A DNA stretch of 64,000 nucleotides from a virus (IMGVR_UViG_3300009009_000011:37842-101841), one strand, 5' to 3'. Shown: positions 1-64,000, numbered from the stretch's first letter. Made by a program: numbers and translations. The notes: generated by a model from the sequence alone, not told the origin.

Positions 1-216
1 CCTGTAATGGAGCAAATAGGTGAAACTAACTCTAATTTGTGTCTGGTGTGCAGTCTTTGTATTGAGGATATTGACTGCTTATATAATTTAATATTCAGAT
101 AATTATAACCAATGTATTCAATATGATTGATAAACATAGGCTATTAATTTGCTTATTGTCCTTATTTATGTATCAATGGTATTATAGCGTAAAGAGCAGT
201 TTATTACTGCTCACTA
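1..216. other. window edge, no confident gene
   Basis: A rightward frame is open from the left edge to a TAA at 100-102 and could be the last 33 codons of a truncated gene. Its translation contains a Cys-x2-Cys-x2-Cys run, but it is too short to judge and resembles nothing I recognise. Bases 103-193 show no coding signal. A hairpin at 194-212 is listed separately. Confidence 0.3.
194..212 (-). terminator. hairpin terminator of the leftward gene
   Basis: A perfect inverted repeat GAGCAGT-TTATT-ACTGCTC (7-bp stem, 5-base loop) begins four bases beyond the stop of the leftward gene. On the minus strand it is followed by TTTACGC, a poor T tract, so it may be a weak intrinsic terminator or an RNA 3'-end stabiliser. 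Confidence 0.55.
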
Positions 217-459
217 TCATCCACCCTTCTTTACTGTGGTTTCAGGCACTAACTCAAACCCTATCATCGGTGTACCTGTCTTCTTCTGGTCATATTGGTT
301 AATTCTGACCTTGTGACCATCAATTTCAGCGACTTTCTTGGTCTCTACAAACTGTTCACCAAAATGAATATCGCTGATTTCCATCTGTGCGTTGCCTTTG
401 AGTGTGGCTAATGCAGACTCACTAAAGGACTTTTCTGGTTTTGCATAAAAGCTTTTCAT
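217..459 (-). CDS. small unknown protein, leftward (80 aa)
   Basis: An 80-residue soluble protein with no signal peptide, membrane segment or motif I recognise. It is the only convincing leftward gene in the window. ATG at 459-457, TGA stop, and a hairpin directly after the stop. Its codons are less AT-biased than those of the neighbouring rightward small genes (for example CTC, GGC, AAC, GTC, ACC appear), a look shared with the capsid gene and compatible with high expression. It faces the early rightward genes across a 300-base control region, so an early or constitutive role such as host modulation is possible but only inferred. Confidence 0.6.
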   Translation of the reverse strand: MKSFYAKPEKSFSESALATLKGNAQMEISDIHFGEQFVETKKVAEIDGHKVRINQYDQKKTGTPMIGFELVPETTVKKGG

Positions 460-695
460 GTCGTGGTTTTTAGTTTTTAAAACTTATTTATTATTGGTGA
501 CGGGGTACAACCCCTTCCCGAAGGGCTCGGGGGTAGTTGATATGAGGCAGTTAGCGGGGGCTATTATATATACAAAATGTACGGTTAAGACGGGCTACTA
601 TATACACAGTTTATACAGTTCTCACACACGTTAATATATAGTATGGGGTAGGGGGGTATTTTATATATATAGTTAAGCCGGGGGTATTGAAAATA

Positions 696-717
696 AAAGG
701 TTAAATTTGTAACCTTT
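696..717. repeat. 8-bp inverted repeat over promoter P1, operator-like
   Basis: AAAGGTTA-AATTTG-TAACCTTT is a perfect 8-bp inverted repeat with a 6-base spacer. Its right arm overlaps the TTGTAA box of promoter P1, the position expected for a repressor or activator site. It lies upstream of the predicted transcription start, so a DNA operator is more likely than an RNA hairpin. The binding protein is unknown. Confidence 0.45.
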
Positions 718-740
718 ATATTTTTAATACGTATAATGAG
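707..740 (+). promoter_or_regulatory. promoter P1
   Basis: TTGTAA (707-712), 19-base spacer, TATAAT (732-737), with TACG just before the -10 giving TACGTATAA (728-736). P2 and P3 have the same arrangement and spacing. TTG-N19-TA fits the -33/-7 layout described for Bacteroidota promoters, although the usual TTTG tail of the -7 box is missing. Transcription would start about 15 bases before the gene at 759. Confidence 0.6.
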
Positions 741-758
741 TATAAATATGTATATAGT

Positions 759-1019
759 ATGGTATTTACTAGGGAACAAATAGCAGATTGGGTTAAAGAG
801 ATTGATGCCTGTAAAGCAGAAGAAGAAGTGTATGGTAAACCAATAATAATGTGTAGACGTGGTGGGGTATATGAAACTACTGTTACTTTTGAATGTGAGG
901 AGTGTGAAGAAGTGTTAAGTGTAGAACCAGGGTTAGAGGAAATAAATCATATAGATTGTAGGTGCCCAACATGTAATACAGTAAGGCCTATAACTACTAT
1001 ATTTTTAAGTTGTGATTAA
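759..1019 (+). CDS. small zinc-ribbon-like protein (86 aa)
   Basis: First gene of the P1 operon. The C-terminal half contains CEECEE and then CRCPTC about 25 residues later: two CxxC knuckles typical of a zinc ribbon, which usually bind nucleic acid or protein. The N-terminal 30 residues form a charged helix. No Shine-Dalgarno; the ATG lies about 20 bases after the -10 box. Placement in the first early operon suggests a regulator or host-takeover protein, but nothing in the sequence identifies the target. Confidence 0.65.
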   Translation: MVFTREQIADWVKEIDACKAEEEVYGKPIIMCRRGGVYETTVTFECEECEEVLSVEPGLEEINHIDCRCPTCNTVRPITTIFLSCD

Positions 1020-1020
1020 T

Positions 1021-1371
1021 ATGAAGAAAATTGATAAATTAGTTGAAAAAGCCAAGCAGTTTATATTGCTTGATGATAGGTTATTAGTATATCCATTACC
1101 ATTACGTAGTTATAGTACTACGGATACGGTTTTAGATGATGAGGCTAATAAAGGTAAAAATCCAATGCTTGACGAGTTAAAGACTGTCAAGAAGGTTGTT
1201 GAGATAAATTATAAGTATCAGGTTGCTATAGTTTTAGCAAAGTCTGATAATGTTAAAGACCTTAACATAGGCGATAAGATTGTGTATAGGTTGTCTAATG
1301 TTATAGACTTTGACCTGCTGAAAGATGTGTCTATGCTAAAGCGATTTGAGATAATAGCTAAAATGGTATAA
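1021..1371 (+). CDS. GroES-like co-chaperonin candidate (116 aa)
   Basis: The ATG at 1021 follows the previous stop by one base; an upstream in-frame GTG at 1012 is less likely because it overlaps that gene. The layout resembles chaperonin-10: an early strand segment DDRLLVYPLP (like the GroES opening DRVLV.P), a variable loop SYSTTDTVLDDEANKG where the mobile loop would be, then AIVLAKS and VKDLNIGDKIVY, which matches the GroES pattern VKVGDKVLY. Phage co-chaperonins such as T4 gp31 replace GroES during capsid folding. The similarity is by eye only; an unrelated small beta-barrel is the alternative. Confidence 0.45.
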   Translation: MKKIDKLVEKAKQFILLDDRLLVYPLPLRSYSTTDTVLDDEANKGKNPMLDELKTVKKVVEINYKYQVAIVLAKSDNVKDLNIGDKIVYRLSNVIDFDLLKDVSMLKRFEIIAKMV

Positions 1372-1373
1372 TT

Positions 1374-1529
1374 ATGTGGTACAGGAAGTTAAAGCGTAAA
1401 ATAAAGCGGCTTATATCGACTGTAAAGAAGAAATTGCCACATAAACCTGATGCTATGACAAAGTTATATTATATCTTGAGTAATGTTAATGGTAAGTATT
1501 ATTTTACAGACTCATTAAAAAAGCTATAA
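1374..1529 (+). CDS. basic microprotein (51 aa)
   Basis: ATG two bases after the previous stop, TAA at 1527-1529. The first 25 residues are strongly basic (WYRKLKRKIKRLISTVKKKL), predicted as an amphipathic helix; the rest is neutral. Last gene of the P1 operon, directly before promoter P2. Its composition suggests binding to nucleic acid or membrane. No family recognised. Confidence 0.5.
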   Translation: MWYRKLKRKIKRLISTVKKKLPHKPDAMTKLYYILSNVNGKYYFTDSLKKL

Positions 1530-1540
1530 TAAACTAAAAA

Positions 1541-1589
1541 AATATTTTGTATAAAGTGCAACAAAATTGTAACTTGTACGTATAACGAG
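1541..1589 (+). promoter_or_regulatory. promoter P2
   Basis: GTGCAA (1556-1561), 19-base spacer, TATAAC (1581-1586). The shared block TTGTAACTTxTACGTATAA sits at 1567-1585 and an AATATTTT element at 1541-1548. The distance from AATATTTT to TTGTAAC (26 bases) and to TACGTATAA (36 bases) is identical to P3. It drives the structured leader and the operon starting at 1873. Confidence 0.6.
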
Positions 1590-1840
1590 TAGATCCTTGA
1601 ACCCTCCCTGGTGTCTGGTAAACAATTGGGAGGAGAGTTGGGTGGAGATACTACAAATAGTAGGACGGTCATCCATTGGTCACAAAGAATAAAATATAAG
1701 TTTTAGGTGAGGTGTATATAAAAGGATACACCGAGGTAGACAAATTAACTATTGTCAGCACTGCCTAATAACTGAAGTTTTTATTTAAAAAGGAGGTCTT
1801 TTACCGCAAGGTAAAGGGAACACCTCTATTAGTTAATATC
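1590..1840 (+). ncRNA. structured leader or non-coding RNA candidate
   Basis: No coding frame, but a series of exact complementary segments: CCTCCC/GGGAGG (1603-1608 with 1628-1633); TACTA-CAAA-TAGTA (1649-1662); GGTGTAT-N8-ATACACC (1711-1732); a long-range ATTAACTA/TAGTTAAT stem (1744-1751 with 1830-1837) enclosing a bulged hairpin whose outer stem is GAGGT/ACCTC (1793-1797 with 1822-1826) and whose inner stem CTTTTACC/GGTAAAGG (1798-1817) is closed by a GCAA (GNRA) tetraloop. It starts at the predicted P2 start site and ends about 30 bases before the gene at 1873. No T tract follows, so it reads as a leader or processed RNA rather than a terminator. No known riboswitch or RNA family recognised. 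Confidence 0.55.
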
Positions 1841-1872
1841 ATATATTATTTAATTGGCTTTGACTTCTTATT

Positions 1873-2118
1873 ATGAAAAGTTTGAATAGTGTTCAACAAA
1901 ATATATTTAATGATTTTTTATTATTAAAGGTTATACAAGATGATAATAATCATAATAAGTTATGGGCCATAAATATATTATATGAAAGATTTGGTGATCG
2001 GGTTTTAGATAAGGGTTTACTGAAACCTATAGCAAAAGAGTTGGGGGTAGCTAGGTATGTTGTAGTTGATTATATAAAGTATAAGTTAAAAGGGTTACCT
2101 CATGGCAAAATTAAGTAA
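1873..2118 (+). CDS. small HTH-like protein (81 aa)
   Basis: First gene after the structured leader. The segment GLLKPIAKELGVARYVVVDYIKYKL (about residues 48-73) has the spacing of a helix-turn-helix: helix, LGV turn, recognition helix. The N-terminal part is helical and acidic. It overlaps the next gene by 17 bases, suggesting translational coupling. A DNA-binding regulator of the early operons is the best guess; it could be what binds the inverted repeat at P1, which is speculation. Confidence 0.6.
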   Translation: MKSLNSVQQNIFNDFLLLKVIQDDNNHNKLWAINILYERFGDRVLDKGLLKPIAKELGVARYVVVDYIKYKLKGLPHGKIK

Positions 2119-2305
2119 AGCTGAGTTACGTAGGTTAGTTGAGCATGTTGAATCTGTAGGTTCAGACTTAGACACGTTAGACTTAAGGTCATTAATATGT
2201 GACGAGGGGTTGTGTCCTATCGAACATTGCGCTTATTACGGGCCAGGCGAAGTTGAATGTCCACACTTGACACAAGTGTGTGAGCTGTTAAAAAATGGTA
2301 AATGA
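2102..2305 (+). CDS. small cysteine-rich protein (67 aa)
   Basis: The N-terminal third is a charged helix. The remainder contains Cys in CDEGLCPIEHC, then ECP and VCELL, enough for one zinc site or disulfides. Starts inside the end of the preceding gene and overlaps the next by ATGA, so the three genes form one translationally coupled unit. No family recognised. Confidence 0.6.
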   Translation: MAKLSKAELRRLVEHVESVGSDLDTLDLRSLICDEGLCPIEHCAYYGPGEVECPHLTQVCELLKNGK

Positions 2306-2649
2306 CTGTTATAGACAAGGCAGATGATGGTAAGTTGAGGTGGGACCTTTTACCAGTTGCCGAAATTGAAGAGCTAGTTAAAGTTATAAACATGGGGGCT
2401 GAAAAGTATGCTCCTAATAATTGGCAAAATATGCCAAATGCGACAGACCGACTATATGCTGCTTTATTGAGGCATTTAGTTGATTGGCGTAAAGGGTCTA
2501 AAATAGACCAAGAATCTGGGTTAAATCATTTAGCCCATGTGTTATGTAACGCTTTATTTTTATTGTGGTTTGACCGTAATAAAGGGGGGAGGTGCAATGA
2601 TGTGCAAGAAGAAGTGGAACCAAAAGGGATTTATGCTTTTGTAAAGTGA
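2302..2649 (+). CDS. dATP/dGTP diphosphohydrolase-like (MazG-type) protein (115 aa)
   Basis: All-alpha NTP-pyrophosphohydrolase of the kind often annotated in phages as dATP/dGTP diphosphohydrolase (DUF5664, MazZ-like). The opening KADDGKLRWDLLP is the typical start of this family, followed by the helix carrying GAEKYAPNNWQ, then RLYAALLRHLVDWRKG and the helix SGLNHLAHVLCNALFLLWF. Such enzymes cleave (d)NTPs to (d)NMP plus pyrophosphate and shape the dNTP pool. In some phages the relative MazZ serves 2-aminoadenine DNA, but no PurZ is visible here. Last gene of the P2 operon; a terminator follows. Confidence 0.75.
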   Translation: MTVIDKADDGKLRWDLLPVAEIEELVKVINMGAEKYAPNNWQNMPNATDRLYAALLRHLVDWRKGSKIDQESGLNHLAHVLCNALFLLWFDRNKGGRCNDVQEEVEPKGIYAFVK

Positions 2650-2709
2650 GACCAAGGGGTGTAAAAAACCTCTGATTATATATAGCAGGTGTGTAACAAC
2701 ATTCTGTAC

Positions 2710-2745
2710 AAGGCTAGGGCTAAATACTCTAGCCTTTTATTTTTT
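2710..2745 (+). terminator. intrinsic terminator of the P2 operon
   Basis: AAGGCTAG (2710-2717), 11-base loop, CTAGCCTT (2729-2736): a perfect 8-bp stem followed by TTATTTTTT. A textbook rho-independent terminator, placed 60 bases after the P2 operon and six bases before the first element of P3. Confidence 0.85.
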
Positions 2746-2750
2746 ATGAA

Positions 2751-2800
2751 AATATTTTACATTAATTGTAACTTTATTGTAACTTATACGTATAAAGGGT
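2751..2800 (+). promoter_or_regulatory. promoter P3
   Basis: TTGTAA (2766-2771), 19-base spacer, TATAAA (2791-2796), TACGTATAA at 2787-2795 and AATATTTT at 2751-2758. TTGTAACTT occurs twice, at 2766 and 2777, an 11-base period (one helical turn). Six bases downstream of a strong terminator, it restarts transcription for the long operon that includes nrdJ. Confidence 0.65.
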
Positions 2801-2842
2801 GTGGGGCAGTTTTAGTATAAAGTTATTTAAAATGATAATAAT

Positions 2843-2989
2843 ATGAGATTAGTTAAGTTAATACCGGTTTATAGGGTTGTTGAAGTTAGCCCTTTAAAGC
2901 CGTTGAAGAAGCGCATTTTAAAACTAATGCGGCGTTCGAAAACAAAAACAATAAGTTATAATGTACTGATTAGGTTATTAGTTGATTAA
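2843..2989 (+). CDS. basic microprotein (48 aa)
   Basis: First frame after P3; ATG at 2843, TAA at 2987-2989, next gene one base later. Composition is basic and hydrophobic, with LKPLKKRILKLMRRSK in the middle. Similar in size and charge to the 51-residue protein ending the P1 operon, though I see no clear alignment. No family recognised. Confidence 0.45.
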   Translation: MRLVKLIPVYRVVEVSPLKPLKKRILKLMRRSKTKTISYNVLIRLLVD

Positions 2990-2990
2990 T

Positions 2991-3368
2991 ATGGGCGAAA
3001 AAGAGCGTTATATAAAACAGCCAATATTTGATCATCAACAGTTTTTAAGTGATGATGGGTCTTTTATACAGGCTAAATGTGAATTAGAGTTATACTATTA
3101 TGACGACCTTAGAACTAAGCTAGAGTGGGTTTCTCCACAGGCAATTTTAAAGCTTAGTAATGGGGACCGAGTGTTTAATTTTTATACAGAATCTTTTAAT
3201 TCAGATGCTAGGCAAACCTCTATAAATACTATTGAAAAAGTTATAGCTGTGTTAGAGCAGTTTAAAGCTGCTTTTATATATTTAGATGAACAAACTACTG
3301 TGTTAGAAGCAGAGGCAGATAAGAATAATAAGGTTACAGAGGAAGTTGTAGAACCAATAAATGAATAA
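2991..3368 (+). CDS. unknown protein (125 aa)
   Basis: ATG one base after the previous stop; an upstream in-frame TTG at 2982 is less likely. A soluble protein with an alternating-hydrophobic (beta) N-terminal half, a helical segment around residues 75-110 and an acidic C-terminal tail. The next gene starts directly after the stop (TAAATG). No motif or family recognised. Confidence 0.6.
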   Translation: MGEKERYIKQPIFDHQQFLSDDGSFIQAKCELELYYYDDLRTKLEWVSPQAILKLSNGDRVFNFYTESFNSDARQTSINTIEKVIAVLEQFKAAFIYLDEQTTVLEAEADKNNKVTEEVVEPINE

Positions 3369-3638
3369 ATGGGTTTTGGCGAAGTTGATGTTTGGTTATG
3401 GCTTGCTCTATTTTTTGGGTGTATTGTATATGACTATACAAACGCTAAGTATGTGCGAGCTGTAGCCGAATACAACAGGCTAAAAGCCGCAAACACTAGT
3501 ATGTTTTTAGTTGTTGCAGGGGGGTTATTTACATACGAATATGTTAATAACTTATGGAATTTAATACCTATTGCAGCAGGTTGTTGGTTAGGGACTTTTA
3601 TTAGTGTTTGGCAGAAAAATAAAATAAATGTTAAGTGA
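3369..3638 (+). CDS. small three-helix membrane protein (89 aa)
   Basis: Hydrophobic segments at about residues 8-22, 44-58 and 62-80, with a charged loop NAKYVRAVAEYNRLKAA between the first and second. This pattern (membrane helix, YxRAVAExR loop, two more helices ending GTF) matches small membrane proteins of unknown function often seen in tailed phages of many hosts. Inner-membrane location is expected. It overlaps the HAD hydrolase by 11 bases. Confidence 0.65.
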   Translation: MGFGEVDVWLWLALFFGCIVYDYTNAKYVRAVAEYNRLKAANTSMFLVVAGGLFTYEYVNNLWNLIPIAAGCWLGTFISVWQKNKINVK

Positions 3639-4044
3639 TAAATTAGTTTTAGCAATAGACTTTGATGGGACTATAGTTAGTCATAATTACCCAGAGATGG
3701 GGGAGTTATTTACACATGCTAAAGAATGCATTAATGAATTATATGATAGTGGTAAATATTACATTATAATATGGTCATGTCGCACTAATCAGAATGAGGC
3801 AGATATGATAAAGTTTTTGAATGAAAATGGTATAAGGTATCATTCAATTAATGAGAATTGTCCAGAGTTTATAGCTAAGTGTGAATTAGTTAAATGTGGC
3901 TTACCCCGTAAATTATATTATGATATATTAGTGGATGATAGGTCATTGTGGGGTTATTGTATTAACTTTGAATTTGAATGGCCTATGATTAAAAGATTAA
4001 TAGAAACTGAGTATATACTCAAAACAAAAAATATAACAGTATGA
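3628..4044 (+). CDS. HAD-superfamily hydrolase (138 aa)
   Basis: A short HAD phosphatase. Motif I is DFDGT (Asp11 nucleophile, Asp13 acid/base), motif II is the Ser in IIIWSCR (Ser50), Lys95 is a candidate for motif III, and YYDILVDDRS (Asp103, Asp104) is motif IV. There is no large cap domain, only a short insert after motif I, as in the small HAD proteins common in Bacteroidota and their phages. The substrate is unknown; a nucleotide or sugar phosphate would suit the neighbouring nucleotide genes. ATGA overlap with the next gene. Confidence 0.8.
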   Translation: MLSDKLVLAIDFDGTIVSHNYPEMGELFTHAKECINELYDSGKYYIIIWSCRTNQNEADMIKFLNENGIRYHSINENCPEFIAKCELVKCGLPRKLYYDILVDDRSLWGYCINFEFEWPMIKRLIETEYILKTKNITV

Positions 4045-4247
4045 GTTTAAAATCAAAGTGGTGGTGTATTAAGTCAGAGTGTAAGCATTATAATACACAT
4101 TCTACACACAAAGGGGCTCTTGTTGTTACAGAGCATTGTAGACATAAAGATGCGGTCAATTCTAAAAAATGTGATACCCCAAGGTTAGGTCGTAATATAG
4201 ATACTATGCAGATGTGTCCTGTATTATATGATATGAAGGAGGACTAA
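4041..4247 (+). CDS. small cysteine-rich protein (68 aa)
   Basis: Five Cys (two in WWCIKSEC, one in EHC, one in KKCD, one in MCP) and several His suggest a zinc site. It overlaps the HAD gene by ATGA and its 3' end carries the Shine-Dalgarno of nrdJ. Function unknown; the spacing recalls small phage zinc proteins encoded beside reductases, but I cannot name a family. Confidence 0.6.
   Translation: MSLKSKWWCIKSECKHYNTHSTHKGALVVTEHCRHKDAVNSKKCDTPRLGRNIDTMQMCPVLYDMKED
4236..4242 (+). promoter_or_regulatory. strong Shine-Dalgarno of nrdJ
   Basis: AAGGAGG five bases before the ATG at 4248. Most genes in this window have no such site, as usual in Bacteroidota, so this one stands out and fixes the start. 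Confidence 0.7.
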
Positions 4248-6560
4248 ATGACTAGGGTAGAAGTATTAAAAACAGCAAAGGATTATTTTAAAGGTAATGA
4301 ATTACAAGCAACTCTTTGGGTTGATAAGTACTGTTTACATGATAATTTAGGTAATTATTTAGAGTCTACTCCTGATGATATGTTTCATCGTTTAGCTAAA
4401 GAATTTGCACGTATTGAATTAAAATACCCAAATCCATTATATGAAGAAGAGATATACAATTTGCTTAAAGACTTTACTTACATTATTCCAGGTGGGTCTA
4501 TTCTCTTTGGTGTTGGTAATGATCATGTTTACACCTCTCTTGGCAATTGTTTCGTTATTGGTGATAGTACTGATTCGTATGGTTCAATTTGTAAAATTGA
4601 CGAAGAGCAAGTACAATTAATGAAACGGCGTGGTGGTGTAGGTCATGACATTTCACATTTACGTCCTAAAGGTGCTTCTGTTAATAATGCAGCTTGCACC
4701 TCAACTGGGGCAATTAGCTTTATGAGTAGGTATTCTAACACTACTCGTGAAGTAGCTCAAGGGGGTAGGCGTGGTGCTTTGATATTAACTATGTCAGTTG
4801 ATCATCCAGATATAGAGGATTTTATAGAGTCTAAGGCAGATATAACTAAGCTTACAGGTTGTAATATTTCAGTAAAGGTTACTGACAAATTTATGGATGA
4901 TGTAAAAGCTAAAGTACCTCAGGCATTGACCATTTGGCAAAAATTGGTATATCAGGCCTGGGCTACAGCTGAACCTGGTGTATTATTCTGGGATACTATT
5001 ACTAATAATAGTCCTGCTGATAAATATAAAGGGTTTGAATCTGTATCAACTAATCCATGTGGGGAGATACCTTTATGTCCGTACGATACATGTCGTTTAA
5101 TGTCTGTTAATTTGTTTAGTTTTGTTGATAAACCTTTTACTCCTAATGCTACTTTTAATGCTATAAAATTTGTTGATGTTGTTAATAAGGCTCAACGATT
5201 GATGGATGATGTGATTGATTTAGAGAAAGAAAAGATAGATAAAATATTAAAAAAGATATCTCCTGCTAAAGTAAATAGTGATTCTACACATAGGGAGTAT
5301 ATACTTTGGACAAAGATATATGAGAAACTACACAAAGGTCGTAGGACTGGTTTATCTGTAATAGGCCTTGCAGATTGCTTAGCAGCATTAAATGTTAAAT
5401 ATGGTTCACCAGAATCTATAAGCACAATTGATTTTATGTTTAACATATTTAAAAAAGCTGCTTATACTTCTAGCGAATACATGGCAGAAGAGCGTGGAGC
5501 GTTTCCTGTATGGGATAAAAATATAGACCCTATGCCTAGACGTAATATTGCTTTATTAACTATACCCCCATCAGGTACAATATCTATTATGGCTGGTGTA
5601 ACAAGTGGTATAGAGCCAGTATTTAATTTATTATATATACGTAGGCGTAAGGTTGAGGAATCTGATAATGTTGTATTTGTAGATAAACAAGGTGACAAAT
5701 GGGAAGAGTATACTGTATTACATCCTAAATATGAAGAGTGGAAATATACAACAGATTTAAAATTATTTGGTGATGCTTGGGATAGAAAAACATTGTATAA
5801 TATAGATATAGAGGATACATATATTAAAGCATCTCCTTATTATGGTTGTACAGCACATGATATCAACCCTTTAGATAGGGTTAAGGTGCAAGCTACTATA
5901 CAGAAATATATAGACCATAGTATAGCATCTACTATTAATTTGCCAGCAACTGCAACAGTTGAAGATATATCTAATATATACATGACTGCATGGGAAAGTG
6001 GTTGTAAGGGTATTACTGTATATCGTGAAGGTTGTAGGGATGGGGTGTTAATTAATAAAGGTGAGAATAAGACTGAATTTAAGCAACACAATGCCCCAAA
6101 GAGGCCTAAAATTTTAAGGGCTCAAGTTAATGAAGTTAAGATAAAAGGTAATGTTTATAGTGTGCTTGTTGGTTTGTTTGATAATAAACCATATGAAGTA
6201 TTTGTTTTGAACTATTCTTTACCTTCTATTGAAGGGGATATAGTTAAGAATTCAAAAGGTAATTATATATATGGTACTATTAATGTTACAGAGAATTTAA
6301 CAGATGAGCAGTCAGCAATAACTAGGTTAGTGTCTACTGCTTTAAGACATGGTACTGACATTAAATTTATAGTGGAACAACTTAATAAAATAGGTGGTGA
6401 TTTAACATCTTTTACAAAAGCAATATCTAGGGTATTAAAAAAATACATACCAGATGGTACTAATATTAAAGGTATTAAATGTGAAGTGTGTGGGAATGGT
6501 TTAGTTATGGAGAATGGTTGTATGATTTGTAAATCGTGTGGTAATAGTAAATGTAGTTAA
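4248..6560 (+). CDS. nrdJ: adenosylcobalamin-dependent (class II) ribonucleoside reductase
   Basis: Makes deoxyribonucleotides from ribonucleotides with vitamin B12 as radical source, independent of oxygen. 770 residues. Visible motifs: SLGNC (Cys101, redox cysteine), RRGGVG, SRYSNTTREVAQGGRRGA, NPCGE (Asn269, Cys271, Glu273: catalytic triad region), GRRTGLSVIGLAD, PPSGT (440-444), then the class II C-terminal block ATINLPATATVEDI ... YMTAWESGCKGITVYREG. The tail carries a CxxC...CxxC zinc ribbon (CEVCGN ... CKSCGN) with a final Cys, the shuttle for re-reduction. It looks intact. A strong Shine-Dalgarno precedes it. With the diphosphohydrolase upstream it forms a dNTP-supply set. The host must provide cobalamin. 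Confidence 0.95.
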   Translation: MTRVEVLKTAKDYFKGNELQATLWVDKYCLHDNLGNYLESTPDDMFHRLAKEFARIELKYPNPLYEEEIYNLLKDFTYIIPGGSILFGVGNDHVYTSLGNCFVIGDSTDSYGSICKIDEEQVQLMKRRGGVGHDISHLRPKGASVNNAACTSTGAISFMSRYSNTTREVAQGGRRGALILTMSVDHPDIEDFIESKADITKLTGCNISVKVTDKFMDDVKAKVPQALTIWQKLVYQAWATAEPGVLFWDTITNNSPADKYKGFESVSTNPCGEIPLCPYDTCRLMSVNLFSFVDKPFTPNATFNAIKFVDVVNKAQRLMDDVIDLEKEKIDKILKKISPAKVNSDSTHREYILWTKIYEKLHKGRRTGLSVIGLADCLAALNVKYGSPESISTIDFMFNIFKKAAYTSSEYMAEERGAFPVWDKNIDPMPRRNIALLTIPPSGTISIMAGVTSGIEPVFNLLYIRRRKVEESDNVVFVDKQGDKWEEYTVLHPKYEEWKYTTDLKLFGDAWDRKTLYNIDIEDTYIKASPYYGCTAHDINPLDRVKVQATIQKYIDHSIASTINLPATATVEDISNIYMTAWESGCKGITVYREGCRDGVLINKGENKTEFKQHNAPKRPKILRAQVNEVKIKGNVYSVLVGLFDNKPYEVFVLNYSLPSIEGDIVKNSKGNYIYGTINVTENLTDEQSAITRLVSTALRHGTDIKFIVEQLNKIGGDLTSFTKAISRVLKKYIPDGTNIKGIKCEVCGNGLVMENGCMICKSCGNSKCS

Positions 6561-6562
6561 TA

Positions 6563-6700
6563 ATGGCTAGAGGTATAGGTGTAAGTAAATTTAGGCGTAA
6601 GCCAAGGCATAAAAGGCCTGGTATTCATGCTAAATGTAAAGAATCAAAGAATAAAAATAGTAGGAATTATGTTAAACAGTATGTTGGGCAAGGGCGTTGA
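6563..6700 (+). CDS. basic microprotein with RPGIHAK motif (45 aa)
   Basis: ATG two bases after the nrdJ stop, TGA at 6698-6700. Nearly all Lys/Arg/Asn/Gly: RRKPRHKRPGIHAK in the first half and NYVKQYVGQGR at the end. I recall similarly built tiny proteins (RPGxHAK ... GQGR) in other Bacteroidota phages, so it is probably a real conserved gene. Its charge suggests binding to RNA or DNA. Overlaps the next gene. Confidence 0.6.
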   Translation: MARGIGVSKFRRKPRHKRPGIHAKCKESKNKNSRNYVKQYVGQGR

Positions 6701-6860
6701 AGATAACATAAGGGCAGAAGTTTTAGAGATAAATAAAGACATGCCTGACGGTATATATTTATATGAAATATACCCTGGGTTTAAAACATGGATGAGTAAA
6801 CAATTAATGATAGAGGTGGAAGTAGCACTTCGTTTAAAAGTATTAGAATATGATAGGTAA
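6669..6860 (+). CDS. unknown small protein (63 aa)
   Basis: The frame is open from 6627, but starts at ATG 6669 or ATG 6681 reduce overlap with the preceding microprotein; 6669 is chosen. Acidic N-terminal helix, then GIYLYEIYPGFKTWMSKQLM. The 3' end overlaps the next gene by 11 bases. No family recognised. Confidence 0.5.
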   Translation: MLNSMLGKGVEDNIRAEVLEINKDMPDGIYLYEIYPGFKTWMSKQLMIEVEVALRLKVLEYDR

Positions 6861-7107
6861 AAAGTTTTATGTATATACCAACTGGGGCCTTTGTAAAGGC
6901 ACTGTTGTGAAAGAGAAAAAAGATGAGAAGTATAATACTGGGTTAACTCAGTATAAATTGAGAATTGATATTGATAGGAATAATACAAACAAAGATTATG
7001 GATTTTGGTTTTGTGAAGGCCAATTACATAAGTATTATTTTACAGCAATAGTATTAGAATTATTTAAACCATTTGGTTGGTTTGTTAAATCTATAATTAA
7101 AGGTTAA
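6850..7107 (+). CDS. unknown small beta-rich protein (85 aa)
   Basis: The opening GKKFYVYTNWGLCKGTVVKEKK and the following YKLRIDID and YGFWFCEGQL look like strands of an SH3-like barrel. The end is hydrophobic and basic. Starts within the previous gene's last codons. Function unknown. Confidence 0.55.
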   Translation: MIGKKFYVYTNWGLCKGTVVKEKKDEKYNTGLTQYKLRIDIDRNNTNKDYGFWFCEGQLHKYYFTAIVLELFKPFGWFVKSIIKG

Positions 7108-7108
7108 T

Positions 7109-7675
7109 ATGAAAATGTGCAAGACAGATAAATTTGAACCAGTTGAGGTTATAAAGTCCTTTTTAGGAATTAAGAAGGGGACTGTGCTGAAGTTTGATGG
7201 TGCGAGTTCTAAGTATATAAGTAGGGTTGAAGAGGAAGAAATAGGTGACAATGATTATTATTATTCAGGTCATGCTATTGCTATAGATCCTTTGATTGTT
7301 GAGAATAATTTGGGTAAACATTTTAAATTACTTGAATTAAAAGCAGCACCAGTACAACCAGCTATAGAAGAAAAAGAACAGGAAGTACCGCCTGTAAAAT
7401 TTGTTAGTTGTGAAAAAACAGAGAATACAGACGCACCAGATCAAGAACCAGTCCGTATGGAGAAGAAGAGAGAACTGCCGCCTGAAAAAGCAGATCTTGT
7501 ATTTGAATGTGGGTTGTGTCATTTTGTTAATAAGATTGCTTCTGTAAGGCACGGGGTATTTTTTCCTGTCGGCAAAGATACTTTTCTAAAAATCAAGTGT
7601 GAGAATTGTGGGATTACTACTAATATTTATTATGATATAGCAGATGATACTACAGAAGAAAGTAAACAAGGGTAG
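7109..7675 (+). CDS. unknown protein with C-terminal zinc ribbon (188 aa)
   Basis: Three parts: residues 1-80 a small globular domain; about 85-125 a Glu/Pro/Lys-rich linker; about 130-175 a zinc ribbon with FECGLCHF and KCENCG (two CxxC knuckles about 30 residues apart). Possibly a nucleic-acid or polymerase-interacting protein. Ends with TAG, with a TGA three codons further in frame. Overlaps the start of the next gene. Confidence 0.6.
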   Translation: MKMCKTDKFEPVEVIKSFLGIKKGTVLKFDGASSKYISRVEEEEIGDNDYYYSGHAIAIDPLIVENNLGKHFKLLELKAAPVQPAIEEKEQEVPPVKFVSCEKTENTDAPDQEPVRMEKKRELPPEKADLVFECGLCHFVNKIASVRHGVFFPVGKDTFLKIKCENCGITTNIYYDIADDTTEESKQG

Positions 7676-8057
7676 TTTTTATACTGACTTTGTAAATATT
7701 TTAAATGGGGTACTTCAGCTTTCTCCGAGGGAAGCTGAGGTATTTTCTCATTTATTATTGTTTAGTGATGCAGGTTATGCGGAGAATATAAATCATAAAA
7801 CAGTAAGGAAGAATATAAAATTGGTATTAGGTATTAGTGAAGCAAATTTAAGTAGGTATTTGAATACTATAAAAACTAAAGGTCTTATAGTAAAAAGTGG
7901 TGAATCTAAATGGGTAATAAATGATAACATAAAACCTGATGTTGAAGGTGATACTGTTGAGGTTTTATTTAGTTTAAAGATATTAAAAGATGTTGAAGAT
8001 AAAGCAGTTGTGGAAAAAGCTATCGCTGGTGTCTATACAAAAGACGCTGAATCATAA
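7644..8057 (+). CDS. winged-helix-like regulator (137 aa)
   Basis: Residues about 24-90 have the layout of a winged helix: LQLSPREAEVFSHLLLF (first helices), KTVRKNIKLVLGISEANLSRYLNTIKTKGLI (turn and recognition helix followed by KGLI as in MarR-type folds), then a strand pair. The C-terminal 45 residues are charged. The ATG at 7644 overlaps the previous gene by 32 bases; no better start is visible. Likely DNA-binding: a transcription regulator, or given its place before the packaging genes possibly a DNA-recognition packaging subunit. Confidence 0.6.
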   Translation: MILQKKVNKGSFYTDFVNILNGVLQLSPREAEVFSHLLLFSDAGYAENINHKTVRKNIKLVLGISEANLSRYLNTIKTKGLIVKSGESKWVINDNIKPDVEGDTVEVLFSLKILKDVEDKAVVEKAIAGVYTKDAES

Positions 8058-8274
8058 TCTAGAGTGGAAAGATGTTGAACATCAGATATATGATGAAAAT
8101 AGTAATAAAGTATATGAGATTAGGTTTTTAGGTATTAAGGTCTATAGGATTGAGAATACGGTTATTGCTAATCATGAAATACTTAAAGCGGGTAAAAAAA
8201 TAGGTTTTATATCAGATGACAAAGTTGGTGAACAAGCAAGAGTTGTTGATAAAGCAACTAGCCAAAGAATATAA
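7990..8274 (+). CDS. unknown protein (94 aa), start uncertain
   Basis: Open in a different frame from its neighbours. The ATG at 7990 would overlap the previous gene by 68 bases; GTG 8029 or CTG 8047 would give 81 or 75 residues and a more usual overlap. The body (EHQIYDENSNKVYEIRFLGIKVYR) looks like a beta hairpin. It also overlaps the next gene by 59 bases. No family recognised. Confidence 0.45.
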   Translation: MLKIKQLWKKLSLVSIQKTLNHNLEWKDVEHQIYDENSNKVYEIRFLGIKVYRIENTVIANHEILKAGKKIGFISDDKVGEQARVVDKATSQRI

Positions 8275-8614
8275 AATAGACTATAGGGTATGTAAAGCAA
8301 TAGTTAATTCTCCTTTTTTGTATTTAAAGTATTTGGTTACAGACGATTTTCAAGAGGATGGAATGCGTATACCATATTTTGGTGCTTTTTGTCAAAAAGG
8401 TGGTTATAAAAATAAAACAATGAGAACTGAAACTAGGAAAAAAATATTATTAGAAAATATAGATGAGGTTACCATTATGATGGCAACTACACAAGGTTTT
8501 ATAGTTCCGTCAAGTGATTCTGCTAAGGAAGTTATAGAGAAAGCTTGGGAAGATGGTGACTACGAAAAGATTAATTTTATTTGGGGTGGGTGGAAAGAAT
8601 ATAATGGTAGTTAA
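8216..8614 (+). CDS. small conserved-type phage protein, possibly DNA-binding (132 aa)
   Basis: The helical start KEYKIDYRVCKAIVNSPFLYLKYLVTDD is followed by RIPYFGAFCQKGGYKNKTMR. This form (HTH-like helix pair, a long aromatic helix, then a strand with FGxF and a basic stretch) is one I associate with small proteins encoded near the packaging genes of Bacteroidota phages. Function unknown. The start overlaps the previous gene; a shorter internal start is possible. Confidence 0.55.
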   Translation: MTKLVNKQELLIKQLAKEYKIDYRVCKAIVNSPFLYLKYLVTDDFQEDGMRIPYFGAFCQKGGYKNKTMRTETRKKILLENIDEVTIMMATTQGFIVPSSDSAKEVIEKAWEDGDYEKINFIWGGWKEYNGS

Positions 8615-8615
8615 T

Positions 8616-9824
8616 ATGAAGAATTTATATTATGATAAAAAGGAAAAGAAACTTAGCACTAAAAAACCTGTTGTAGAGAATCCTGATTTAAAATTTAAAG
8701 GAGAAAAAGGGGATAAAGGTGACAAAGGAGATCCTGGTGAACCTGGTAAAGATGGTAAAACTCCAGTAGAAGGGGTTGATTATTTTATAAAAGAAGGTTT
8801 AAGAGGGTTCCCTGGTAAAAATGGATCTGATGGTAAAAGTTTAGATCCTCATCATTATATACCATATATAAATGCTATAAAAGATGTTGACTTAGGCAAT
8901 CATGAATTGTATACAGATGGTATACATGTAGATGGTTCTACTGCACTTCCGCCCACAGGCCCTGGCCTTACTCTTGCTTATTTCACTGGTGCGTTTCCTG
9001 GGGATACTAGTATGATAGCATCAATGAATTGGGATGCTGGTATTCCTATTGATCTAGCAATTGAAGGTAAGGATATTAATATTGATGCAAGTGATATTAA
9101 TTTGAATGCTAGTAATGTTAATATTGGTAATGATTTGATAGCCGATGGTGGTACATGTGAGTTGGATAGAATTGAAACTTTTTATGTTAATTGTAGTGAT
9201 GGTTTTATAAAAATAAATAGTGCAGATAGTGGTGGTAGATTTTTAGTAACAGGGGATAATAGAAGTGGTTATACACATCAAAGTAGCACTACAGGTAATT
9301 ATAGTCAATTTGCGACTGGTGTAAACGTTGGTGGTGCTTTAAGTACAATTACTATTCATGATGCAGGCACAGGTTATAATGTAGATGATGTATTAGAAAT
9401 ATATCAACCAGGTATAGGTGCTTGTGGAGGTAGAGTGTGGGTTAATACAGTGGATGGTGTAGGTGGTGTTACAAGTGTAAGTGTTAATACTGGTGGTACT
9501 GCTTATATAGTTCAAGATGATCTTGAAACAGTTTTAATAGTAGGTGGTGGAACTGGTTGTAGATTAAACATAACAGGAGTTACTGTTGGAGGTTACGTGT
9601 TTTTACAATCTAATTCTGATGGTGATTCAGTTACTCAACCAATACAAATTTGGATTGACGCTGCTAAAGAATATGAGTTTTCTTCTACTAAATTAGACCT
9701 GTGTTCTAATGGTTTAAAATCTACAGGTTTGTCAGAGCATGCTGATAATGCAGCAGCTTTGCTTGCAGGATTAACCGCAGGTGATTTCTATCGTACTGCT
9801 GATGTTGTTAAAGTTGTTCATTAA
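8616..9824 (+). CDS. collagen-like fibre or spike protein (402 aa)
   Basis: ATG at 8616, one base after the previous stop; a longer frame upstream is ignored because it overlaps that gene. Residues 29-49 are a collagen-like Gly-X-Y run (Gly at 29, 32, 35, 38, 41, 44, 47) that would trimerise. Residues about 110-370 are rich in Gly, Asn, Asp and Thr with short repeats (INIDASDINLNASNVNI), as in beta-helical fibres. The end, LLAGLTAGDFYRTADVVKVVH, matches a C-terminal element seen in many phage fibres and decoration proteins. A virion surface protein is likely, though it sits before the terminase rather than with the other fibres. Confidence 0.75.
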   Translation: MKNLYYDKKEKKLSTKKPVVENPDLKFKGEKGDKGDKGDPGEPGKDGKTPVEGVDYFIKEGLRGFPGKNGSDGKSLDPHHYIPYINAIKDVDLGNHELYTDGIHVDGSTALPPTGPGLTLAYFTGAFPGDTSMIASMNWDAGIPIDLAIEGKDINIDASDINLNASNVNIGNDLIADGGTCELDRIETFYVNCSDGFIKINSADSGGRFLVTGDNRSGYTHQSSTTGNYSQFATGVNVGGALSTITIHDAGTGYNVDDVLEIYQPGIGACGGRVWVNTVDGVGGVTSVSVNTGGTAYIVQDDLETVLIVGGGTGCRLNITGVTVGGYVFLQSNSDGDSVTQPIQIWIDAAKEYEFSSTKLDLCSNGLKSTGLSEHADNAAALLAGLTAGDFYRTADVVKVVH

Positions 9825-10396
9825 TGAAAATCTTTGATATAGTAGATAATCGGGTGGTTTTAAATCCCCAATCTCTTAATATTCCAGAATTTAAAGCTAT
9901 ATGGGACAGGGATAAATCTAAGATGAAAGGTAACGCTACGAAAGAAATTTCGTATATAGTATATCTTTGTGATGAATCTGTTGATAATCCTTATCGTGCT
10001 TATAGGGAAGACGAAAGGGAGAATATGATTTTAAAAGATTTCATGGGGGTAGAATGGAAACCTGATGAATTAATAAGTAAGGCCACTGAAAAGTTCAGAG
10101 ACCTTAAACAAACTACTAATTCTAGGTTATTAAGATCAGCAAAAAAGGCAGCAGAAAAGCTGTCTGAGTATTTTGATTCTGTAGATTTTAATGTTAGGGA
10201 TTCTTATGGGAAACCTGTATTTTCATCTAGGGATTTAGCATCAAACTTGAAAGAGGTTGCGGGTATTGTTAAATCTTTAAATATGTTAGAGGAAATGGTT
10301 CGTAAAGAACAGACAGAATCTTCTAATGTACGAGGAGGTGGTGATGTAGGTTTGTATGAATTAGAGAGATCTGATTTTGATTATGGGTTAGATTAA
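9824..10396 (+). CDS. putative small terminase subunit (190 aa)
   Basis: Directly before the large terminase with TAATG coupling on both sides. The opening (IFDIVDNRVVLNPQSLNIPEFKAIWDRDKSK) is of a type common just upstream of TerL in Bacteroidota phages. A helical middle (residues about 90-165) could be an oligomerisation region. No classical N-terminal HTH is visible, so the TerS role rests on position and could be wrong; a head-assembly role is the alternative. Confidence 0.5.
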   Translation: MKIFDIVDNRVVLNPQSLNIPEFKAIWDRDKSKMKGNATKEISYIVYLCDESVDNPYRAYREDERENMILKDFMGVEWKPDELISKATEKFRDLKQTTNSRLLRSAKKAAEKLSEYFDSVDFNVRDSYGKPVFSSRDLASNLKEVAGIVKSLNMLEEMVRKEQTESSNVRGGGDVGLYELERSDFDYGLD

Positions 10397-12420
10397 TGGC
10401 AGGTGTATATAAAATTAAGGTAATTAACTGTGATAATGCTGACAAGTTTAGACCGGCAGCAGTTAATTATGAACAGTATGAGTATTATACGGCAGCTCCT
10501 ATTGGTACCACAGCTTATATGAAGTTTTGGGACGAGGAGCTTAGTCGTTGTATATTTGGGTATACTACCGAAGATGGTGAGTTTATATCTGGGTATTTTT
10601 ATTTTTATTTGAATTATTGTAGGATAGTAAAGACAGACGAAAAGGAAATCATAGATGCTCGTGGTAAAACTAGGACTATTATAAAGAGGGTTGAAAGTTT
10701 TCCTAGGTACTATGATTATGATAGGGCTTATTTTGATGCAATAGAAGAAGCAGAGAGACTTGGTAAACATCTTGTGACGATTAAGAAACGTGGTGCTGGG
10801 TATTCTTATAAAGGTGCTTCTATGTTATGTAGAAATTTTTATTGTATACCAAGGTCTAAGTCTTATGCCATTGCTGCTGAGGCAGAGTTTTTAACAAAAG
10901 ATGGGTTGCTTACAAAGGCGTGGGATATGATGTCATTTATAGATACAAAGACTGCTTTTAGTAAGCGTAGGCAAAAGAAGGATACAGGTATGCACAAAAG
11001 GGCTTCTTTTGTGATGAGGTCTGCAGATGAATATGGTATAGTATCTGAACAAGGGTATGGCTCTGAGATTATAGGTGTGAGTCTTAAAAATGACCCACAA
11101 AAAGCTAGGGGTAAACGAGCAAAGTTAATATTATGGGAAGAGGCTGGTAAATTTCCTGGGTTAAAAGAGTCTTGGCAAATAGCTAGACCTTCTGTAGAGG
11201 AAGGTAATGTTGCATTTGGTTTGATGATAGCATATGGTACTGGTGGTACTGAGGATGCTAATTATGAAGGATTGAAAGATTTGTTTTATGAACCAGACGC
11301 ATATAATGCTTTGCCCATACAAAACATTTGGGACGATGGTGCGTTAGATGGTAAACCATGTGGGTTCTTTGTACCAGAATATTTTAATGTTTATGGCAAA
11401 GATATAAATGGAATTCCATTTATGGATAAGAATGGTAATTCTAATATTCATGTTACGTTAATTTGGGCGAATGAACAACGTGATATTATAATAGAGAATT
11501 CTAGTGATAAATCTTCAATAGATAGGTATATTGCAGAGCATCCATTTAATCCAATGGAAGCAACATTGCAGATATCGGGGAATATATTTCCAAAAAAAGA
11601 TATTATAAGACATTTAGCTGAGATAAGAAATTCTAGTAAGTTAAAGAATTTTAAGCAAGTAGGTGATTTATATTTTGGGGAAGATGGTATAGTTAGATGG
11701 GAGATTAATACTAAATATAAGGATTTAACTAAGTATAGAGTTTCATCAAATGATGACCCAACAGGAGCCATAGTAATATGGGAACATCCTCCGGATGAAA
11801 TACCTTTTGGGTTGTATGTTATAGGGTGTGATAGTTATGATTATGATCAGTCATCTACAGATTCTTTAGGCTCGGCTTTTGTTTATAAACGTTTTCAAAA
11901 TTTTGAGGCCTATTATGATTTACCTGTTGCAGAATATACAGGGCGTCCAGATAAGGCTGAAACTTTTTATGAGAAGGTTAGACTTTTAGCTTTATATTAT
12001 AGAGCTAAAATCATGTATGAAAATCAAAACAAAGGTATATTTGATTATTTCTTACATAAGAAATGTGATTATTTATTGGCAGATCAGCCAGATATAATCA
12101 GAGATGTTGTAGGTGTTACAACTGTACAAAGGACAAAAGGTTGCCATATGAGCAAACCTTTAAAGATATGGGGTATAGGTTTACTTAAGGATTGGTTAAA
12201 TGAAGAGTATGCCCCAGGTAAAAAAAATCTAACAAAGATTTTTTCAGAACCTCTGCTAGAGGAATTAATAGCGTTTAATGATACTGGTAACTTTGATAGG
12301 GTGATGGCCGTGATACAAATCATGATATATCTCAGAGAGCTCTATTCTGTTACAGTTAAGAAGAATAAAGAAGTTTCTAAACGTTCTTTATTTATAGAAG
12401 GTATATTTAGAGATATTTAA
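10396..12420 (+). CDS. terL: terminase large subunit (674 aa)
   Basis: ATP-driven DNA packaging motor and nuclease. The N-terminal ATPase has a phosphate-loop region KKRGAGYSYKGAS (130-142) in place of the usual GxxGK[ST], and a Walker B KLILWEEAG with Glu248 and Glu249, followed by the coupling segment AYGTGGT. The nuclease domain begins with YVIGCDSYDYD (Asp479), with IMYENQNKGIFDYF later. Length fits crAss-like terminases. Preceded by the putative small subunit and followed by the portal. The odd P-loop may be normal in this lineage. Confidence 0.92.
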   Translation: MAGVYKIKVINCDNADKFRPAAVNYEQYEYYTAAPIGTTAYMKFWDEELSRCIFGYTTEDGEFISGYFYFYLNYCRIVKTDEKEIIDARGKTRTIIKRVESFPRYYDYDRAYFDAIEEAERLGKHLVTIKKRGAGYSYKGASMLCRNFYCIPRSKSYAIAAEAEFLTKDGLLTKAWDMMSFIDTKTAFSKRRQKKDTGMHKRASFVMRSADEYGIVSEQGYGSEIIGVSLKNDPQKARGKRAKLILWEEAGKFPGLKESWQIARPSVEEGNVAFGLMIAYGTGGTEDANYEGLKDLFYEPDAYNALPIQNIWDDGALDGKPCGFFVPEYFNVYGKDINGIPFMDKNGNSNIHVTLIWANEQRDIIIENSSDKSSIDRYIAEHPFNPMEATLQISGNIFPKKDIIRHLAEIRNSSKLKNFKQVGDLYFGEDGIVRWEINTKYKDLTKYRVSSNDDPTGAIVIWEHPPDEIPFGLYVIGCDSYDYDQSSTDSLGSAFVYKRFQNFEAYYDLPVAEYTGRPDKAETFYEKVRLLALYYRAKIMYENQNKGIFDYFLHKKCDYLLADQPDIIRDVVGVTTVQRTKGCHMSKPLKIWGIGLLKDWLNEEYAPGKKNLTKIFSEPLLEELIAFNDTGNFDRVMAVIQIMIYLRELYSVTVKKNKEVSKRSLFIEGIFRDI

Positions 12421-12431
12421 TTATAATTAAA

Positions 12432-14774
12432 ATGGTAGACAAATCTAATTTTCCTGTACAAAAATTACCTAAATACAAGAAGACCAAAGAGTGGGGCAAG
12501 GCTTCGCTTGACTCTGTAATATCAAGAGATTCTGGTGGGTTTTTAGGTGCTCAACGTAAGCAGGAGATGACTACTTGGTATGGGTTGTATAATAGTGAAT
12601 ACAATGAGGATGACTTAAAGTATGTTACTAATCCGTTTAAAGTCGAAGATGGCTTCCCTGCCAAACTTCAGAACTTTAATATTATTAGGCCTAAGATTGA
12701 TCTTTTGATAGGTGAGGAATCAAAGAGACCTTTTGATATACGGGTTATTCAAACCAATCCAGATGTAGTTACACAATTACAGGATAAGAAAAAAGAACTG
12801 CTTATGCAGTATATATCAAACGTTGTAGGGTTACAACAGGATCAAAATGGAGAGCCTATCACACCAAAAGAGATTGAGAAATATTTAAAGTATTCATATA
12901 AAACTGTTGCAGAAGAAACAGCTTATCATGCACTTAACTATTTAAAAGAAAAGTTAAATCTTAATAACGAATTTTTGAAGGGCTGGAGAGATGGGCTGAT
13001 AGCTAGTGAAGAGATATATTTTGTATCTACAATTAATGGTGAACCTTTTTTAGAACGGGTTAATCCAATAAATTGTGATTATGACAAGGACCCAGATATA
13101 GAGTTTATAGAAGACGGTGACTGGTTTGTAAGGTATATGCAGATGAGTCCAGCTACTATTTATGATAGGTTTTTTGATTTGATGGATGAAAAAGACCTTG
13201 ATAGGATGTTAGAATACGCAGGAGAAGGCAGAGCTTCTACATCTACTTTGGGTTCGTCTATGGCCGATAAGGTTGAGTTTAGAGACATGACAACTAAGAA
13301 GTATATATACTCTGGTGATACAGATTTTAATTTAGTTGAAGTTTATCACGGGGTGTGGAGATCTTATAAGAAGATTGGATTTTTAACTAGTGTAGATGAG
13401 GGGTCAGGGCAAGAACAAACAACAATAGTTAGTGAGGATTATAAGCCGTTGCCTACAGATGATATAGAATGGGATTGGATACCAGAGGTGTGGGAAGGTT
13501 ATAAAGTAGGAGATGATATATATTTAGGTATTGGACCTGTAGAATATCAGCACACTTCTATTAATAATGTGTCTTCTAGAAAACTACCGTATTGTGGTAT
13601 TATATATAATAATATAAATTCTTTACCTAAGTCATTAGTTGCCTTAATGAAACCTTTACAATATATGTATATTATATTATGGTATAGGTTGGAGCTAGCA
13701 ATAGCTAGAGATAAGGGCAAAATTATCAATATGGATATAACTCAAATACCTAAAGGTTTGGGTATTGATGTTAATCAATGGATGCATTATCTTAGTGCCC
13801 TCGGGGTTAATTTTATTAATCCTTATGATGAGGGTTGGGATATACCTGGTAGAGAGGGGGGTAAACCTGCTGCTTATAATCAGATAACTGACATTGATTT
13901 ATCTATGATGAATGTCATGGCTGGGTACATTGAACTCATGGCCAAGATAGAAGACATGATTGGTGAGATATCTGGTGTTAGTAAACAGCGTCAAGGTTCT
14001 ATATCTAAGACAGAATTAGTTGGTAATGTAGAGCGTGCTGTTATACAGTCTTCTCATATTACAGAACCTTTGTTTTGGTATCATAATCAGGTTAAGAGAA
14101 ATGCATTGACAATGTTGATAAATGTGGCTAAACATGCTTGGCGTGAAAAGCCTAACATGAGTATACATTATATATTGAATGATGCAGAGAGGGTATTCTT
14201 AAATGTTGAGGATGATTTCTTATATTCAGATTTAGATGTATTTCTTAGCGATAGTACAAAACAGAATATGGATATTGAGTCTATAAAGACTTTATTACAG
14301 CCAGCTATGCAGAATGGTGCTACTTTACTTGAAGCTGCAGAGATATTATCTTCTGATAATTTATCACAAATTAAACTCAAACTTACAGAAATAGAGAAAC
14401 GTAAGGAAGAGTTAATGGCTCAGCAAGCACAAGCAGAACAACAGCAAGTACAGATGGAGGCTCAATTTAAAATGGAAGATCTTCGTATTAAGGAAGAAGA
14501 TTCTATACGTAGGGCAGAGACTCAAATACAAGTTGCATTGCTTGGTGCTAATAGTAAGGATGGTGATGCTAATAATAATGGTACTTTAGATCAAATGGAT
14601 TTAATGGATTTTCAATTACAATTGGAGAAGCAAAAAGAGGAAGTAAAGATTAAAGATGCACAAGTTAAAGAGACTGTGCGTAAGAATAAAAAAGCTGAAG
14701 AGCAACGTCAGCAAGAAATAGAAATAAAACGTAAGATTGCAAACAAACCGAGGACAACAAGTAATAGTAAATAG
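12432..14774 (+). CDS. portal protein (780 aa)
   Basis: Forms the dodecameric ring through which DNA enters and leaves the head. The call rests on size, position between TerL and capsid, and typical portal features: N-terminal NIIRPKIDLLIGEESKRPFDI, a central alpha/beta core, TDIDLSMMNVMAGYIELMAKIEDMIGEISGVSKQRQGS (the conserved region before the crown), and a long C-terminal coiled coil rich in Gln/Glu/Lys (about residues 645-780) like the barrel of crAss-like portals. Ends in TAG, with TGA one codon later formed by the next gene's start. Confidence 0.88.
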   Translation: MVDKSNFPVQKLPKYKKTKEWGKASLDSVISRDSGGFLGAQRKQEMTTWYGLYNSEYNEDDLKYVTNPFKVEDGFPAKLQNFNIIRPKIDLLIGEESKRPFDIRVIQTNPDVVTQLQDKKKELLMQYISNVVGLQQDQNGEPITPKEIEKYLKYSYKTVAEETAYHALNYLKEKLNLNNEFLKGWRDGLIASEEIYFVSTINGEPFLERVNPINCDYDKDPDIEFIEDGDWFVRYMQMSPATIYDRFFDLMDEKDLDRMLEYAGEGRASTSTLGSSMADKVEFRDMTTKKYIYSGDTDFNLVEVYHGVWRSYKKIGFLTSVDEGSGQEQTTIVSEDYKPLPTDDIEWDWIPEVWEGYKVGDDIYLGIGPVEYQHTSINNVSSRKLPYCGIIYNNINSLPKSLVALMKPLQYMYIILWYRLELAIARDKGKIINMDITQIPKGLGIDVNQWMHYLSALGVNFINPYDEGWDIPGREGGKPAAYNQITDIDLSMMNVMAGYIELMAKIEDMIGEISGVSKQRQGSISKTELVGNVERAVIQSSHITEPLFWYHNQVKRNALTMLINVAKHAWREKPNMSIHYILNDAERVFLNVEDDFLYSDLDVFLSDSTKQNMDIESIKTLLQPAMQNGATLLEAAEILSSDNLSQIKLKLTEIEKRKEELMAQQAQAEQQQVQMEAQFKMEDLRIKEEDSIRRAETQIQVALLGANSKDGDANNNGTLDQMDLMDFQLQLEKQKEEVKIKDAQVKETVRKNKKAEEQRQQEIEIKRKIANKPRTTSNSK

Positions 14775-14776
14775 TT

Positions 14777-15955
14777 ATGACAAAAAAGGTAGATAATAAT
14801 CCGCCTAATGTATTTGAAGGATTCGAGGCTTTATCAAAAAGTTTATTGGGTAACCCTGGTGGTGGGAAATCTCCAGATGATGAAATACCGTATATAGACC
14901 CTGAAGATATTGGCAAAGAAGAGGTCGAAGAAGGCGAGGAGAAGAAAGAAGAAAAAGAAGAAGTAGAGGAACCTATTAAAAAGAAACCTACTTCAGTTAA
15001 AGAAGAAGTTAATGAAGACGATGAAGAAGACGAATCTGGTGAAGAAGATGATGAAGGAGATTCTGGAAAAGAGGAAACTGATACTGAAGAGGTTGAAACA
15101 GAAGTAACTACTTTTCTGAAAGATAGGTTATCTGAAGAACTTGGATGGGAGCTTGATGAAGATGATAAATTTGAGTCCATAAAAGATGTTGTGGATTATA
15201 TGAAAGTTTTGGTTGATGAGAATTCTAAACCAAAGTATCATAGTAAAGAAATACAAGCTTTAGATGAATATGTTAAAAACGGTGGAAGTATAAGTAAATA
15301 TTTTAAAGAAGTTTATAAAGAAGCTGCTGCAGGAGTAGATTATGATCATATAGATTTGACTAGGGAATCTAATCAAAGGTTAGTTGTGCGTGAAGTATTA
15401 AAAGAACAAGGTCTAAGTTCGGAGCGTATTCAGAAGCGTTTAGATAGGTATGAGAGAGAAGGGCTTTTACAAGACGAAGCGTCAGATGCTGTAGAATTGT
15501 TAAAAGAATACAAGTCTCGTAATGAAGAAAAGCTATTAGATGAACAGAAAAAAATAGCAGCAGAGCAGGGTAAACAGCAACAAAACTTCTTTGAAAACGT
15601 ACAAAACAGTGTAAAAGGCCTGGAGAATATCCGTGGCGTAAAAATTTCTAACAAGGAAAAAACAGAATTGTTAGATTATATATTTAAGCCTGATTCTGAT
15701 GGTTTAACTAAATATCAGAAAGATTACATGTCTGATATTAAGAACTTGATTGAGTCGGCTTATTTTACTAAAAAAGGGGACTTCCTCATAGACGAGGCAA
15801 AGAAAAAAGGTTCCTCTGATGCTTATAAAGAATTTCATCAGAAATTAAAAGCTAACAAAGGTAAGCGATCCAAGAATACAGGAGGCCTAGAGAGTGGCTC
15901 AGACTCTGATTTATTATTAAGCTCGTTAAGTAAAAATTTATTAAGTAAAGTATAA
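14777..15955 (+). CDS. acidic scaffold-like head assembly protein (392 aa)
   Basis: Lies between portal and capsid, the usual site for a scaffold. Residues about 35-112 are a low-complexity Glu/Asp/Lys region (EEDDEGDSGKEETDTEEVET and similar). The rest is almost all helical and charged, including a coiled-coil stretch RNEEKLLDEQKKIAAEQGKQ, ending in a basic tail. Such composition is typical of internal scaffolds that leave before DNA packaging. I see no protease triad. Confidence 0.65.
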   Translation: MTKKVDNNPPNVFEGFEALSKSLLGNPGGGKSPDDEIPYIDPEDIGKEEVEEGEEKKEEKEEVEEPIKKKPTSVKEEVNEDDEEDESGEEDDEGDSGKEETDTEEVETEVTTFLKDRLSEELGWELDEDDKFESIKDVVDYMKVLVDENSKPKYHSKEIQALDEYVKNGGSISKYFKEVYKEAAAGVDYDHIDLTRESNQRLVVREVLKEQGLSSERIQKRLDRYEREGLLQDEASDAVELLKEYKSRNEEKLLDEQKKIAAEQGKQQQNFFENVQNSVKGLENIRGVKISNKEKTELLDYIFKPDSDGLTKYQKDYMSDIKNLIESAYFTKKGDFLIDEAKKKGSSDAYKEFHQKLKANKGKRSKNTGGLESGSDSDLLLSSLSKNLLSKV

Positions 15956-15982
15956 TTATTAATTTATTGATTGAAGGTTATT

Positions 15983-17449
15983 ATGGAAAATAATGTATTA
16001 AATAAACTACAGCTCTACCGTACAAAGTGGTTTTCAGACCTCGTAGACGAGAAGATGCTTGCTAATACACTACTTACCAGACCTCATGAAGTATCACCCG
16101 TTTTGTCTTATATAATGGGACGTTTCAATCAAGGAAGCGTTATCGATTATATAACTAATGGTATGGGTAAAGTCATGACGATCGAGAACAGGCAGTATGA
16201 ATGGCGTGTTATGATCGAATCCGAGCGTGCGGTTACAATTCGCAATGCTCAGATCGATGGTACAGCTGTTTCAGCAACTGATGTTCCTGGTATTAATGGA
16301 CAGCCCATTACTCTTTGGTTATCAGACAAATGGTTTGGTCCTGGAGCTATTATCGAATTTGATGATAAAGAATATCAAGTGAGAGTAGTTTCTGAGCCTT
16401 ATCAGGATGGTAATGAGTGGGTTTATACAGTAGTGTTGGCAGATGGTCAGGCAGCTTCTTACATTCCGCCTACACTTCTGGCAGCTGGTAAACAGGTATC
16501 TAGGGTTGGTAGTGCATATGAAGAAGGTAGTGATGAGGCTGATATCGTTAATTATCAGACCCCGTTCATGCTCAGGAATCATCTGACTACTATGAGATTA
16601 ACTTATGACATCACAGGTGATGCTTATTCATCTGTCATGGTTATCGAAATTCGTGAACCTGGAACTAAAAAATCTACTAAGTACTGGGCTCCTTATCAGG
16701 AGTGGGTTGCTCTTCGTCAGTGGTATGAAAGAGTAGACTATATGACTATGTATTCTAAGTATAATGCTAATGCTGATGGTACAGTTAGTCTTATTGGTAC
16801 TAATGGTCGTCCTGTGTATATTGGTGCAGGTATTCTGCAGCAGATAGCTCCGGCTAACAGGAAGGGCTATACAACTATGACACTTGATTTACTTGATACT
16901 TATATGTCAGACCTTTCTTTCAACATCCGTGGATTTGGTGAGCGCAAGTTTCTTGCTCTTGCTGGTGAAATGGCTATGAAAGAATTTGACAGAGTATTAA
17001 GAGATAAGGCTTCTGGCTACACACTTATGGACACAAAATTTGTCACAGGTAATGGTCAGGAACTTACTTTAGGTGGTCAGTTTACAACATATAAGGGTCT
17101 CAACGGGGTTGAGCTTACACTTAAGCATTTACCGTTGTTTGACGATCCTATTCGTAACAGAAAACTTCATCCGATTACAGGTAAACCTCTGGAGTCTTAT
17201 CGTATGGTATTCCTTAACATTGGAATAAAAGACGGTGATTCTAACATTAAGAAGGTTGTTCGTAAAGATCGTGAATTAGTTATGTGGCACACCGCTGGTG
17301 CTGTTGCTCCTGGTTCAGGTCATTCGAAATCAATCACTACACTGAGGTCCAATACCAAGGATAGCTACCAGGTTAACTTCCTGTCAGAACAGGGTGTTAT
17401 GGTAACAGATCCTACTAGTTGTGGTGAATTATACTGCGACGCTGAATAA
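15983..17449 (+). CDS. major capsid protein (488 aa)
   Basis: An HK97-fold capsid protein by position, size and content. ATG at 15983 (MENNVLNKLQLYRTKWFSDLV); an upstream TTG at 15971 is less likely. The start resembles crAss-like capsid proteins, with no long cleaved delta domain. Codon choice differs from nearby genes (more ATC, GAC, CGT, TTC), as expected for the most highly made protein. A strong hairpin terminator follows, so it can be transcribed as a separate abundant message. Confidence 0.88.
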   Translation: MENNVLNKLQLYRTKWFSDLVDEKMLANTLLTRPHEVSPVLSYIMGRFNQGSVIDYITNGMGKVMTIENRQYEWRVMIESERAVTIRNAQIDGTAVSATDVPGINGQPITLWLSDKWFGPGAIIEFDDKEYQVRVVSEPYQDGNEWVYTVVLADGQAASYIPPTLLAAGKQVSRVGSAYEEGSDEADIVNYQTPFMLRNHLTTMRLTYDITGDAYSSVMVIEIREPGTKKSTKYWAPYQEWVALRQWYERVDYMTMYSKYNANADGTVSLIGTNGRPVYIGAGILQQIAPANRKGYTTMTLDLLDTYMSDLSFNIRGFGERKFLALAGEMAMKEFDRVLRDKASGYTLMDTKFVTGNGQELTLGGQFTTYKGLNGVELTLKHLPLFDDPIRNRKLHPITGKPLESYRMVFLNIGIKDGDSNIKKVVRKDRELVMWHTAGAVAPGSGHSKSITTLRSNTKDSYQVNFLSEQGVMVTDPTSCGELYCDAE

Positions 17450-17455
17450 AAACTG

Positions 17456-17493
17456 GGTGTGATGTAGGGGGCTGAGTAAGCCCCCTGAACACC
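17456..17493 (+). terminator. hairpin terminator after the capsid gene
   Basis: Perfect 8-bp stem AGGGGGCT-GAGTA-AGCCCCCT (17466-17486) within an outer GGTGT/ACACC stem (17456-17460 with 17489-17493). Followed by ATTATTATTTAT rather than a pure T run, so partial readthrough into the connector genes is likely. Confidence 0.7.
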
Positions 17494-17527
17494 ATTATTA
17501 TTTATAAACCGTTTTAAGCGAGGAATT

Positions 17528-18424
17528 ATGAAAGCAACATTACGGCCGTTGTATAAAGACAAATGGTCAGGGCTAATAAAGTATAGAAATTGTTATGAGG
17601 ACATATGTCCTTATTACACACGGTCAGGGATGATCTACACCGGTCTGTCAAAGGCAGACGAAGAAAGATTAAGTAAAGAATTAGGGGTAGACTTAGCTCG
17701 TGGTTCAGAGTTTTGGAAGAATTATTTTGTAAGGACTTATACAGGGGACATCATATTAGATTTAGAAGATCCTAATGATGAATTAAAATATCTGTATTTA
17801 AAGAATCATAAGAAAGTAAAGACATCTGAGTTTGAACATAAAGCAAGTGCTAAGTTTTTACTTATTAATAAAGAAGAAGAGGCCAAGAAGTCTAATCTTA
17901 TAAACAAAGTTAGACGTAGGGCAATGAAGGAATTTGATACACTTACAACAGAAGAGGTTAGGAAAGTTCTTAGGTTGTTTGGGTATAATGGGGATAATAT
18001 GGAACCAGAAGTTGCAGAAAATAAACTGTTTGAACTTGTGGAAAATAATCCTGAATCATTCTTAGAGAAGTGGGTAAACAATAAACATAGGGATACTGAA
18101 GTTGTTGTTGAGCGTGCAATATCTATGAATATTATAAGACGTAGTAAAAACGTATACAAATATGGGTCTGAAATTGTAGGTCGTTCTATGGTAGAAGCAA
18201 TTGATTTTTTAGAGAATCCAAAGAACCAAGATATATTATTATCTGTTATGAAATCATTACAGTCTAAAGTTTATATAGATCAACCAGATGTTAATAACAC
18301 TTTGACTACTATTGAAGAAGTGGTTGTGGATGTTCCTAAAGTTAAATCAGAGGTTACTATAGACTTAGATGATGATGAAGTAAAGTTTAAATCTAGACCT
18401 AGGAAAAAAGGAGATACATTATAA
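17528..18424 (+). CDS. capsid-adjacent structural protein (298 aa)
   Basis: Immediately after the capsid terminator, with GAGGA a few bases upstream of the ATG. N-terminal YKDKWSGLIKYRNCYEDICPYYTRSG, then a charged helical middle (MKEFDTLTTEEVRKVLRLFGY ... SFLEKWVNNKHRDTEVVVERAISMNII), and an acidic then basic tail. A head completion or vertex protein is inferred from position; no named family recognised. Overlaps the next gene by one base. Confidence 0.55.
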   Translation: MKATLRPLYKDKWSGLIKYRNCYEDICPYYTRSGMIYTGLSKADEERLSKELGVDLARGSEFWKNYFVRTYTGDIILDLEDPNDELKYLYLKNHKKVKTSEFEHKASAKFLLINKEEEAKKSNLINKVRRRAMKEFDTLTTEEVRKVLRLFGYNGDNMEPEVAENKLFELVENNPESFLEKWVNNKHRDTEVVVERAISMNIIRRSKNVYKYGSEIVGRSMVEAIDFLENPKNQDILLSVMKSLQSKVYIDQPDVNNTLTTIEEVVVDVPKVKSEVTIDLDDDEVKFKSRPRKKGDTL

Positions 18425-19284
18425 TGACAATAGCTAACATGCATGTTGCCTTTAAACTCTTGCTGGACAAATCGACTGGCTTAGAGTTTCCTGCTTTTGA
18501 ACCCGAAGAAATAGATCTTTGGTTAAATAAGGCACAACGGCAATTTGTTAAAAATAGGTTTCTTGGTACAGATAAGGGGATAGGTTTTGAACAAACTTCA
18601 AAACGTATTATGGACCTTTCTGTATTATTAACTGAAGATACGTTGGTTTATAGAAATGGTACAGACTTAGTTGTCGGTACAATAAAAGATAATTCATTTG
18701 TAGCAGATTTAAGTAGGTGCCCTACTACTGTATTTTTAATAGTAGGGGATGAAGTGCTTATTGCATATGCTGATTTACTTGATACATTAACTAGTGTTAC
18801 AACTGGTAATTTGGTTACTGGTAGTGCATATTATGTGCTTACTAGTACCATAACACACAATGGTACTGTATATTCAGCAGGGGAATATTTTGAAGCAGCT
18901 AATGCTAATTTTACCGGTTCAGGTACAGTTGCATTAGTTACTGCTAAAAAACAAGGTGTTACTAATTGCACTGCTAATAATTATAGGGCTCATATAGATG
19001 ATCCTTATAGTGAACACAGGCTACATTATGAAGAGGCAAAACCTCTGCGTTTGATATATCAAAGGTATGTTGAACTGGTTACTGATGGTAATTATGGTAT
19101 ATTAGAATATAGTATAAGATATTTGAGGGAACCTGCAGATGTTGCGGTTGGCACTCCCACACATTGTGAATTGCCAGCCCATACTCATGATGAGATAGTT
19201 GCCTTGGCTGCTAATATGGTCTTAGAGAATATAGAACAGCCTAGGTATAAATCTAACTTAAATGAGTTAAACAAAGTTGAATAA
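18424..19284 (+). CDS. head-tail connector (ring protein) candidate (286 aa)
   Basis: The start MTIANMHVAFKLLLDKSTGLEFPAFEPEEIDLWLNKAQRQFVKNRF has the LNxAQ-containing helix pair found in adaptor proteins that dock under the portal. The end HTHDEIVALAANMVLENIEQPRY is a helix of the kind that closes these proteins. Between them is a Thr/Val-rich beta insert. In crAss-like phages a ring protein of this type sits between capsid and muzzle genes. GGAGA upstream may aid initiation. Confidence 0.55.
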   Translation: MTIANMHVAFKLLLDKSTGLEFPAFEPEEIDLWLNKAQRQFVKNRFLGTDKGIGFEQTSKRIMDLSVLLTEDTLVYRNGTDLVVGTIKDNSFVADLSRCPTTVFLIVGDEVLIAYADLLDTLTSVTTGNLVTGSAYYVLTSTITHNGTVYSAGEYFEAANANFTGSGTVALVTAKKQGVTNCTANNYRAHIDDPYSEHRLHYEEAKPLRLIYQRYVELVTDGNYGILEYSIRYLREPADVAVGTPTHCELPAHTHDEIVALAANMVLENIEQPRYKSNLNELNKVE

Positions 19285-19302
19285 TTAAAAATTTATTTTA
19301 TT

Positions 19303-20370
19303 ATGCTAACAAGAGTAAATAAGGTATTAATCGGGAAGGATATTAACCGGGATGCAGCAATAGTTAATGGGGCTACCATTGCGACTATTATACAAACTGG
19401 AGTTCTGGCTGATGGTGAAGTAGTTGTTCTTGATAAGTATAAAAAAGTATTGGGTGCCGGCGCAACTTTTGCTGACTCCGATACCATTTATATTGCTCAA
19501 GGTACTAGTAAAACGTATGATTATACGAATGAAGCTGGTACTGCATTTGCAGCCTGTCGGGAGATGATTTTTTCTGATCCAATACAAGGTAAAAAGGTAA
19601 GGTCTTTTAAAGGGGATGCTTTTACAGTGAAAGCTGAGCAGACCGCTGTAGTAGATCTTACAGGACTCACTCCTATAGAAGGGACTGAGTATTTGATTCG
19701 TGTTATATATAAGGATATGGAAGAGTATCCTAGTCAATTTACACAGACTTATCGTTATATAGCAACTGCAGCTGATGCTGCTGATATTGATGTTTTTGGA
19801 GCAGCTATTGTTGCTAAAGTTAATGCTCATAGTGGTCGTAGAGTAAATGCTACATATGGTGCTGGTGGGGACACAATTACATTAACAGCTAGGGAAATCC
19901 CTAATTGTTGCACTGCACTTACAGATCTTGAGGAATTCAGGATGGTTCAATTTGAAGCTAGGTTTTTATATGTTGACTCAGACGGTAATTGGCAGATTAT
20001 ACCATCTACTGTTACTACAGTAACATATGCAGGCCCTACTCCAGGTTCAGGTAATTGGGAACAGGTTAGAGATCTTGAAAAAGCTGCTCAGCCGTATAGT
20101 GGTATTAGTAATTTTACACAGTTTCCTGTTATTACTCCAACCATGGCTACTACAGTGGATTCTTATTATGATCTTATTGTTATAGAACATGATCGGGAAT
20201 ATTTGTCTCCTGGTATTAATAGTTATCAGTCTACAAGTCTGACTACTGTTATAGCTTTAGCTACTGCTGTTAATGGTGTAAATGCTGGTACGCAGTCTCC
20301 AGATATAGTAGCTACCTTGAATACATGGATGGCTTCATGTCCTGGTCAGTTTGCTAATATTTCAATTTAA
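19303..20370 (+). CDS. virion structural protein, head-associated (355 aa)
   Basis: Rich in Ala, Thr, Val and Gly, with predicted beta structure throughout and no membrane segment or catalytic motif. Lies between the connector and the decoration protein. Could be a capsid decoration, head-fibre or tail-sheath-like protein; the sequence alone does not decide. Better codon adaptation than the early genes suggests abundance. Confidence 0.5.
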   Translation: MLTRVNKVLIGKDINRDAAIVNGATIATIIQTGVLADGEVVVLDKYKKVLGAGATFADSDTIYIAQGTSKTYDYTNEAGTAFAACREMIFSDPIQGKKVRSFKGDAFTVKAEQTAVVDLTGLTPIEGTEYLIRVIYKDMEEYPSQFTQTYRYIATAADAADIDVFGAAIVAKVNAHSGRRVNATYGAGGDTITLTAREIPNCCTALTDLEEFRMVQFEARFLYVDSDGNWQIIPSTVTTVTYAGPTPGSGNWEQVRDLEKAAQPYSGISNFTQFPVITPTMATTVDSYYDLIVIEHDREYLSPGINSYQSTSLTTVIALATAVNGVNAGTQSPDIVATLNTWMASCPGQFANISI

Positions 20371-20372
20371 TT

Positions 20373-20379
20373 AAGGAGG
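20373..20379 (+). promoter_or_regulatory. strong Shine-Dalgarno
   Basis: AAGGAGG eight bases before the ATG at 20388. With nrdJ's, one of only two full-length Shine-Dalgarno sequences I noticed in the window. It points to high translation of a decoration-type protein. Confidence 0.65.
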
Positions 20380-20387
20380 ATATAAAC

Positions 20388-20807
20388 ATGGCAAATGATT
20401 TTTTAATTCAGAGAGTTGCGTTTGGTAATGTTACTTATGTAAGTACCGCTACCAATGCTACAAACAGTGTTACCGTTGATGGCGGGTATCTTCCTAAAGG
20501 TGCTATCGTTACAGGTATTAGACTTTTTCCTGGTGGTGCTATAACAAATGGCAGTAACTTTGAAAATGCTACATTTAATTTATATTGTGGTGGACAGGCT
20601 CTTGGCACAAATGATAGGAAAGCTTCCGAAGCATTCGTACAGACTGCTGCTGCAACTATGGCCGTAGCAGGCGGTATTGCTTACGTTTCAGTAGGTGGAC
20701 CGTTAGTTGTTTACTGGGCTTCTAGCACAAGTAAGAAGACTGGCATAGCTTTTGATTCAGATATATATGTAGAATATTTATATTGTGGTTCAAGAGATAC
20801 CGATTAA
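20388..20807 (+). CDS. capsid decoration-type protein candidate (139 aa)
   Basis: A small all-beta protein rich in Gly, Ala, Thr and Val with a perfect Shine-Dalgarno and its own strong terminator, the set-up of a very abundant virion protein. Segments such as VTVDGGYLPKGAIVTGIRLFPGGA resemble phage auxiliary capsid (decoration) proteins. Assignment by composition and context; an alternative is a head-fibre subunit. Confidence 0.55.
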   Translation: MANDFLIQRVAFGNVTYVSTATNATNSVTVDGGYLPKGAIVTGIRLFPGGAITNGSNFENATFNLYCGGQALGTNDRKASEAFVQTAAATMAVAGGIAYVSVGGPLVVYWASSTSKKTGIAFDSDIYVEYLYCGSRDTD

Positions 20808-20839
20808 TTGAGGTAATAACATTAATGCTCGTATAGATT

Positions 20840-20880
20840 AAGTAATAGGGGGTTGGGGTAACCCATCCCCCTTACTTTTA
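20840..20880 (+). terminator. strong hairpin terminator
   Basis: A long stem: AAGTA/TACTT outer, AGGGGG/CCCCCT middle (20847-20852 with 20867-20872), TGGG/CCCA inner with a GTAA (GNRA) tetraloop at 20858-20861, then TTTTA. Separates the head operon from the glycosyltransferase module. Confidence 0.8.
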
Positions 20881-20890
20881 AAATAAATGT

Positions 20891-21610
20891 ATGAAAGAAC
20901 CAAGAATAGTAGTTAATGAATCTGTAGGGAAACATAACTCAAATCTTGATGAGTCAATAAAAAGAATTGACAAATCTAAAATGTATAGGGATAATTCCAC
21001 GATTATAGTGTGTCCTACAAGGGGTATGTTCCCCACAATGGTTGTCCAGTCTTGGATGAAATTAATGAGACCAATGAACCAAACAGTTGCTGGACCAATT
21101 TTTGCAGAGTCTATGAAAGTAGATGTAGCATATGAAAGTTTGTTTGAGTATATATTAAGCAATGAATATTTAAGTAAATTTAAATATGTACTCACAATTG
21201 AAGAAGACAATTTACCCCCGCCTGATGGTTTATTGAAACTATATGAAAGTATGGATGAATATGACGTTGTAGGTGGTCTATATTGGGGTAAAGGTGATAA
21301 TGGGTTTCCAATGATATTTGGTGATCCAAAAGATTCTACTGATTTTAAACCAGCAACACCCGTTGCTAATTCGTTACAGCAAGCCAATGCTTTAGGTATG
21401 GGGTTTAACTTATTTAAATTAGATATGTTTAGAAAAGTACCTAAACCTTGGTTTAAGACTGTTGAGGGTAAAGATGAAAATGGTAATATGTCTGGTATAA
21501 CACAGGATGTTTATTTTTATCAAAAAGCTGCTAAAGAAGGTTATAAATTTGCATGTGACACTTCTATATTAGTGGGCCACTATGATAATAAAACGGATGT
21601 TGTTTATTAA
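20891..21610 (+). CDS. GT-A fold glycosyltransferase (239 aa)
   Basis: Glycosyltransferase-2-like. TIIVCPTRGMFPTMVVQSWMKL is the nucleotide-binding start. YVLTIEEDNLPPPDGLLKL carries the acidic metal-binding motif (Glu104-Glu105-Asp106), DVVGGLYWG follows, ALGMGFNLFKLDMFRKV is the acceptor side, and ITQDVYFYQKAAKEGYKFACDTSILVGHY gives a catalytic Asp206 and the terminal His230 metal ligand. No membrane segment, so cytoplasmic. Paired with a methyltransferase. Likely to modify a virion protein, DNA or a sugar; the substrate is unknown. Confidence 0.82.
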   Translation: MKEPRIVVNESVGKHNSNLDESIKRIDKSKMYRDNSTIIVCPTRGMFPTMVVQSWMKLMRPMNQTVAGPIFAESMKVDVAYESLFEYILSNEYLSKFKYVLTIEEDNLPPPDGLLKLYESMDEYDVVGGLYWGKGDNGFPMIFGDPKDSTDFKPATPVANSLQQANALGMGFNLFKLDMFRKVPKPWFKTVEGKDENGNMSGITQDVYFYQKAAKEGYKFACDTSILVGHYDNKTDVVY

Positions 21611-21622
21611 AATACAGTAGAT

Positions 21623-22213
21623 ATGATAAATGAATTAAAGCTTGATTTGGCTTGCGGGGATAATAAAAAAGAAGGTTTTAAAGGTATAGATATAGCAAAT
21701 TTGCCGGAAGTAGATTATGTAGTAGATTTGCAAGTTTATCCCTGGCCTATAGAATCTAATAGTGTAGAAGAAATACATTGTGGTCATTATATTGAGCATA
21801 TTCCTCATGTTAATATAAAAGGGGTTTTAAAAGAGTCAAATTCTTTTGAAGAGTTTAAGGAAAAGTTACTTCAGTCTAAAGACGGTCTCATAGAATTTTT
21901 TAATGAAGTATATAGAATATTAAAACCTGGTGGTAAGGCAACAATGGTTGCGCCTTATTATACATCTGAAAGGGCTTATGGTGATCCAACCCATGTAAGA
22001 TCCATAAATGATTTTATGTGTTATTATTTAACAAAAGATTGGGTTAAAGTAAATAAATTAGAACATTACGGTATAGAGTGTGATTTTGATGTTAAGTTGT
22101 CTTATTTTATAACTAATGAAATGACATTAAAATCTGAAGAAATTAGGATGAAAGCATTTCAACATGATTGGAATGTAATAATGGATATTATAATAGAATT
22201 AACAAAGAAATAG
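21623..22213 (+). CDS. class I SAM-dependent methyltransferase (196 aa)
   Basis: A Rossmann methyltransferase: LDLACG (8-12, SAM loop), GIDIA with Asp23 binding the ribose, an IHCGHYIEHI motif (post-II), and EVYRILKPGGKATMVAPYY (motif after beta-5). It resembles small methyltransferases acting on sugars or small molecules rather than DNA methylases: no DPPY or PCQ motif. It follows the glycosyltransferase by 12 bases, so the two probably work in sequence. Ends TAG-TGA. Confidence 0.8.
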   Translation: MINELKLDLACGDNKKEGFKGIDIANLPEVDYVVDLQVYPWPIESNSVEEIHCGHYIEHIPHVNIKGVLKESNSFEEFKEKLLQSKDGLIEFFNEVYRILKPGGKATMVAPYYTSERAYGDPTHVRSINDFMCYYLTKDWVKVNKLEHYGIECDFDVKLSYFITNEMTLKSEEIRMKAFQHDWNVIMDIIIELTKK

Positions 22214-23994
22214 TGATCCCAACCTTTGGCGACATAGTAATACCAAAAGTACCTGTTAAAAAGAGGTTTGTACCTACTGAGCATGATAATGCTGCTCATA
22301 GTGAAGTGTATGTGACCTCTACTACTTATACACCTGCTACTACTACTGCATTAGGTGCTGTTATAGTTCCTGTTGCAGGTAATTTAGATGTAGATGTAAG
22401 TGGTAATATATCAGTACCGTTAGCTACTACAACTACTGTTGGTGTTGTAAAGATACCAACTTCTGGTAATTTAACCATTGATGGTTCAGGTAATGTTAGT
22501 GTTCCTACAACTTCTGCTGGTACCCTTGGCGTATTAAAATTAGGAGTTGGTCTTACAGATGTTGGTGGGGGTGTTATTAATGTTACAGGGGGGACTCCTG
22601 GTATACATAATTTAGTAGATACTGTTAATCATCCTGTTACGGGATTAACTATTGGTCATTATTTAAAAGCGACTGGGGCAACTACTTATGAGTTTGCAGA
22701 TTTACCATCCCCAAGTGCAATGGGGGCAATAGCTGATCCAGGCACCTCTGTTGATTATGATATTTTAATATGGAACGGTGCAACAGGTGATGCAGTATAT
22801 GGTGAAAGTAAAGTATCTATAAATCCAGGCACTGGATTATTAATGTCAGACAATGATATAATTGCATATGGTTCTGGTGGCGGTGGTGCAGGTGGTTGGA
22901 CATTTAGATATTCATTAGTATCAGATGGTTCTTTTAATGTAAACCTTGTTAATGATAGTGCTGCTCCTGGTCCGAGTAAAGTATATGGTACAGATGGGGC
23001 TGGTACAAGGGGTTGGATTACAGCTCCTACTACTATGACTTACCCAGGTGCAGGTATTGCTTTATCAACTGGTTCTGCCTGGGGTACATCAATAACTAAT
23101 AATTCAGCTAATTGGAATACAGCGTATGGATGGGGTAATCATGCTTCGGCCGGTTACTATGTTGGGACCAACTCAACAATAAGAGGTTTGTTTTCTTCTT
23201 CAGCTACAGGGCTTACCTACACAAACTCCACTGGAATATTTTCTCTTTCATCGGGTTATGTTATCCCGACAACCACTGAGCAGAGCAACTGGAATACAGC
23301 CTATGGCTGGGGCAATCATGGTTCTGTTGGTTATGCTGTAAAAGCTACTGATGAAACAATAACTGGTACTTGGATATTTACTGGTGCAGATGCTTATGGA
23401 GGTGGATTTTTAGCTGCTAAATTTGATGATGGTGATTTATGGTTAACAAATGGAATATGGATTAGTTTTGGTACAGATGTAGATTCTTATATTAATTGGT
23501 CTGGTGATCAATATTTTAGATTAAGTATTCAATCATATGCAGTAGACACTGCTATATTATTTGAAGGTAAAGATGCTGGTGGTACATTACGAACATTAGC
23601 TATGTTTAAACCAAGATCAGGATGTGAATTATATTATACTGGTACTAAAAGATTTGAAACAAATAATTATGGTGCTACTGTAGTTGGACAATTATACTTA
23701 ACTGATTCAAGTTCTACTATAGAAAAAGGTTCAACTGGAGCATTAAAACAAGTAACTGCTTATGGTTATGTTGAAATTGGTGCTCAAAATTCAAGTTATT
23801 GTCATTTTGAGACAGATAGATCTGCTTATTATTTTGATCATAACTTAGTTATAAATGAGGGTATTATTTCATCTTATGATGAAGATTTTATTTTAAAACG
23901 TGCTGGCACTACTAAATTAACTTTTACTACAACATCTGCTACATTTGAACAAACAGTATATTCAAAAGGAGATGTAATAGCTTATTCAACTTAA
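22213..23994 (+). CDS. tail fibre protein (594 aa)
   Basis: GTG start at 22213 overlapping the previous stop (TAGTG); an ATG at 22168 would add 15 residues inside the methyltransferase gene. N-terminal Thr/Val repeats (TTALGAVIVPVAGNLDVDVSGN, then TTVGVVKIPTSGNLTIDGSGN), a Gly-rich middle, and two copies of the phage-fibre repeat NWNTAYGWGNHxSxGY (about residues 297-312 and 356-371). The C-terminal half is beta-rich and ends GDVIAYST, an ending shared with the fibre at 26930. Virion adhesion protein, trimer expected. Confidence 0.75.
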   Translation: MIPTFGDIVIPKVPVKKRFVPTEHDNAAHSEVYVTSTTYTPATTTALGAVIVPVAGNLDVDVSGNISVPLATTTTVGVVKIPTSGNLTIDGSGNVSVPTTSAGTLGVLKLGVGLTDVGGGVINVTGGTPGIHNLVDTVNHPVTGLTIGHYLKATGATTYEFADLPSPSAMGAIADPGTSVDYDILIWNGATGDAVYGESKVSINPGTGLLMSDNDIIAYGSGGGGAGGWTFRYSLVSDGSFNVNLVNDSAAPGPSKVYGTDGAGTRGWITAPTTMTYPGAGIALSTGSAWGTSITNNSANWNTAYGWGNHASAGYYVGTNSTIRGLFSSSATGLTYTNSTGIFSLSSGYVIPTTTEQSNWNTAYGWGNHGSVGYAVKATDETITGTWIFTGADAYGGGFLAAKFDDGDLWLTNGIWISFGTDVDSYINWSGDQYFRLSIQSYAVDTAILFEGKDAGGTLRTLAMFKPRSGCELYYTGTKRFETNNYGATVVGQLYLTDSSSTIEKGSTGALKQVTAYGYVEIGAQNSSYCHFETDRSAYYFDHNLVINEGIISSYDEDFILKRAGTTKLTFTTTSATFEQTVYSKGDVIAYST

Positions 23995-23997
23995 TAT

Positions 23998-24501
23998 ATG
24001 GCACTAGGAACAAAACAATCTGGTATATATAAAATAGAATCAAAACATAAAAAAGAAAGATTTTATATAGGCAGTGCATCTAGAATTGATACTAGATGGA
24101 ATTTACATTTACATGATCTTAGGTGTAATAAACATGGAAATCAAAAATTACAAAATCATTATAATAAATATGGGGAGTCTGATTTATTGTTTTCTATATT
24201 ATTAATTTGTGATAAGGAAGATTTAATTAAAATCGAGCAATATTTTATTGATTTTTATAATCCGTGGTTTAATATATGTAAAATTGCTGGTAGTTCTTTA
24301 GGTATAAAAAGATCAGAGACTACCAAAGAAAAAGTTAGACAAGCAAATTTAGGCAAGAAACAATCAAGAGAAACTGTCGAAAAAAGATTGAGGTCTAGAG
24401 GAGATGTTTGGAACAAAGGTTTAACTAAAGAAGATCCACGGGTTGCTAGATCTGTTAGAAATTTTCATGGAGTGAGAAAAGAATTAAGGAAAGGAAAATA
24501 A
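23998..24501 (+). CDS. free-standing GIY-YIG homing endonuclease (167 aa)
   Basis: Selfish endonuclease. GIY at 9-11, YIG at 23-25, Arg33, Glu80 and the NP-x-FN segment (88-92) make a complete GIY-YIG catalytic domain. A NUMOD3-like DNA-binding motif follows (GIKRSETTKEKVRQANLGKK), with a basic tail. It sits between two virion genes with no intron. Its first five residues, MALGT, equal those of the next gene, as if the insertion had duplicated that gene's start. It should cut endonuclease-free relatives at this locus and spread by repair. Confidence 0.88.
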   Translation: MALGTKQSGIYKIESKHKKERFYIGSASRIDTRWNLHLHDLRCNKHGNQKLQNHYNKYGESDLLFSILLICDKEDLIKIEQYFIDFYNPWFNICKIAGSSLGIKRSETTKEKVRQANLGKKQSRETVEKRLRSRGDVWNKGLTKEDPRVARSVRNFHGVRKELRKGK

Positions 24502-25965
24502 GTGGCATTAGGTACTTCAAATATTAGTTTAGGTTCAGTAAAATCTGAAATAGGTGAGAGTACTTATAGTCTTTTTGATATAGGTACATCTACTTTAATA
24601 AATAAATGGTCAAAGTATAAACCAATACGAGATGCTGGTGCAGGTACTAATTGGCCTACTGGTATTAATAATTTATATGGGTTAGATTTACCTGTTTGGG
24701 ATAATACAAGTGATAGATTTGAAGATGATAATGGAGATTTAAGTGATGATTGGGATTATTTACATCCTCGTGGCGGTAGTCCTGGGGGGACTCCTGATGA
24801 ACCAGCAAGGTTAGGAGATTTTAGGGGATATGAACACGATGATTCTTTAACCTGGCCACCGATGTATTGTAAAACTGACGATCAAGATGAAAATACTCCA
24901 TTAAGTCCTGCACAACCTAGTGGTGGGTTTTCGTCTTGTACTGCTACAGGAAAGTTTAATGTTACTCCATCAAGTGTTAGAATAAAAGTTTCTGATTTAG
25001 GGTTAAGTAATTATTATTTTGGAGTTCTTGTAAAAACACCAGATAATGATTATTTTATAAAAACTAATTCAACAACAATTGGGAGTTCTAATGAAACTGT
25101 TGGTTTAGGCATTACTCCAAGTGTAACTTTAACTGATCCTACAGATCCAGAATCAACATATCAAAATTTACCTTATGGGGTTGGTAGTTATACTATGTAT
25201 TATTGTATATCTTCTACTAATTATACTACTTGGACAGAAGATCCAACTGCAACAATTTATTTAATGCCGTCTGGAAGTGTTACTGATTTAACATATAAAA
25301 ATTATTTTACTTTTATAGTAGAAGATTGGGTTTATACAGCTGATGGAAGTTTATATTGGACATATGATGATGATGCTTATGATGATTATGATGAGGCTAC
25401 TATATATATGTCTGAAGATGCTGAACCTTTTACAGTAGATTTAGATGGAAATACTTGGTTAGAATATGATGTATATGCTTCAGATGGTACTACTAAAATA
25501 ACAAGTACTCCAGCATTGTGGAGTAATGGGTGTAAATTAAGAATGTTTCCAATAAATGCAAATGGTGGACTAGTTAAAGAAGGTATTGTTTATGTAGATG
25601 GAACAAATTGTACACCATATCCTATAACAGTAACTCATCAAGCAGCTCCTGCGATAGTTACAGTTTATGCTGGTGATTCAGATGTACTTACAGTTTCATC
25701 AACTGATGGGCATGTTATTGGTGGGTTAAATATAGAATTTACACCTCATTATGTTCCAGATAATGATCCTCATTATGATGTTTGTTGGTATATTAAAGTT
25801 AATGATGGTGCTAAGGGTGAATATAGTTCTCTTACAACGGGATTAGCTTGTACTCAAGATACACATGAAAACATGCAATCTATTGGTTATGGTTCATTAA
25901 CTTGGAGTGATGGTGATACAGTGGATGTTTATTTATATTATGAAGAAGCACCAGCTGTACCATAA
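24502..25965 (+). CDS. virion adhesion/fibre protein (487 aa)
   Basis: Start is GTG at 24502, directly after the endonuclease stop. N-terminal MALGTSNISLGSVKSEIGESTYSLFDIGTSTLINKWSKYKP is a probable particle-anchoring segment. The rest is beta-rich and very acidic and aromatic (YWTYDDDAYDDYDEA). The Asp/Tyr/Thr-rich composition resembles extended surface proteins with Ig-like or jelly-roll modules. No enzymatic motif found. An ATG start was probably lost when the endonuclease gene inserted. Confidence 0.55.
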   Translation: MALGTSNISLGSVKSEIGESTYSLFDIGTSTLINKWSKYKPIRDAGAGTNWPTGINNLYGLDLPVWDNTSDRFEDDNGDLSDDWDYLHPRGGSPGGTPDEPARLGDFRGYEHDDSLTWPPMYCKTDDQDENTPLSPAQPSGGFSSCTATGKFNVTPSSVRIKVSDLGLSNYYFGVLVKTPDNDYFIKTNSTTIGSSNETVGLGITPSVTLTDPTDPESTYQNLPYGVGSYTMYYCISSTNYTTWTEDPTATIYLMPSGSVTDLTYKNYFTFIVEDWVYTADGSLYWTYDDDAYDDYDEATIYMSEDAEPFTVDLDGNTWLEYDVYASDGTTKITSTPALWSNGCKLRMFPINANGGLVKEGIVYVDGTNCTPYPITVTHQAAPAIVTVYAGDSDVLTVSSTDGHVIGGLNIEFTPHYVPDNDPHYDVCWYIKVNDGAKGEYSSLTTGLACTQDTHENMQSIGYGSLTWSDGDTVDVYLYYEEAPAVP

Positions 25966-25993
25966 ATTTTTTAACAATTAAATATAATATAAT

Positions 25994-26143
25994 ATGGAAT
26001 TTTTAATGGGATTTTTAGTAGGTGTTGTTCTTACTTTAGTAGTATTATTTGCTATTAAGAAAAAGAAAGATACAAAAGTTGTTCTTGATCCTAAACAATT
26101 TACACCAGGGCCTGAAAAAAGGCACAATATACCTGAAGTTTAG
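25994..26143 (+). CDS. single-span membrane microprotein (49 aa)
   Basis: Residues 3-21 (FLMGFLVGVVLTLVVLFAI) form a membrane helix followed by KKKKD, then a polar tail of 25 residues: N-out/C-in by the positive-inside rule. TAG stop with a second TAG two codons later. Could be a lysis accessory or superinfection factor. No family recognised. Confidence 0.5.
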   Translation: MEFLMGFLVGVVLTLVVLFAIKKKKDTKVVLDPKQFTPGPEKRHNIPEV

Positions 26144-26175
26144 GTTTAGGTAAAAAATATTAAACAACTTAAAAA

Positions 26176-26334
26176 ATGGAAAAGAGAATATTAAAGTTTA
26201 CAGATCAAGAGTTGAATATTTTATTATATAGTCTTCAAAAACAACCTTTTGAAACGGTTAATGGTTTGATACTAAATATAGTAGAACAACTCAAGGCAGA
26301 TAATGAAGTTAAAGTAGAAACTAAAACAGAATAA
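26176..26334 (+). CDS. small helical protein (52 aa)
   Basis: FTDQELNILLYSLQKQPFETVNGLILNIVEQL forms two amphipathic helices. I associate this pattern (LTxQExNxxLxxLxxxPxxxVxxLIxxI) with small proteins common beside structural genes in Bacteroidota phages. Stop TAA TAA, next gene four bases later. Function unknown. Confidence 0.55.
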   Translation: MEKRILKFTDQELNILLYSLQKQPFETVNGLILNIVEQLKADNEVKVETKTE

Positions 26335-26337
26335 TAA

Positions 26338-26952
26338 ATGGCATTTGCTCCAACATTTACAATAGTAGAACAGGGGGATAACAAACTATTGACCATAACA
26401 GACTCTACTGGAACTGGTTCGGATGGTTGGGATGGCACCCCTGATGTTACACATATAAACGATAGTACTAATAATCTAACATTAGATATAACTATCACTT
26501 TATCAGATGGTACAGAAACAACGTATGATACTATCGATTTATATACATTAAATGGTGGTGGTTTTACCACTACAGAAGATTTAGTGTTTGAATTGGATTG
26601 TACAGATTTCACAGTTAGTGGTGTGGCTTTAGGAACTTCTAGTGATGAATTTCCTGACGGTGTTTATGATGTAACTTATGCATATCAGAAAGCTACTAAT
26701 AATTATCATACAGATTATAGTATACTTATAGACGGTCAGGTTAAGACAGATTTATATGAGTTGTTAAGGACTATACCAACTGAGTATGAATGTGATTATA
26801 ATCATGAGCGAGAGATATTAGATGTTATATTTATGAAAGGTTATTATGATGCTATGTTAGCTACAGCTGCGATTGGTAGAGATGAACAAGTAATAGAACA
26901 ATTAGGTGTATTAGAAGCATTAGTAGAAGATGGCAGCAACAATACTTGGTAA
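26338..26952 (+). CDS. fibre-region structural protein (204 aa)
   Basis: Residues 1-125 are a beta-sandwich-like Thr/Asp-rich domain (TFTIVEQGDNKLLTITDSTG). Residues 130-200 are helical (LYELLRTIPTEYECDYNHEREILDVIFMKGYYDAMLATAA). This two-part form, an Ig-like domain plus a helical tail, recurs in fibre modules of Bacteroidota phages. Overlaps the next fibre gene by 23 bases. Probably an adaptor or chaperone for a fibre. Confidence 0.5.
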   Translation: MAFAPTFTIVEQGDNKLLTITDSTGTGSDGWDGTPDVTHINDSTNNLTLDITITLSDGTETTYDTIDLYTLNGGGFTTTEDLVFELDCTDFTVSGVALGTSSDEFPDGVYDVTYAYQKATNNYHTDYSILIDGQVKTDLYELLRTIPTEYECDYNHEREILDVIFMKGYYDAMLATAAIGRDEQVIEQLGVLEALVEDGSNNTW

Positions 26953-27892
26953 TTTAGGTACAGAAGATTTAACTGTACTTGGTGGTCCTGTAACAATATC
27001 TACAGGGTTAACTGTTACTACATTACCAAATGTTAGTCCTGTTGTTATAGATGTTACAGGTATTGATGTAGACAGTTATTGGCATTTAGATAGTGGTAAA
27101 ATAACTCCTGAAAACTTATTATATAAAGTTGGCTTAGGTGCTGTTGATGCTGGTAATACTACTACAGACTATTTTCTTTTACTTAATTCAACTACTAATG
27201 AGGTAAAGAAGGTTATAGGGTCTACAATGTGTTTGGCAAGTCATACACAAGCGTGGTCTACTTTAACTGCTACACCTACTACTTTGGCTGGTTATGGTAT
27301 AACAGATGCTGCAGCTTTAGTACACACTCATTCTTATCAAACTTTAGATGCAGACTTAACTGCTATTGCAGCTTTATCTGTCAATGGGTTTTTAAAGAAG
27401 ACTGCTGGTACTTGGGGGATGGATACCAATTCTTATGAGGTTGCTTTAGGTAATCCTGCAGGGAATGGGTATATACTTAGTTCAGATACTAATGGGGCTA
27501 GGACTTGGATAGCTAATAATCATACAGGGGTATATGAACCTGTATTGCCTGCAGTGGGTGCAGATGGTTATGTGCTTAGTTCTGATATGGCTGGTAATAG
27601 GTCTTGGGTTGCTCAAGCCGGTGGTGGTGGTAGTGGTATGGCTATACACGCCAATGAATATCATAGTACATTGGATAATACAGCATTGTCTGGTACTTTA
27701 ACATGGGGTGGTGTTCAATTAACTACTACATTTACGAAATTAAATTACTTAACAAGTGCTACCGGGACTACTGGTACGAATACTACTAATATTGTATTTT
27801 CAACTAGTCCAGCATTGACTACTCCTAATATTGGGGCAGCTACTGGGACTAGTTTAACTGTTACAGGGGACGTAATTGCTTATTCTGCATAA
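26930..27892 (+). CDS. tail fibre protein (320 aa)
   Basis: Contains the fibre signature AWSTLTATPTTLAGYGITDA (residues about 105-124), then YQTLDADLTAIAALSVNG, both typical of phage tail fibres. A Gly-rich linker AGGGGSG is near residue 230. The end SLTVTGDVIAYSA repeats the C-terminus of the fibre at 22213, suggesting a common trimerisation or chaperone-recognition tag. Confidence 0.72.
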   Translation: MAATILGNLGTEDLTVLGGPVTISTGLTVTTLPNVSPVVIDVTGIDVDSYWHLDSGKITPENLLYKVGLGAVDAGNTTTDYFLLLNSTTNEVKKVIGSTMCLASHTQAWSTLTATPTTLAGYGITDAAALVHTHSYQTLDADLTAIAALSVNGFLKKTAGTWGMDTNSYEVALGNPAGNGYILSSDTNGARTWIANNHTGVYEPVLPAVGADGYVLSSDMAGNRSWVAQAGGGGSGMAIHANEYHSTLDNTALSGTLTWGGVQLTTTFTKLNYLTSATGTTGTNTTNIVFSTSPALTTPNIGAATGTSLTVTGDVIAYSA

Positions 27893-27894
27893 CT

Positions 27895-28173
27895 ATGGCT
27901 ACAGCTGGTGAAATAACAACATATTTAAATAATATACTGTATGGTCAGTCAGTATATATGGATGATATAATGAAACGTGAAAGGTTAGGTTATTCTGATA
28001 TGTTTCTTTATAGATTGAGGGCGTACATACTAGATTGTTATGTACAAATAATGGTAAGTTACTTTTCTCAAACTGACTACGATTCTGAAAATTTCTTTAC
28101 TACCGATGAGGTTAGGGAAATAATAAATAGGATAAACATAATATGTGATTCTAATTATGATTTAGATTTATAA
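27895..28173 (+). CDS. small helical protein (92 aa)
   Basis: Starts two bases after the fibre stop. Entirely helical and acidic, with many Tyr (LGYSDMFLYRLRAYILDCYVQIMVSYF). Size and position suit a fibre-assembly or adaptor protein; no homolog recognised. The 36 bases after it are plain A/T-rich spacer. Confidence 0.5.
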   Translation: MATAGEITTYLNNILYGQSVYMDDIMKRERLGYSDMFLYRLRAYILDCYVQIMVSYFSQTDYDSENFFTTDEVREIINRINIICDSNYDLDL

Positions 28174-28209
28174 CAAAACAAAATAAAATAAAATTAATAA
28201 ATATAAATT

Positions 28210-29610
28210 ATGGCATTAAGTACAACTAAACGATTTTCACACAAGGCTGCTCCATACGCTGCATTTTATAATGAAGCCGGGGAACCTCGTTTGAATGTTG
28301 AGGGTACTGTAGAAATTGCAGGTGTATCTGATATAGATATAAATGCACCAACTATAGACTCTTCTTGTTATATAGGGAAGTCTGCTGGGACCAATGGTGG
28401 TGATTTTGTAGTGGCATGGACGTCTGCTACAGAATTAACATTGAGTTCTTTCCCAGGGGCTATAACCGCAATATATGCTGCAGACATTGAAGCTATCAGA
28501 CAAATAAATGTTGCTGGTACAGTTGTTGCAACATATCATAGGGATGATACTACAATGTTGATGACTGGGGCAGTTCTTGCTGTTACAGGGGCAGCATTTG
28601 CATCTGATGATAAATTTATAGTATTTACTAATATACCTAGGCCTGCTTCATCTGGTGCAGGCGGTGCTGGTGGTGGTAGTATTGTATATACTAATATGTC
28701 AGGTGACTTTGTAGCAACTATCACAAATGCTACTACTAATATTACAGTTACAGGTCTTCCTTTTACTTTGGAAGCTGGTCATGTTGTATTAGGTAGTTTA
28801 AAGAAGAAAGCAGTTACCACTAATGTGGTTACTACATTACTTCCTAGTACTGTTTCAGTAGCAGGTGGTGTTATTACATTAGGGGGGGTCACTAACTTTG
28901 CTACAGGAGATGAAGTATATGTTACTTTAATTGGTCCTGATAAAGCTTATGATCTTGCATTAGATAGTTCACAGGGAGTAGTACAGAATCCGGAATATGG
29001 TCACTATACTGGTGTTGAGACATTAATTAGTGAAACTAATCTTAGTACTATCCTTGCTACTGCAGATGGTGGTGGTGATACAGATACAATTGTAGATGCC
29101 GATGGGGCTTTTTCTGGCGCAAGTACTGCAGTTGGTTATATAGGTTATCAGACTACAGATAGTCAAAGTGCTACAGTTAATTCTGTTGCCAGTGCAACTA
29201 CAGTAGAAACTACTACTCTAACAGGTGGTGCAACATGGGCTAGTAAAGCTTATAGTTTACCTAAAGTGATGAGATATGAAATACCTATGGAAGGGTATAA
29301 TTTCTTATCTATGCATTGGCGTTTAACTACAGTTGCTAATCAAACAGTATATGTAAAATTATACGGTACACTTGATTCTACAGCTACCGCAGAGGCTGAT
29401 ACTAACTGGGTTGATTTAACAAGTACTTTACTTACACCAGGGGTATCTACAGGGGTTTCATGTACAGGGGCAGCTAGTGTTGAGGGCATTAAAGTATTAG
29501 ATAGTCCTTTTACTATGCTTAAATATATGGTTAAACTTGTTGTTGAGAAATCTACAGCAGGTGCTCCATCAGGTTCGTTATTTACAATGTTCATTAAAAA
29601 ATCTAGTTAA
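28210..29610 (+). CDS. virion structural protein (466 aa)
   Basis: Ala/Thr/Gly/Val-rich and beta-structured throughout, with a Gly-rich hinge (SSGAGGAGGGS, about residues 147-157). The N-terminus MALSTTKRFSHKAAPYAAFYNEAGEP may anchor it. The C-terminal 110 residues form a jelly-roll-like domain. No catalytic residues found. Surface or baseplate-like protein inferred from context. Confidence 0.5.
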   Translation: MALSTTKRFSHKAAPYAAFYNEAGEPRLNVEGTVEIAGVSDIDINAPTIDSSCYIGKSAGTNGGDFVVAWTSATELTLSSFPGAITAIYAADIEAIRQINVAGTVVATYHRDDTTMLMTGAVLAVTGAAFASDDKFIVFTNIPRPASSGAGGAGGGSIVYTNMSGDFVATITNATTNITVTGLPFTLEAGHVVLGSLKKKAVTTNVVTTLLPSTVSVAGGVITLGGVTNFATGDEVYVTLIGPDKAYDLALDSSQGVVQNPEYGHYTGVETLISETNLSTILATADGGGDTDTIVDADGAFSGASTAVGYIGYQTTDSQSATVNSVASATTVETTTLTGGATWASKAYSLPKVMRYEIPMEGYNFLSMHWRLTTVANQTVYVKLYGTLDSTATAEADTNWVDLTSTLLTPGVSTGVSCTGAASVEGIKVLDSPFTMLKYMVKLVVEKSTAGAPSGSLFTMFIKKSS

Positions 29611-29612
29611 TT

Positions 29613-30080
29613 ATGAGTAAGTTAGGGTTTAGATGTTTTACATCTCCAGAAGTACCAGTGGTACTAACATTAAGACAACAGGTTGTTGCTCTTACTGATG
29701 AACAAAGACAATCTCTATTAGTTGGGTTTGAACAACGTATACCAGCTGCTCATCTTGATCATAAGCTAGGTTTGTCAAAGCAGATTATCGAGTATGTATA
29801 TGATGGTATGGATGCTATTGAAGAGACTAGTAGACTATTAATGCGTGGTGAATATGTTACTACTCCAGCTGTATTAGACGGTAATGGTGTTGTAATTACA
29901 CCTGCAGTATATGCTCCAGTTCCTACTACGCAAGTATTGTTACGTCAAGCTATCGCACCTTTATTTTCAGCAGATTATCCAGTTAATTTTTGCAGTAATG
30001 TGGTCAATGAAATGATTGCATGGTGTAAATATGATGGTAGTGGTACATTTGCTTTTTATAGAAACAATATAATACTTTAA
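29613..30080 (+). CDS. unknown structural-region protein (155 aa)
   Basis: A helical N-terminal half (TLRQQVVALTDEQRQSLLVGF), a Pro/Val-rich middle with two similar strands (VTTPAVLDGNGVVITPAVYAPV), and a C-terminal helix. Two bases after the preceding gene. Position suggests a fibre adaptor. No family recognised. Confidence 0.45.
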   Translation: MSKLGFRCFTSPEVPVVLTLRQQVVALTDEQRQSLLVGFEQRIPAAHLDHKLGLSKQIIEYVYDGMDAIEETSRLLMRGEYVTTPAVLDGNGVVITPAVYAPVPTTQVLLRQAIAPLFSADYPVNFCSNVVNEMIAWCKYDGSGTFAFYRNNIIL

Positions 30081-30083
30081 GAT

Positions 30084-30821
30084 ATGAGTATATATACAAA
30101 ATCATTACACAACGTTCCATTAGCAGATAGTACAAATAATGCTACTGTTGAGGATGCTGTTGGTAATAAGTCAGATACTGCTAGTACTACAGTTAATACT
30201 ACTACTAGTATTGTAAGGTATATTAAAGGTCTATTAGGTCTTCATAATGTACCTACTGCAGACGTTGCTACTAATACTAATGTCAGGGATGTTGTTGGTA
30301 ATAAGACAGATACTATTAAAGGTGATTCATTGGTTAGTTTCTTTAAACGATCAATGCCTATCATAGTAACTAAGACAAATGTTTGTAATGGTAATGGTGC
30401 ACAAGCAGACAATTTATTTACAGTTACAGGTTATGTTGAGTTAGTTAGGATATGGGCTGAATGTACTCAAGTTACAAACGGTACTGTATTCTCTGGCAAC
30501 TCCCTTGCTTTATATGATGGTACATTAACAATTGAATTAACTGATAGTGGTGCTCCACTTGATATGTCAGGTGCTATTGAAGCTGGTGAGATTATACTTA
30601 AGAATGGTGCATCAGCAACCGCAGCTTTGGTTGTTATGCATAATAATACAGGGTATGTTACAGATACTGCTATTTCTACAGGTACAACATTAACAAAGAA
30701 AACAGGAGTTACTACTTATATTCAACATATATTTACTGGAAACGCAGATACAAATGTTACATTAGTTTGGTATGCAGAATATAAGCCTTTATCAACTGAT
30801 GGTGCAATTACAGCTGTTTAA
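30084..30821 (+). CDS. structural protein with internal duplication (245 aa)
   Basis: Residues 7-33 and 52-78 are near-copies: SLHNVPLADSTNNATVEDAVGNK and GLHNVPTADVATNTNVRDVVGNK, each followed by a Thr-rich strand. The remainder (residues 85-245) is a beta-sandwich-like domain. The repeated unit (LHNVP ... VGNKxDT) is familiar from phage virion proteins lying beside fibres. Likely a spacer or oligomerising stalk. Confidence 0.5.
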   Translation: MSIYTKSLHNVPLADSTNNATVEDAVGNKSDTASTTVNTTTSIVRYIKGLLGLHNVPTADVATNTNVRDVVGNKTDTIKGDSLVSFFKRSMPIIVTKTNVCNGNGAQADNLFTVTGYVELVRIWAECTQVTNGTVFSGNSLALYDGTLTIELTDSGAPLDMSGAIEAGEIILKNGASATAALVVMHNNTGYVTDTAISTGTTLTKKTGVTTYIQHIFTGNADTNVTLVWYAEYKPLSTDGAITAV

Positions 30822-30838
30822 TAACTTACTTATTTACA

Positions 30839-32770
30839 ATGAAAGAAAGTAAGACATGGGGTGAGAGACAATGCATCTTTAGGAGTTGCTTTAATGATGA
30901 AGCTACTGTTAGGGCTCAAGGTGGTGTACCTGTTGGATCTACTTTTGTTAATGGAACAGGTTTTATAGCAGGTAATGGTAGTTATATTACTTTTAACAGA
31001 AGACTTCCGAATGGAGTATATTCTATAAGGGCTAAGGTATTAAAAACATCTTTAGTATCTAGAGGATATGTTTTTGATTATAGGAATATAGGAATAGACG
31101 GTGTTGGACATTGTTATATTTCTGATACATCTGGAAGTTTAAGTGTTTCTAGCGGAACAAAATATGTTAATAATGTATTAAACGGATCTGTTGTAGCTGG
31201 TGTATGGTCGGAAATAGTAGTTACAGGAATTACGATCACTAATGGTACTGGTAATACTCCTATTGTAATTGGTTCTTATGCTAATCTTCTTAGTTATCCA
31301 TTAGGCGGTTATATAGAACTCTTTGAAATTTACAATTACACACTAACATCAGATGAAGTATCTAACCTATATAACAACTCAAGATACAGAGATGTAGGTC
31401 TGAATAAGGATGAACAGTTAGGTCCTGAGTTAGTTGTTGATGGTGGTTTTGATACTCCTGCAAGTTGGACTTGTTCTGCTGGATGGTCTGTATCTGGAAG
31501 TAAAGCAAATTATGATGATGTAACTAATTCAACTGCTATAATAACTGCAGGTGGTATTAGTTTCACTGTTGGTAAAAGATATAAGATAACATATACTATT
31601 TCAGGACTTACTGCCGGTACTGCTGATTTCAGAATACAAAATCAAGCTCAAGTGTATTTTTTAGATGTGTTTGGAACAACTCTTAATAAGGCAAATGGTA
31701 CCTATACGGAAATAGCATTATGTTTAGTTGCTGCAACAAATATTAGATTCAATGCTTATACTTCATCAGGTTCTGCATGGTCACTTGATAATCTCTCAAT
31801 CAAAGAAGTTCTTGTTGAACGTACACGTAAAATCCTTGATGTTGATGCTTGTTGTGGGATAAGGAATAAGTTGAGTGGGGATGTGTATGGTAGTGAATTA
31901 GTTCCATTATGGAATACTTATGCATGGTGGACTACAGTTCAAGCGGGATGGTCATTTGTTGAAGGTGTTTCTGCAACTTGTAGTAGTGGTTCTCCTGTAT
32001 TATATAAAGCTGCTGGTTGGACTAATGGAAAACGATATAGAATTATAATGACCATATCTGTAACTAGTGGTGGTATTACATTACCGTGGGATGGAGTTAC
32101 TGGTGCAGCGAGTTATAGAACTACATCTGGAACACATACAGTAGATTATATCGCAGGAGATGGTAAATTATACATTCATACAAATTTATTTGTTGGTACT
32201 ATTACTGCGCTTTCAATTAAAGAAATAATTCCATCAGTAGTCAATACAGCAACTACAGTACAGAAGATCAATGATGTTAATGCTATGTCATTCAATGGTA
32301 CTACAAGTAAAATTGATTGTGGTAGTTATGATGGGTTGGTTGGTGATAAGACTATTGTTGCTTGGATGAATCCAATAATAAAAGTATCAGGTTCAAATTT
32401 ATATTTTTCTAATAATAAATTTGTATTTGGTTCTACTACGGGTAGTAAAACATTATTAGTTTATAGTGATGGTGCAACTGCTGCTTCTTCATCAGCCATA
32501 ATAAATTATCGTAATTGGCAGTTGATTATAATTACTAGAACATTTACTGGAATTACAAATATTTATATTAATGGTATATTAAGTGGTACCGCTAATCAAT
32601 CTTCTGGTACACCTGCTGTTGGGACAGCAAATATTCATATAGGATTTAATCAATCAACAGGTCTATATTCAAAAGGTCTAATGGACAAAGTTCGTGTTGT
32701 TGATGGGATTTTAACCCCAGCCGAAATAAGTCAGATATATAGTAATGAACGTAGTAAATATTTAGTATAA
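30839..32770 (+). CDS. LamG-type adhesion protein (643 aa)
   Basis: C-terminal residues about 480-640 are a LamG/concanavalin-like domain: AMSFNGTTSKIDCGSYD (opening), KTIVAWMNP, then NIYINGILSGTANQSSG and LMDKVRVVDGILTPAEISQIY, the usual closing helix. A similar segment lies near residues 50-180 (EIYNYTLTSDEVSNLYNNSR). Between them are two carbohydrate-binding-like segments (VVDGGFDTPASWTCSAGWSVSGSK; WNTYAWWTTVQAGWSFVEGVS). Likely binds host surface glycans. Paralogous in design to the next gene. Confidence 0.68.
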   Translation: MKESKTWGERQCIFRSCFNDEATVRAQGGVPVGSTFVNGTGFIAGNGSYITFNRRLPNGVYSIRAKVLKTSLVSRGYVFDYRNIGIDGVGHCYISDTSGSLSVSSGTKYVNNVLNGSVVAGVWSEIVVTGITITNGTGNTPIVIGSYANLLSYPLGGYIELFEIYNYTLTSDEVSNLYNNSRYRDVGLNKDEQLGPELVVDGGFDTPASWTCSAGWSVSGSKANYDDVTNSTAIITAGGISFTVGKRYKITYTISGLTAGTADFRIQNQAQVYFLDVFGTTLNKANGTYTEIALCLVAATNIRFNAYTSSGSAWSLDNLSIKEVLVERTRKILDVDACCGIRNKLSGDVYGSELVPLWNTYAWWTTVQAGWSFVEGVSATCSSGSPVLYKAAGWTNGKRYRIIMTISVTSGGITLPWDGVTGAASYRTTSGTHTVDYIAGDGKLYIHTNLFVGTITALSIKEIIPSVVNTATTVQKINDVNAMSFNGTTSKIDCGSYDGLVGDKTIVAWMNPIIKVSGSNLYFSNNKFVFGSTTGSKTLLVYSDGATAASSSAIINYRNWQLIIITRTFTGITNIYINGILSGTANQSSGTPAVGTANIHIGFNQSTGLYSKGLMDKVRVVDGILTPAEISQIYSNERSKYLV

Positions 32771-35424
32771 TGGCAAAAGTATATTCATCACAATATAGAT
32801 TAGGTTCACTAGCTGATAAAGTTGATGGTTCAGTTGGGACTTTAACTAATGGTTCTTTTGTTAAAGGAGAAAAGGGACTTGCACTTAGATTTGATAGTAC
32901 TGGTTATAATGTTATGGGTATGAAAATACCAGCAGGTAGTTCATATACTATTGTTGCTTATGCTAAACCTACTATACCAGCAAGTATTAATTATGCTGAA
33001 ACAATTATTGGAAATGAATCTGGTGGTCCTTCTCAAGGAAGTTTTAAATTAGTATATGGTTGGTTAGTAAAAACGTGGACTTTTTACTATATTGATAGTG
33101 GTGTTGCAGCTAAGATATCAACAGTAACACTTAACTCTGATGGAAAATATACTTGTATTATATGTACTTATGATTCAACAACAAGAATAGGTACTATATA
33201 TGTTAATAATTTGGCAGGAGTATCAAGTACTGCACTTGCACATGACTGGATTTATCCTACTGCTTATTATCCGGAGATAGGTGCTAATAGAAGACAAGAT
33301 GGAGGAAGAGAACAATATTTTGAAGGTGAAATTGCTTTATGTGATTTATATGATCATGTCTTTACAGAATCCGAACGTTCACAAGCATATAAGGACTTTC
33401 TCAACTCTCATCCTATAGAAGATTGTAAGACTCCAGACTATCAGGCAATGAAGCCTACTGATCTTTCTATGGAGAAGGAGAATAAAATTATTGATATTGT
33501 TTCCGGATGGAATTTTATGGATGGTATCTGGGTAATAGCTACAGGATCAAGTTATATTACAGATAGTAATACTTTTGGAGCTAGTGGAGGTGGAGACGGT
33601 ATTAAAAATCCAACTATTTTGTTTACGGTAGGAGTTACGTATAGAGTAAGAATGAGATTAAAAATTAATGTGGGAATTCAACTTAGTATTAGAGATTATA
33701 CTGCTACAAATATATATTTGGTAATTACTGGAACTGGAAATTATGAAACCATAGATACAACTTTTGTTGTTTCCGCTATAGCAACTAACGGATTTAGATT
33801 CAGATTGACTACTACATCAGTTGTTGATATTGATTACATGACTATTGAAGGTATATATGGTCTTGTAGCCGCATATAACTTCATACCTAATGGTAATACT
33901 GTTGTAGATATATCAGGCAATGCAAATCCAATTACTTTAGTAGGAAATCCTGTTAGTACTAAAGATGGAATAAGTCTTAATGGCTCTACAAATTATGGTA
34001 CACTTACTAACCCACTACTTTCTAATGTATATAGTGTTGCTTTTACTATTATTCCAAAAAGTAACGGCACACTGGTTTTATTTGGTAACAATTCAAGTAG
34101 TACACAATTTTTGAGAATTTCTGCAGAGAATTCATTAGTTCATAGATTAACAACAGGCGGAAATGCAACGTGTAGTATTGCTTATAAAGTAGGTATTAAA
34201 AATACATTTGTTATAACAAGAAATGGAACTACAACTCAGTATATATATGTTAATGGAATAAAATATACTATGACATTAGCCTCTAATGAGATATGGAGTG
34301 TTTCAAGGCTAGGAATAACAAGTAATATAACTGAACCTTATGTTTATAAAGGTGAATTTTGTGATCTAAGATTCTATAACAGGCAATTTACAGATCAAGA
34401 AGCTAAAGACTATCACAATCAATTTGCTAAACGTATAACACTTCAAGAATCATTTAAAGATGAAGGTGCTGATGGTGTTAGTAAGGTTCCGAGTGGTTGG
34501 TCTAAGGTCAGTGGTACATGGAAGATTGGTGAACATCAGACATCATTAACTGAATATGCTCCGTTTGCATCTCTTACTCCAAGTAATGGATGGGCAAAAG
34601 TTGGTAGTACTTTTGTATATACCACAAATGCCGCTCATTCTTATATCAGCAGGGTTACTTGTCTTACTACTGGTAAAAATTATAAATTAAGTTTTAGATG
34701 TGTTGCAAATCCTAATGGAACTGCTTTTAGAGCTTCGACAAGTTTAAACTATTCAGGAATCTTTTTTAATATGGTTCCAGTTGCAAATACTGTATATACA
34801 TATCAAGGATCTGCATATGTAACAACTGGTATTTCTTTACAATGTACAACTGGGGAACCATCTGGTCTTATAATAGATAATATTTCAGTTACAGAAATTC
34901 CCCCTCTTCCAACATTTACTAATGGTACTAAATATCTTGAATGTGTTACTGCTGGTGTATTAGTAATACCAAGCAAACAAGCATATGGTACATGGGAATT
35001 TGATTGGTATAAAGGTGCTGATAGTAATGCATTACTTGTTTACTTAATTAATTCAAATGCTAAAGTTCCTGATAGTGCCATAGGTGCTTATCGTGCATAT
35101 TTTACAAACGCAGAAAAATTTGAATTTAGTAGACATAATTTAGCAGCACCAATTACACTACTTTCAACAGCAGCTGCATATCTAACTATTAATACTTGGT
35201 ATAGAGTTAAAATAACTCGTACTCTTGCTGGTGTTTGGACTGCATATATAAAAGGTGGTGCATTTGGTAATAATACATGGACTACAATTTCTGTTGCTGG
35301 TGGTAGTGGCACTAATCCTGTTACTGATAATACATATACTACGTCTGAATATATACTTGTTCAATCAACTGGTGCAGGAGATAGAGTTACTAATTTTGTT
35401 TTAAAAGAAGGAATAGAAGTATGA
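32770..35424 (+). CDS. LamG-type adhesion protein (884 aa)
   Basis: Starts on the last base of the preceding gene's stop. Two LamG-like domains: about residues 15-210 (LALRFDSTGYNVMGMKIP ... EIALCDLYDHVFTESERSQAY) and 360-550 (ISLNGSTNYGTLTNP ... FCDLRFYNRQFTDQEAKDYH). A CBM-like segment lies near 245-355, and another jelly-roll region at 600-880 includes GTWEFDWYKGADSNALLVYLIN. No hydrolase motif, so probably a receptor-binding protein. Ends in TGA. Confidence 0.68.
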   Translation: MAKVYSSQYRLGSLADKVDGSVGTLTNGSFVKGEKGLALRFDSTGYNVMGMKIPAGSSYTIVAYAKPTIPASINYAETIIGNESGGPSQGSFKLVYGWLVKTWTFYYIDSGVAAKISTVTLNSDGKYTCIICTYDSTTRIGTIYVNNLAGVSSTALAHDWIYPTAYYPEIGANRRQDGGREQYFEGEIALCDLYDHVFTESERSQAYKDFLNSHPIEDCKTPDYQAMKPTDLSMEKENKIIDIVSGWNFMDGIWVIATGSSYITDSNTFGASGGGDGIKNPTILFTVGVTYRVRMRLKINVGIQLSIRDYTATNIYLVITGTGNYETIDTTFVVSAIATNGFRFRLTTTSVVDIDYMTIEGIYGLVAAYNFIPNGNTVVDISGNANPITLVGNPVSTKDGISLNGSTNYGTLTNPLLSNVYSVAFTIIPKSNGTLVLFGNNSSSTQFLRISAENSLVHRLTTGGNATCSIAYKVGIKNTFVITRNGTTTQYIYVNGIKYTMTLASNEIWSVSRLGITSNITEPYVYKGEFCDLRFYNRQFTDQEAKDYHNQFAKRITLQESFKDEGADGVSKVPSGWSKVSGTWKIGEHQTSLTEYAPFASLTPSNGWAKVGSTFVYTTNAAHSYISRVTCLTTGKNYKLSFRCVANPNGTAFRASTSLNYSGIFFNMVPVANTVYTYQGSAYVTTGISLQCTTGEPSGLIIDNISVTEIPPLPTFTNGTKYLECVTAGVLVIPSKQAYGTWEFDWYKGADSNALLVYLINSNAKVPDSAIGAYRAYFTNAEKFEFSRHNLAAPITLLSTAAAYLTINTWYRVKITRTLAGVWTAYIKGGAFGNNTWTTISVAGGSGTNPVTDNTYTTSEYILVQSTGAGDRVTNFVLKEGIEV

Positions 35425-35458
35425 TACTAAATTTTTATTAGGTTTAAAATAATGGAGA

Positions 35459-35734
35459 ATGGAAAAGAAAACAAAAGATATGTGTACAGTACCAGATAGT
35501 GTATTAGCCACTCTACAGAAAGATATAGCTGAGATTAAAGTTGCACTTTTGGGGAACGAGTATAATCCAGAAGGTGGTTTACTTTGTCGTACGACAGAGC
35601 TTGAAAGGGACTTTGAAAAACTTAAGGCAAAGTATGAAAAAACTATGGCATATGCTATGGGAGCTGCTGCTGGTGTATCTATAGTAATTAGCATTACTGA
35701 ATTTATCTTAGTGCAGTGGGTTTTTAAGCAGTAA
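35459..35734 (+). CDS. coiled-coil/membrane lysis-region protein (91 aa)
   Basis: Residues 12-63 are a heptad-like charged helix (LATLQKDIAEIKVALLG ... TTELERDFEKLKAKYEK). Residues 66-87 are one membrane helix. The layout matches XhlA-type haemolysin/lysis proteins. It stands directly before the endolysin gene. An earlier ATG at 35452 is out of frame. Confidence 0.6.
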   Translation: MEKKTKDMCTVPDSVLATLQKDIAEIKVALLGNEYNPEGGLLCRTTELERDFEKLKAKYEKTMAYAMGAAAGVSIVISITEFILVQWVFKQ

Positions 35735-35745
35735 AGTGTTATAAC

Positions 35746-36183
35746 ATGGATATAGTATTGCATTGTAGTGCAAGTAAGTTTGGGAACGCTGCACTCATAG
35801 ACAGTTGGCATCGTGAACGGGGATTTACTATGATTGGGTATCATTATGTTATACTCAACGGGTGGATAGGTTCCAAGAAATATCACAAATGGTTTGATGG
35901 TGCTATTGAAACAGGCAGACCTATAGATGATGATAAGGATTTTGAATGGGATGAAATAGGCGCACACACGCTAGGTCATAATGGTAGTGTAGGTATATGC
36001 ATCATAGGTGATAGTAATTCATTTACTGAAAAACAAATTGAATCAGTAGAGTTACTACTTAACGTTTTAAAGAAACAGTTTGGTGATATTAAAGTATATC
36101 AACATTCAAACTTTGATCCTGTTAATAAACCTTGGTGTGCAGGTTTAAGTAAAGAACAAATGGAAGAATTTAATAATTTATAA
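35746..36183 (+). CDS. endolysin, N-acetylmuramoyl-L-alanine amidase (145 aa)
   Basis: T7-lysozyme-like zinc amidase that cuts the bond between peptide and sugar in peptidoglycan. Zinc ligands His6 (LHCSAS), His120 (VYQHSNFDP) and Cys131 (KPWCAG); catalytic Tyr32 in IGYHYVI and Lys128, matching Tyr46 and Lys128 of T7 lysozyme; GAHTLGHN (72-79) and SVGICIIG as in the family. Length is typical for a single-domain enzyme and there is no signal peptide, so a holin is needed. Overlaps the holin-like gene by one base. Confidence 0.93.
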   Translation: MDIVLHCSASKFGNAALIDSWHRERGFTMIGYHYVILNGWIGSKKYHKWFDGAIETGRPIDDDKDFEWDEIGAHTLGHNGSVGICIIGDSNSFTEKQIESVELLLNVLKKQFGDIKVYQHSNFDPVNKPWCAGLSKEQMEEFNNL

Positions 36184-36428
36184 TGAAACTGTTACAAGGA
36201 TTTATTCCAAATGGGAGAAGTAGAGCAAAACTTACAATCGCTTGTTTGATTGCTAACTTTGCTATTGCTATAGTGGGTATAATTTTAAAATCAGATATGT
36301 CAGATATTGGCACTGGTTTAGCTCTTCTTAACGCCCCACTATATACGTATATATTAGGTCAATCAATACGACCTTCTAAAATAGAAGAGGTAGATAATAA
36401 TAATTTAAATAAAGATAAAAATGAGTAG
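36183..36428 (+). CDS. holin-like two-helix membrane protein (81 aa)
   Basis: Two membrane segments (about 17-35 and 43-60) joined by a short acidic loop, a basic N-terminus and a polar, charged C-terminus: class II holin form. Follows the amidase with one-base overlap. Ends in TAG, with TAA one codon later; the next gene starts inside its last codons. Confidence 0.7.
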   Translation: MKLLQGFIPNGRSRAKLTIACLIANFAIAIVGIILKSDMSDIGTGLALLNAPLYTYILGQSIRPSKIEEVDNNNLNKDKNE

Positions 36429-37080
36429 AATTAAACAAATTAAAGAGGGTTTATTAAATAAGCTTGTCTGGACTACACAGAATAATGTTAAAGCTAAATT
36501 AAGCTTTGATGGTACTGTGTTTGAAACAGATAAGGCTTTAAGGTTACCTGATGGTAGTGCGGCAGCTCCTTCGCTATCTTTTGATAGTAATCATTTCTGT
36601 GGTATTTTTTCAACTAGTAACTGTGTGAATTTTTCTACAGCTGGTTGTGAAAGGGTTATCATAGATGGTCAAGGTGATATTGACATATTTGGTGGAAGAG
36701 GTATAGAAGGTGGTCCTGCTGCTTTAGGTGGTTTTTGGGCACAGTTTGCCCCATTAGCAACTACAGATGATATTGCTGGTAATGTGGGTGGGGCTATTCC
36801 TATTACTACTTTTTGTACTACAATTAGTTCAGATGCAGGTGGGGATGCTTTCACATTAGCAGACGGTCAAGTGTATGGTCAATTAAAGAAGATACATTTT
36901 TATGTAGATGGTGGTGGTGATGCAGTTGTTACTGGTAAATTTGGTACAGCAGGAACTAGCACTACTCTTACTTTTTCAGATGCTGGTGAATATGCATTGT
37001 TATGTTGGAATGGTACTGGTTGGGTGGCATTAGAATTATATAGTGTTATAACTGTTGCACACAGACCTGCTATTACATAG
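36421..37080 (+). CDS. virion structural protein within the lysis cassette (219 aa)
   Basis: N-terminal helix, then beta-rich (VWTTQNNVKAKLSFDGTVFETDKALRLPDGSAAAPSLSFDSN). The phrase LPDGSAAAPSLSF ... GIF is typical of phage fibre or head-fibre proteins. The C-terminal half ends GEYALLCWNGTGWVALELY, also fibre-like. Probably a fibre inserted between holin and spanin-like genes. Ends in TAG followed by ATA-TGA. Confidence 0.58.
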   Translation: MSRIKQIKEGLLNKLVWTTQNNVKAKLSFDGTVFETDKALRLPDGSAAAPSLSFDSNHFCGIFSTSNCVNFSTAGCERVIIDGQGDIDIFGGRGIEGGPAALGGFWAQFAPLATTDDIAGNVGGAIPITTFCTTISSDAGGDAFTLADGQVYGQLKKIHFYVDGGGDAVVTGKFGTAGTSTTLTFSDAGEYALLCWNGTGWVALELYSVITVAHRPAIT

Positions 37081-37082
37081 AT

Positions 37083-37745
37083 ATGAGTAAAATACAAACA
37101 TATTTAATTGCTGGTGCAATTACAGTATTGTTGGGTTTAGGTTTTTGGGCCGGGTGGAAATCCCACTCGGCTTTAAAACCGTGTCCTATTATTACAACAG
37201 ATACTATAACTATACCTGATACTAATTGGTATCACTTAGAAGATTCTTTAGAGTTAAATATAAAGAATTTAAAAGCTCAAGTTTATTACTGGAAGAATCA
37301 TCGTGATACAATTGTGTTGCCGGGTGATAGTGTTCTTATCCCAGCAGATGTTGATACGGCTGCTATATTGAAAGATTATTTTGCTATTTATAAATATGGA
37401 TGGGCAAAACAAGACTCTAATATTAGTATAGTAGATTCTGTTACTGTAACGCAGAATACTCCTATTGCACACAACATAGATTACAAATTAAATAAACCAT
37501 TTACCACAATTATAAATAATGTGGATAATAGTATAAGCTACAATAATTATTTACAGTTTGGCGTTGGTCTACCTGTGTATAGAATTAAAGCTGATAGTAC
37601 TGAATCTGTTAATTTAAATAATATTAGATTAGAGTTAACATACGTATTTAAAAAAGGTTATGCCGGAATAGATTGGCAACCAAATACAAATACTATAGAG
37701 GCTAGACTAGGTACTACGATATTAAAATTTAAAAATAAGAAGTAA
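37083..37745 (+). CDS. spanin-like N-anchored envelope protein (220 aa)
   Basis: A membrane anchor at residues 7-25 (YLIAGAITVLLGLGFWAGW) followed by KPCP and a polar, beta- and coil-rich periplasmic part including IPADVDTAAILKDYFAIYKYGW. Proteins of this form (anchor, KPCP, paired Asp/Thr strands, DTAAILKDYF) are frequent beside lysis genes of Bacteroidota phages; their role is unproven. An i-spanin analogue is the best guess. Confidence 0.55.
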   Translation: MSKIQTYLIAGAITVLLGLGFWAGWKSHSALKPCPIITTDTITIPDTNWYHLEDSLELNIKNLKAQVYYWKNHRDTIVLPGDSVLIPADVDTAAILKDYFAIYKYGWAKQDSNISIVDSVTVTQNTPIAHNIDYKLNKPFTTIINNVDNSISYNNYLQFGVGLPVYRIKADSTESVNLNNIRLELTYVFKKGYAGIDWQPNTNTIEARLGTTILKFKNKK

Positions 37746-38434
37746 TGACTTTTGTAACTCTTAATACTATAATAACAGATATATTAAATATATTAAGGCA
37801 ATCTAATGTTGCTGATACAGAAACTATATCTAAACGTAGAATAGAAGATAAGATTCATCAGGTTAGGGCCTTATTACTAAAACGAGATTTAGATAAAGGT
37901 AAGAAGCCTAACCCTGATTATATACAAGAAATTGGTAATTTAAAACTCGAGAAGGTAGAATTAGCAGGGGATGATATTACTTCTTACGGTGTAGAGACTG
38001 GTACGTATATTTATAGGACTGCATTAGAAATACCTAAAACCCTTGATTTAAATTATGCATCTGGTTTCATGTATGTAGGTACTCCAGTGGGTGATGAGAT
38101 ACAGTTTATTCCTGAAGGTAGGTCTAGGTGGCAGAGGTACAAAAAATATACACCGTCTGATAAGATGGCATTTCTAAGAGATAACAGATTATATATTATT
38201 AACCCAGAGGCAATACAGTTTATTACAGTTCGTGGTGTGTTTGAGATCCCTTCTGAGGTTAGTAGATTTGTGAATCCTATTACAGATCAACCTTATTTTG
38301 ATTATGATTCTAAATATCCGATACCAATAAACATGTTATCAGATTTAAAGAACCTAGTTATACAATCTGAATTTAAAGTAGAATTATCAACACAGGCTGA
38401 TGTTACAAATGACTCAGCAAACAATCCACAGTAA
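37745..38434 (+). CDS. ring/collar protein, crAss-like type (229 aa)
   Basis: The helical start (ITDILNILRQSNVADTETISKRRIEDKIHQVRALLLKRDL) followed by QEIGNLKLEKVELAG is of a type I associate with a conserved structural gene beside the tubular protein in crAss-like and related phages. The remainder is mixed alpha/beta (FIPEGRSRWQRYKKYTPSDKMAFLRDNRLYIINP). Probably a collar ring subunit between portal and muzzle. Confidence 0.6.
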   Translation: MTFVTLNTIITDILNILRQSNVADTETISKRRIEDKIHQVRALLLKRDLDKGKKPNPDYIQEIGNLKLEKVELAGDDITSYGVETGTYIYRTALEIPKTLDLNYASGFMYVGTPVGDEIQFIPEGRSRWQRYKKYTPSDKMAFLRDNRLYIINPEAIQFITVRGVFEIPSEVSRFVNPITDQPYFDYDSKYPIPINMLSDLKNLVIQSEFKVELSTQADVTNDSANNPQ

Positions 38435-38899
38435 ATGTTTTTTTCCAGAGGCAAAAATAAAGTACAGGATCTTCATAACTTGAAGGACTCTTATGTACAT
38501 TACATAGATAATTTAGATGATAATAAAACTTATGAGGTGGGGTATGAATTATACAGAAGTATTATAAGTAGATATTATAAATTATTAATGTTTGAAATAT
38601 TACATGGATATGAATTTCGTTTACCGTTTGGGTTTGGTTATATGAATATTATTAAGCGTAAAGTTAATATACATTCTTTAACTAGATTTGGTATAGATTG
38701 GACAGAGAGTGTTAAGAACAAGAAAGTTATATATTATTTAAATTCTCATTCTAAAAGTTATATATATAGGTTTAAATGGGCGAAGGAGACATCTAAAATC
38801 CCTAATCTGTATTTCTATAAGTTTGTTGCGTCTAGGGAAAACAAACGTGAACTAGCACGTATAATTAAAAATCGTGAATGTGATTTTTTTGAAGGATAA
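38435..38899 (+). CDS. conserved tail-region protein (154 aa)
   Basis: Basic, mixed alpha/beta. GYEFRLPFGFGYMNIIKRKV and HSKSYIYRFKWAKETSKI are the distinctive segments; the same pattern (LPFGxG, later YRFKW) recurs next to tubular-tail genes in Bacteroidota podoviruses. The role is unknown; the DNA-bending-protein-like helix pair before it leaves an IHF/HU-like or structural role open. GAAGGA precedes the next start. Confidence 0.55.
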   Translation: MFFSRGKNKVQDLHNLKDSYVHYIDNLDDNKTYEVGYELYRSIISRYYKLLMFEILHGYEFRLPFGFGYMNIIKRKVNIHSLTRFGIDWTESVKNKKVIYYLNSHSKSYIYRFKWAKETSKIPNLYFYKFVASRENKRELARIIKNRECDFFEG

Positions 38900-38902
38900 A
38901 TT

Positions 38903-39817
38903 ATGATTTACAAAACTACAAGTATTAAAAGAGTTATATCTAAGGTGTTCACCGATCTTGATTTACAAGAAGGTGACCACAGGGTATCTGACATGATTGA
39001 GTGGGTTGGCGAAGCTCTTGAAAAGATTGGGGCATTTCCTGCATTTGTTAACAAGGTTACAGGTAAAGATGGTAATCCTATTCTTGTTGTGTCTGGGTAT
39101 CAGACAAAACTCCCTAATGATTTTCATAGGTTAATTCAGGTTAGTTTTTCTACAGTGGAGTCAGGTCCTTATTATCCAATGAGATATGCAACTGGTTCTT
39201 TTGATTTTGGGTCAGTAGTGAATACCACAAGTGACACAGAAGCCGTTTACCCAGAATCTGCTTTGATTTCATTAGCAATGGATCTGTATGATCTAGATTA
39301 TGAAGATGCCTTAGCTTATATTAATGCACATTCCAACATACGATCTATATTGAATTCTTTGTTAGCTCAGTCTGGTACATATAGTACTACAAATGAACAA
39401 GACGATTTATTGAATACAACTATTGATTATACTTATTTAATTACAGATAATTATATAAAGACTAATCAAGAGACGGGTTATATAATGTTGGCTTATCAAG
39501 CTATACCGACAGACAATAATGGTTACCCTTTAATACCAGATGATGCATCTTTTATGGAAGCATTGTATTGGTATATAGTAACAAAATTATTATATCCACA
39601 ATGGAAACTTGGCACGATTAGAGATGCTGTGTATTATGATGCTAGGCGTTCTTGGAATTTTTATTGTAAGCAGGCGTATGGTAATGCATTGATGCCTAAT
39701 AAGGATCAATTAGAAAGTATAAAGAATACTTGGTTAAGGTTAGTACCGGAGATTAATGAACATGCAACAGGCTTTTCAACGTTAGGTGAAAGGCAGAATA
39801 TATATGATGCCAATTAA
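38903..39817 (+). CDS. tail tubular protein, P22 gp4-like (304 aa)
   Basis: Adaptor that lengthens the portal. The N-terminus KTTSIKRVISKVFTDLDLQEGDHRVSDMIEWVGEALEKIG and GYQTKLPNDFHRLIQVS fit the tubular A/gp4 fold: helix pair, then a sandwich contacting the portal. The end contains the DARRSWNFYCKQAYGNALMPNKDQLESIKNTW helices. Position directly before the muzzle gene agrees with crAss-like gene order. TAATG coupling to the next gene. Confidence 0.75.
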   Translation: MIYKTTSIKRVISKVFTDLDLQEGDHRVSDMIEWVGEALEKIGAFPAFVNKVTGKDGNPILVVSGYQTKLPNDFHRLIQVSFSTVESGPYYPMRYATGSFDFGSVVNTTSDTEAVYPESALISLAMDLYDLDYEDALAYINAHSNIRSILNSLLAQSGTYSTTNEQDDLLNTTIDYTYLITDNYIKTNQETGYIMLAYQAIPTDNNGYPLIPDDASFMEALYWYIVTKLLYPQWKLGTIRDAVYYDARRSWNFYCKQAYGNALMPNKDQLESIKNTWLRLVPEINEHATGFSTLGERQNIYDAN

Positions 39818-42800
39818 TGGATGTAATTAATACATTTGTAGGTGGGATGCGTAAGGACATTGACAAATCGTTGATGTCTAATAAGACGTATTTAGATGCG
39901 CATAACTTTCGTATTGTAACAACTAAAGGTTCAACAAGTGGGTCCTTAGAGAATATCAAAGGTAATATTGTGTTGAGCACAGGCGATGTTATAACATCTG
40001 GTCAACGTATTATAGGTTCGTGTGAGATTAGGGACAAGCTTGTATTGTTTACTACTAATAATTTAACACCGGGTACACCGGCTAGTGGTACAAGTAAAAT
40101 ATATGTTGCTGAAATAAATTTAATTACAGAGGCACAAACTTCATTAACTTGTATTTATGATGATAATTTAAATGCAGGTTTGGGTACATCAGACTTTCTT
40201 AATTTTAGTGTAGCCTACCCAATAAAAGCTGTATGTAGATATGAAACTCCAAATATACAAAAAGTGTATTGGACAGACGGTTATAATAATGTTAGGTTTT
40301 GTGACATCGGTAAATATTTAACTGTAGATGGTGAGGCTTATGTAAACCCTGGGGATTATATGTCCGTAGACAAGTTTGAGTTTTTACCAAAGTTTGTTGG
40401 GTCTAAGCCAACGTTGTCTAATATAGTAGGGGGTAAATTAAGGTCTGGTATAGTTGCGTATTCATACCAGTTATACAATTTGAATGGGGCTGAGACTTCG
40501 TTCTCTCCAACAAGTGATCCTTTTGCTGTTACGTCGTGTAATGATTTTATGTCAAACACATTTACTTATCGTGGTGATAGTGAAGAAAAGAATACAGGAA
40601 AAGGGTTTATCATATCAATAAATAATACAGCAAACACAGGTTATAATAGGTTAAGGTTAATTCGTATAGAGTATTCGGCTATTAATGAGTTACCAAAGAT
40701 TTATATATGTAACGAAATAGAAATAGATACTGCAGGTAGTACTGTTTTAATTACAGATATTGGTGATGTAATCGGGGAGCTTACAGTAGATGAATTTAAT
40801 ATAATATCTACTGAATTGTTTTCATGTCAAGACTTAGCAATAAAGGACAACAGATTGTTTGCTGCTAATATTGAGAAGTCAGATTTTACTGTTGATAGTT
40901 TTGATTGTCGTGCTATAAGGTTTAGGGCTGGGGAAGTACTATCTAGTTCTGATATAACTAATTCAATAGCTGCTATAGACCATGCTGATTCTGAAGTTAC
41001 TATTTCTAGGCAAGGAGATAGCACCATATTAGTTACAATTACAACTGCTAGTACATATTTAGGTATACCATCAGGTCGCACTGTTTTAGATGGTATAGGC
41101 ACAGGTAATGGTTTTACAGCAGTTGCTACAGTCAGAACTGTTGGTAATGTTGTATCTGGTGTATGGTATGATGCAGCTAGCAATCCTACAGGTTATTCTT
41201 CTACGGTTGCAGAAACTTCTCTTGCATTAGATTCTTATACAGCTGCTACAGATACTTTAACATTTACTGCAACTACTATTGGTTCTGCTTATTTTGGTCC
41301 AGCGTTTTGGAGTATACATTATGGGTTTGTATATGAAATAATATTTACATATAATTATACTTATGATACATCATATGAAGATGCGTATCTTTATGATACA
41401 GATGGTGTAAGTTCTATAATTATAACGAAACCCACAGACCCTGATGTTGTAGCAGATTGGAACACAGCAGGGTGGACTAATTATACATCAGATCACGATG
41501 GTATAAATATATATAATAATCCTGACAATGATGGTGATTATTTATATCGCTATGTGTATCAAGGAGACTGTCAAACTATAGGAGCGGAAGGTCCTAATGT
41601 TAAAATAGATTTTGAGACAGAGTCTTTTGTATTAGACTCTTCTGGTAATGATGCAATATTTTATGCATCAACTCCAGGTACTGGTGTTAATACATCGTAT
41701 ACAAACTATGCTAGTGTTTGGCAAGGTGGTAAATTATCTTGGCAACGTGATGAGATATATAGGTTGTATGCTGTGTGGGGTAACGATAGGGGGCAATTAT
41801 CAGATCCTAAGTGGATTATAGATTTACGTATGCCTAGTTTTCATGAGGCTGATTTTACTAACAGCTCTAGTGAAACTGTTAAGGCCAGTGTTTTAGCAGA
41901 TATAAGTGGTACTACTGTAGTATCATATAGGCTGTATCCACGAATACTTTTTAAATCATTTCCAAGTAATGCAACTTGGGTTCAAGTGTATAGGGTTAAA
42001 AGAGATCGTGCAGATAGGTCTGTTGTTACACAAGGTCTAGCAATACCAACTAATAATGCTGCTGAGGAATATACTGCACTAGATTTAGATAATGTAATAT
42101 TAGCAACAAATGGTATAGAATTAGTAAAACTTGTTTCACCAGAAATAAACATCAATAAAAATATAGCCAAACAAGCTAATGATTATATTGAGTATATTAC
42201 TCATTTTTATGGGACTCCTGGGACTACTACTGTTAAAACACCTAGTACTACAGATGGTTATTATAGATATATTCATAAGTTAAAAGAGAATACTCGTGTA
42301 GCATACACAGTAGGTTGTAAGAGTGTTGTAAATGATGCTATTGCTATATTACCACACTCTGCTAGTACAGAAGATGTTACAGTAGATGGAAAACAATATA
42401 CTAATTATCATTCTGCCCATGCTAAAGGTTCTACAGGTCTATTAATATCTTATGATAATGAAACATGGGCTGCGGAAGGGGCAAGATATGTTTTAGTTAA
42501 TTATAAGTCAGATAATTATGGTTCACAGTATGGTGGGTACACTTTTGAAGACAGGGCTTATAATGTATCTATACCTTGTTCTGATATAATAAAATATAAT
42601 CAAGTTAGTACTTGGTTTGACATTGATGGTGGGGATACATTTATAAATTATTATGATGTGTCTACCTTCTTGTTTGATTTAGCACAAGCTGATAACGGGG
42701 CGTCTTTTTCAGAATCAGCATATGTACCATTAGAGAGTTCTGTAAATTGTGATTTAAGGTATGATGATAGTCAAGCACACTTAACTTATTCAAATACAGA

Positions 42801-44109
42801 CGCCACACTTAGGCAAGAGTATGCTGGTACACACGTATTATCGGATGGTAGTGAATATATACAAGACAAAGATTTGTATTTATATAATACGGTATATTCT
42901 CAATTGATAGACATTAAGTATGCTATATCATTACCCTCAGATGCTGTTATAGAGACAGATTTTGATTGCATGGTTAAGGCATCTAATGTTAAAGATAATG
43001 GTGAACTGTCTGATTCGTGGACTAAATTTGGAGTTAATGAGTTTATAGAAGTAGAGACTTCTTATGGGCCAATTAATGCATTGTCTAATTTTAATGACAG
43101 GTTAATATATTTTCAAGACAAAGCCTTTGGTTTATTGTCAATCAACGAACGTTCATTAATAACAGATCAAGCATCTGCTGCTTTAGTTTTAGGCACCGGG
43201 GGGATATTAGATAGGTATACTTATGTTGCTAACCAGACAGGCTGTAAAGATAAATTTAGTATATGTAATTCTAAATCTGGTTTGTATTGGTATGACAGGT
43301 TAATTAATTCTATATATAGATATTCAGATACACTTATTAATTTAACTAAGGTTAAAGAGTTACAGTCTTATTTAGACAATTCTACTGTTATAACAAGTGC
43401 AGCAAAAGTATTAAGCTATTCTGATATTAAAAATGATGAAGTTTTATTTACTTTTTATCAAGAAAGTGCAACAAGTGGGTTCACTATTTCGTATAATGAA
43501 TTAGTAGATGCATACGTTTCATTCTATGATTTTATACCTACAATATATATACCTTTTAATTTTAGGTATTTGACTACTACTAATAGTTATTATTGCAGTT
43601 CTGATTTTAACAGAGACCGTCTATTCCTGCACGATAGTTCAACATGGGATAGGTGTTATTTCTATGCCCTTACTACAGGGGTTGCAGGAAAGTATGTGGA
43701 TTCTACATTGAAGTTATTATTTAACCCTGAGTATGAATATACTAAGGTGTTTGATAATTTCTTTTATATATCTAATTCATATTCAACTACGGCTGATATA
43801 TTTGCAGATACGTTTGCAACTGTTAGGTGTTATAATGATTATCAGAATACAGACTATATTACATTAACCCCTACAACTAATATTAGGCGTAGGGAGCGTG
43901 GGTGGACTTTAGCAGTACCACGTAATGCTGTTAATGCTAACGTTAGTACTAACCCTGATATATTCAGTGCACTTGATCAATCACAAACATTCAAAGAGCG
44001 TATGAGGGACAAATACCTTATATCTGATTTTACATATGACAATGATGGTACATATGATAGGTTTGTAATATCTAATATGGGGCTACGCTATCGCAGTAGC
44101 ATAAGGTAA
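39817..44109 (+). CDS. tail stabilisation (muzzle) protein (1430 aa)
   Basis: P22 gp10-like tail-stabilisation protein, called muzzle in crAss-like virions: closes the tail and holds DNA until infection. The N-terminus INTFVGGMRKDIDKSLMSNKTYLDAHNFRI ... GSLENIKGN is the family's hallmark. Length is right (about 1400 residues in crAss-like phages). Mostly beta-propeller-like repeats with Tyr-rich strands; a large insert at about residues 375-550 carries Thr/Ala-rich sequence. The end (LISDFTYDNDGTYDRFVISNMGLRYR) closes the propeller. One-base overlap with the next gene. Confidence 0.82.
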   Translation: MDVINTFVGGMRKDIDKSLMSNKTYLDAHNFRIVTTKGSTSGSLENIKGNIVLSTGDVITSGQRIIGSCEIRDKLVLFTTNNLTPGTPASGTSKIYVAEINLITEAQTSLTCIYDDNLNAGLGTSDFLNFSVAYPIKAVCRYETPNIQKVYWTDGYNNVRFCDIGKYLTVDGEAYVNPGDYMSVDKFEFLPKFVGSKPTLSNIVGGKLRSGIVAYSYQLYNLNGAETSFSPTSDPFAVTSCNDFMSNTFTYRGDSEEKNTGKGFIISINNTANTGYNRLRLIRIEYSAINELPKIYICNEIEIDTAGSTVLITDIGDVIGELTVDEFNIISTELFSCQDLAIKDNRLFAANIEKSDFTVDSFDCRAIRFRAGEVLSSSDITNSIAAIDHADSEVTISRQGDSTILVTITTASTYLGIPSGRTVLDGIGTGNGFTAVATVRTVGNVVSGVWYDAASNPTGYSSTVAETSLALDSYTAATDTLTFTATTIGSAYFGPAFWSIHYGFVYEIIFTYNYTYDTSYEDAYLYDTDGVSSIIITKPTDPDVVADWNTAGWTNYTSDHDGINIYNNPDNDGDYLYRYVYQGDCQTIGAEGPNVKIDFETESFVLDSSGNDAIFYASTPGTGVNTSYTNYASVWQGGKLSWQRDEIYRLYAVWGNDRGQLSDPKWIIDLRMPSFHEADFTNSSSETVKASVLADISGTTVVSYRLYPRILFKSFPSNATWVQVYRVKRDRADRSVVTQGLAIPTNNAAEEYTALDLDNVILATNGIELVKLVSPEININKNIAKQANDYIEYITHFYGTPGTTTVKTPSTTDGYYRYIHKLKENTRVAYTVGCKSVVNDAIAILPHSASTEDVTVDGKQYTNYHSAHAKGSTGLLISYDNETWAAEGARYVLVNYKSDNYGSQYGGYTFEDRAYNVSIPCSDIIKYNQVSTWFDIDGGDTFINYYDVSTFLFDLAQADNGASFSESAYVPLESSVNCDLRYDDSQAHLTYSNTDATLRQEYAGTHVLSDGSEYIQDKDLYLYNTVYSQLIDIKYAISLPSDAVIETDFDCMVKASNVKDNGELSDSWTKFGVNEFIEVETSYGPINALSNFNDRLIYFQDKAFGLLSINERSLITDQASAALVLGTGGILDRYTYVANQTGCKDKFSICNSKSGLYWYDRLINSIYRYSDTLINLTKVKELQSYLDNSTVITSAAKVLSYSDIKNDEVLFTFYQESATSGFTISYNELVDAYVSFYDFIPTIYIPFNFRYLTTTNSYYCSSDFNRDRLFLHDSSTWDRCYFYALTTGVAGKYVDSTLKLLFNPEYEYTKVFDNFFYISNSYSTTADIFADTFATVRCYNDYQNTDYITLTPTTNIRRRERGWTLAVPRNAVNANVSTNPDIFSALDQSQTFKERMRDKYLISDFTYDNDGTYDRFVISNMGLRYRSSIR

Positions 44110-45104
44110 TGGCAATACATATTAAAAAAAGTAAAGTTGGTTCTTTGCACAAACACCTTGGCGTTAAGAAAGGTGATAAGATACCAGCATCTAAATTAAA
44201 GGATAAACCCGGTGATTCTAAGGCTGTTAAAAAGAAAAAAGTATTTGCTAGGAATGCTAAGAAGTGGAAACATCCAGAAGGTGGTACAGTTCGTCCAACT
44301 AAGACTTCTATGGTAGTTAGTAATAATGTGTGGACTCCACAAACTAGGCAAAGTATATATCCTTTATTAGCTAAGGCTGGTATGGTTGGTCATGGAGCTG
44401 ATAGTTTAACATTAGACCAATGGAATAAACTTATACCAGAAGATACAATGAAATATATGAATAGAGATAAAGGGTTTGATTATACTGTTGGTAATACAGC
44501 TAATCCTGGCGGAGTTAAATACTGGTCTATGGATTTAGTACCTAATATGCAGAGTTATGTACCAAATAGTAATAGTACTAATTATTTAACAGAGAGGTCT
44601 AATACTAAATATCCTGGTGGTGGCCAAGTTATGAGTGGTATAGGTGGTGTATTAGGTGCTATACCAACACCATATACACAAATTGCTGGTGCAGTTCTTA
44701 ACTTTGGTGGCATGTTGTTATCTGGTAATGAACAGAAGAAGGCTGAAGAAAAAGCAGCTTTACAAGATTACCAGACTAGTGCACAGAATGCAGCTAGGTT
44801 ATCTAACAGTAAAACACGTAATCCGTTTACTACTACATTTGCATATGGTGGTCTTGCACCTAATGGTACACCTATTGAAGTTGAAGATGAAGAAGTTATG
44901 CGTAATCCAAATGATGGTAGTATGGTTGAGTTTGATGGGGCTACACATGCACAAGGTGGCATAGATGTAGAAGCAGAACCAGGCTCACAAATATTTGGTA
45001 ATTTAAAAATTAAGTCAGGTACATACAAAGGTATGGAATATAAAGAAGCTGCTCAAGTTATTAAGGATAAGATTGCTAGGTTACAAAAAAAATTAGATAA
45101 GTAA
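44109..45104 (+). CDS. cargo/ejection protein, IHIKKS-start type (331 aa)
   Basis: The start IHIKKSKVGSLHKHLGVKKGDKIPASKL ... FARNAKKWKH is a common opening of phage virion-internal proteins. A hydrophobic Gly/Ala-rich segment (MSGIGGVLGAIPTPYTQIAGAVLNFGGMLL, about residues 177-206) suits membrane insertion on ejection. The C-terminal third (PIEVEDEEVMRNPNDGS ... THAQGGIDVEAEPGSQIFGN) matches a small domain repeated in cargo proteins of crAss-like phages. Confidence 0.68.
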   Translation: MAIHIKKSKVGSLHKHLGVKKGDKIPASKLKDKPGDSKAVKKKKVFARNAKKWKHPEGGTVRPTKTSMVVSNNVWTPQTRQSIYPLLAKAGMVGHGADSLTLDQWNKLIPEDTMKYMNRDKGFDYTVGNTANPGGVKYWSMDLVPNMQSYVPNSNSTNYLTERSNTKYPGGGQVMSGIGGVLGAIPTPYTQIAGAVLNFGGMLLSGNEQKKAEEKAALQDYQTSAQNAARLSNSKTRNPFTTTFAYGGLAPNGTPIEVEDEEVMRNPNDGSMVEFDGATHAQGGIDVEAEPGSQIFGNLKIKSGTYKGMEYKEAAQVIKDKIARLQKKLDK

Positions 45105-46060
45105 TGGCAACATTGATTGATAAATATAGTATAGAGAAAATGATTGATCGTTATCAGAAAGAGTTAGATCAATTGTTTGCAGAACAAGAAACTTTAAAGG
45201 TTAAGGCTAATCCATTTAGAAGACTTAAGGCTAAAGGTGGTTTAGATGTACCAGAAGATTATAGATTTAATACAGCATATAATGCAGATGATTATATAGC
45301 ATTAGAAGAAGGTAATAATCCAGGGATACAAAATGTTGGTCAGTATTTAAATACAGCAGAACCTACACAATCCCCAAAAGGTGTTTTTAATTTTAGGGAT
45401 AAATTTGATATATTTCTTGCTAATGCTGCTGATAAATTAAAAAATGCTGATTGGGATAAGATAGGTAATAGTGCTATGCAAATGGCATCTCCTATGTATA
45501 ATATAGTAAAAGGTTTATCCAAACCTACTAAAACATTACCTAAGTATAATCCTTACAATGATTATATAAGGTCGTTGATGAGGAATAGGCGATTTAATAT
45601 TGATCCACTGCTTAATAAGAATTTAGTTGCAAATGCTGTTGCAAATAAGAATATAAGTAATGTTGCTAGGTCTCGTGGGGAGTTAATGAGTAACCTTGGA
45701 GCAGCACAGAATTACCGTATGACAGGTGATATGGCGGCATACGCACATAAGGATAACATGGATAATCAGTATATGGCAGAAGAAGCACAGATGGATTATG
45801 GTGTAGGTCGTGATATATCTCAAATGGATTGGGGTACACAGATAGCTAATGAACAGAATAAGGCTGCAAGGAATCAGTTTTTAGGGCAGGGTATGGTAGA
45901 CTTTGGTCAGTTTGCTCAGGTTCAGCAGCAAATGAAAAATCAGAAAGGTAGGGATCAACAATTAGCTGGTATATGGCAGGATTCTTATCCGTTTATGTCT
46001 CAGTTTATGCCAAATGTTCAAAGCATTGTAGACTACGCCAATCAACTTAAAACAACATAA
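45104..46060 (+). CDS. cargo/ejection protein (318 aa)
   Basis: Helical with a Gln/Asn/Met-rich C-terminal half (AAQNYRMTGDMAAYAHKDNMDNQYMAEEAQMDYGVGRD; later FAQVQQQMKNQKGRDQQ), as in podovirus internal proteins that form a channel after ejection. N-terminal coiled coil at 1-33. No catalytic motif. In line with the other cargo genes, one-base overlap upstream. Confidence 0.6.
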   Translation: MATLIDKYSIEKMIDRYQKELDQLFAEQETLKVKANPFRRLKAKGGLDVPEDYRFNTAYNADDYIALEEGNNPGIQNVGQYLNTAEPTQSPKGVFNFRDKFDIFLANAADKLKNADWDKIGNSAMQMASPMYNIVKGLSKPTKTLPKYNPYNDYIRSLMRNRRFNIDPLLNKNLVANAVANKNISNVARSRGELMSNLGAAQNYRMTGDMAAYAHKDNMDNQYMAEEAQMDYGVGRDISQMDWGTQIANEQNKAARNQFLGQGMVDFGQFAQVQQQMKNQKGRDQQLAGIWQDSYPFMSQFMPNVQSIVDYANQLKTT

Positions 46061-46061
46061 T

Positions 46062-48203
46062 ATGCAGACAAATCGATTTGAACAACCTCTAGCAGCACAA
46101 TTTGTAAATACATACGTGCCTATACCATTTGAGCAGATGATGCAAGCTGGTCAGATGAAGCAAGAGAGATATGATAAGGCTGCCGGGGCTACAGATGCCC
46201 TTATAGGGGCAATGGATGATATTACAGCAATACCTAATTCTGCAGATGAACTTCGTGCTAAGGACTATGCTAATAAAATGCGTTCAATACGTGACAAGTA
46301 TCTTACAAGAGATTTGTCTGACCCATTTGTACAGCGTGAGTTAAGTAATGAGATCAACAATAATATTAATAAAGAAGATATAAAACATATACAGCAGTCA
46401 TACCAAGGTTATTTAAATTATAATAAAATATTATCTGACTACGCAGCAAAGGGTGTAGATCCTCCACCGGAAATGTTAGAGAGATTTAGTGGTTATGATT
46501 CTACTGTTAAAGGTGTATTTACAGGTACTCCACAGCAGCAATTAGATGTTTATGGTGATACTAGGAAGTTCTTTGAGGACATGGAAATGCAGTATCAAGG
46601 AGTTGTTGATTTGTCTCCTGGTGTTAAGGGACTTAAGCACGCAGTAACAGAAGAGCGTATATTAGAACATGCTAAGAATAATATAGGTGCTTATATGGCG
46701 TTACCATCTGTTAGGCAACATGTAGAGGTAATGAAAAGGCGTGGACTTGATGAAGGTAAATCTCGTGAGCAATTAGCTTTTGAATATGTACAAAATCATG
46801 CACCTGAATTTGCTAGGTCTGCTGTTAGTAATCCATTTGAAGACCCGAATTATGTACCTGGTGGTGGTACAGGTAATCCTACTGGTCAGTCAGAGCCAGA
46901 AACATTTGGTAGAGGACCTGCCGAAGGGGAAGACTTTAAGAAACGTCAAATGATGAAGGATTATAATAGTCTTGTTGAACGTTATAAAGAAGGGGATACT
47001 TCTGTTAAAAATGATATAGACGAGATTGAAGCAGCTTGGGCAAATGCTGGAAATGTTCCTAGAGAGGGTTCTAAGACTACACCAAATGAAAATATTGAGA
47101 GGTATCAAACAGAAGGAGAAGCGTTGTTTCAAGCTACATTAGATGTTTTAGTTGATAAAGGGATGCCAGAAGACGAAGCTTTTCTTTATTTAGAATCTAA
47201 TGCGTCAGAACCTTTAATAAATATGTATAAGAGTGGTTCTAAAGCAGGTGTAATGTATATTAATGATCCATTACTTAAAGGTAAGGTAGAAAATATTGCA
47301 GATGCTTATAGGCTTAATTATTTTTCTAATCCGTTGATGCCAATGGAAGATAAGAAACGCAAAGAAATTTTTAATGAATATCAAAAAGCCAATTTATCCA
47401 ATGAACAAATATTAGCAGATTATGTAGGTAAGTCTAATGATTTGACTAAGAAAATTTCAAAAGAGCAAGACAACATAGAAAAATATAAGTTACAAGAATA
47501 CAATAAGTTACAGCCTACACAAGATACATATACTATTGTTAATGGTATGTTTGCTTATAATAAAAATATAGGCGCTTTTGAAGGCACTTATTTTGACAAA
47601 AACGGGGTATCTAAAAAGTATTCTAGTATATCTAGTAAAAAGGTAACTGATACTATTTATAATCCAAATAATTATGAAAAATCCTTCTTTGATGAAAAAG
47701 GTAAACCTATTAAAAAATCTGAAAAAATTAAAGAAGCAATAGCAAATAGTTCTGGTTTTACAATTACTGGGTTGGATAATAATGTAACAGATTCTCATAA
47801 GGCTAAAATAAAGATTAATATGCTTAACGAAAGTGGAATGCCTAGTGGTAGTAATTTTATAGTAGAGATACCTTTTGATAGTGATAAAGAATTATCAAGT
47901 TTTGTTAGAGAATTAACTAACAGGAATCAAACTAAAACAAAATTTCAACAACTCACAGTACCAAGTGTAAAAGCGGCTTTAGATGGTGTAGCTATATATG
48001 ATGGTGAAGAAATAAGTCTTACAAAATTGGGAGCAATAGGGGAATCTCCTAACAATAAAATAGTATTTGAAAGGTATGGACAATCTCCTTTAATAATGCC
48101 AGTTTTAATAAAAGATGGTATACGTCAAGAAATGACTAAGCAACCAGTTGGTTTAAAGAATTTACCTTTTGCCATTACTAATTATTTATACAATATTATT
48201 TAA
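46062..48203 (+). CDS. large cargo protein, crAss-like (713 aa)
   Basis: The start RFEQPLAAQFVNTYVPIPFEQMMQAGQMKQERYDKA is typical of the conserved cargo protein just before the RNA polymerase gene of crAss-like phages. Residues 40-330 are helical; 340-450 continue with TEGEALFQATLDVLVDKGMPEDEAFLYL; the last 230 residues are more beta-like. It would be ejected with DNA and might help the polymerase through the envelope. Confidence 0.68.
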   Translation: MQTNRFEQPLAAQFVNTYVPIPFEQMMQAGQMKQERYDKAAGATDALIGAMDDITAIPNSADELRAKDYANKMRSIRDKYLTRDLSDPFVQRELSNEINNNINKEDIKHIQQSYQGYLNYNKILSDYAAKGVDPPPEMLERFSGYDSTVKGVFTGTPQQQLDVYGDTRKFFEDMEMQYQGVVDLSPGVKGLKHAVTEERILEHAKNNIGAYMALPSVRQHVEVMKRRGLDEGKSREQLAFEYVQNHAPEFARSAVSNPFEDPNYVPGGGTGNPTGQSEPETFGRGPAEGEDFKKRQMMKDYNSLVERYKEGDTSVKNDIDEIEAAWANAGNVPREGSKTTPNENIERYQTEGEALFQATLDVLVDKGMPEDEAFLYLESNASEPLINMYKSGSKAGVMYINDPLLKGKVENIADAYRLNYFSNPLMPMEDKKRKEIFNEYQKANLSNEQILADYVGKSNDLTKKISKEQDNIEKYKLQEYNKLQPTQDTYTIVNGMFAYNKNIGAFEGTYFDKNGVSKKYSSISSKKVTDTIYNPNNYEKSFFDEKGKPIKKSEKIKEAIANSSGFTITGLDNNVTDSHKAKIKINMLNESGMPSGSNFIVEIPFDSDKELSSFVRELTNRNQTKTKFQQLTVPSVKAALDGVAIYDGEEISLTKLGAIGESPNNKIVFERYGQSPLIMPVLIKDGIRQEMTKQPVGLKNLPFAITNYLYNII

Positions 48204-48208
48204 TGTAA

Positions 48209-51200
48209 ATGAATAATAACATATTAAAAAGTCCTCAAGGAGAAATATTAAACGACACTCCCTTGGGTACTGAACCTATAAACTCTATGACAGGGTTAGA
48301 GGAAGGTCCAAAATTTAAAATAGATGTCGACAAATTTAAAAATGCAGGAGCATTATCTCGTCAAGAGCTTATAGGTCGTATACATACAGACGATGTAGAA
48401 ATACCTAAAGCTGTTTATAGAATTTTGGATGATATGTATCACCCCGAATTCGATCCCGAGTATAATGCTATTTTGCTTTCTAGGGAACAGACTAATGCTG
48501 GTAAATTTGTTGCTGCACTCAATCAAGCCGTTGTTGGTGAGATGTTTGCAGGTACATTAGAAGGGTTATCATATTTGGTAGATCTTCCTATGATGGTGGA
48601 TTTAGCAGAGGGTACTGAACAAGAGTTTGGTAATGCTTTAACTGATTTTGCTAAAGGGATTAAGGGGTGGACTCGTGAGGCTACTCCTGTATTTACAGAT
48701 CCGACAGCACCTAAATTTAATCCTACATCTTGGGAATGGTGGATGTCTAATGCTCCGTCCATTGCGTCTAGTATATCTTTAGCATTACCTGCAGTAGGTG
48801 GTATGAAAGCCTTATCTGCGGTTGGTAAATTGGTTGGTATGACTGGTAAGGCTGGTAAGTATAGCAAGTTATTTAGTACTGCTACTGGTCAGGCCATTAT
48901 GTCAAGGCACATGGAGAGTTTGATGGAAGCTAGTGGTGATCATCAACAGAATATTGAAATAGCTAAGCAAAAATTGTATCAGAAATATGCTAATCAAATA
49001 GATTCTGAGATTAAATTATTACCTGTATTTACTCCGGTGGACCCAGAATTAGGTCCTAAGCCAGGGCAATATACACAGGAACAATATCAAAAGGATTTAA
49101 ATAGAATAAAAAACAAATGGGAGTCTGTTGTATCAGAAGAGGCTTCTAAGATTGCTGCAGTGTCAGCTTCTAATACTTATGCTAAAAACTGGGTTATGTT
49201 ATTACAAGACATACCAGAGTATATGTTATTAGGTAGGCTAATTAAACCAGGTGTTAAAGGTATAGCAAAAGAGGCAGTTGAGAATTCTGCAGAAGTTGCT
49301 AAGCGAGTTGGTATGGATATGCCAAAGTTCTATGCCAGTAAGGTTGCTAAACAAATAGGCAACATGGCTGGTGAAGGGTTGGTAGAAGAAAATTATCAGT
49401 TCTTAGTAAATAAGCAGTCTGCTAATATGATAGCTAACTTGGATAATCCTGAAAAGAAGAATTCGTTAGTATCTGTGTTAGGAGATGAGTATGATAATGG
49501 TGAACTTTGGACTAATATATTTTTTGGTGCTTTAGGGGCTGGTGCTATGCAAGCTACTATGGCAGGTCTAAATGCTAAAGCGTTTTCAGAGGCTGCAAAG
49601 ACTAAGATTAAGAATATTAATACTTGGTCTACATTAATGTATAAACTTAAATCTGATTATGTAGCAGCTGAGGAACTTGGTGATGAGGCGCTGAAAGAAG
49701 CAGCTATACAGAATTTTGTAGCTGCTACAGGTCTTAAGTCTATAGAGCTAGGCAATAAGGAGCATTTACTTAATATGATAGATGCTTTAGCCAGTGGTGA
49801 TGAGAATGTGTTGCTTAATTATGAAATGGAATCTGGTACTAGGTCTTTCATGAAGGGGCATAACGAAATAGCTACAGACTTAAAGAAATCTATAGAGAGT
49901 ATAGATAAGAAGTATAAAGATGCTATGCTTGAAGTTGTTGGTAAGGGGGTTGAAGAAAACAAAGCCAGACCAATAGCTAGGTCAATTGCACATGCTAACC
50001 ACATGTTAGAGTTTTTAAATGGCAAACAGAAGCAAGCACAGGAGAATTTAAAAGGGTTACAAGTATTAGGGTATAATACACCAACCCCAGAGAATGAACA
50101 ATTATCTATAGAAGGTCAACAAATATTTGCAGCACGTCATGAGAAAGATGTACTGAATAAAAGGATATCTCAGTTAGATAAAAGGGCCGCTAATAATAGG
50201 GCTACAGAAGCTGAGAAGAACTCTTTAGGTAAAATAAAACAGGGTTTACAAAAGAGAGTTAAGGAGATAAGTGATGAAGCAAAGGAGCTTGGTAAAAGCC
50301 CTAATGTTTCAGAAGATCAAAGGGTTGTTGATAAAAAACTACTTGGTACAGAAAAGAAATCAGGTGTTATATCTCAGTCTGATGTAAGTAATTATTTAAA
50401 TGCACAAGAGGCATTAGAGTCTTACAACGTTGGTATTGAAGAATTTAAAGACCAATTAGAGCAAGCTAGGTTAACAGCAGATGAATTAGGTAAGAAGAAG
50501 CCTGATAGCAAACCTACTACACCAAGCAAACCTACAACAGAGGATGATGGTAAAGTATTTAAAGGTAGTGTAGTTAGCTACAAAGATCCTGAGACAGGTG
50601 AAGATAGACTTGGTGTTGTTGATGAAGTAGAGTACGCTACAAAGGACTCTAAGGGGCAAGATATTGTACCAAAGTTAGAAAGTGCTGATAATTTTTACAC
50701 TGTAACATCTTTAGACGAAAGGGATAAAGGTAAACAGGTACACTTATCAGGACTTAGTATAAAGCCTGTATCTCCAGAAACTGTTAAAGAGATAGATAAT
50801 GGGTTAGCAGAGGATGATACCGATGATTGGGATGCTTATGTTAAATCTACAGTGTTTGGTGCAATAAGTATCAAAGATGCACACAGGCGTAAAACAAACA
50901 CCCACAAATCGCCTAGTCAAGAGTCAGAGAAAGGTCTGATGGAATTTGTTTCATGGGCACATTATGAAGATGTGACCGATGAAGAGGCTAAAGAATTAGT
51001 AAATAATGGTCAGACACCTAAGCTTATTATACGTAATGAAGGTTTTAATAAGTTTATATCTAATCCAGAAAATCAGAAATATTTAGATAATGCTACTGCA
51101 GAATTTTCTATTGATGTAGAAAACAAAGATTTTAAGGCAAAGTTAAAGGAGTGGAAGTCTGAAAAAGGTCTTCATAAGAATTTACCAAAAGGGTATGTTG

Positions 51201-54200
51201 AACTTATAGAGGAGTTCTTAAAGGGCAAGAAACAATTGTCTGCTGAGAATTTAAAAGTATTATCGTCTATACCCTCTTTTTATGGGGAACTCCCTATATC
51301 TGTTAGGTTAACTATAAATGGTAAGCCGTTTACAGAGGGGTTATATCTTCATACATTAAGTAAAACGTTAGGTTCTTTAACTAATAAAGACGTATACAAG
51401 GCTTATAAGGATATGCGTCTTGCTATTGTTAAGCATCTTATTAAAGGAGATAAAATATATACCAAAGGTTTATCAACAAACCGTGGTAATCCATTAAACA
51501 TAGACAAATCTAATTCTGTTGATTCTCGTAAACGTAATGTTGCAGAAACATTAAAAACACCGGTTAATGAATTAGAATTATATGTACTTAAATCATCTAC
51601 AAAGTTATCAAAGCAGATACGTAGTGCCAAGACACCGGATGAAAAGGTAACAGATGAATACGAAAACCCTAGGTTAGTTAAGTCTGCAGAAGAGACAGTG
51701 GTGATGGATTTTAATTCATCTTCTACTGGTTCTGTGTTTGCTAAGACTAGTTTAACAGTTAATGGCAAACCTTTTGCAGTTAAACTAAACAAGTCGTTTG
51801 TTTCTCGTGATCATGCGTTTCTTTTATTCCATGCCTTTAGTAATTTAGCTAAGAGTGAAGTACGTGGGTTAGGCAAGATAGTTCCTAGAACAGATGAGAA
51901 GTCTGGTAAGGATGATATAGGTTATTATAATACACCACTTGGGTCTACTAAGGAAGATAAAGAGGGTGAGAATGTTATTGATAATATCTCTGCAGGAGAA
52001 TTATTAGATCTGTTAGTTGTACATGGTGAAGAATTAACTAATCCAGATAGCGAAAGGTATTCTGGGGTTAATGAATATAAGCGTATGTCAGAAAGGCACA
52101 GATTTGCTTTGAAAAACAAGCGGCTGTTTCTTAAACGTGGATATGATGATAAGGGTAATATAAATGCTGTTTACTTGTGTTATGGTGTATCAGTAGAACC
52201 ACACCCAATAAATACTTCTACACCGGGTACTACAAAGCTGGTTGATTATAATGTTATTGATTTAACGTCTCCTGTTGGTAATAGTAAGGATGGTATAGCC
52301 TATCAATCTAGTGTTGAGAGTTTTGTAGATTGGGTATCTGGTAAATATGACCTAAAAACTAAAAAACTTATTAGTGCTCCTAATAAAACATATGCTGTAC
52401 ATTTAGAACATAAAAGAATAGGTCAGAAATTAAACGGTTCATTTTTACAAGGTCGTAGTTTTAGGCTAGGTAAAAAGGGTTTAAAGGTACAAGTAAAAGA
52501 TGTTATGTATAAAGGGTTTGATTATACATCTACATCTGAAATACTTCGTAAACCAGGCGAATCTTATGTTGAGTTTCTTGTCAATAATGGTTTTGTTACA
52601 ACTGATTTAGAGGCCAAAGATGGTCTGTTATTTGACACTCCATTTGTTAAACTTGGGTTAGATAGGACAGCATCTAACTTTGGTATAATTGTTGGTGAAC
52701 CAGATAAGGCAGAGACTAAAGTTGCATCTACAGAGGTAACAGAGGAGACAGATAAGAATGTTACAGTTACAGAAGAGGTTAAAGTAGATAAGCCAAAGGC
52801 AACAAAGAAAGTCAAAGGTAAAAAGTCTGTATCTGATGTTATGAATAAAGGTCAGGTACATCTTAGGGAACGTAAGATTTCTGTACGTAAGCCTTATGAT
52901 AAGCAAGACTTAGAAAAAGAGTTGTCGTGGGTACGTAAGAAATTAAATATTAAAGACGTTGAAGTTGAAAAGCGTTTATCTAACATGATGTTACATGGTA
53001 AACGTGCATGGGCTATATATTCTAGTGAAGCTATAAAACTATATGAATTAGCAGAAAGTGGTACTATATACCACGAAGGTTTTCACAGAGTTAGTCTAGG
53101 TTACTTTACTAAACAAGAGCGTGAGGCTATATATAGATCTGCTAGGCAGTTATATAGAATGTCTAAAGAAGAGTTTACAGATAACCAAGTTGAGGAGAAA
53201 TTAGCAGAGGAGTTTCGTGATTTTGTACTAATGAAAGGTAAGGAGTCACAACCTAGTATTATTAAACGCATATTCCAAGAGATTGTAGATTTTATAAAGG
53301 CTGTATTTTATAGGGTAGCTGGTAAAGGGTTAACACACTCTGACATAGAGAGACTGTTTAATCAGATTTATTCTGGTCGTTACAGGTTCTCTAACATACG
53401 TTCAGAGAATTTGGGTGTTGAGCCGAGGTTAAGAGAGTTAATGGGTTTACAGTTTGATACCATATCTTCGTATAAGGACATAACAGATATTACTAAATAT
53501 CTATCTTGTAGGTTGTTTGCAGCAAATAAGATTAGTGACTTAAGTAAGGTGCGTAAAATTAAATGGCAGCCCTTAATTAATGATTTAAATAACACTATAA
53601 GTGAATTACAGAGCATAATAGAAGATGAAGAAACATCAGAGGCTGAGCGCAATGTTGCTTTAAAGTCTCAGTCCTTATTGAAAGATGTACTTGGTGAAAA
53701 AGGAGAGAATGGCGAGTATTCTAAATTTAATTCTTTTAAATATTATATAAGCAAATTCCTTCGTAGTAACGGTATTATACACAGGGAACGGGATACAGAC
53801 AATGATGAGTTTTTTGATTCAGATGATTTTTTTGCATCATTAGACTCAGAAGAGAAGTCGGTACGCCTTGGTTCTTTTGGTGATGTTGATTACTTTAAGC
53901 CATTAAAAGAAAATGCATTAGCAAACGTTAAATTTGTTATAAATACATTACACGAATCTGATGATATTAATGAGTCTACTGGTTTAGTTGGATTTGTTAA
54001 TGGTAATAAGGTATGGGCTAAGCTGTTGAATGACATTATCAAGTATGATGATGTATATGAAATGATTGACGAGATCAAAGCAGTAGGTGAACGTGAAGAG
54101 TATTATCCATATATAGAATTAGCCTCTTATTTAGAGAAGTCAAGCGAATCGTTCAGGACTCAGTTCCAAACAACCTTTGAGGCACACAGACATGAGTTTA

Positions 54201-57200
54201 TAAATGCTTCATTTCATAGGATAAAGTCTGGTGAAGGCTCTAATGCTGGTATTAATATAACGTTTGATGACGCTGCACACTCTGAATTAAAACGTGGTAC
54301 TGCTCTAAGGTGGGCAGAATATATACTGTATGATAATAAAATTATTGAGGGTGTTAAAGAAGAAGATACTTCTGTAAGGGATAAGAAAGTAAATAAAGAT
54401 TTCTTTACAGAACTTGCATCAGATTATAGGGATGTAGTAGAAGGTTATTATAGAGAGGTCAGCAACAACGGGCGTAATGAGTTATCAGACACTGAATTAG
54501 AAGAGTTGTACACTAGGGTAGCTAGGGCTTTATCTAAGATGCATATTGATGTAAGTACCTCTGTATTACGTAGGTATACACATAATATCAATCCAGACAA
54601 CCAATTACAGGATAACTTAGAAGTTGCTATATCTAATATATTGGATATGCTATCCCCTGAAACTATAACAGAGGATGATAAACCAACAACCCCTATGGGT
54701 AACATACACTTCTTATCGTTGGCTACAGCTTATGCTGAAGTTAATACACACGAAGAAGCTGGTATGGTGCTAGGTCCACAAGGTGGGTCTTTTTACAGGT
54801 ATGCTAAACTTAATCATGCTACAGATATAGTTCGTAAAATAAAACGTGGTCCTAAGTGGGCACAAGATAAACTTTCCAGGCGTTATAATGGTCATTCAAG
54901 AATAATGAATTCATTTGTTCCTGGTGAAACAGTTAATGAAGAACAAGCAAAACTTAACAGAAGTAAGTTTAAATTAGTTACATTAGCTGCATTTAAATCT
55001 GGGGCAAGGGCGGATCGTGGTCGTGAATATTTGAAGATAAATACAATTGAAGATTATTTACTTAAGGCCAATTCTGTTCTTAAAGGCGGACTGTTACCAT
55101 TCCCTATTATAGCTAATAGGCAGACTTATTATTTTATGCAAGGTGTTAAGCTTGTAGGTATAAAGGATGCTGAAGGAGATATATTACATGTCATAAAGAG
55201 TTCCGATAAGGATGGCAATGTACAGTTTACAGACGAGGTGTTAGATTTATTCTATGGTTATTACTTAGATGAGAAAGATAGAATTGACAAAGCTGTAATT
55301 GAACGTAACGAATATGAGGCTGAGAATAAAAGGTTACAGGATCTTAAAAAACAACCAGGGGTAGACATAAAGAGTATAGATAAGCAGATAAGGGCTTTAA
55401 AACACAAGCTTATAGCTAATTATCATTATCGTGGTAACTATAATTTAAAGCAAGGCAACGCTTATTATTTTATACACTTTAAAGGCTTTGAAGGGCTACA
55501 AACCCCAGAGGAAGTTCGTACCAAGATAAATAACTTACTTAATGATAGGCTAAAGGATGATATAAGGTTCTTATATGATCAACAAATTATAGGGTCAAAT
55601 ACAGAAAAAGAGCGTAAAGAGTCTGGTGAATTGTTATTATACAACAAACTGTTTGATCAGAGTATGGTGGACAATCACAGGATGTTAGAAGAACAGCCAC
55701 ACAACTTTGCAATGTTATCTGTAATATCCAAAGTCATGGTTAATACTATGATGGGTATTGTGGAGTCTGAGAAAATGTTTCTTGGGGACCCTGCCTTATT
55801 TAAGCGTAATAAACGTGGTCAGGACCGGGCAATGGAAGGTAAACTTACAGACTCCGAGTTTGATGTATATGAAGATGTATACAAACGTTGGTTTGGTGTA
55901 GGTTCTACTGGTACAAGGTTAAGGGCTAAGTATAATGGTAGGGGTAATACATATAATGTTTCTGTATTCAACACACAGTCTTTTGAGTCAAAGTACTACC
56001 CAGAGTTTGTAGAGAAACACACAGGCTTGTATGAGAAACTTTTAAAAAACAGGTTATCAAAAGAAGAACTTGCAGATGGATCAAAGTTAAAAGATATACA
56101 AGAATTAGCAAAAACATTAGCAGAGAGTAGGCTTAGTAAGTTTAGAAAGGTTGATGCTACCGATGGTATGGCATTGATATCTCCTTATATGTATAAGCAG
56201 ATATTAGACCGTATGGGTATTTGGGGTAAGGATGCAAGGTTAGAAAGGGCTTATAATTTACTGCAGTCTGATAAAGAGTTAACTCCAGAAGAAATAATTG
56301 AGGCTAGCAATATTGTATTCAATCCTTTGAAGACAATGTATATGGGCAACCACAATTTTAATGGGGTTGATTTGCTTATTTACAACAAAATGGCTATGTT
56401 CACCTTGTTTAGGCAGCATGTTAAAGGCACACATCTAGAAAAGGTGTTGGACCGCATGGAGTCTAAAAAGGAATTTAAGAACTTAGAAAAGGTAGATGTA
56501 TATAACTTTAATAGTGCTGTCAAAGTAGGCGCATTGGCCGGTGTTGATTTATTTGAGAATGAAAATACTAGGAATAAAACAACAGACTTCTCTGAGTCTT
56601 TAGTATTCCAGCAGTCTTTTGACAATTTAAAACATCAGCAAGTTACAGATCCACACGATTCAGCTAGGCAGAACTTTGGTACAGCTGGTATCAAAATTGG
56701 TATGGCAGATATAGATATGAACTCTCCTTACGGTTCGTTTAAGACCGGTAGAGAGTTATTAGAAGCTATGTCAGAATCTAGGGTTGCTGCTAGTGATTTT
56801 GGTGTACACAAGGTTAATGCTAAGTTTGGTATAGTTAATGGTAAAGTATCACAGAAGGTCTTTACTAATACTTTACGTCAGGATGCAGAGTCTGCTAACA
56901 AATCGCAAGACGTTGTTGAATCGTTTAAGGTAGGGGCAGATGGTAAAAAGTATTTAGAACTAGACTCTTATCCTAACAGACGTTGGATATACTCTAGGAT
57001 AAAATCTCTTGTAGATGATGAGACGGTTACGTTATCTACACCAGGTAATCAGCTTTATCAGATGTCTGATTATGGCATGGGTACGCATAATTATAAATCT
57101 GATTTACAGATGACAAGGTCAAAAGCTGGTTCATCTACAGTATATGCTATGGAATGTAGGGTGTCAGCTCGGTTATTTAAGGCGTTTTTCCCTGCTGGGC

Positions 57201-60200
57201 ATGTTATTACACAAGAGGATTTACAGAAATTATTGGATGATGAAACTCTTATATTTGGGTACCGTGTACCTACACAAGGCCAGAACTCCATTGTTAAATT
57301 AAAGATAGTAGAGTTTCTGCCAGAACAAACCGGGGATATTATACAACTTCCTTTAGAGTTTACTGCACTTACTGGTTCTGACTTTGATATTGATAAATTA
57401 TTCGTAGCCATGTTTAATTATGAACATGAATATGATGGTGATGCATTTAAAGGGCTCAAGAAAGTTGCATTTAAAACAGATGAGAATAGTACTGCAGAAG
57501 AAAGGTATAAGGATAAAGTAATAGAGTTGTTTTCTGTGTATAGGCATAACCCAGACATGTTTGCTGGTGGGCTGCTGTCAAAATATTTTAAAGATTATGA
57601 TAACAAATTTAGGTTAAGTGATATAGAGTCTAAAATAGATTCTGTAAATGAAGAGTATGGGGAAGAGTTAGATTTATTGATGACTAGGCGTGAGTCTATG
57701 TTAGATAAACTTAGTAAGTCTAAAAATAAAGAGTACAATAAAGCTCTTGAAGATGATATAGCCACAGCTAATAGGCGGATAGAGGAGATACAGGAGATTG
57801 TATACAACATGCCTTTACAACGTAAGGTTGATAAGCAGTTAGAAGATGTGGATTATGAGATGTTGAAGGGCATTCTTATTAAGTCTGGTGTTTTACAGAA
57901 ATTAGAAGATTTTAAAAAGTTACCAATTTCATTCCAGAATACTAATGCCGCTTGTTGTAACAGGCTATTGGATTGTTTATTTACAGTGTTAAGTGATGAG
58001 AAACACTTCCTAAATATGACAACTCCTTTGGGGTCTTGCACAGATTTATTAGAAAACAAGTCTGCTTATTATGAGGAAGTTTATTCTAGGCAGAGTATTA
58101 GGAATGTACCTGCTCTGTTTACAACAACCCCGTCGTTTCAGGCACACACTAAGGAAAAATTTGCTGCATCCGTATTTGGTATAGCTCCGTATGCTTTAAA
58201 TAATAACAACCATTCATTAACTCAGATGGCAGATGTTTCCCTAAAATATGATATAGATTTAGGGTTTAATAAGAAAGGGGAAGTATCTTTAGCCAGAGTT
58301 ATGGGTGAAGATAACAGGGCTGTAACCTCGTGGATATCTGCTTTGATTGATATAAACGTGGACGGTGTTAATAAACCAACCGCAGCCCCGTTGAATATAA
58401 ATGAATCTACACACGATGTAGTGAACTTTTTAGTTCGTGCCGGTATTGGGGAACCTGTGTTTGATTTTATAGCACAGCCTGCCATAAGGAGCTATAGTTC
58501 TAATTTCTTTAAGTCTGCTACAGGTAGTAAACGTTTCAGTACTATTACGTCGATAGACTCTAAAGATCCTTTGGGGGATACTAGAGAAGAGTATGCAACT
58601 AATGCTGTTGATGGTGGCTTCTTTAAGAAAGAAGAATTAGAGTATGATATATTCTTAGAAAATTCGTTGATTCCATTAAGTGAACTTTTAAATGAGAGGT
58701 CTATACCTATTATGCGTGAAGATGCAAAAGCATTTAATAAAAGGTCTTTACGTACAAAGGGTTGGTATCAGCGTCAGTTATCTATATTGTGGCACTTAGG
58801 GGCTTTAAAAGAAGCCTCAGCCAAACTCAATGCATTTGTATTAGCCTGCAGGGTAGATACAAAAAAATATGGTTCAAAACCTACAGAAATATTACATTTC
58901 ATAAAATCTATACAGAATATTATAGACAGTGAAGATTTTACAAATGTTGAAAAAATACTAACAGCTAATCCTAATTATGAATACAAGGCTGGCGATACAT
59001 TTTTGCCTACACTCATAAGGAATAGTATGTTTAAGATATACGAAATATTAAAGTATGAAAGTTTATATTCGTCATATGGGTTTAGGAAGTTATTAGAGGA
59101 ATTAGTAACTGTTACCCCACAAGGAGAGTATAATAGAATGGGTTTATTAAATATGTTGTCAGAAGAACTGGTAACATTCTTTATGGGTAAGTTTTTTGCT
59201 GATCCTGTAAATGGTTTTGGTATGGATCATTCTAAATTAACTAAGTTATTATTCGAAAAACGTGGTAATAAGTTTTTTGAAATGTTAATTCAGTTAAAAA
59301 ATGGTACACACCCATTATCCAAAGAATTAGAGGGTAATGCTTTTATGGACTCTATAGTTGTAGACTTTTCCGATAATATACTTAAATTCAAGGATAATCG
59401 TGGCTCTGTTTATACATATATTAAAACGTTATATAGGTCATTGCGTGATGATTTAGAAAAGGATGAGCTGGTTGATTCGTTTAAACAGATAGTTTATAGT
59501 GATAAGAAAGAGCTGAGAGATCTTGGTATATATTTATATATGTATTCATTTTATACCTCTGCTTTTAGGGATAAGCGATTTTCTTATGCTTCGTGGATGC
59601 CTTTATCATTAAATAAAGAGCTTGAGTATGATGGTAGGGTTATTAGTTTAAATAATTTTGTTAGTGGTTTATTGAAAGAACTCAATGCACCAGATGGCTA
59701 TATTAAATATATCCAAGATGCTAAGAGAGATGTATTCTTAAATACTGCAGATACTTTCGCAACTGTCCCTAGTGTTGTGGACACCATTGTTGCAGAACGT
59801 TTTGTAACGAAGGATGATGAGCCTCTTATGATACGTTTGAGATATGAAGATATGCCTAAGAGTTTCTGGCTAGGTCGTAATGCAGATAAGAATCATGTGT
59901 TTATACCTTATGTAATAGACAGTTCTAATGATTTGTATGAGTATGTTGGTTATGACAGACATTCGTTAGATCCTTACTATGTTAACGTGCCATTTAAAGG
60001 GTTTGGTAATAAAGGTATTATGGCCCATGAGTATGGTATTAAGACTAAGAAGGGTGATATACGTTCTGTATTTGCAACAAATCATGCACAGAAGCTATTA
60101 CTTACCGTAGACCAAATGATCAATAAGGTATTAACAGATCCAAAACTTATGAGTGAATCTCAACGTAATTTGTTTAATGGTGTATCATTCGAGAATCAGA

Positions 60201-61594
60201 TAGTTAAAGACAAATCTAATCAACCGTCCTCATCTATTTGGAATAATGATGCAGCAATGACAGCCAGGGAAGAAGAGTCTGAGCTTAACGCACAAGCCGA
60301 AGTAGATGCTGAAAAGGCTGTTAAACAGCGTAGCTTAGCAACTGGTTATGATGATGAAGTTGAAGCATTAGATAGTAATATTAAACAGTCTGTGGACAAT
60401 AAAACAACAAGGGACCATCCCATATATATAGATGTTGATGGTTCAGCCAAAGGGGAAAATGGTATGGGCATTGGTGGTTACTCAAAGTTTGGTGACAAAG
60501 AGTACTACTTATATCGTAATGATGAGAAGATACGTTCTTCTATAGCCAAATTAGCAGAGAATGCTGGTGTTGAAGTGCCAGATAATATAAGTAACCCAAC
60601 TGCCGAGTTATACTCTGTTGTTACGGTTTTATATGCATTTAGGAACACTTCTGAGCACTTACACATACGTAATGACAATGAGATGTCTATGTTATTATTA
60701 AAAAATAACTTAGTTAATCTAAAGAATAAGCCGCAATACAATGCTAAAGAGCCTATTATAAAGATTTTAACAGACATGGCTAAAGAGTATATAACTAGTA
60801 TTGAAAATAACGGCGGCACTGTTAAATTTGAATGGGTTGAGAGTAAATCTACTCCTCAAAATAAGATAGCAGACGTTATAGCAAAGGGTAAACACAAGTT
60901 AATAAGTAAGGTTCAGAATGATTTCTCTACTGAACAGTGGGGTAAACCAACTAAGTTTGACATGAACAAATTGTCTCCGCCATCTCCCTTTAATGTCATA
61001 GAAAAGATTATATCTGGTGGTCAGACTGGTGCAGATGAAGCAGGTCTTGAAATAGCAGATGAAATGGGTCTTAAGTTTGGTGGTACTGCCGCTTATGGTT
61101 ACAATCAACAGCCAGAAAAGGGTAAAAATATACCAAATTATAAACTTCGTGATTACTATAGGCTAAAACAAGGTAAGAAAACCATTAGGATTGTCAAAGA
61201 TACTAATAAATATTGGGATGATTTTTACTCGGACAGGACGGCAGAGAATGTAAAAAATTCTAGTGGTACGGTTTGGTTTGGCCACATAACAGAAGATGAA
61301 AAGCGTGGGTATGGTCTTACAGAGAGGGCGACTAAAGCCAACGACAAACCTTTCTTAGTAAATCCAACAGAAAAAGAATTAGCAGACTGGATTGTAAAGA
61401 ATGATATACGTATATTAAATGTGGCTGGTAATAGGGAATATTTAAATGTTGGTGTCAAGAATAGGACTAAAAAGACTATACGTGAGGCATTAGAGCTACT
61501 TAGGAAACCTGCTGGTGGTGTAGAAGTTGTAAATGACTTGAATGCATCTGACGTTAAAGACGGTTCTGAAACAACTAAAAAGTGTAGGGGGTAA
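48209..61594 (+). CDS. giant virion RNA polymerase polyprotein with RNase H and SLOG domains (4461 aa)
   Basis: The packaged multi-domain protein of a crAss-like phage, expected to enter the cell with DNA and transcribe early genes. Domains by sight: 1-560 helical, with hydrophobic Gly/Ala stretches (about 190-220, 440-460) for envelope passage; 790-850 a small beta domain; HEGFH at 1622-1626 followed by a distal Glu-rich helix (zincin-like peptidase); about 2500-3400 the RNA polymerase, with GYRVPTQGQ (3017-3025) leading to the metal-binding loop D3058-F-D-I-D3062, the DFDID signature of crAss-like polymerases; 4072-4220 an RNase H fold with Asp4075, Asp4077, Glu4133 and a later NKIADVIAKG Asp; 4262-4440 a YpsA/SLOG-like domain starting IISGGQTGADEAG (Gly4270, Gly4271). 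Described phi14:2 gp66 is roughly half this length, so extra domains appear fused here. The frame is intact over 13 kb without TAG or TGA reassignment. Confidence 0.85.
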   Translation: MNNNILKSPQGEILNDTPLGTEPINSMTGLEEGPKFKIDVDKFKNAGALSRQELIGRIHTDDVEIPKAVYRILDDMYHPEFDPEYNAILLSREQTNAGKFVAALNQAVVGEMFAGTLEGLSYLVDLPMMVDLAEGTEQEFGNALTDFAKGIKGWTREATPVFTDPTAPKFNPTSWEWWMSNAPSIASSISLALPAVGGMKALSAVGKLVGMTGKAGKYSKLFSTATGQAIMSRHMESLMEASGDHQQNIEIAKQKLYQKYANQIDSEIKLLPVFTPVDPELGPKPGQYTQEQYQKDLNRIKNKWESVVSEEASKIAAVSASNTYAKNWVMLLQDIPEYMLLGRLIKPGVKGIAKEAVENSAEVAKRVGMDMPKFYASKVAKQIGNMAGEGLVEENYQFLVNKQSANMIANLDNPEKKNSLVSVLGDEYDNGELWTNIFFGALGAGAMQATMAGLNAKAFSEAAKTKIKNINTWSTLMYKLKSDYVAAEELGDEALKEAAIQNFVAATGLKSIELGNKEHLLNMIDALASGDENVLLNYEMESGTRSFMKGHNEIATDLKKSIESIDKKYKDAMLEVVGKGVEENKARPIARSIAHANHMLEFLNGKQKQAQENLKGLQVLGYNTPTPENEQLSIEGQQIFAARHEKDVLNKRISQLDKRAANNRATEAEKNSLGKIKQGLQKRVKEISDEAKELGKSPNVSEDQRVVDKKLLGTEKKSGVISQSDVSNYLNAQEALESYNVGIEEFKDQLEQARLTADELGKKKPDSKPTTPSKPTTEDDGKVFKGSVVSYKDPETGEDRLGVVDEVEYATKDSKGQDIVPKLESADNFYTVTSLDERDKGKQVHLSGLSIKPVSPETVKEIDNGLAEDDTDDWDAYVKSTVFGAISIKDAHRRKTNTHKSPSQESEKGLMEFVSWAHYEDVTDEEAKELVNNGQTPKLIIRNEGFNKFISNPENQKYLDNATAEFSIDVENKDFKAKLKEWKSEKGLHKNLPKGYVELIEEFLKGKKQLSAENLKVLSSIPSFYGELPISVRLTINGKPFTEGLYLHTLSKTLGSLTNKDVYKAYKDMRLAIVKHLIKGDKIYTKGLSTNRGNPLNIDKSNSVDSRKRNVAETLKTPVNELELYVLKSSTKLSKQIRSAKTPDEKVTDEYENPRLVKSAEETVVMDFNSSSTGSVFAKTSLTVNGKPFAVKLNKSFVSRDHAFLLFHAFSNLAKSEVRGLGKIVPRTDEKSGKDDIGYYNTPLGSTKEDKEGENVIDNISAGELLDLLVVHGEELTNPDSERYSGVNEYKRMSERHRFALKNKRLFLKRGYDDKGNINAVYLCYGVSVEPHPINTSTPGTTKLVDYNVIDLTSPVGNSKDGIAYQSSVESFVDWVSGKYDLKTKKLISAPNKTYAVHLEHKRIGQKLNGSFLQGRSFRLGKKGLKVQVKDVMYKGFDYTSTSEILRKPGESYVEFLVNNGFVTTDLEAKDGLLFDTPFVKLGLDRTASNFGIIVGEPDKAETKVASTEVTEETDKNVTVTEEVKVDKPKATKKVKGKKSVSDVMNKGQVHLRERKISVRKPYDKQDLEKELSWVRKKLNIKDVEVEKRLSNMMLHGKRAWAIYSSEAIKLYELAESGTIYHEGFHRVSLGYFTKQEREAIYRSARQLYRMSKEEFTDNQVEEKLAEEFRDFVLMKGKESQPSIIKRIFQEIVDFIKAVFYRVAGKGLTHSDIERLFNQIYSGRYRFSNIRSENLGVEPRLRELMGLQFDTISSYKDITDITKYLSCRLFAANKISDLSKVRKIKWQPLINDLNNTISELQSIIEDEETSEAERNVALKSQSLLKDVLGEKGENGEYSKFNSFKYYISKFLRSNGIIHRERDTDNDEFFDSDDFFASLDSEEKSVRLGSFGDVDYFKPLKENALANVKFVINTLHESDDINESTGLVGFVNGNKVWAKLLNDIIKYDDVYEMIDEIKAVGEREEYYPYIELASYLEKSSESFRTQFQTTFEAHRHEFINASFHRIKSGEGSNAGINITFDDAAHSELKRGTALRWAEYILYDNKIIEGVKEEDTSVRDKKVNKDFFTELASDYRDVVEGYYREVSNNGRNELSDTELEELYTRVARALSKMHIDVSTSVLRRYTHNINPDNQLQDNLEVAISNILDMLSPETITEDDKPTTPMGNIHFLSLATAYAEVNTHEEAGMVLGPQGGSFYRYAKLNHATDIVRKIKRGPKWAQDKLSRRYNGHSRIMNSFVPGETVNEEQAKLNRSKFKLVTLAAFKSGARADRGREYLKINTIEDYLLKANSVLKGGLLPFPIIANRQTYYFMQGVKLVGIKDAEGDILHVIKSSDKDGNVQFTDEVLDLFYGYYLDEKDRIDKAVIERNEYEAENKRLQDLKKQPGVDIKSIDKQIRALKHKLIANYHYRGNYNLKQGNAYYFIHFKGFEGLQTPEEVRTKINNLLNDRLKDDIRFLYDQQIIGSNTEKERKESGELLLYNKLFDQSMVDNHRMLEEQPHNFAMLSVISKVMVNTMMGIVESEKMFLGDPALFKRNKRGQDRAMEGKLTDSEFDVYEDVYKRWFGVGSTGTRLRAKYNGRGNTYNVSVFNTQSFESKYYPEFVEKHTGLYEKLLKNRLSKEELADGSKLKDIQELAKTLAESRLSKFRKVDATDGMALISPYMYKQILDRMGIWGKDARLERAYNLLQSDKELTPEEIIEASNIVFNPLKTMYMGNHNFNGVDLLIYNKMAMFTLFRQHVKGTHLEKVLDRMESKKEFKNLEKVDVYNFNSAVKVGALAGVDLFENENTRNKTTDFSESLVFQQSFDNLKHQQVTDPHDSARQNFGTAGIKIGMADIDMNSPYGSFKTGRELLEAMSESRVAASDFGVHKVNAKFGIVNGKVSQKVFTNTLRQDAESANKSQDVVESFKVGADGKKYLELDSYPNRRWIYSRIKSLVDDETVTLSTPGNQLYQMSDYGMGTHNYKSDLQMTRSKAGSSTVYAMECRVSARLFKAFFPAGHVITQEDLQKLLDDETLIFGYRVPTQGQNSIVKLKIVEFLPEQTGDIIQLPLEFTALTGSDFDIDKLFVAMFNYEHEYDGDAFKGLKKVAFKTDENSTAEERYKDKVIELFSVYRHNPDMFAGGLLSKYFKDYDNKFRLSDIESKIDSVNEEYGEELDLLMTRRESMLDKLSKSKNKEYNKALEDDIATANRRIEEIQEIVYNMPLQRKVDKQLEDVDYEMLKGILIKSGVLQKLEDFKKLPISFQNTNAACCNRLLDCLFTVLSDEKHFLNMTTPLGSCTDLLENKSAYYEEVYSRQSIRNVPALFTTTPSFQAHTKEKFAASVFGIAPYALNNNNHSLTQMADVSLKYDIDLGFNKKGEVSLARVMGEDNRAVTSWISALIDINVDGVNKPTAAPLNINESTHDVVNFLVRAGIGEPVFDFIAQPAIRSYSSNFFKSATGSKRFSTITSIDSKDPLGDTREEYATNAVDGGFFKKEELEYDIFLENSLIPLSELLNERSIPIMREDAKAFNKRSLRTKGWYQRQLSILWHLGALKEASAKLNAFVLACRVDTKKYGSKPTEILHFIKSIQNIIDSEDFTNVEKILTANPNYEYKAGDTFLPTLIRNSMFKIYEILKYESLYSSYGFRKLLEELVTVTPQGEYNRMGLLNMLSEELVTFFMGKFFADPVNGFGMDHSKLTKLLFEKRGNKFFEMLIQLKNGTHPLSKELEGNAFMDSIVVDFSDNILKFKDNRGSVYTYIKTLYRSLRDDLEKDELVDSFKQIVYSDKKELRDLGIYLYMYSFYTSAFRDKRFSYASWMPLSLNKELEYDGRVISLNNFVSGLLKELNAPDGYIKYIQDAKRDVFLNTADTFATVPSVVDTIVAERFVTKDDEPLMIRLRYEDMPKSFWLGRNADKNHVFIPYVIDSSNDLYEYVGYDRHSLDPYYVNVPFKGFGNKGIMAHEYGIKTKKGDIRSVFATNHAQKLLLTVDQMINKVLTDPKLMSESQRNLFNGVSFENQIVKDKSNQPSSSIWNNDAAMTAREEESELNAQAEVDAEKAVKQRSLATGYDDEVEALDSNIKQSVDNKTTRDHPIYIDVDGSAKGENGMGIGGYSKFGDKEYYLYRNDEKIRSSIAKLAENAGVEVPDNISNPTAELYSVVTVLYAFRNTSEHLHIRNDNEMSMLLLKNNLVNLKNKPQYNAKEPIIKILTDMAKEYITSIENNGGTVKFEWVESKSTPQNKIADVIAKGKHKLISKVQNDFSTEQWGKPTKFDMNKLSPPSPFNVIEKIISGGQTGADEAGLEIADEMGLKFGGTAAYGYNQQPEKGKNIPNYKLRDYYRLKQGKKTIRIVKDTNKYWDDFYSDRTAENVKNSSGTVWFGHITEDEKRGYGLTERATKANDKPFLVNPTEKELADWIVKNDIRILNVAGNREYLNVGVKNRTKKTIREALELLRKPAGGVEVVNDLNASDVKDGSETTKKCRG

Positions 61595-61595
61595 T

Positions 61596-64000
61596 ATGGA
61601 TTATTGTATTAATGAATCTAGCAACGATTATAAAGAACTATTTGAAGTATTCGGTTCTACTGAAATAATTCATGCGTTATGGGATCGTAACAAGGGTAAT
61701 AATCTTGATAAAGACCCTGATGGCAATGATAGTATTTTGTTTAATCAATTACTCCAACTTACTAATAATAATAGGTATGATGCATTGCGTATGAAATCAC
61801 GGTTTTATCTTGACTCATATACAGATATGCATGGTAAATGGTATGATAATTTTATAGAAGAACCTGAGTTAGACTTCCCACAATCTACCAAAAAGTTAAT
61901 AAGTTTTGTATCTAAGATGTCTAATAAATTTGGGTATGCATGGGACTTTGCTGAAGAAGGAGAATTGCCAAGTGGTGTTGCGGCCGGTATTAGAACAACC
62001 GGTAAGCATCCTGTAGCAATATTTAGAAAGGACAAACTAGCTACATCAGATGTAATACATGAATTTGGTCATTTAATTCTTAATCATATTAAGCGAGACA
62101 ATTCTGAGTTGCATGATAATTTGTGGAAAGAATTTGAAAATATGAGTGATGGGTTTAAGAAGGAGATGTGGGATTATATAAATTCTCAATATCCTGGTTA
62201 CACTCAAATAGCTAAGAAAGATGAATTACTAACACACTTGTTAGAAACCTACGGTAATGAATTAGTAGATAAAGAAACTGGTTTATTTAAGGCTTTAACA
62301 AAAGTATGGGAATATGTCATAAAAGTTGTTGCTGATGTGTTTGGTGTTGTAGATGTATCAAAACTTAAACCAAATACAACTTTAGTAGAGCTTGCTTATA
62401 TTATAGCAGACCCTAACATTAAATTAAGCCTTGGTGAAATATTTGGATCAGGGGAATTAAAAGAGAGTTATTCTGGTGAATATGATCTTAGCGGAAATGC
62501 ACCATTTAAAGTAGAGGGTGAGTCAACTCCTTTTACCATAGATGAAATTAAAACAAAATTATTAGATGCTAGTAAAAATATTGTCAAGGAAGATGTAGAA
62601 GTAAATGGTAAGATTAAAGAAAAGAGATTCCTTAAAATAGACGACAACACCAAACAACCTCTTATAGGTATTAAGAGATACATGGCAGAAAAATGGGGGT
62701 ACGGATCTGTCGAGGCGTCAGATGAAGATGCACTTCCTTTACGTATTGGTAAAACTATACACGGTCATGTAGATAATATATCTAAGGATATCATTGATGA
62801 TTTGTCAGATAAGTACAAGGTTAATTTAACACCCCAAGCTAAGAAGGATATTGAAAAGATATTTAAAAAACTTAAGGGTAAAGCTACTGCTTTGACAGAA
62901 GTAGAAATATGTGATCCAGAAAAAGGGTTTGTGGGTATAATTGACTTAATATTAATAACAGACACAGGTCGTGTACAGCTGTATGATTTTAAAACTAAGA
63001 TACGTCCACTAGTAGAACAATCAAATGGCGAATTTGAATTAAGTTACAGTAGGTTTGACTATTATAATCGTAAGAATTCTTGGAGTAGCCACACTCAGCA
63101 AGAAGTAGATCACTTACAGATATCTATGTATGCTTATATGATACAGAAAGTTTTACAACTTCCTGTTTCTTCTATATCTATTGTTAAATTAGATGCTGTT
63201 GCCAAAGGTAAAGAGATTAAAAGTAATAAGTATGCATCTGGTAAAGAATTTGTAGCTAATGTTGATAGTAAAGGTTATACAAAAGTAGAGTCAGTTGAAG
63301 TACATACAGAGTCTGAGGAAATATTAGAATTACCATTCTTTGATGAATCAAATAAGATGTTATTACATCATAGGACTAGACGTATATATGAAGGGGACGA
63401 AGCTTATTTACATAGTAGCACATTAGAAAATAGAGAAAAGTTTAGAAAAGAGGGTGGCGAAAAAGACTTTGTAAACGTTACTGAATCTGCATCAGAAGCA
63501 GGTGAGCTTTTAGAAAAGCTTAAGTCAGAATTAGACGCAAGGTTAAAAATTGCACGTAAACGATTTGATATAGGGCAACGTGGTTCTCTGGAAGATTTAA
63601 TGGATATATTTGAATCAGAACAATCGACTACTACTTCCTTATATCACATTATATTAAATGCTGCAGAAGCTATATCACAACTGGACAAAGAATATACTGA
63701 TTATTTATCTAATTCTACTCCATTTACACCAGGTTTATTATATAGGTGGAAGGATATAGTACAATCTTACAAGAGTTTACAGGAACTGAAAGACTTGTTC
63801 ATTATACATCCAGAAATTATACCAGATAAAAACTATGTAAAGAAACTTAATATCATACTTGAGAAAGTAAATTTCTATGAGAATCAGTATAAGAAAGAAG
63901 GTAGGTATCTTATAGCAAAGTGGTTAGCTCCATTCTATAATGGTATAAAAGTAAAGCATGAAGATTTATATAAGGCTGAATGGCGCCGCAAACGTCATCA
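61596..64000 (+). CDS. giant virion protein with HEFGH peptidase and PD-(D/E)XK nuclease cores (partial)
   Basis: Starts one base after the polymerase stop (TAATATG) and is open to the right edge, at least 801 residues. DVIHEFGHLILNHI gives a zinc-peptidase motif, His155-Glu156 ... His159, with a downstream helix ELLTHLLETYGNEL that could supply the third ligand. At about 435-470, EVEICDPEKGFVGIIDLILITDTGRVQLYDFKTK has Asp450, Asp464 and Lys466 spaced as in Cas4/RecB-type PD-(D/E)XK nucleases; HLQISMYAYMIQKVL then fits the conserved QxxxY helix (about 508-521). The remainder is helical. Position suggests co-packaging with the polymerase and roles in host DNA or protein processing; not proven. 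Confidence 0.78.
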   Translation, partial: MDYCINESSNDYKELFEVFGSTEIIHALWDRNKGNNLDKDPDGNDSILFNQLLQLTNNNRYDALRMKSRFYLDSYTDMHGKWYDNFIEEPELDFPQSTKKLISFVSKMSNKFGYAWDFAEEGELPSGVAAGIRTTGKHPVAIFRKDKLATSDVIHEFGHLILNHIKRDNSELHDNLWKEFENMSDGFKKEMWDYINSQYPGYTQIAKKDELLTHLLETYGNELVDKETGLFKALTKVWEYVIKVVADVFGVVDVSKLKPNTTLVELAYIIADPNIKLSLGEIFGSGELKESYSGEYDLSGNAPFKVEGESTPFTIDEIKTKLLDASKNIVKEDVEVNGKIKEKRFLKIDDNTKQPLIGIKRYMAEKWGYGSVEASDEDALPLRIGKTIHGHVDNISKDIIDDLSDKYKVNLTPQAKKDIEKIFKKLKGKATALTEVEICDPEKGFVGIIDLILITDTGRVQLYDFKTKIRPLVEQSNGEFELSYSRFDYYNRKNSWSSHTQQEVDHLQISMYAYMIQKVLQLPVSSISIVKLDAVAKGKEIKSNKYASGKEFVANVDSKGYTKVESVEVHTESEEILELPFFDESNKMLLHHRTRRIYEGDEAYLHSSTLENREKFRKEGGEKDFVNVTESASEAGELLEKLKSELDARLKIARKRFDIGQRGSLEDLMDIFESEQSTTTSLYHIILNAAEAISQLDKEYTDYLSNSTPFTPGLLYRWKDIVQSYKSLQELKDLFIIHPEIIPDKNYVKKLNIILEKVNFYENQYKKEGRYLIAKWLAPFYNGIKVKHEDLYKAEWRRKRH

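Follow-up and report, generated by a model that had tools for sequence, protein, structure and literature searches.

The locus described here raises the question of why a giant phage RNA polymerase would end in an RNase H fold followed by a SLOG domain, and what this pair of domains could do for the phage. The window, by which we mean the whole 64,000-nucleotide stretch of DNA that was analysed, corresponds to positions 37842-101841 in a virus record 101,841 bases long (IMGVR_UViG_3300009009_000011). It encodes a protein related to the virion RNA polymerases of crAss-like phages, which rank among the most abundant human gut viruses.

The polymerase and its packaging

The polymerase is encoded on the plus strand as a single chain of 4461 residues (48209-61594). 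The middle part of the protein matches the virion RNA polymerase of phi14:2 (6vr4_A, E 8e-24) in a sequence search, and the catalytic motif DFDID, conserved in relatives, is found at residues 3058-3062 (57380-57394, plus strand); homology to phi14:2 gp66 together with this motif places the protein among the crAss-like virion RNA polymerases. Relatives of the core were found in 109 phage records, nearly all of them crAss-like. Further upstream there is an HExxH motif, HEGFH, at residues 1622-1626 (53072-53086, plus strand), for which the giant polymerases of the Suoliviridae have YHEAFH or YHEAWH; a family profile search of the protein returned no match at this position. Single-protein scans of viral contigs with pieces of the window recovered an identical copy on IMGVR_UViG_3300027762_000015 as the sole match, and relatives of the polymerase beyond this copy came to light when an alignment around the polymerase motif was used as the query. 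The polymerase is followed on the same strand by a gene for an RNAP-associated protein that starts with MDYC and runs off the window (61596-64000).

Polymerase proteins have been detected by mass spectrometry in phicrAss001 virions (PMC10172136), and gp65 to gp67 are flagged as MS/MS-supported in the phi14:2 record. By analogy with these orthologues, the polymerase of the window is probably packaged in the virion and injected with the DNA.

The RNase H and SLOG domains

The C-terminal end of the polymerase had been predicted to carry an RNase H core and a cpYpsA-type SLOG domain, and motifs, Pfam matches (for RNase H, those of relatives) and the predicted fold all bear out the presence of both. 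The RNase H1-like domain covers residues 4069-4240 (60413-60928, plus strand) and includes YIDVDGS at 4073-4079 and NKIAD at 4218-4222. PF00075 gave no match at E<=1 to the copy in the window, but it matches the homologous parts of four related tails (L025, 9.8e-6; L026, 1.3e-3; L028, 1.1e-11; L029, 1.6e-12), and the L028 and L029 parts also match the ribonuclease HI models of NCBIfam and PHROGs. In the alignment of the window with these four relatives, D4077 (60437), E4133 (60605), D4156 (60674) and D4222 (60872) are invariant in all five copies and form the predicted catalytic set, so that the first catalytic aspartate is D4077 rather than D4075. The original prediction had named both aspartates along with E4133; D4077 and E4133 stand, and D4075 is doubtful as a catalytic residue.

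The SLOG domain spans residues 4267-4426 (61007-61486, plus strand), opens with IISGGQTGAD at residue 4267, and matches PF12694 (cpYpsA) with an E-value of 7.7e-20 and a score of 71.6 bits (Pfam cut-off, 26.2), the aligned part of the model running from position 1 to position 143 out of 145. The nearest solved structure by sequence is PDB 3imk (E 2.2e-6), and the pocket motifs of the family are all intact (GGQTGAD at 4270-4276, GGTA at 4291, RTAEN at 4343 and NVAGNR at 4404). All of the originally quoted motifs, namely YIDVDGS, E4133, NKIAD and the SLOG opening, lie at the residues given for them, and the active-site motif sets are intact in the window and its relatives rather than degenerate. 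The possibility that the cpYpsA domain belongs to a separate gene mis-joined to this reading frame was rejected, as the frame is unbroken, a second contig is identical and relatives have the domain at the same position.

An AlphaFold2 model of residues 4064-4461, built from the window tail aligned with 15 relatives, has a mean pLDDT of 81 and about 90 within both domains. Its top Foldseek matches are the two folds that had been predicted, 3imk (E 3.5e-10, TM 0.74 on target) and E. coli RNase HI (2z1g; E 3.3e-7, TM 0.60 on target). The domains are separated by a linker of low model confidence (60929-61006, plus strand), and the SLOG domain is followed by a low-confidence C-terminal peptide (61487-61591, plus strand) that ends in KKCRG and contains the terminal cysteine C4459 (61583-61585). 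The best explanation for the last ~400 residues is that they constitute an accessory module between the polymerase body and a conserved C-terminal cysteine peptide.

The SLOG domain had also been compared with that of the defence protein ThsA. A domain search found no SIR2 domain anywhere in the chain, and thus not the SIR2-SLOG architecture of Thoeris ThsA, and a link to ThsA or Thoeris specifically is weak, because cpYpsA is a different branch of SLOG.

The tail across crAss-like polymerases

Polymerases were collected from named phages and, with the motif alignment query, from IMG/VR, whose compared contigs are metagenomic; they were translated with TAG read as Q where needed, and the parts after the core were scanned for domains. 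The main domain assignments came first from Pfam, PHROGs and NCBIfam, before survey HMMs were made. Accessory domains sit between the polymerase body and the terminal cysteine peptide.

The occupants of this slot differ from one relative to the next and include SLOG domains of three kinds, NADAR, A1S_2505/DUF7831, DUF1848 and SF1 helicases. The nearest relative, L025 (about 48% identical over ~1,200 residues and sister to the window with 97% SH-aLRT), carries A1S_2505 (NF049995, E 3e-36) behind its RNase H, in place of SLOG; a PDB profile search with this A1S_2505 domain gave no match and its AlphaFold2 model reached a pLDDT of 47, too low to judge a likeness to Macro. L026 has RNase H only, L028 has RNase H with a phrog_768 SLOG (E 1e-40), and L029, a member of the next clade, combines the two domains of the window in reversed order, cpYpsA then RNase H. 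Farther away, the tails hold A1S_2505, DUF1848, NADAR and SLOG (L041); helicase, DUF7831, DUF1848 and SLOG (L096); a SLOG of phrog_10774/cpYpsA type (cr10_1); a phrog_768 "DprA-like" SLOG (cr109_1 and cr113_1); SLOG, NADAR and DUF7831 (cr130_1); NADAR, DUF7831, DUF1848 and SLOG (cr272_1); a phrog_2072 domain with an SF1 helicase (cr50_1); or an SF1 helicase (cr118_1). Many crAss-like polymerases, including those of the Steigviridae and several other named phages, have no recognised tail domain. A single fixed tail common to all of these polymerases is thereby ruled out, and the tail cannot be a structural element universal to them, since its contents differ or are missing altogether.

On a quick tree of 79 polymerases, made without bootstrap, the minimum number of state changes was 13 for any SLOG, 9 each for phrog_768 SLOG and A1S/DUF7831, 8 for helicase, 5 for NADAR, 4 for cpYpsA and 2 for RNase H, the exact counts being soft because these very tails also supplied the seeds for the survey HMMs. 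Turnover is also seen at short range. Between L057 and L058, identity is 100% over 13,654 bp and 99.98% over the next 6,037 bp, yet one of the two has a clean in-frame insertion of ~150 residues, a NADAR domain; likewise, the SLOG of cr10_1 is missing from its close relative L069. As judged from these comparisons, the polymerase tail is a swappable region in which domains are exchanged, reordered or lost at one place.

The cpYpsA domain has a wider association with very large phage proteins. A scan of IMG/VR with a cpYpsA alignment, from which 80 viral loci were kept, placed the domain within an ORF of more than 1000 residues in 29 (not de-duplicated, and including two of the polymerases discussed above), and PF12694 matched all 16 of the giants scanned, one of which also has NADAR and one YAcAr; cpYpsA has therefore been joined repeatedly to huge phage proteins. 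Three of the giants (L112, L120 and L121) are further DFDID polymerases, and five others (L108, L116, L118, L168 and L181) have a DxDGD motif that, going by the motif alone, looks like that of RNA polymerases.

Possible functions of the tail

Phage SLOG, NADAR, Macro and Nudix domains have been predicted to counter diffusible ADP-ribose signals or toxins (PMC9503650), and NADAR enzymes undo the ADP-ribosylation of guanine, which is what the anti-phage toxin DarT catalyses (PMC11125620, PMC11543638). The swapping, reordering and loss of parts at one place is what would be expected if the polymerase carried interchangeable anti-defence tools, and the gain and loss of several SLOG kinds, NADAR and domains resembling those of ADP-ribose networks in the same slot strengthens an arms-race reading. 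That SLOG and NADAR turn up repeatedly in the tail slot is the main new support for counter-defence, and the comparison of tails supports, at the level of sequence, an accessory module delivered with the virion.

We give about an even chance to the explanation that the RNase H and SLOG domains form such a virion-delivered module, acting against defence through the handling of NAD- or ADP-ribose-related nucleotides. The whole polymerase would ride in the virion, as its orthologues imply, and enter the cell with the DNA, and the SLOG domain would from entry on, before any phage gene is expressed, bind or cleave a nucleotide containing adenine or ADP-ribose, either an NAD-derived immune signal of the host or a toxic ADP-ribose product. 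The RNase H would clear RNA:DNA hybrids, whether R-loops made by the polymerase or hybrids of host origin, and turnover of the tail domains would track the defence repertoire of the host. Counter-defence on NAD/ADP-ribose signals is plausible, with the ligand and the activity both putative. Neither NADAR nor Macro nor a second RNase H was found in the genome record of the window phage, and thus no companion NAD-related gene backs counter-defence here. The original interpretation is, overall, partly supported.

The main rival is that the modules aid transcription or shield the entering genome and have no anti-defence role, with RNase H resolving R-loops, SF1 helicases opening the template, and DprA-like or cpYpsA SLOG domains holding ssDNA. 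Some of the exchanged domains (SF1 helicase, RNase H and DprA-like SLOG) would be equally at home in nucleic-acid work, which counts against counter-defence, as does the lack of any recognised tail domain in many crAss-like polymerases. Of the 79 tails, 10 have SF1/Dda-like helicases and 5 have RNase H, and DprA, a SLOG protein, binds ssDNA, as has been remarked for phages (PMC7824862). However, modules come and go between near-identical phages, which implies that they are dispensable, and many relatives have none. Moreover, no role in transcription is known for cpYpsA, NADAR or A1S_2505/DUF7831. We consider a purely helping role possible but rather unlikely, and counter-defence and helper roles may both be true, for different modules.

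The arrangement of the two domains bears on a further alternative, in which the SLOG domain is a sensor that toggles the polymerase or the RNase H upon binding a host nucleotide. Phage SLOG fusions to nucleic-acid enzymes have been proposed to be sensor-regulated (PMC9503650), and of the five tails with RNase H, three have a SLOG domain beside it, but the order is reversed in L029 and RNase H occurs without SLOG in L025 and L026, which makes tight allosteric coupling, and with it this alternative, improbable. That same separability from SLOG, along with a complete D-E-D-D site, would be compatible with the RNase H itself being the counter-defence enzyme, destroying retron msDNA or reverse-transcriptase hybrids, and the SLOG domain being a separate tool. 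Yet RNase H tails are limited to the window's own small clade of five loci, with two changes on the tree, and nothing ties this RNase H to a defence system, and we regard the idea, itself an inference, as very unlikely.

Returning to counter-defence on NAD/ADP-ribose signals, literature searches gave no match for crAss with SLOG and, among the matches listed, only unrelated word matches for crAss with NADAR; the word "crass" is absent from the text of PMC9503650. The swappable module offers a short list of candidate immune antagonists that can be expressed (cpYpsA, phrog_768 SLOG, NADAR, A1S_2505 and DUF7831), and L057 and L058 provide a natural presence/absence pair for one of them.

Terminal cysteines

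crAss-like polymerases are almost free of cysteine. Nevertheless, 64 of 75 non-redundant complete polymerases have a cysteine in the last 12 residues, compared with 1.2% expected from the composition of the tail itself, and in the product of the next gene a cysteine lies among the first 12 residues in all 59 cases, compared with 1.5% expected. In the window, C4459 at the end of the polymerase is followed by the MDYC start of the next gene (Cys at 61605-61607). In phi14:2, gp65 has one cysteine, at residue 3, gp66 has two, at residues 3 and 2179, and the only one in gp67 is the last residue, 1797. Nine of the 11 polymerases without a terminal cysteine form one chain with the next protein, fusion being called where the C-terminal part is homologous to separate proteins of relatives, and these nine have no cysteine in their visible sequence; in the other two, a cysteine lies 16 and 50 residues from the C-terminal end. 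cr112_1 and cr128_1 each have a subunit whose gene lies on the opposite strand, and the visible part of this subunit has a single cysteine, near the C-terminus.

The loss of the cysteine pair upon fusion is a natural control, and the pattern suggests a link, covalent or through metal, between consecutive ejected cargo proteins, perhaps a disulfide. A literature search on cysteine and ejection found two unrelated reviews and nothing on such a link. If it is a disulfide, it would have consequences for the passage of a 500-kDa polymerase, together with its partners, through a narrow tail during ejection. A broader proposal, in which the polymerase C-terminus would be a general dock for exchanged enzymes that counter defence at entry and the polymerase and its partners would leave the virion in line, each joined to the next through terminal cysteines, is one we put forward tentatively and without favouring it.

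Comparison with known systems

The closest characterised relative, phi14:2 gp66 (PDB 6vr4), resembles the window polymerase in being a single-chain polymerase with a DFDID motif, in an identical gene order and with a next gene that starts with cysteine. It differs in its length of 2180 residues and lack of an accessory tail, whereas in the window the upstream and catalytic parts form one 4461-residue chain to which RNase H and SLOG are added. The RNase H domain shares the fold and the D-E-D-D set with RNase HI (PF00075) but is too diverged for the Pfam model alone, is fused to a polymerase, and lacks the His loop that L028 and L029 have. As for the target class proposed here, ADP-ribose-based immune signals, phage destruction of cADPR isomers has been documented for RyDEP, a remover of the anti-phage Thoeris signal (PMC13232231); RyDEP has an unrelated fold and a demonstrated activity, whereas the role of the window SLOG is proposed from sequence comparison. 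The SLOG domain resembles the cpYpsA family PF12694 (3imk, a putative molybdenum carrier) over the whole domain, in its motifs and in its predicted fold, although the members in the Maribacter phages Molly and Colly are stand-alone proteins of 150 residues and that of the window is fused to a virion polymerase. Similarly, the counter-defence set of PMC9503650 (SLOG, NADAR and Macro) is described there as typically stand-alone in phages, whereas here that set recurs in polymerase tails and the SLOG domain of the window is part of the polymerase chain itself.

Terminal cysteines of the polymerase and its neighbors

The 4461-residue virion RNA polymerase has a cysteine at its C-terminal end (C4459; window 61583-61585), and the protein encoded by the next gene has one at its N-terminal end (MDYC; 61605-61607). 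crAss-like polymerases are cysteine-poor. Among 75 non-redundant ones, 64 carry the C-terminal cysteine, and an N-terminal cysteine is found in the protein encoded next after the polymerase in 59 of 59 cases in the crAss-like set. In phage phi14:2, cysteines of the polymerase gp66 and its neighbors gp67 and gp65 are confined to these protein ends. In the nine chains where polymerase and next protein are fused, both end cysteines are gone and the visible chain holds no cysteine anywhere. Because the pattern accompanies separate proteins and is absent from fused chains, it suggests that consecutive ejected proteins are joined through a cysteine link. Giant phage proteins bearing cpYpsA, a branch of SLOG, were also found at loci L108, L114, L116, L118, L168, and L181, most with an RNAP-like DxDGD motif, and as L108, L114, and L181 display the same terminal and next-gene cysteines, the pattern may extend past classical crAss-like phages.

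Other features of the polymerase and upstream proteins

Two virtually identical phages (L057, IMG/VR 3300008450_007695, and L058, 3300008116_004701) differ in the tail of the polymerase, where a NADAR domain is cleanly inserted in frame in one of them, providing a natural presence/absence pair for this domain. In cr272_1, at residues about 6080-6200, SLOG appears by eye to be interrupted by an ASCH-like stretch adjoining a DUF1848 domain with a cysteine cluster. An HExxH motif in the window polymerase (HEGFH, residues 1622-1626; 53072-53086) gave no family match, and its region is possibly a zincin-type protease; Suoliviridae giant polymerases keep the motif as YHEAFH or YHEAWH, as do L112 and L120.

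Cysteine depletion may mark ejected proteins. The three ORFs immediately upstream of the polymerase (331, 318, and 713 aa; 44109-48203) contain no cysteine in 1362 residues, and the N4 virion polymerase likewise has none in its visible 2492 residues.
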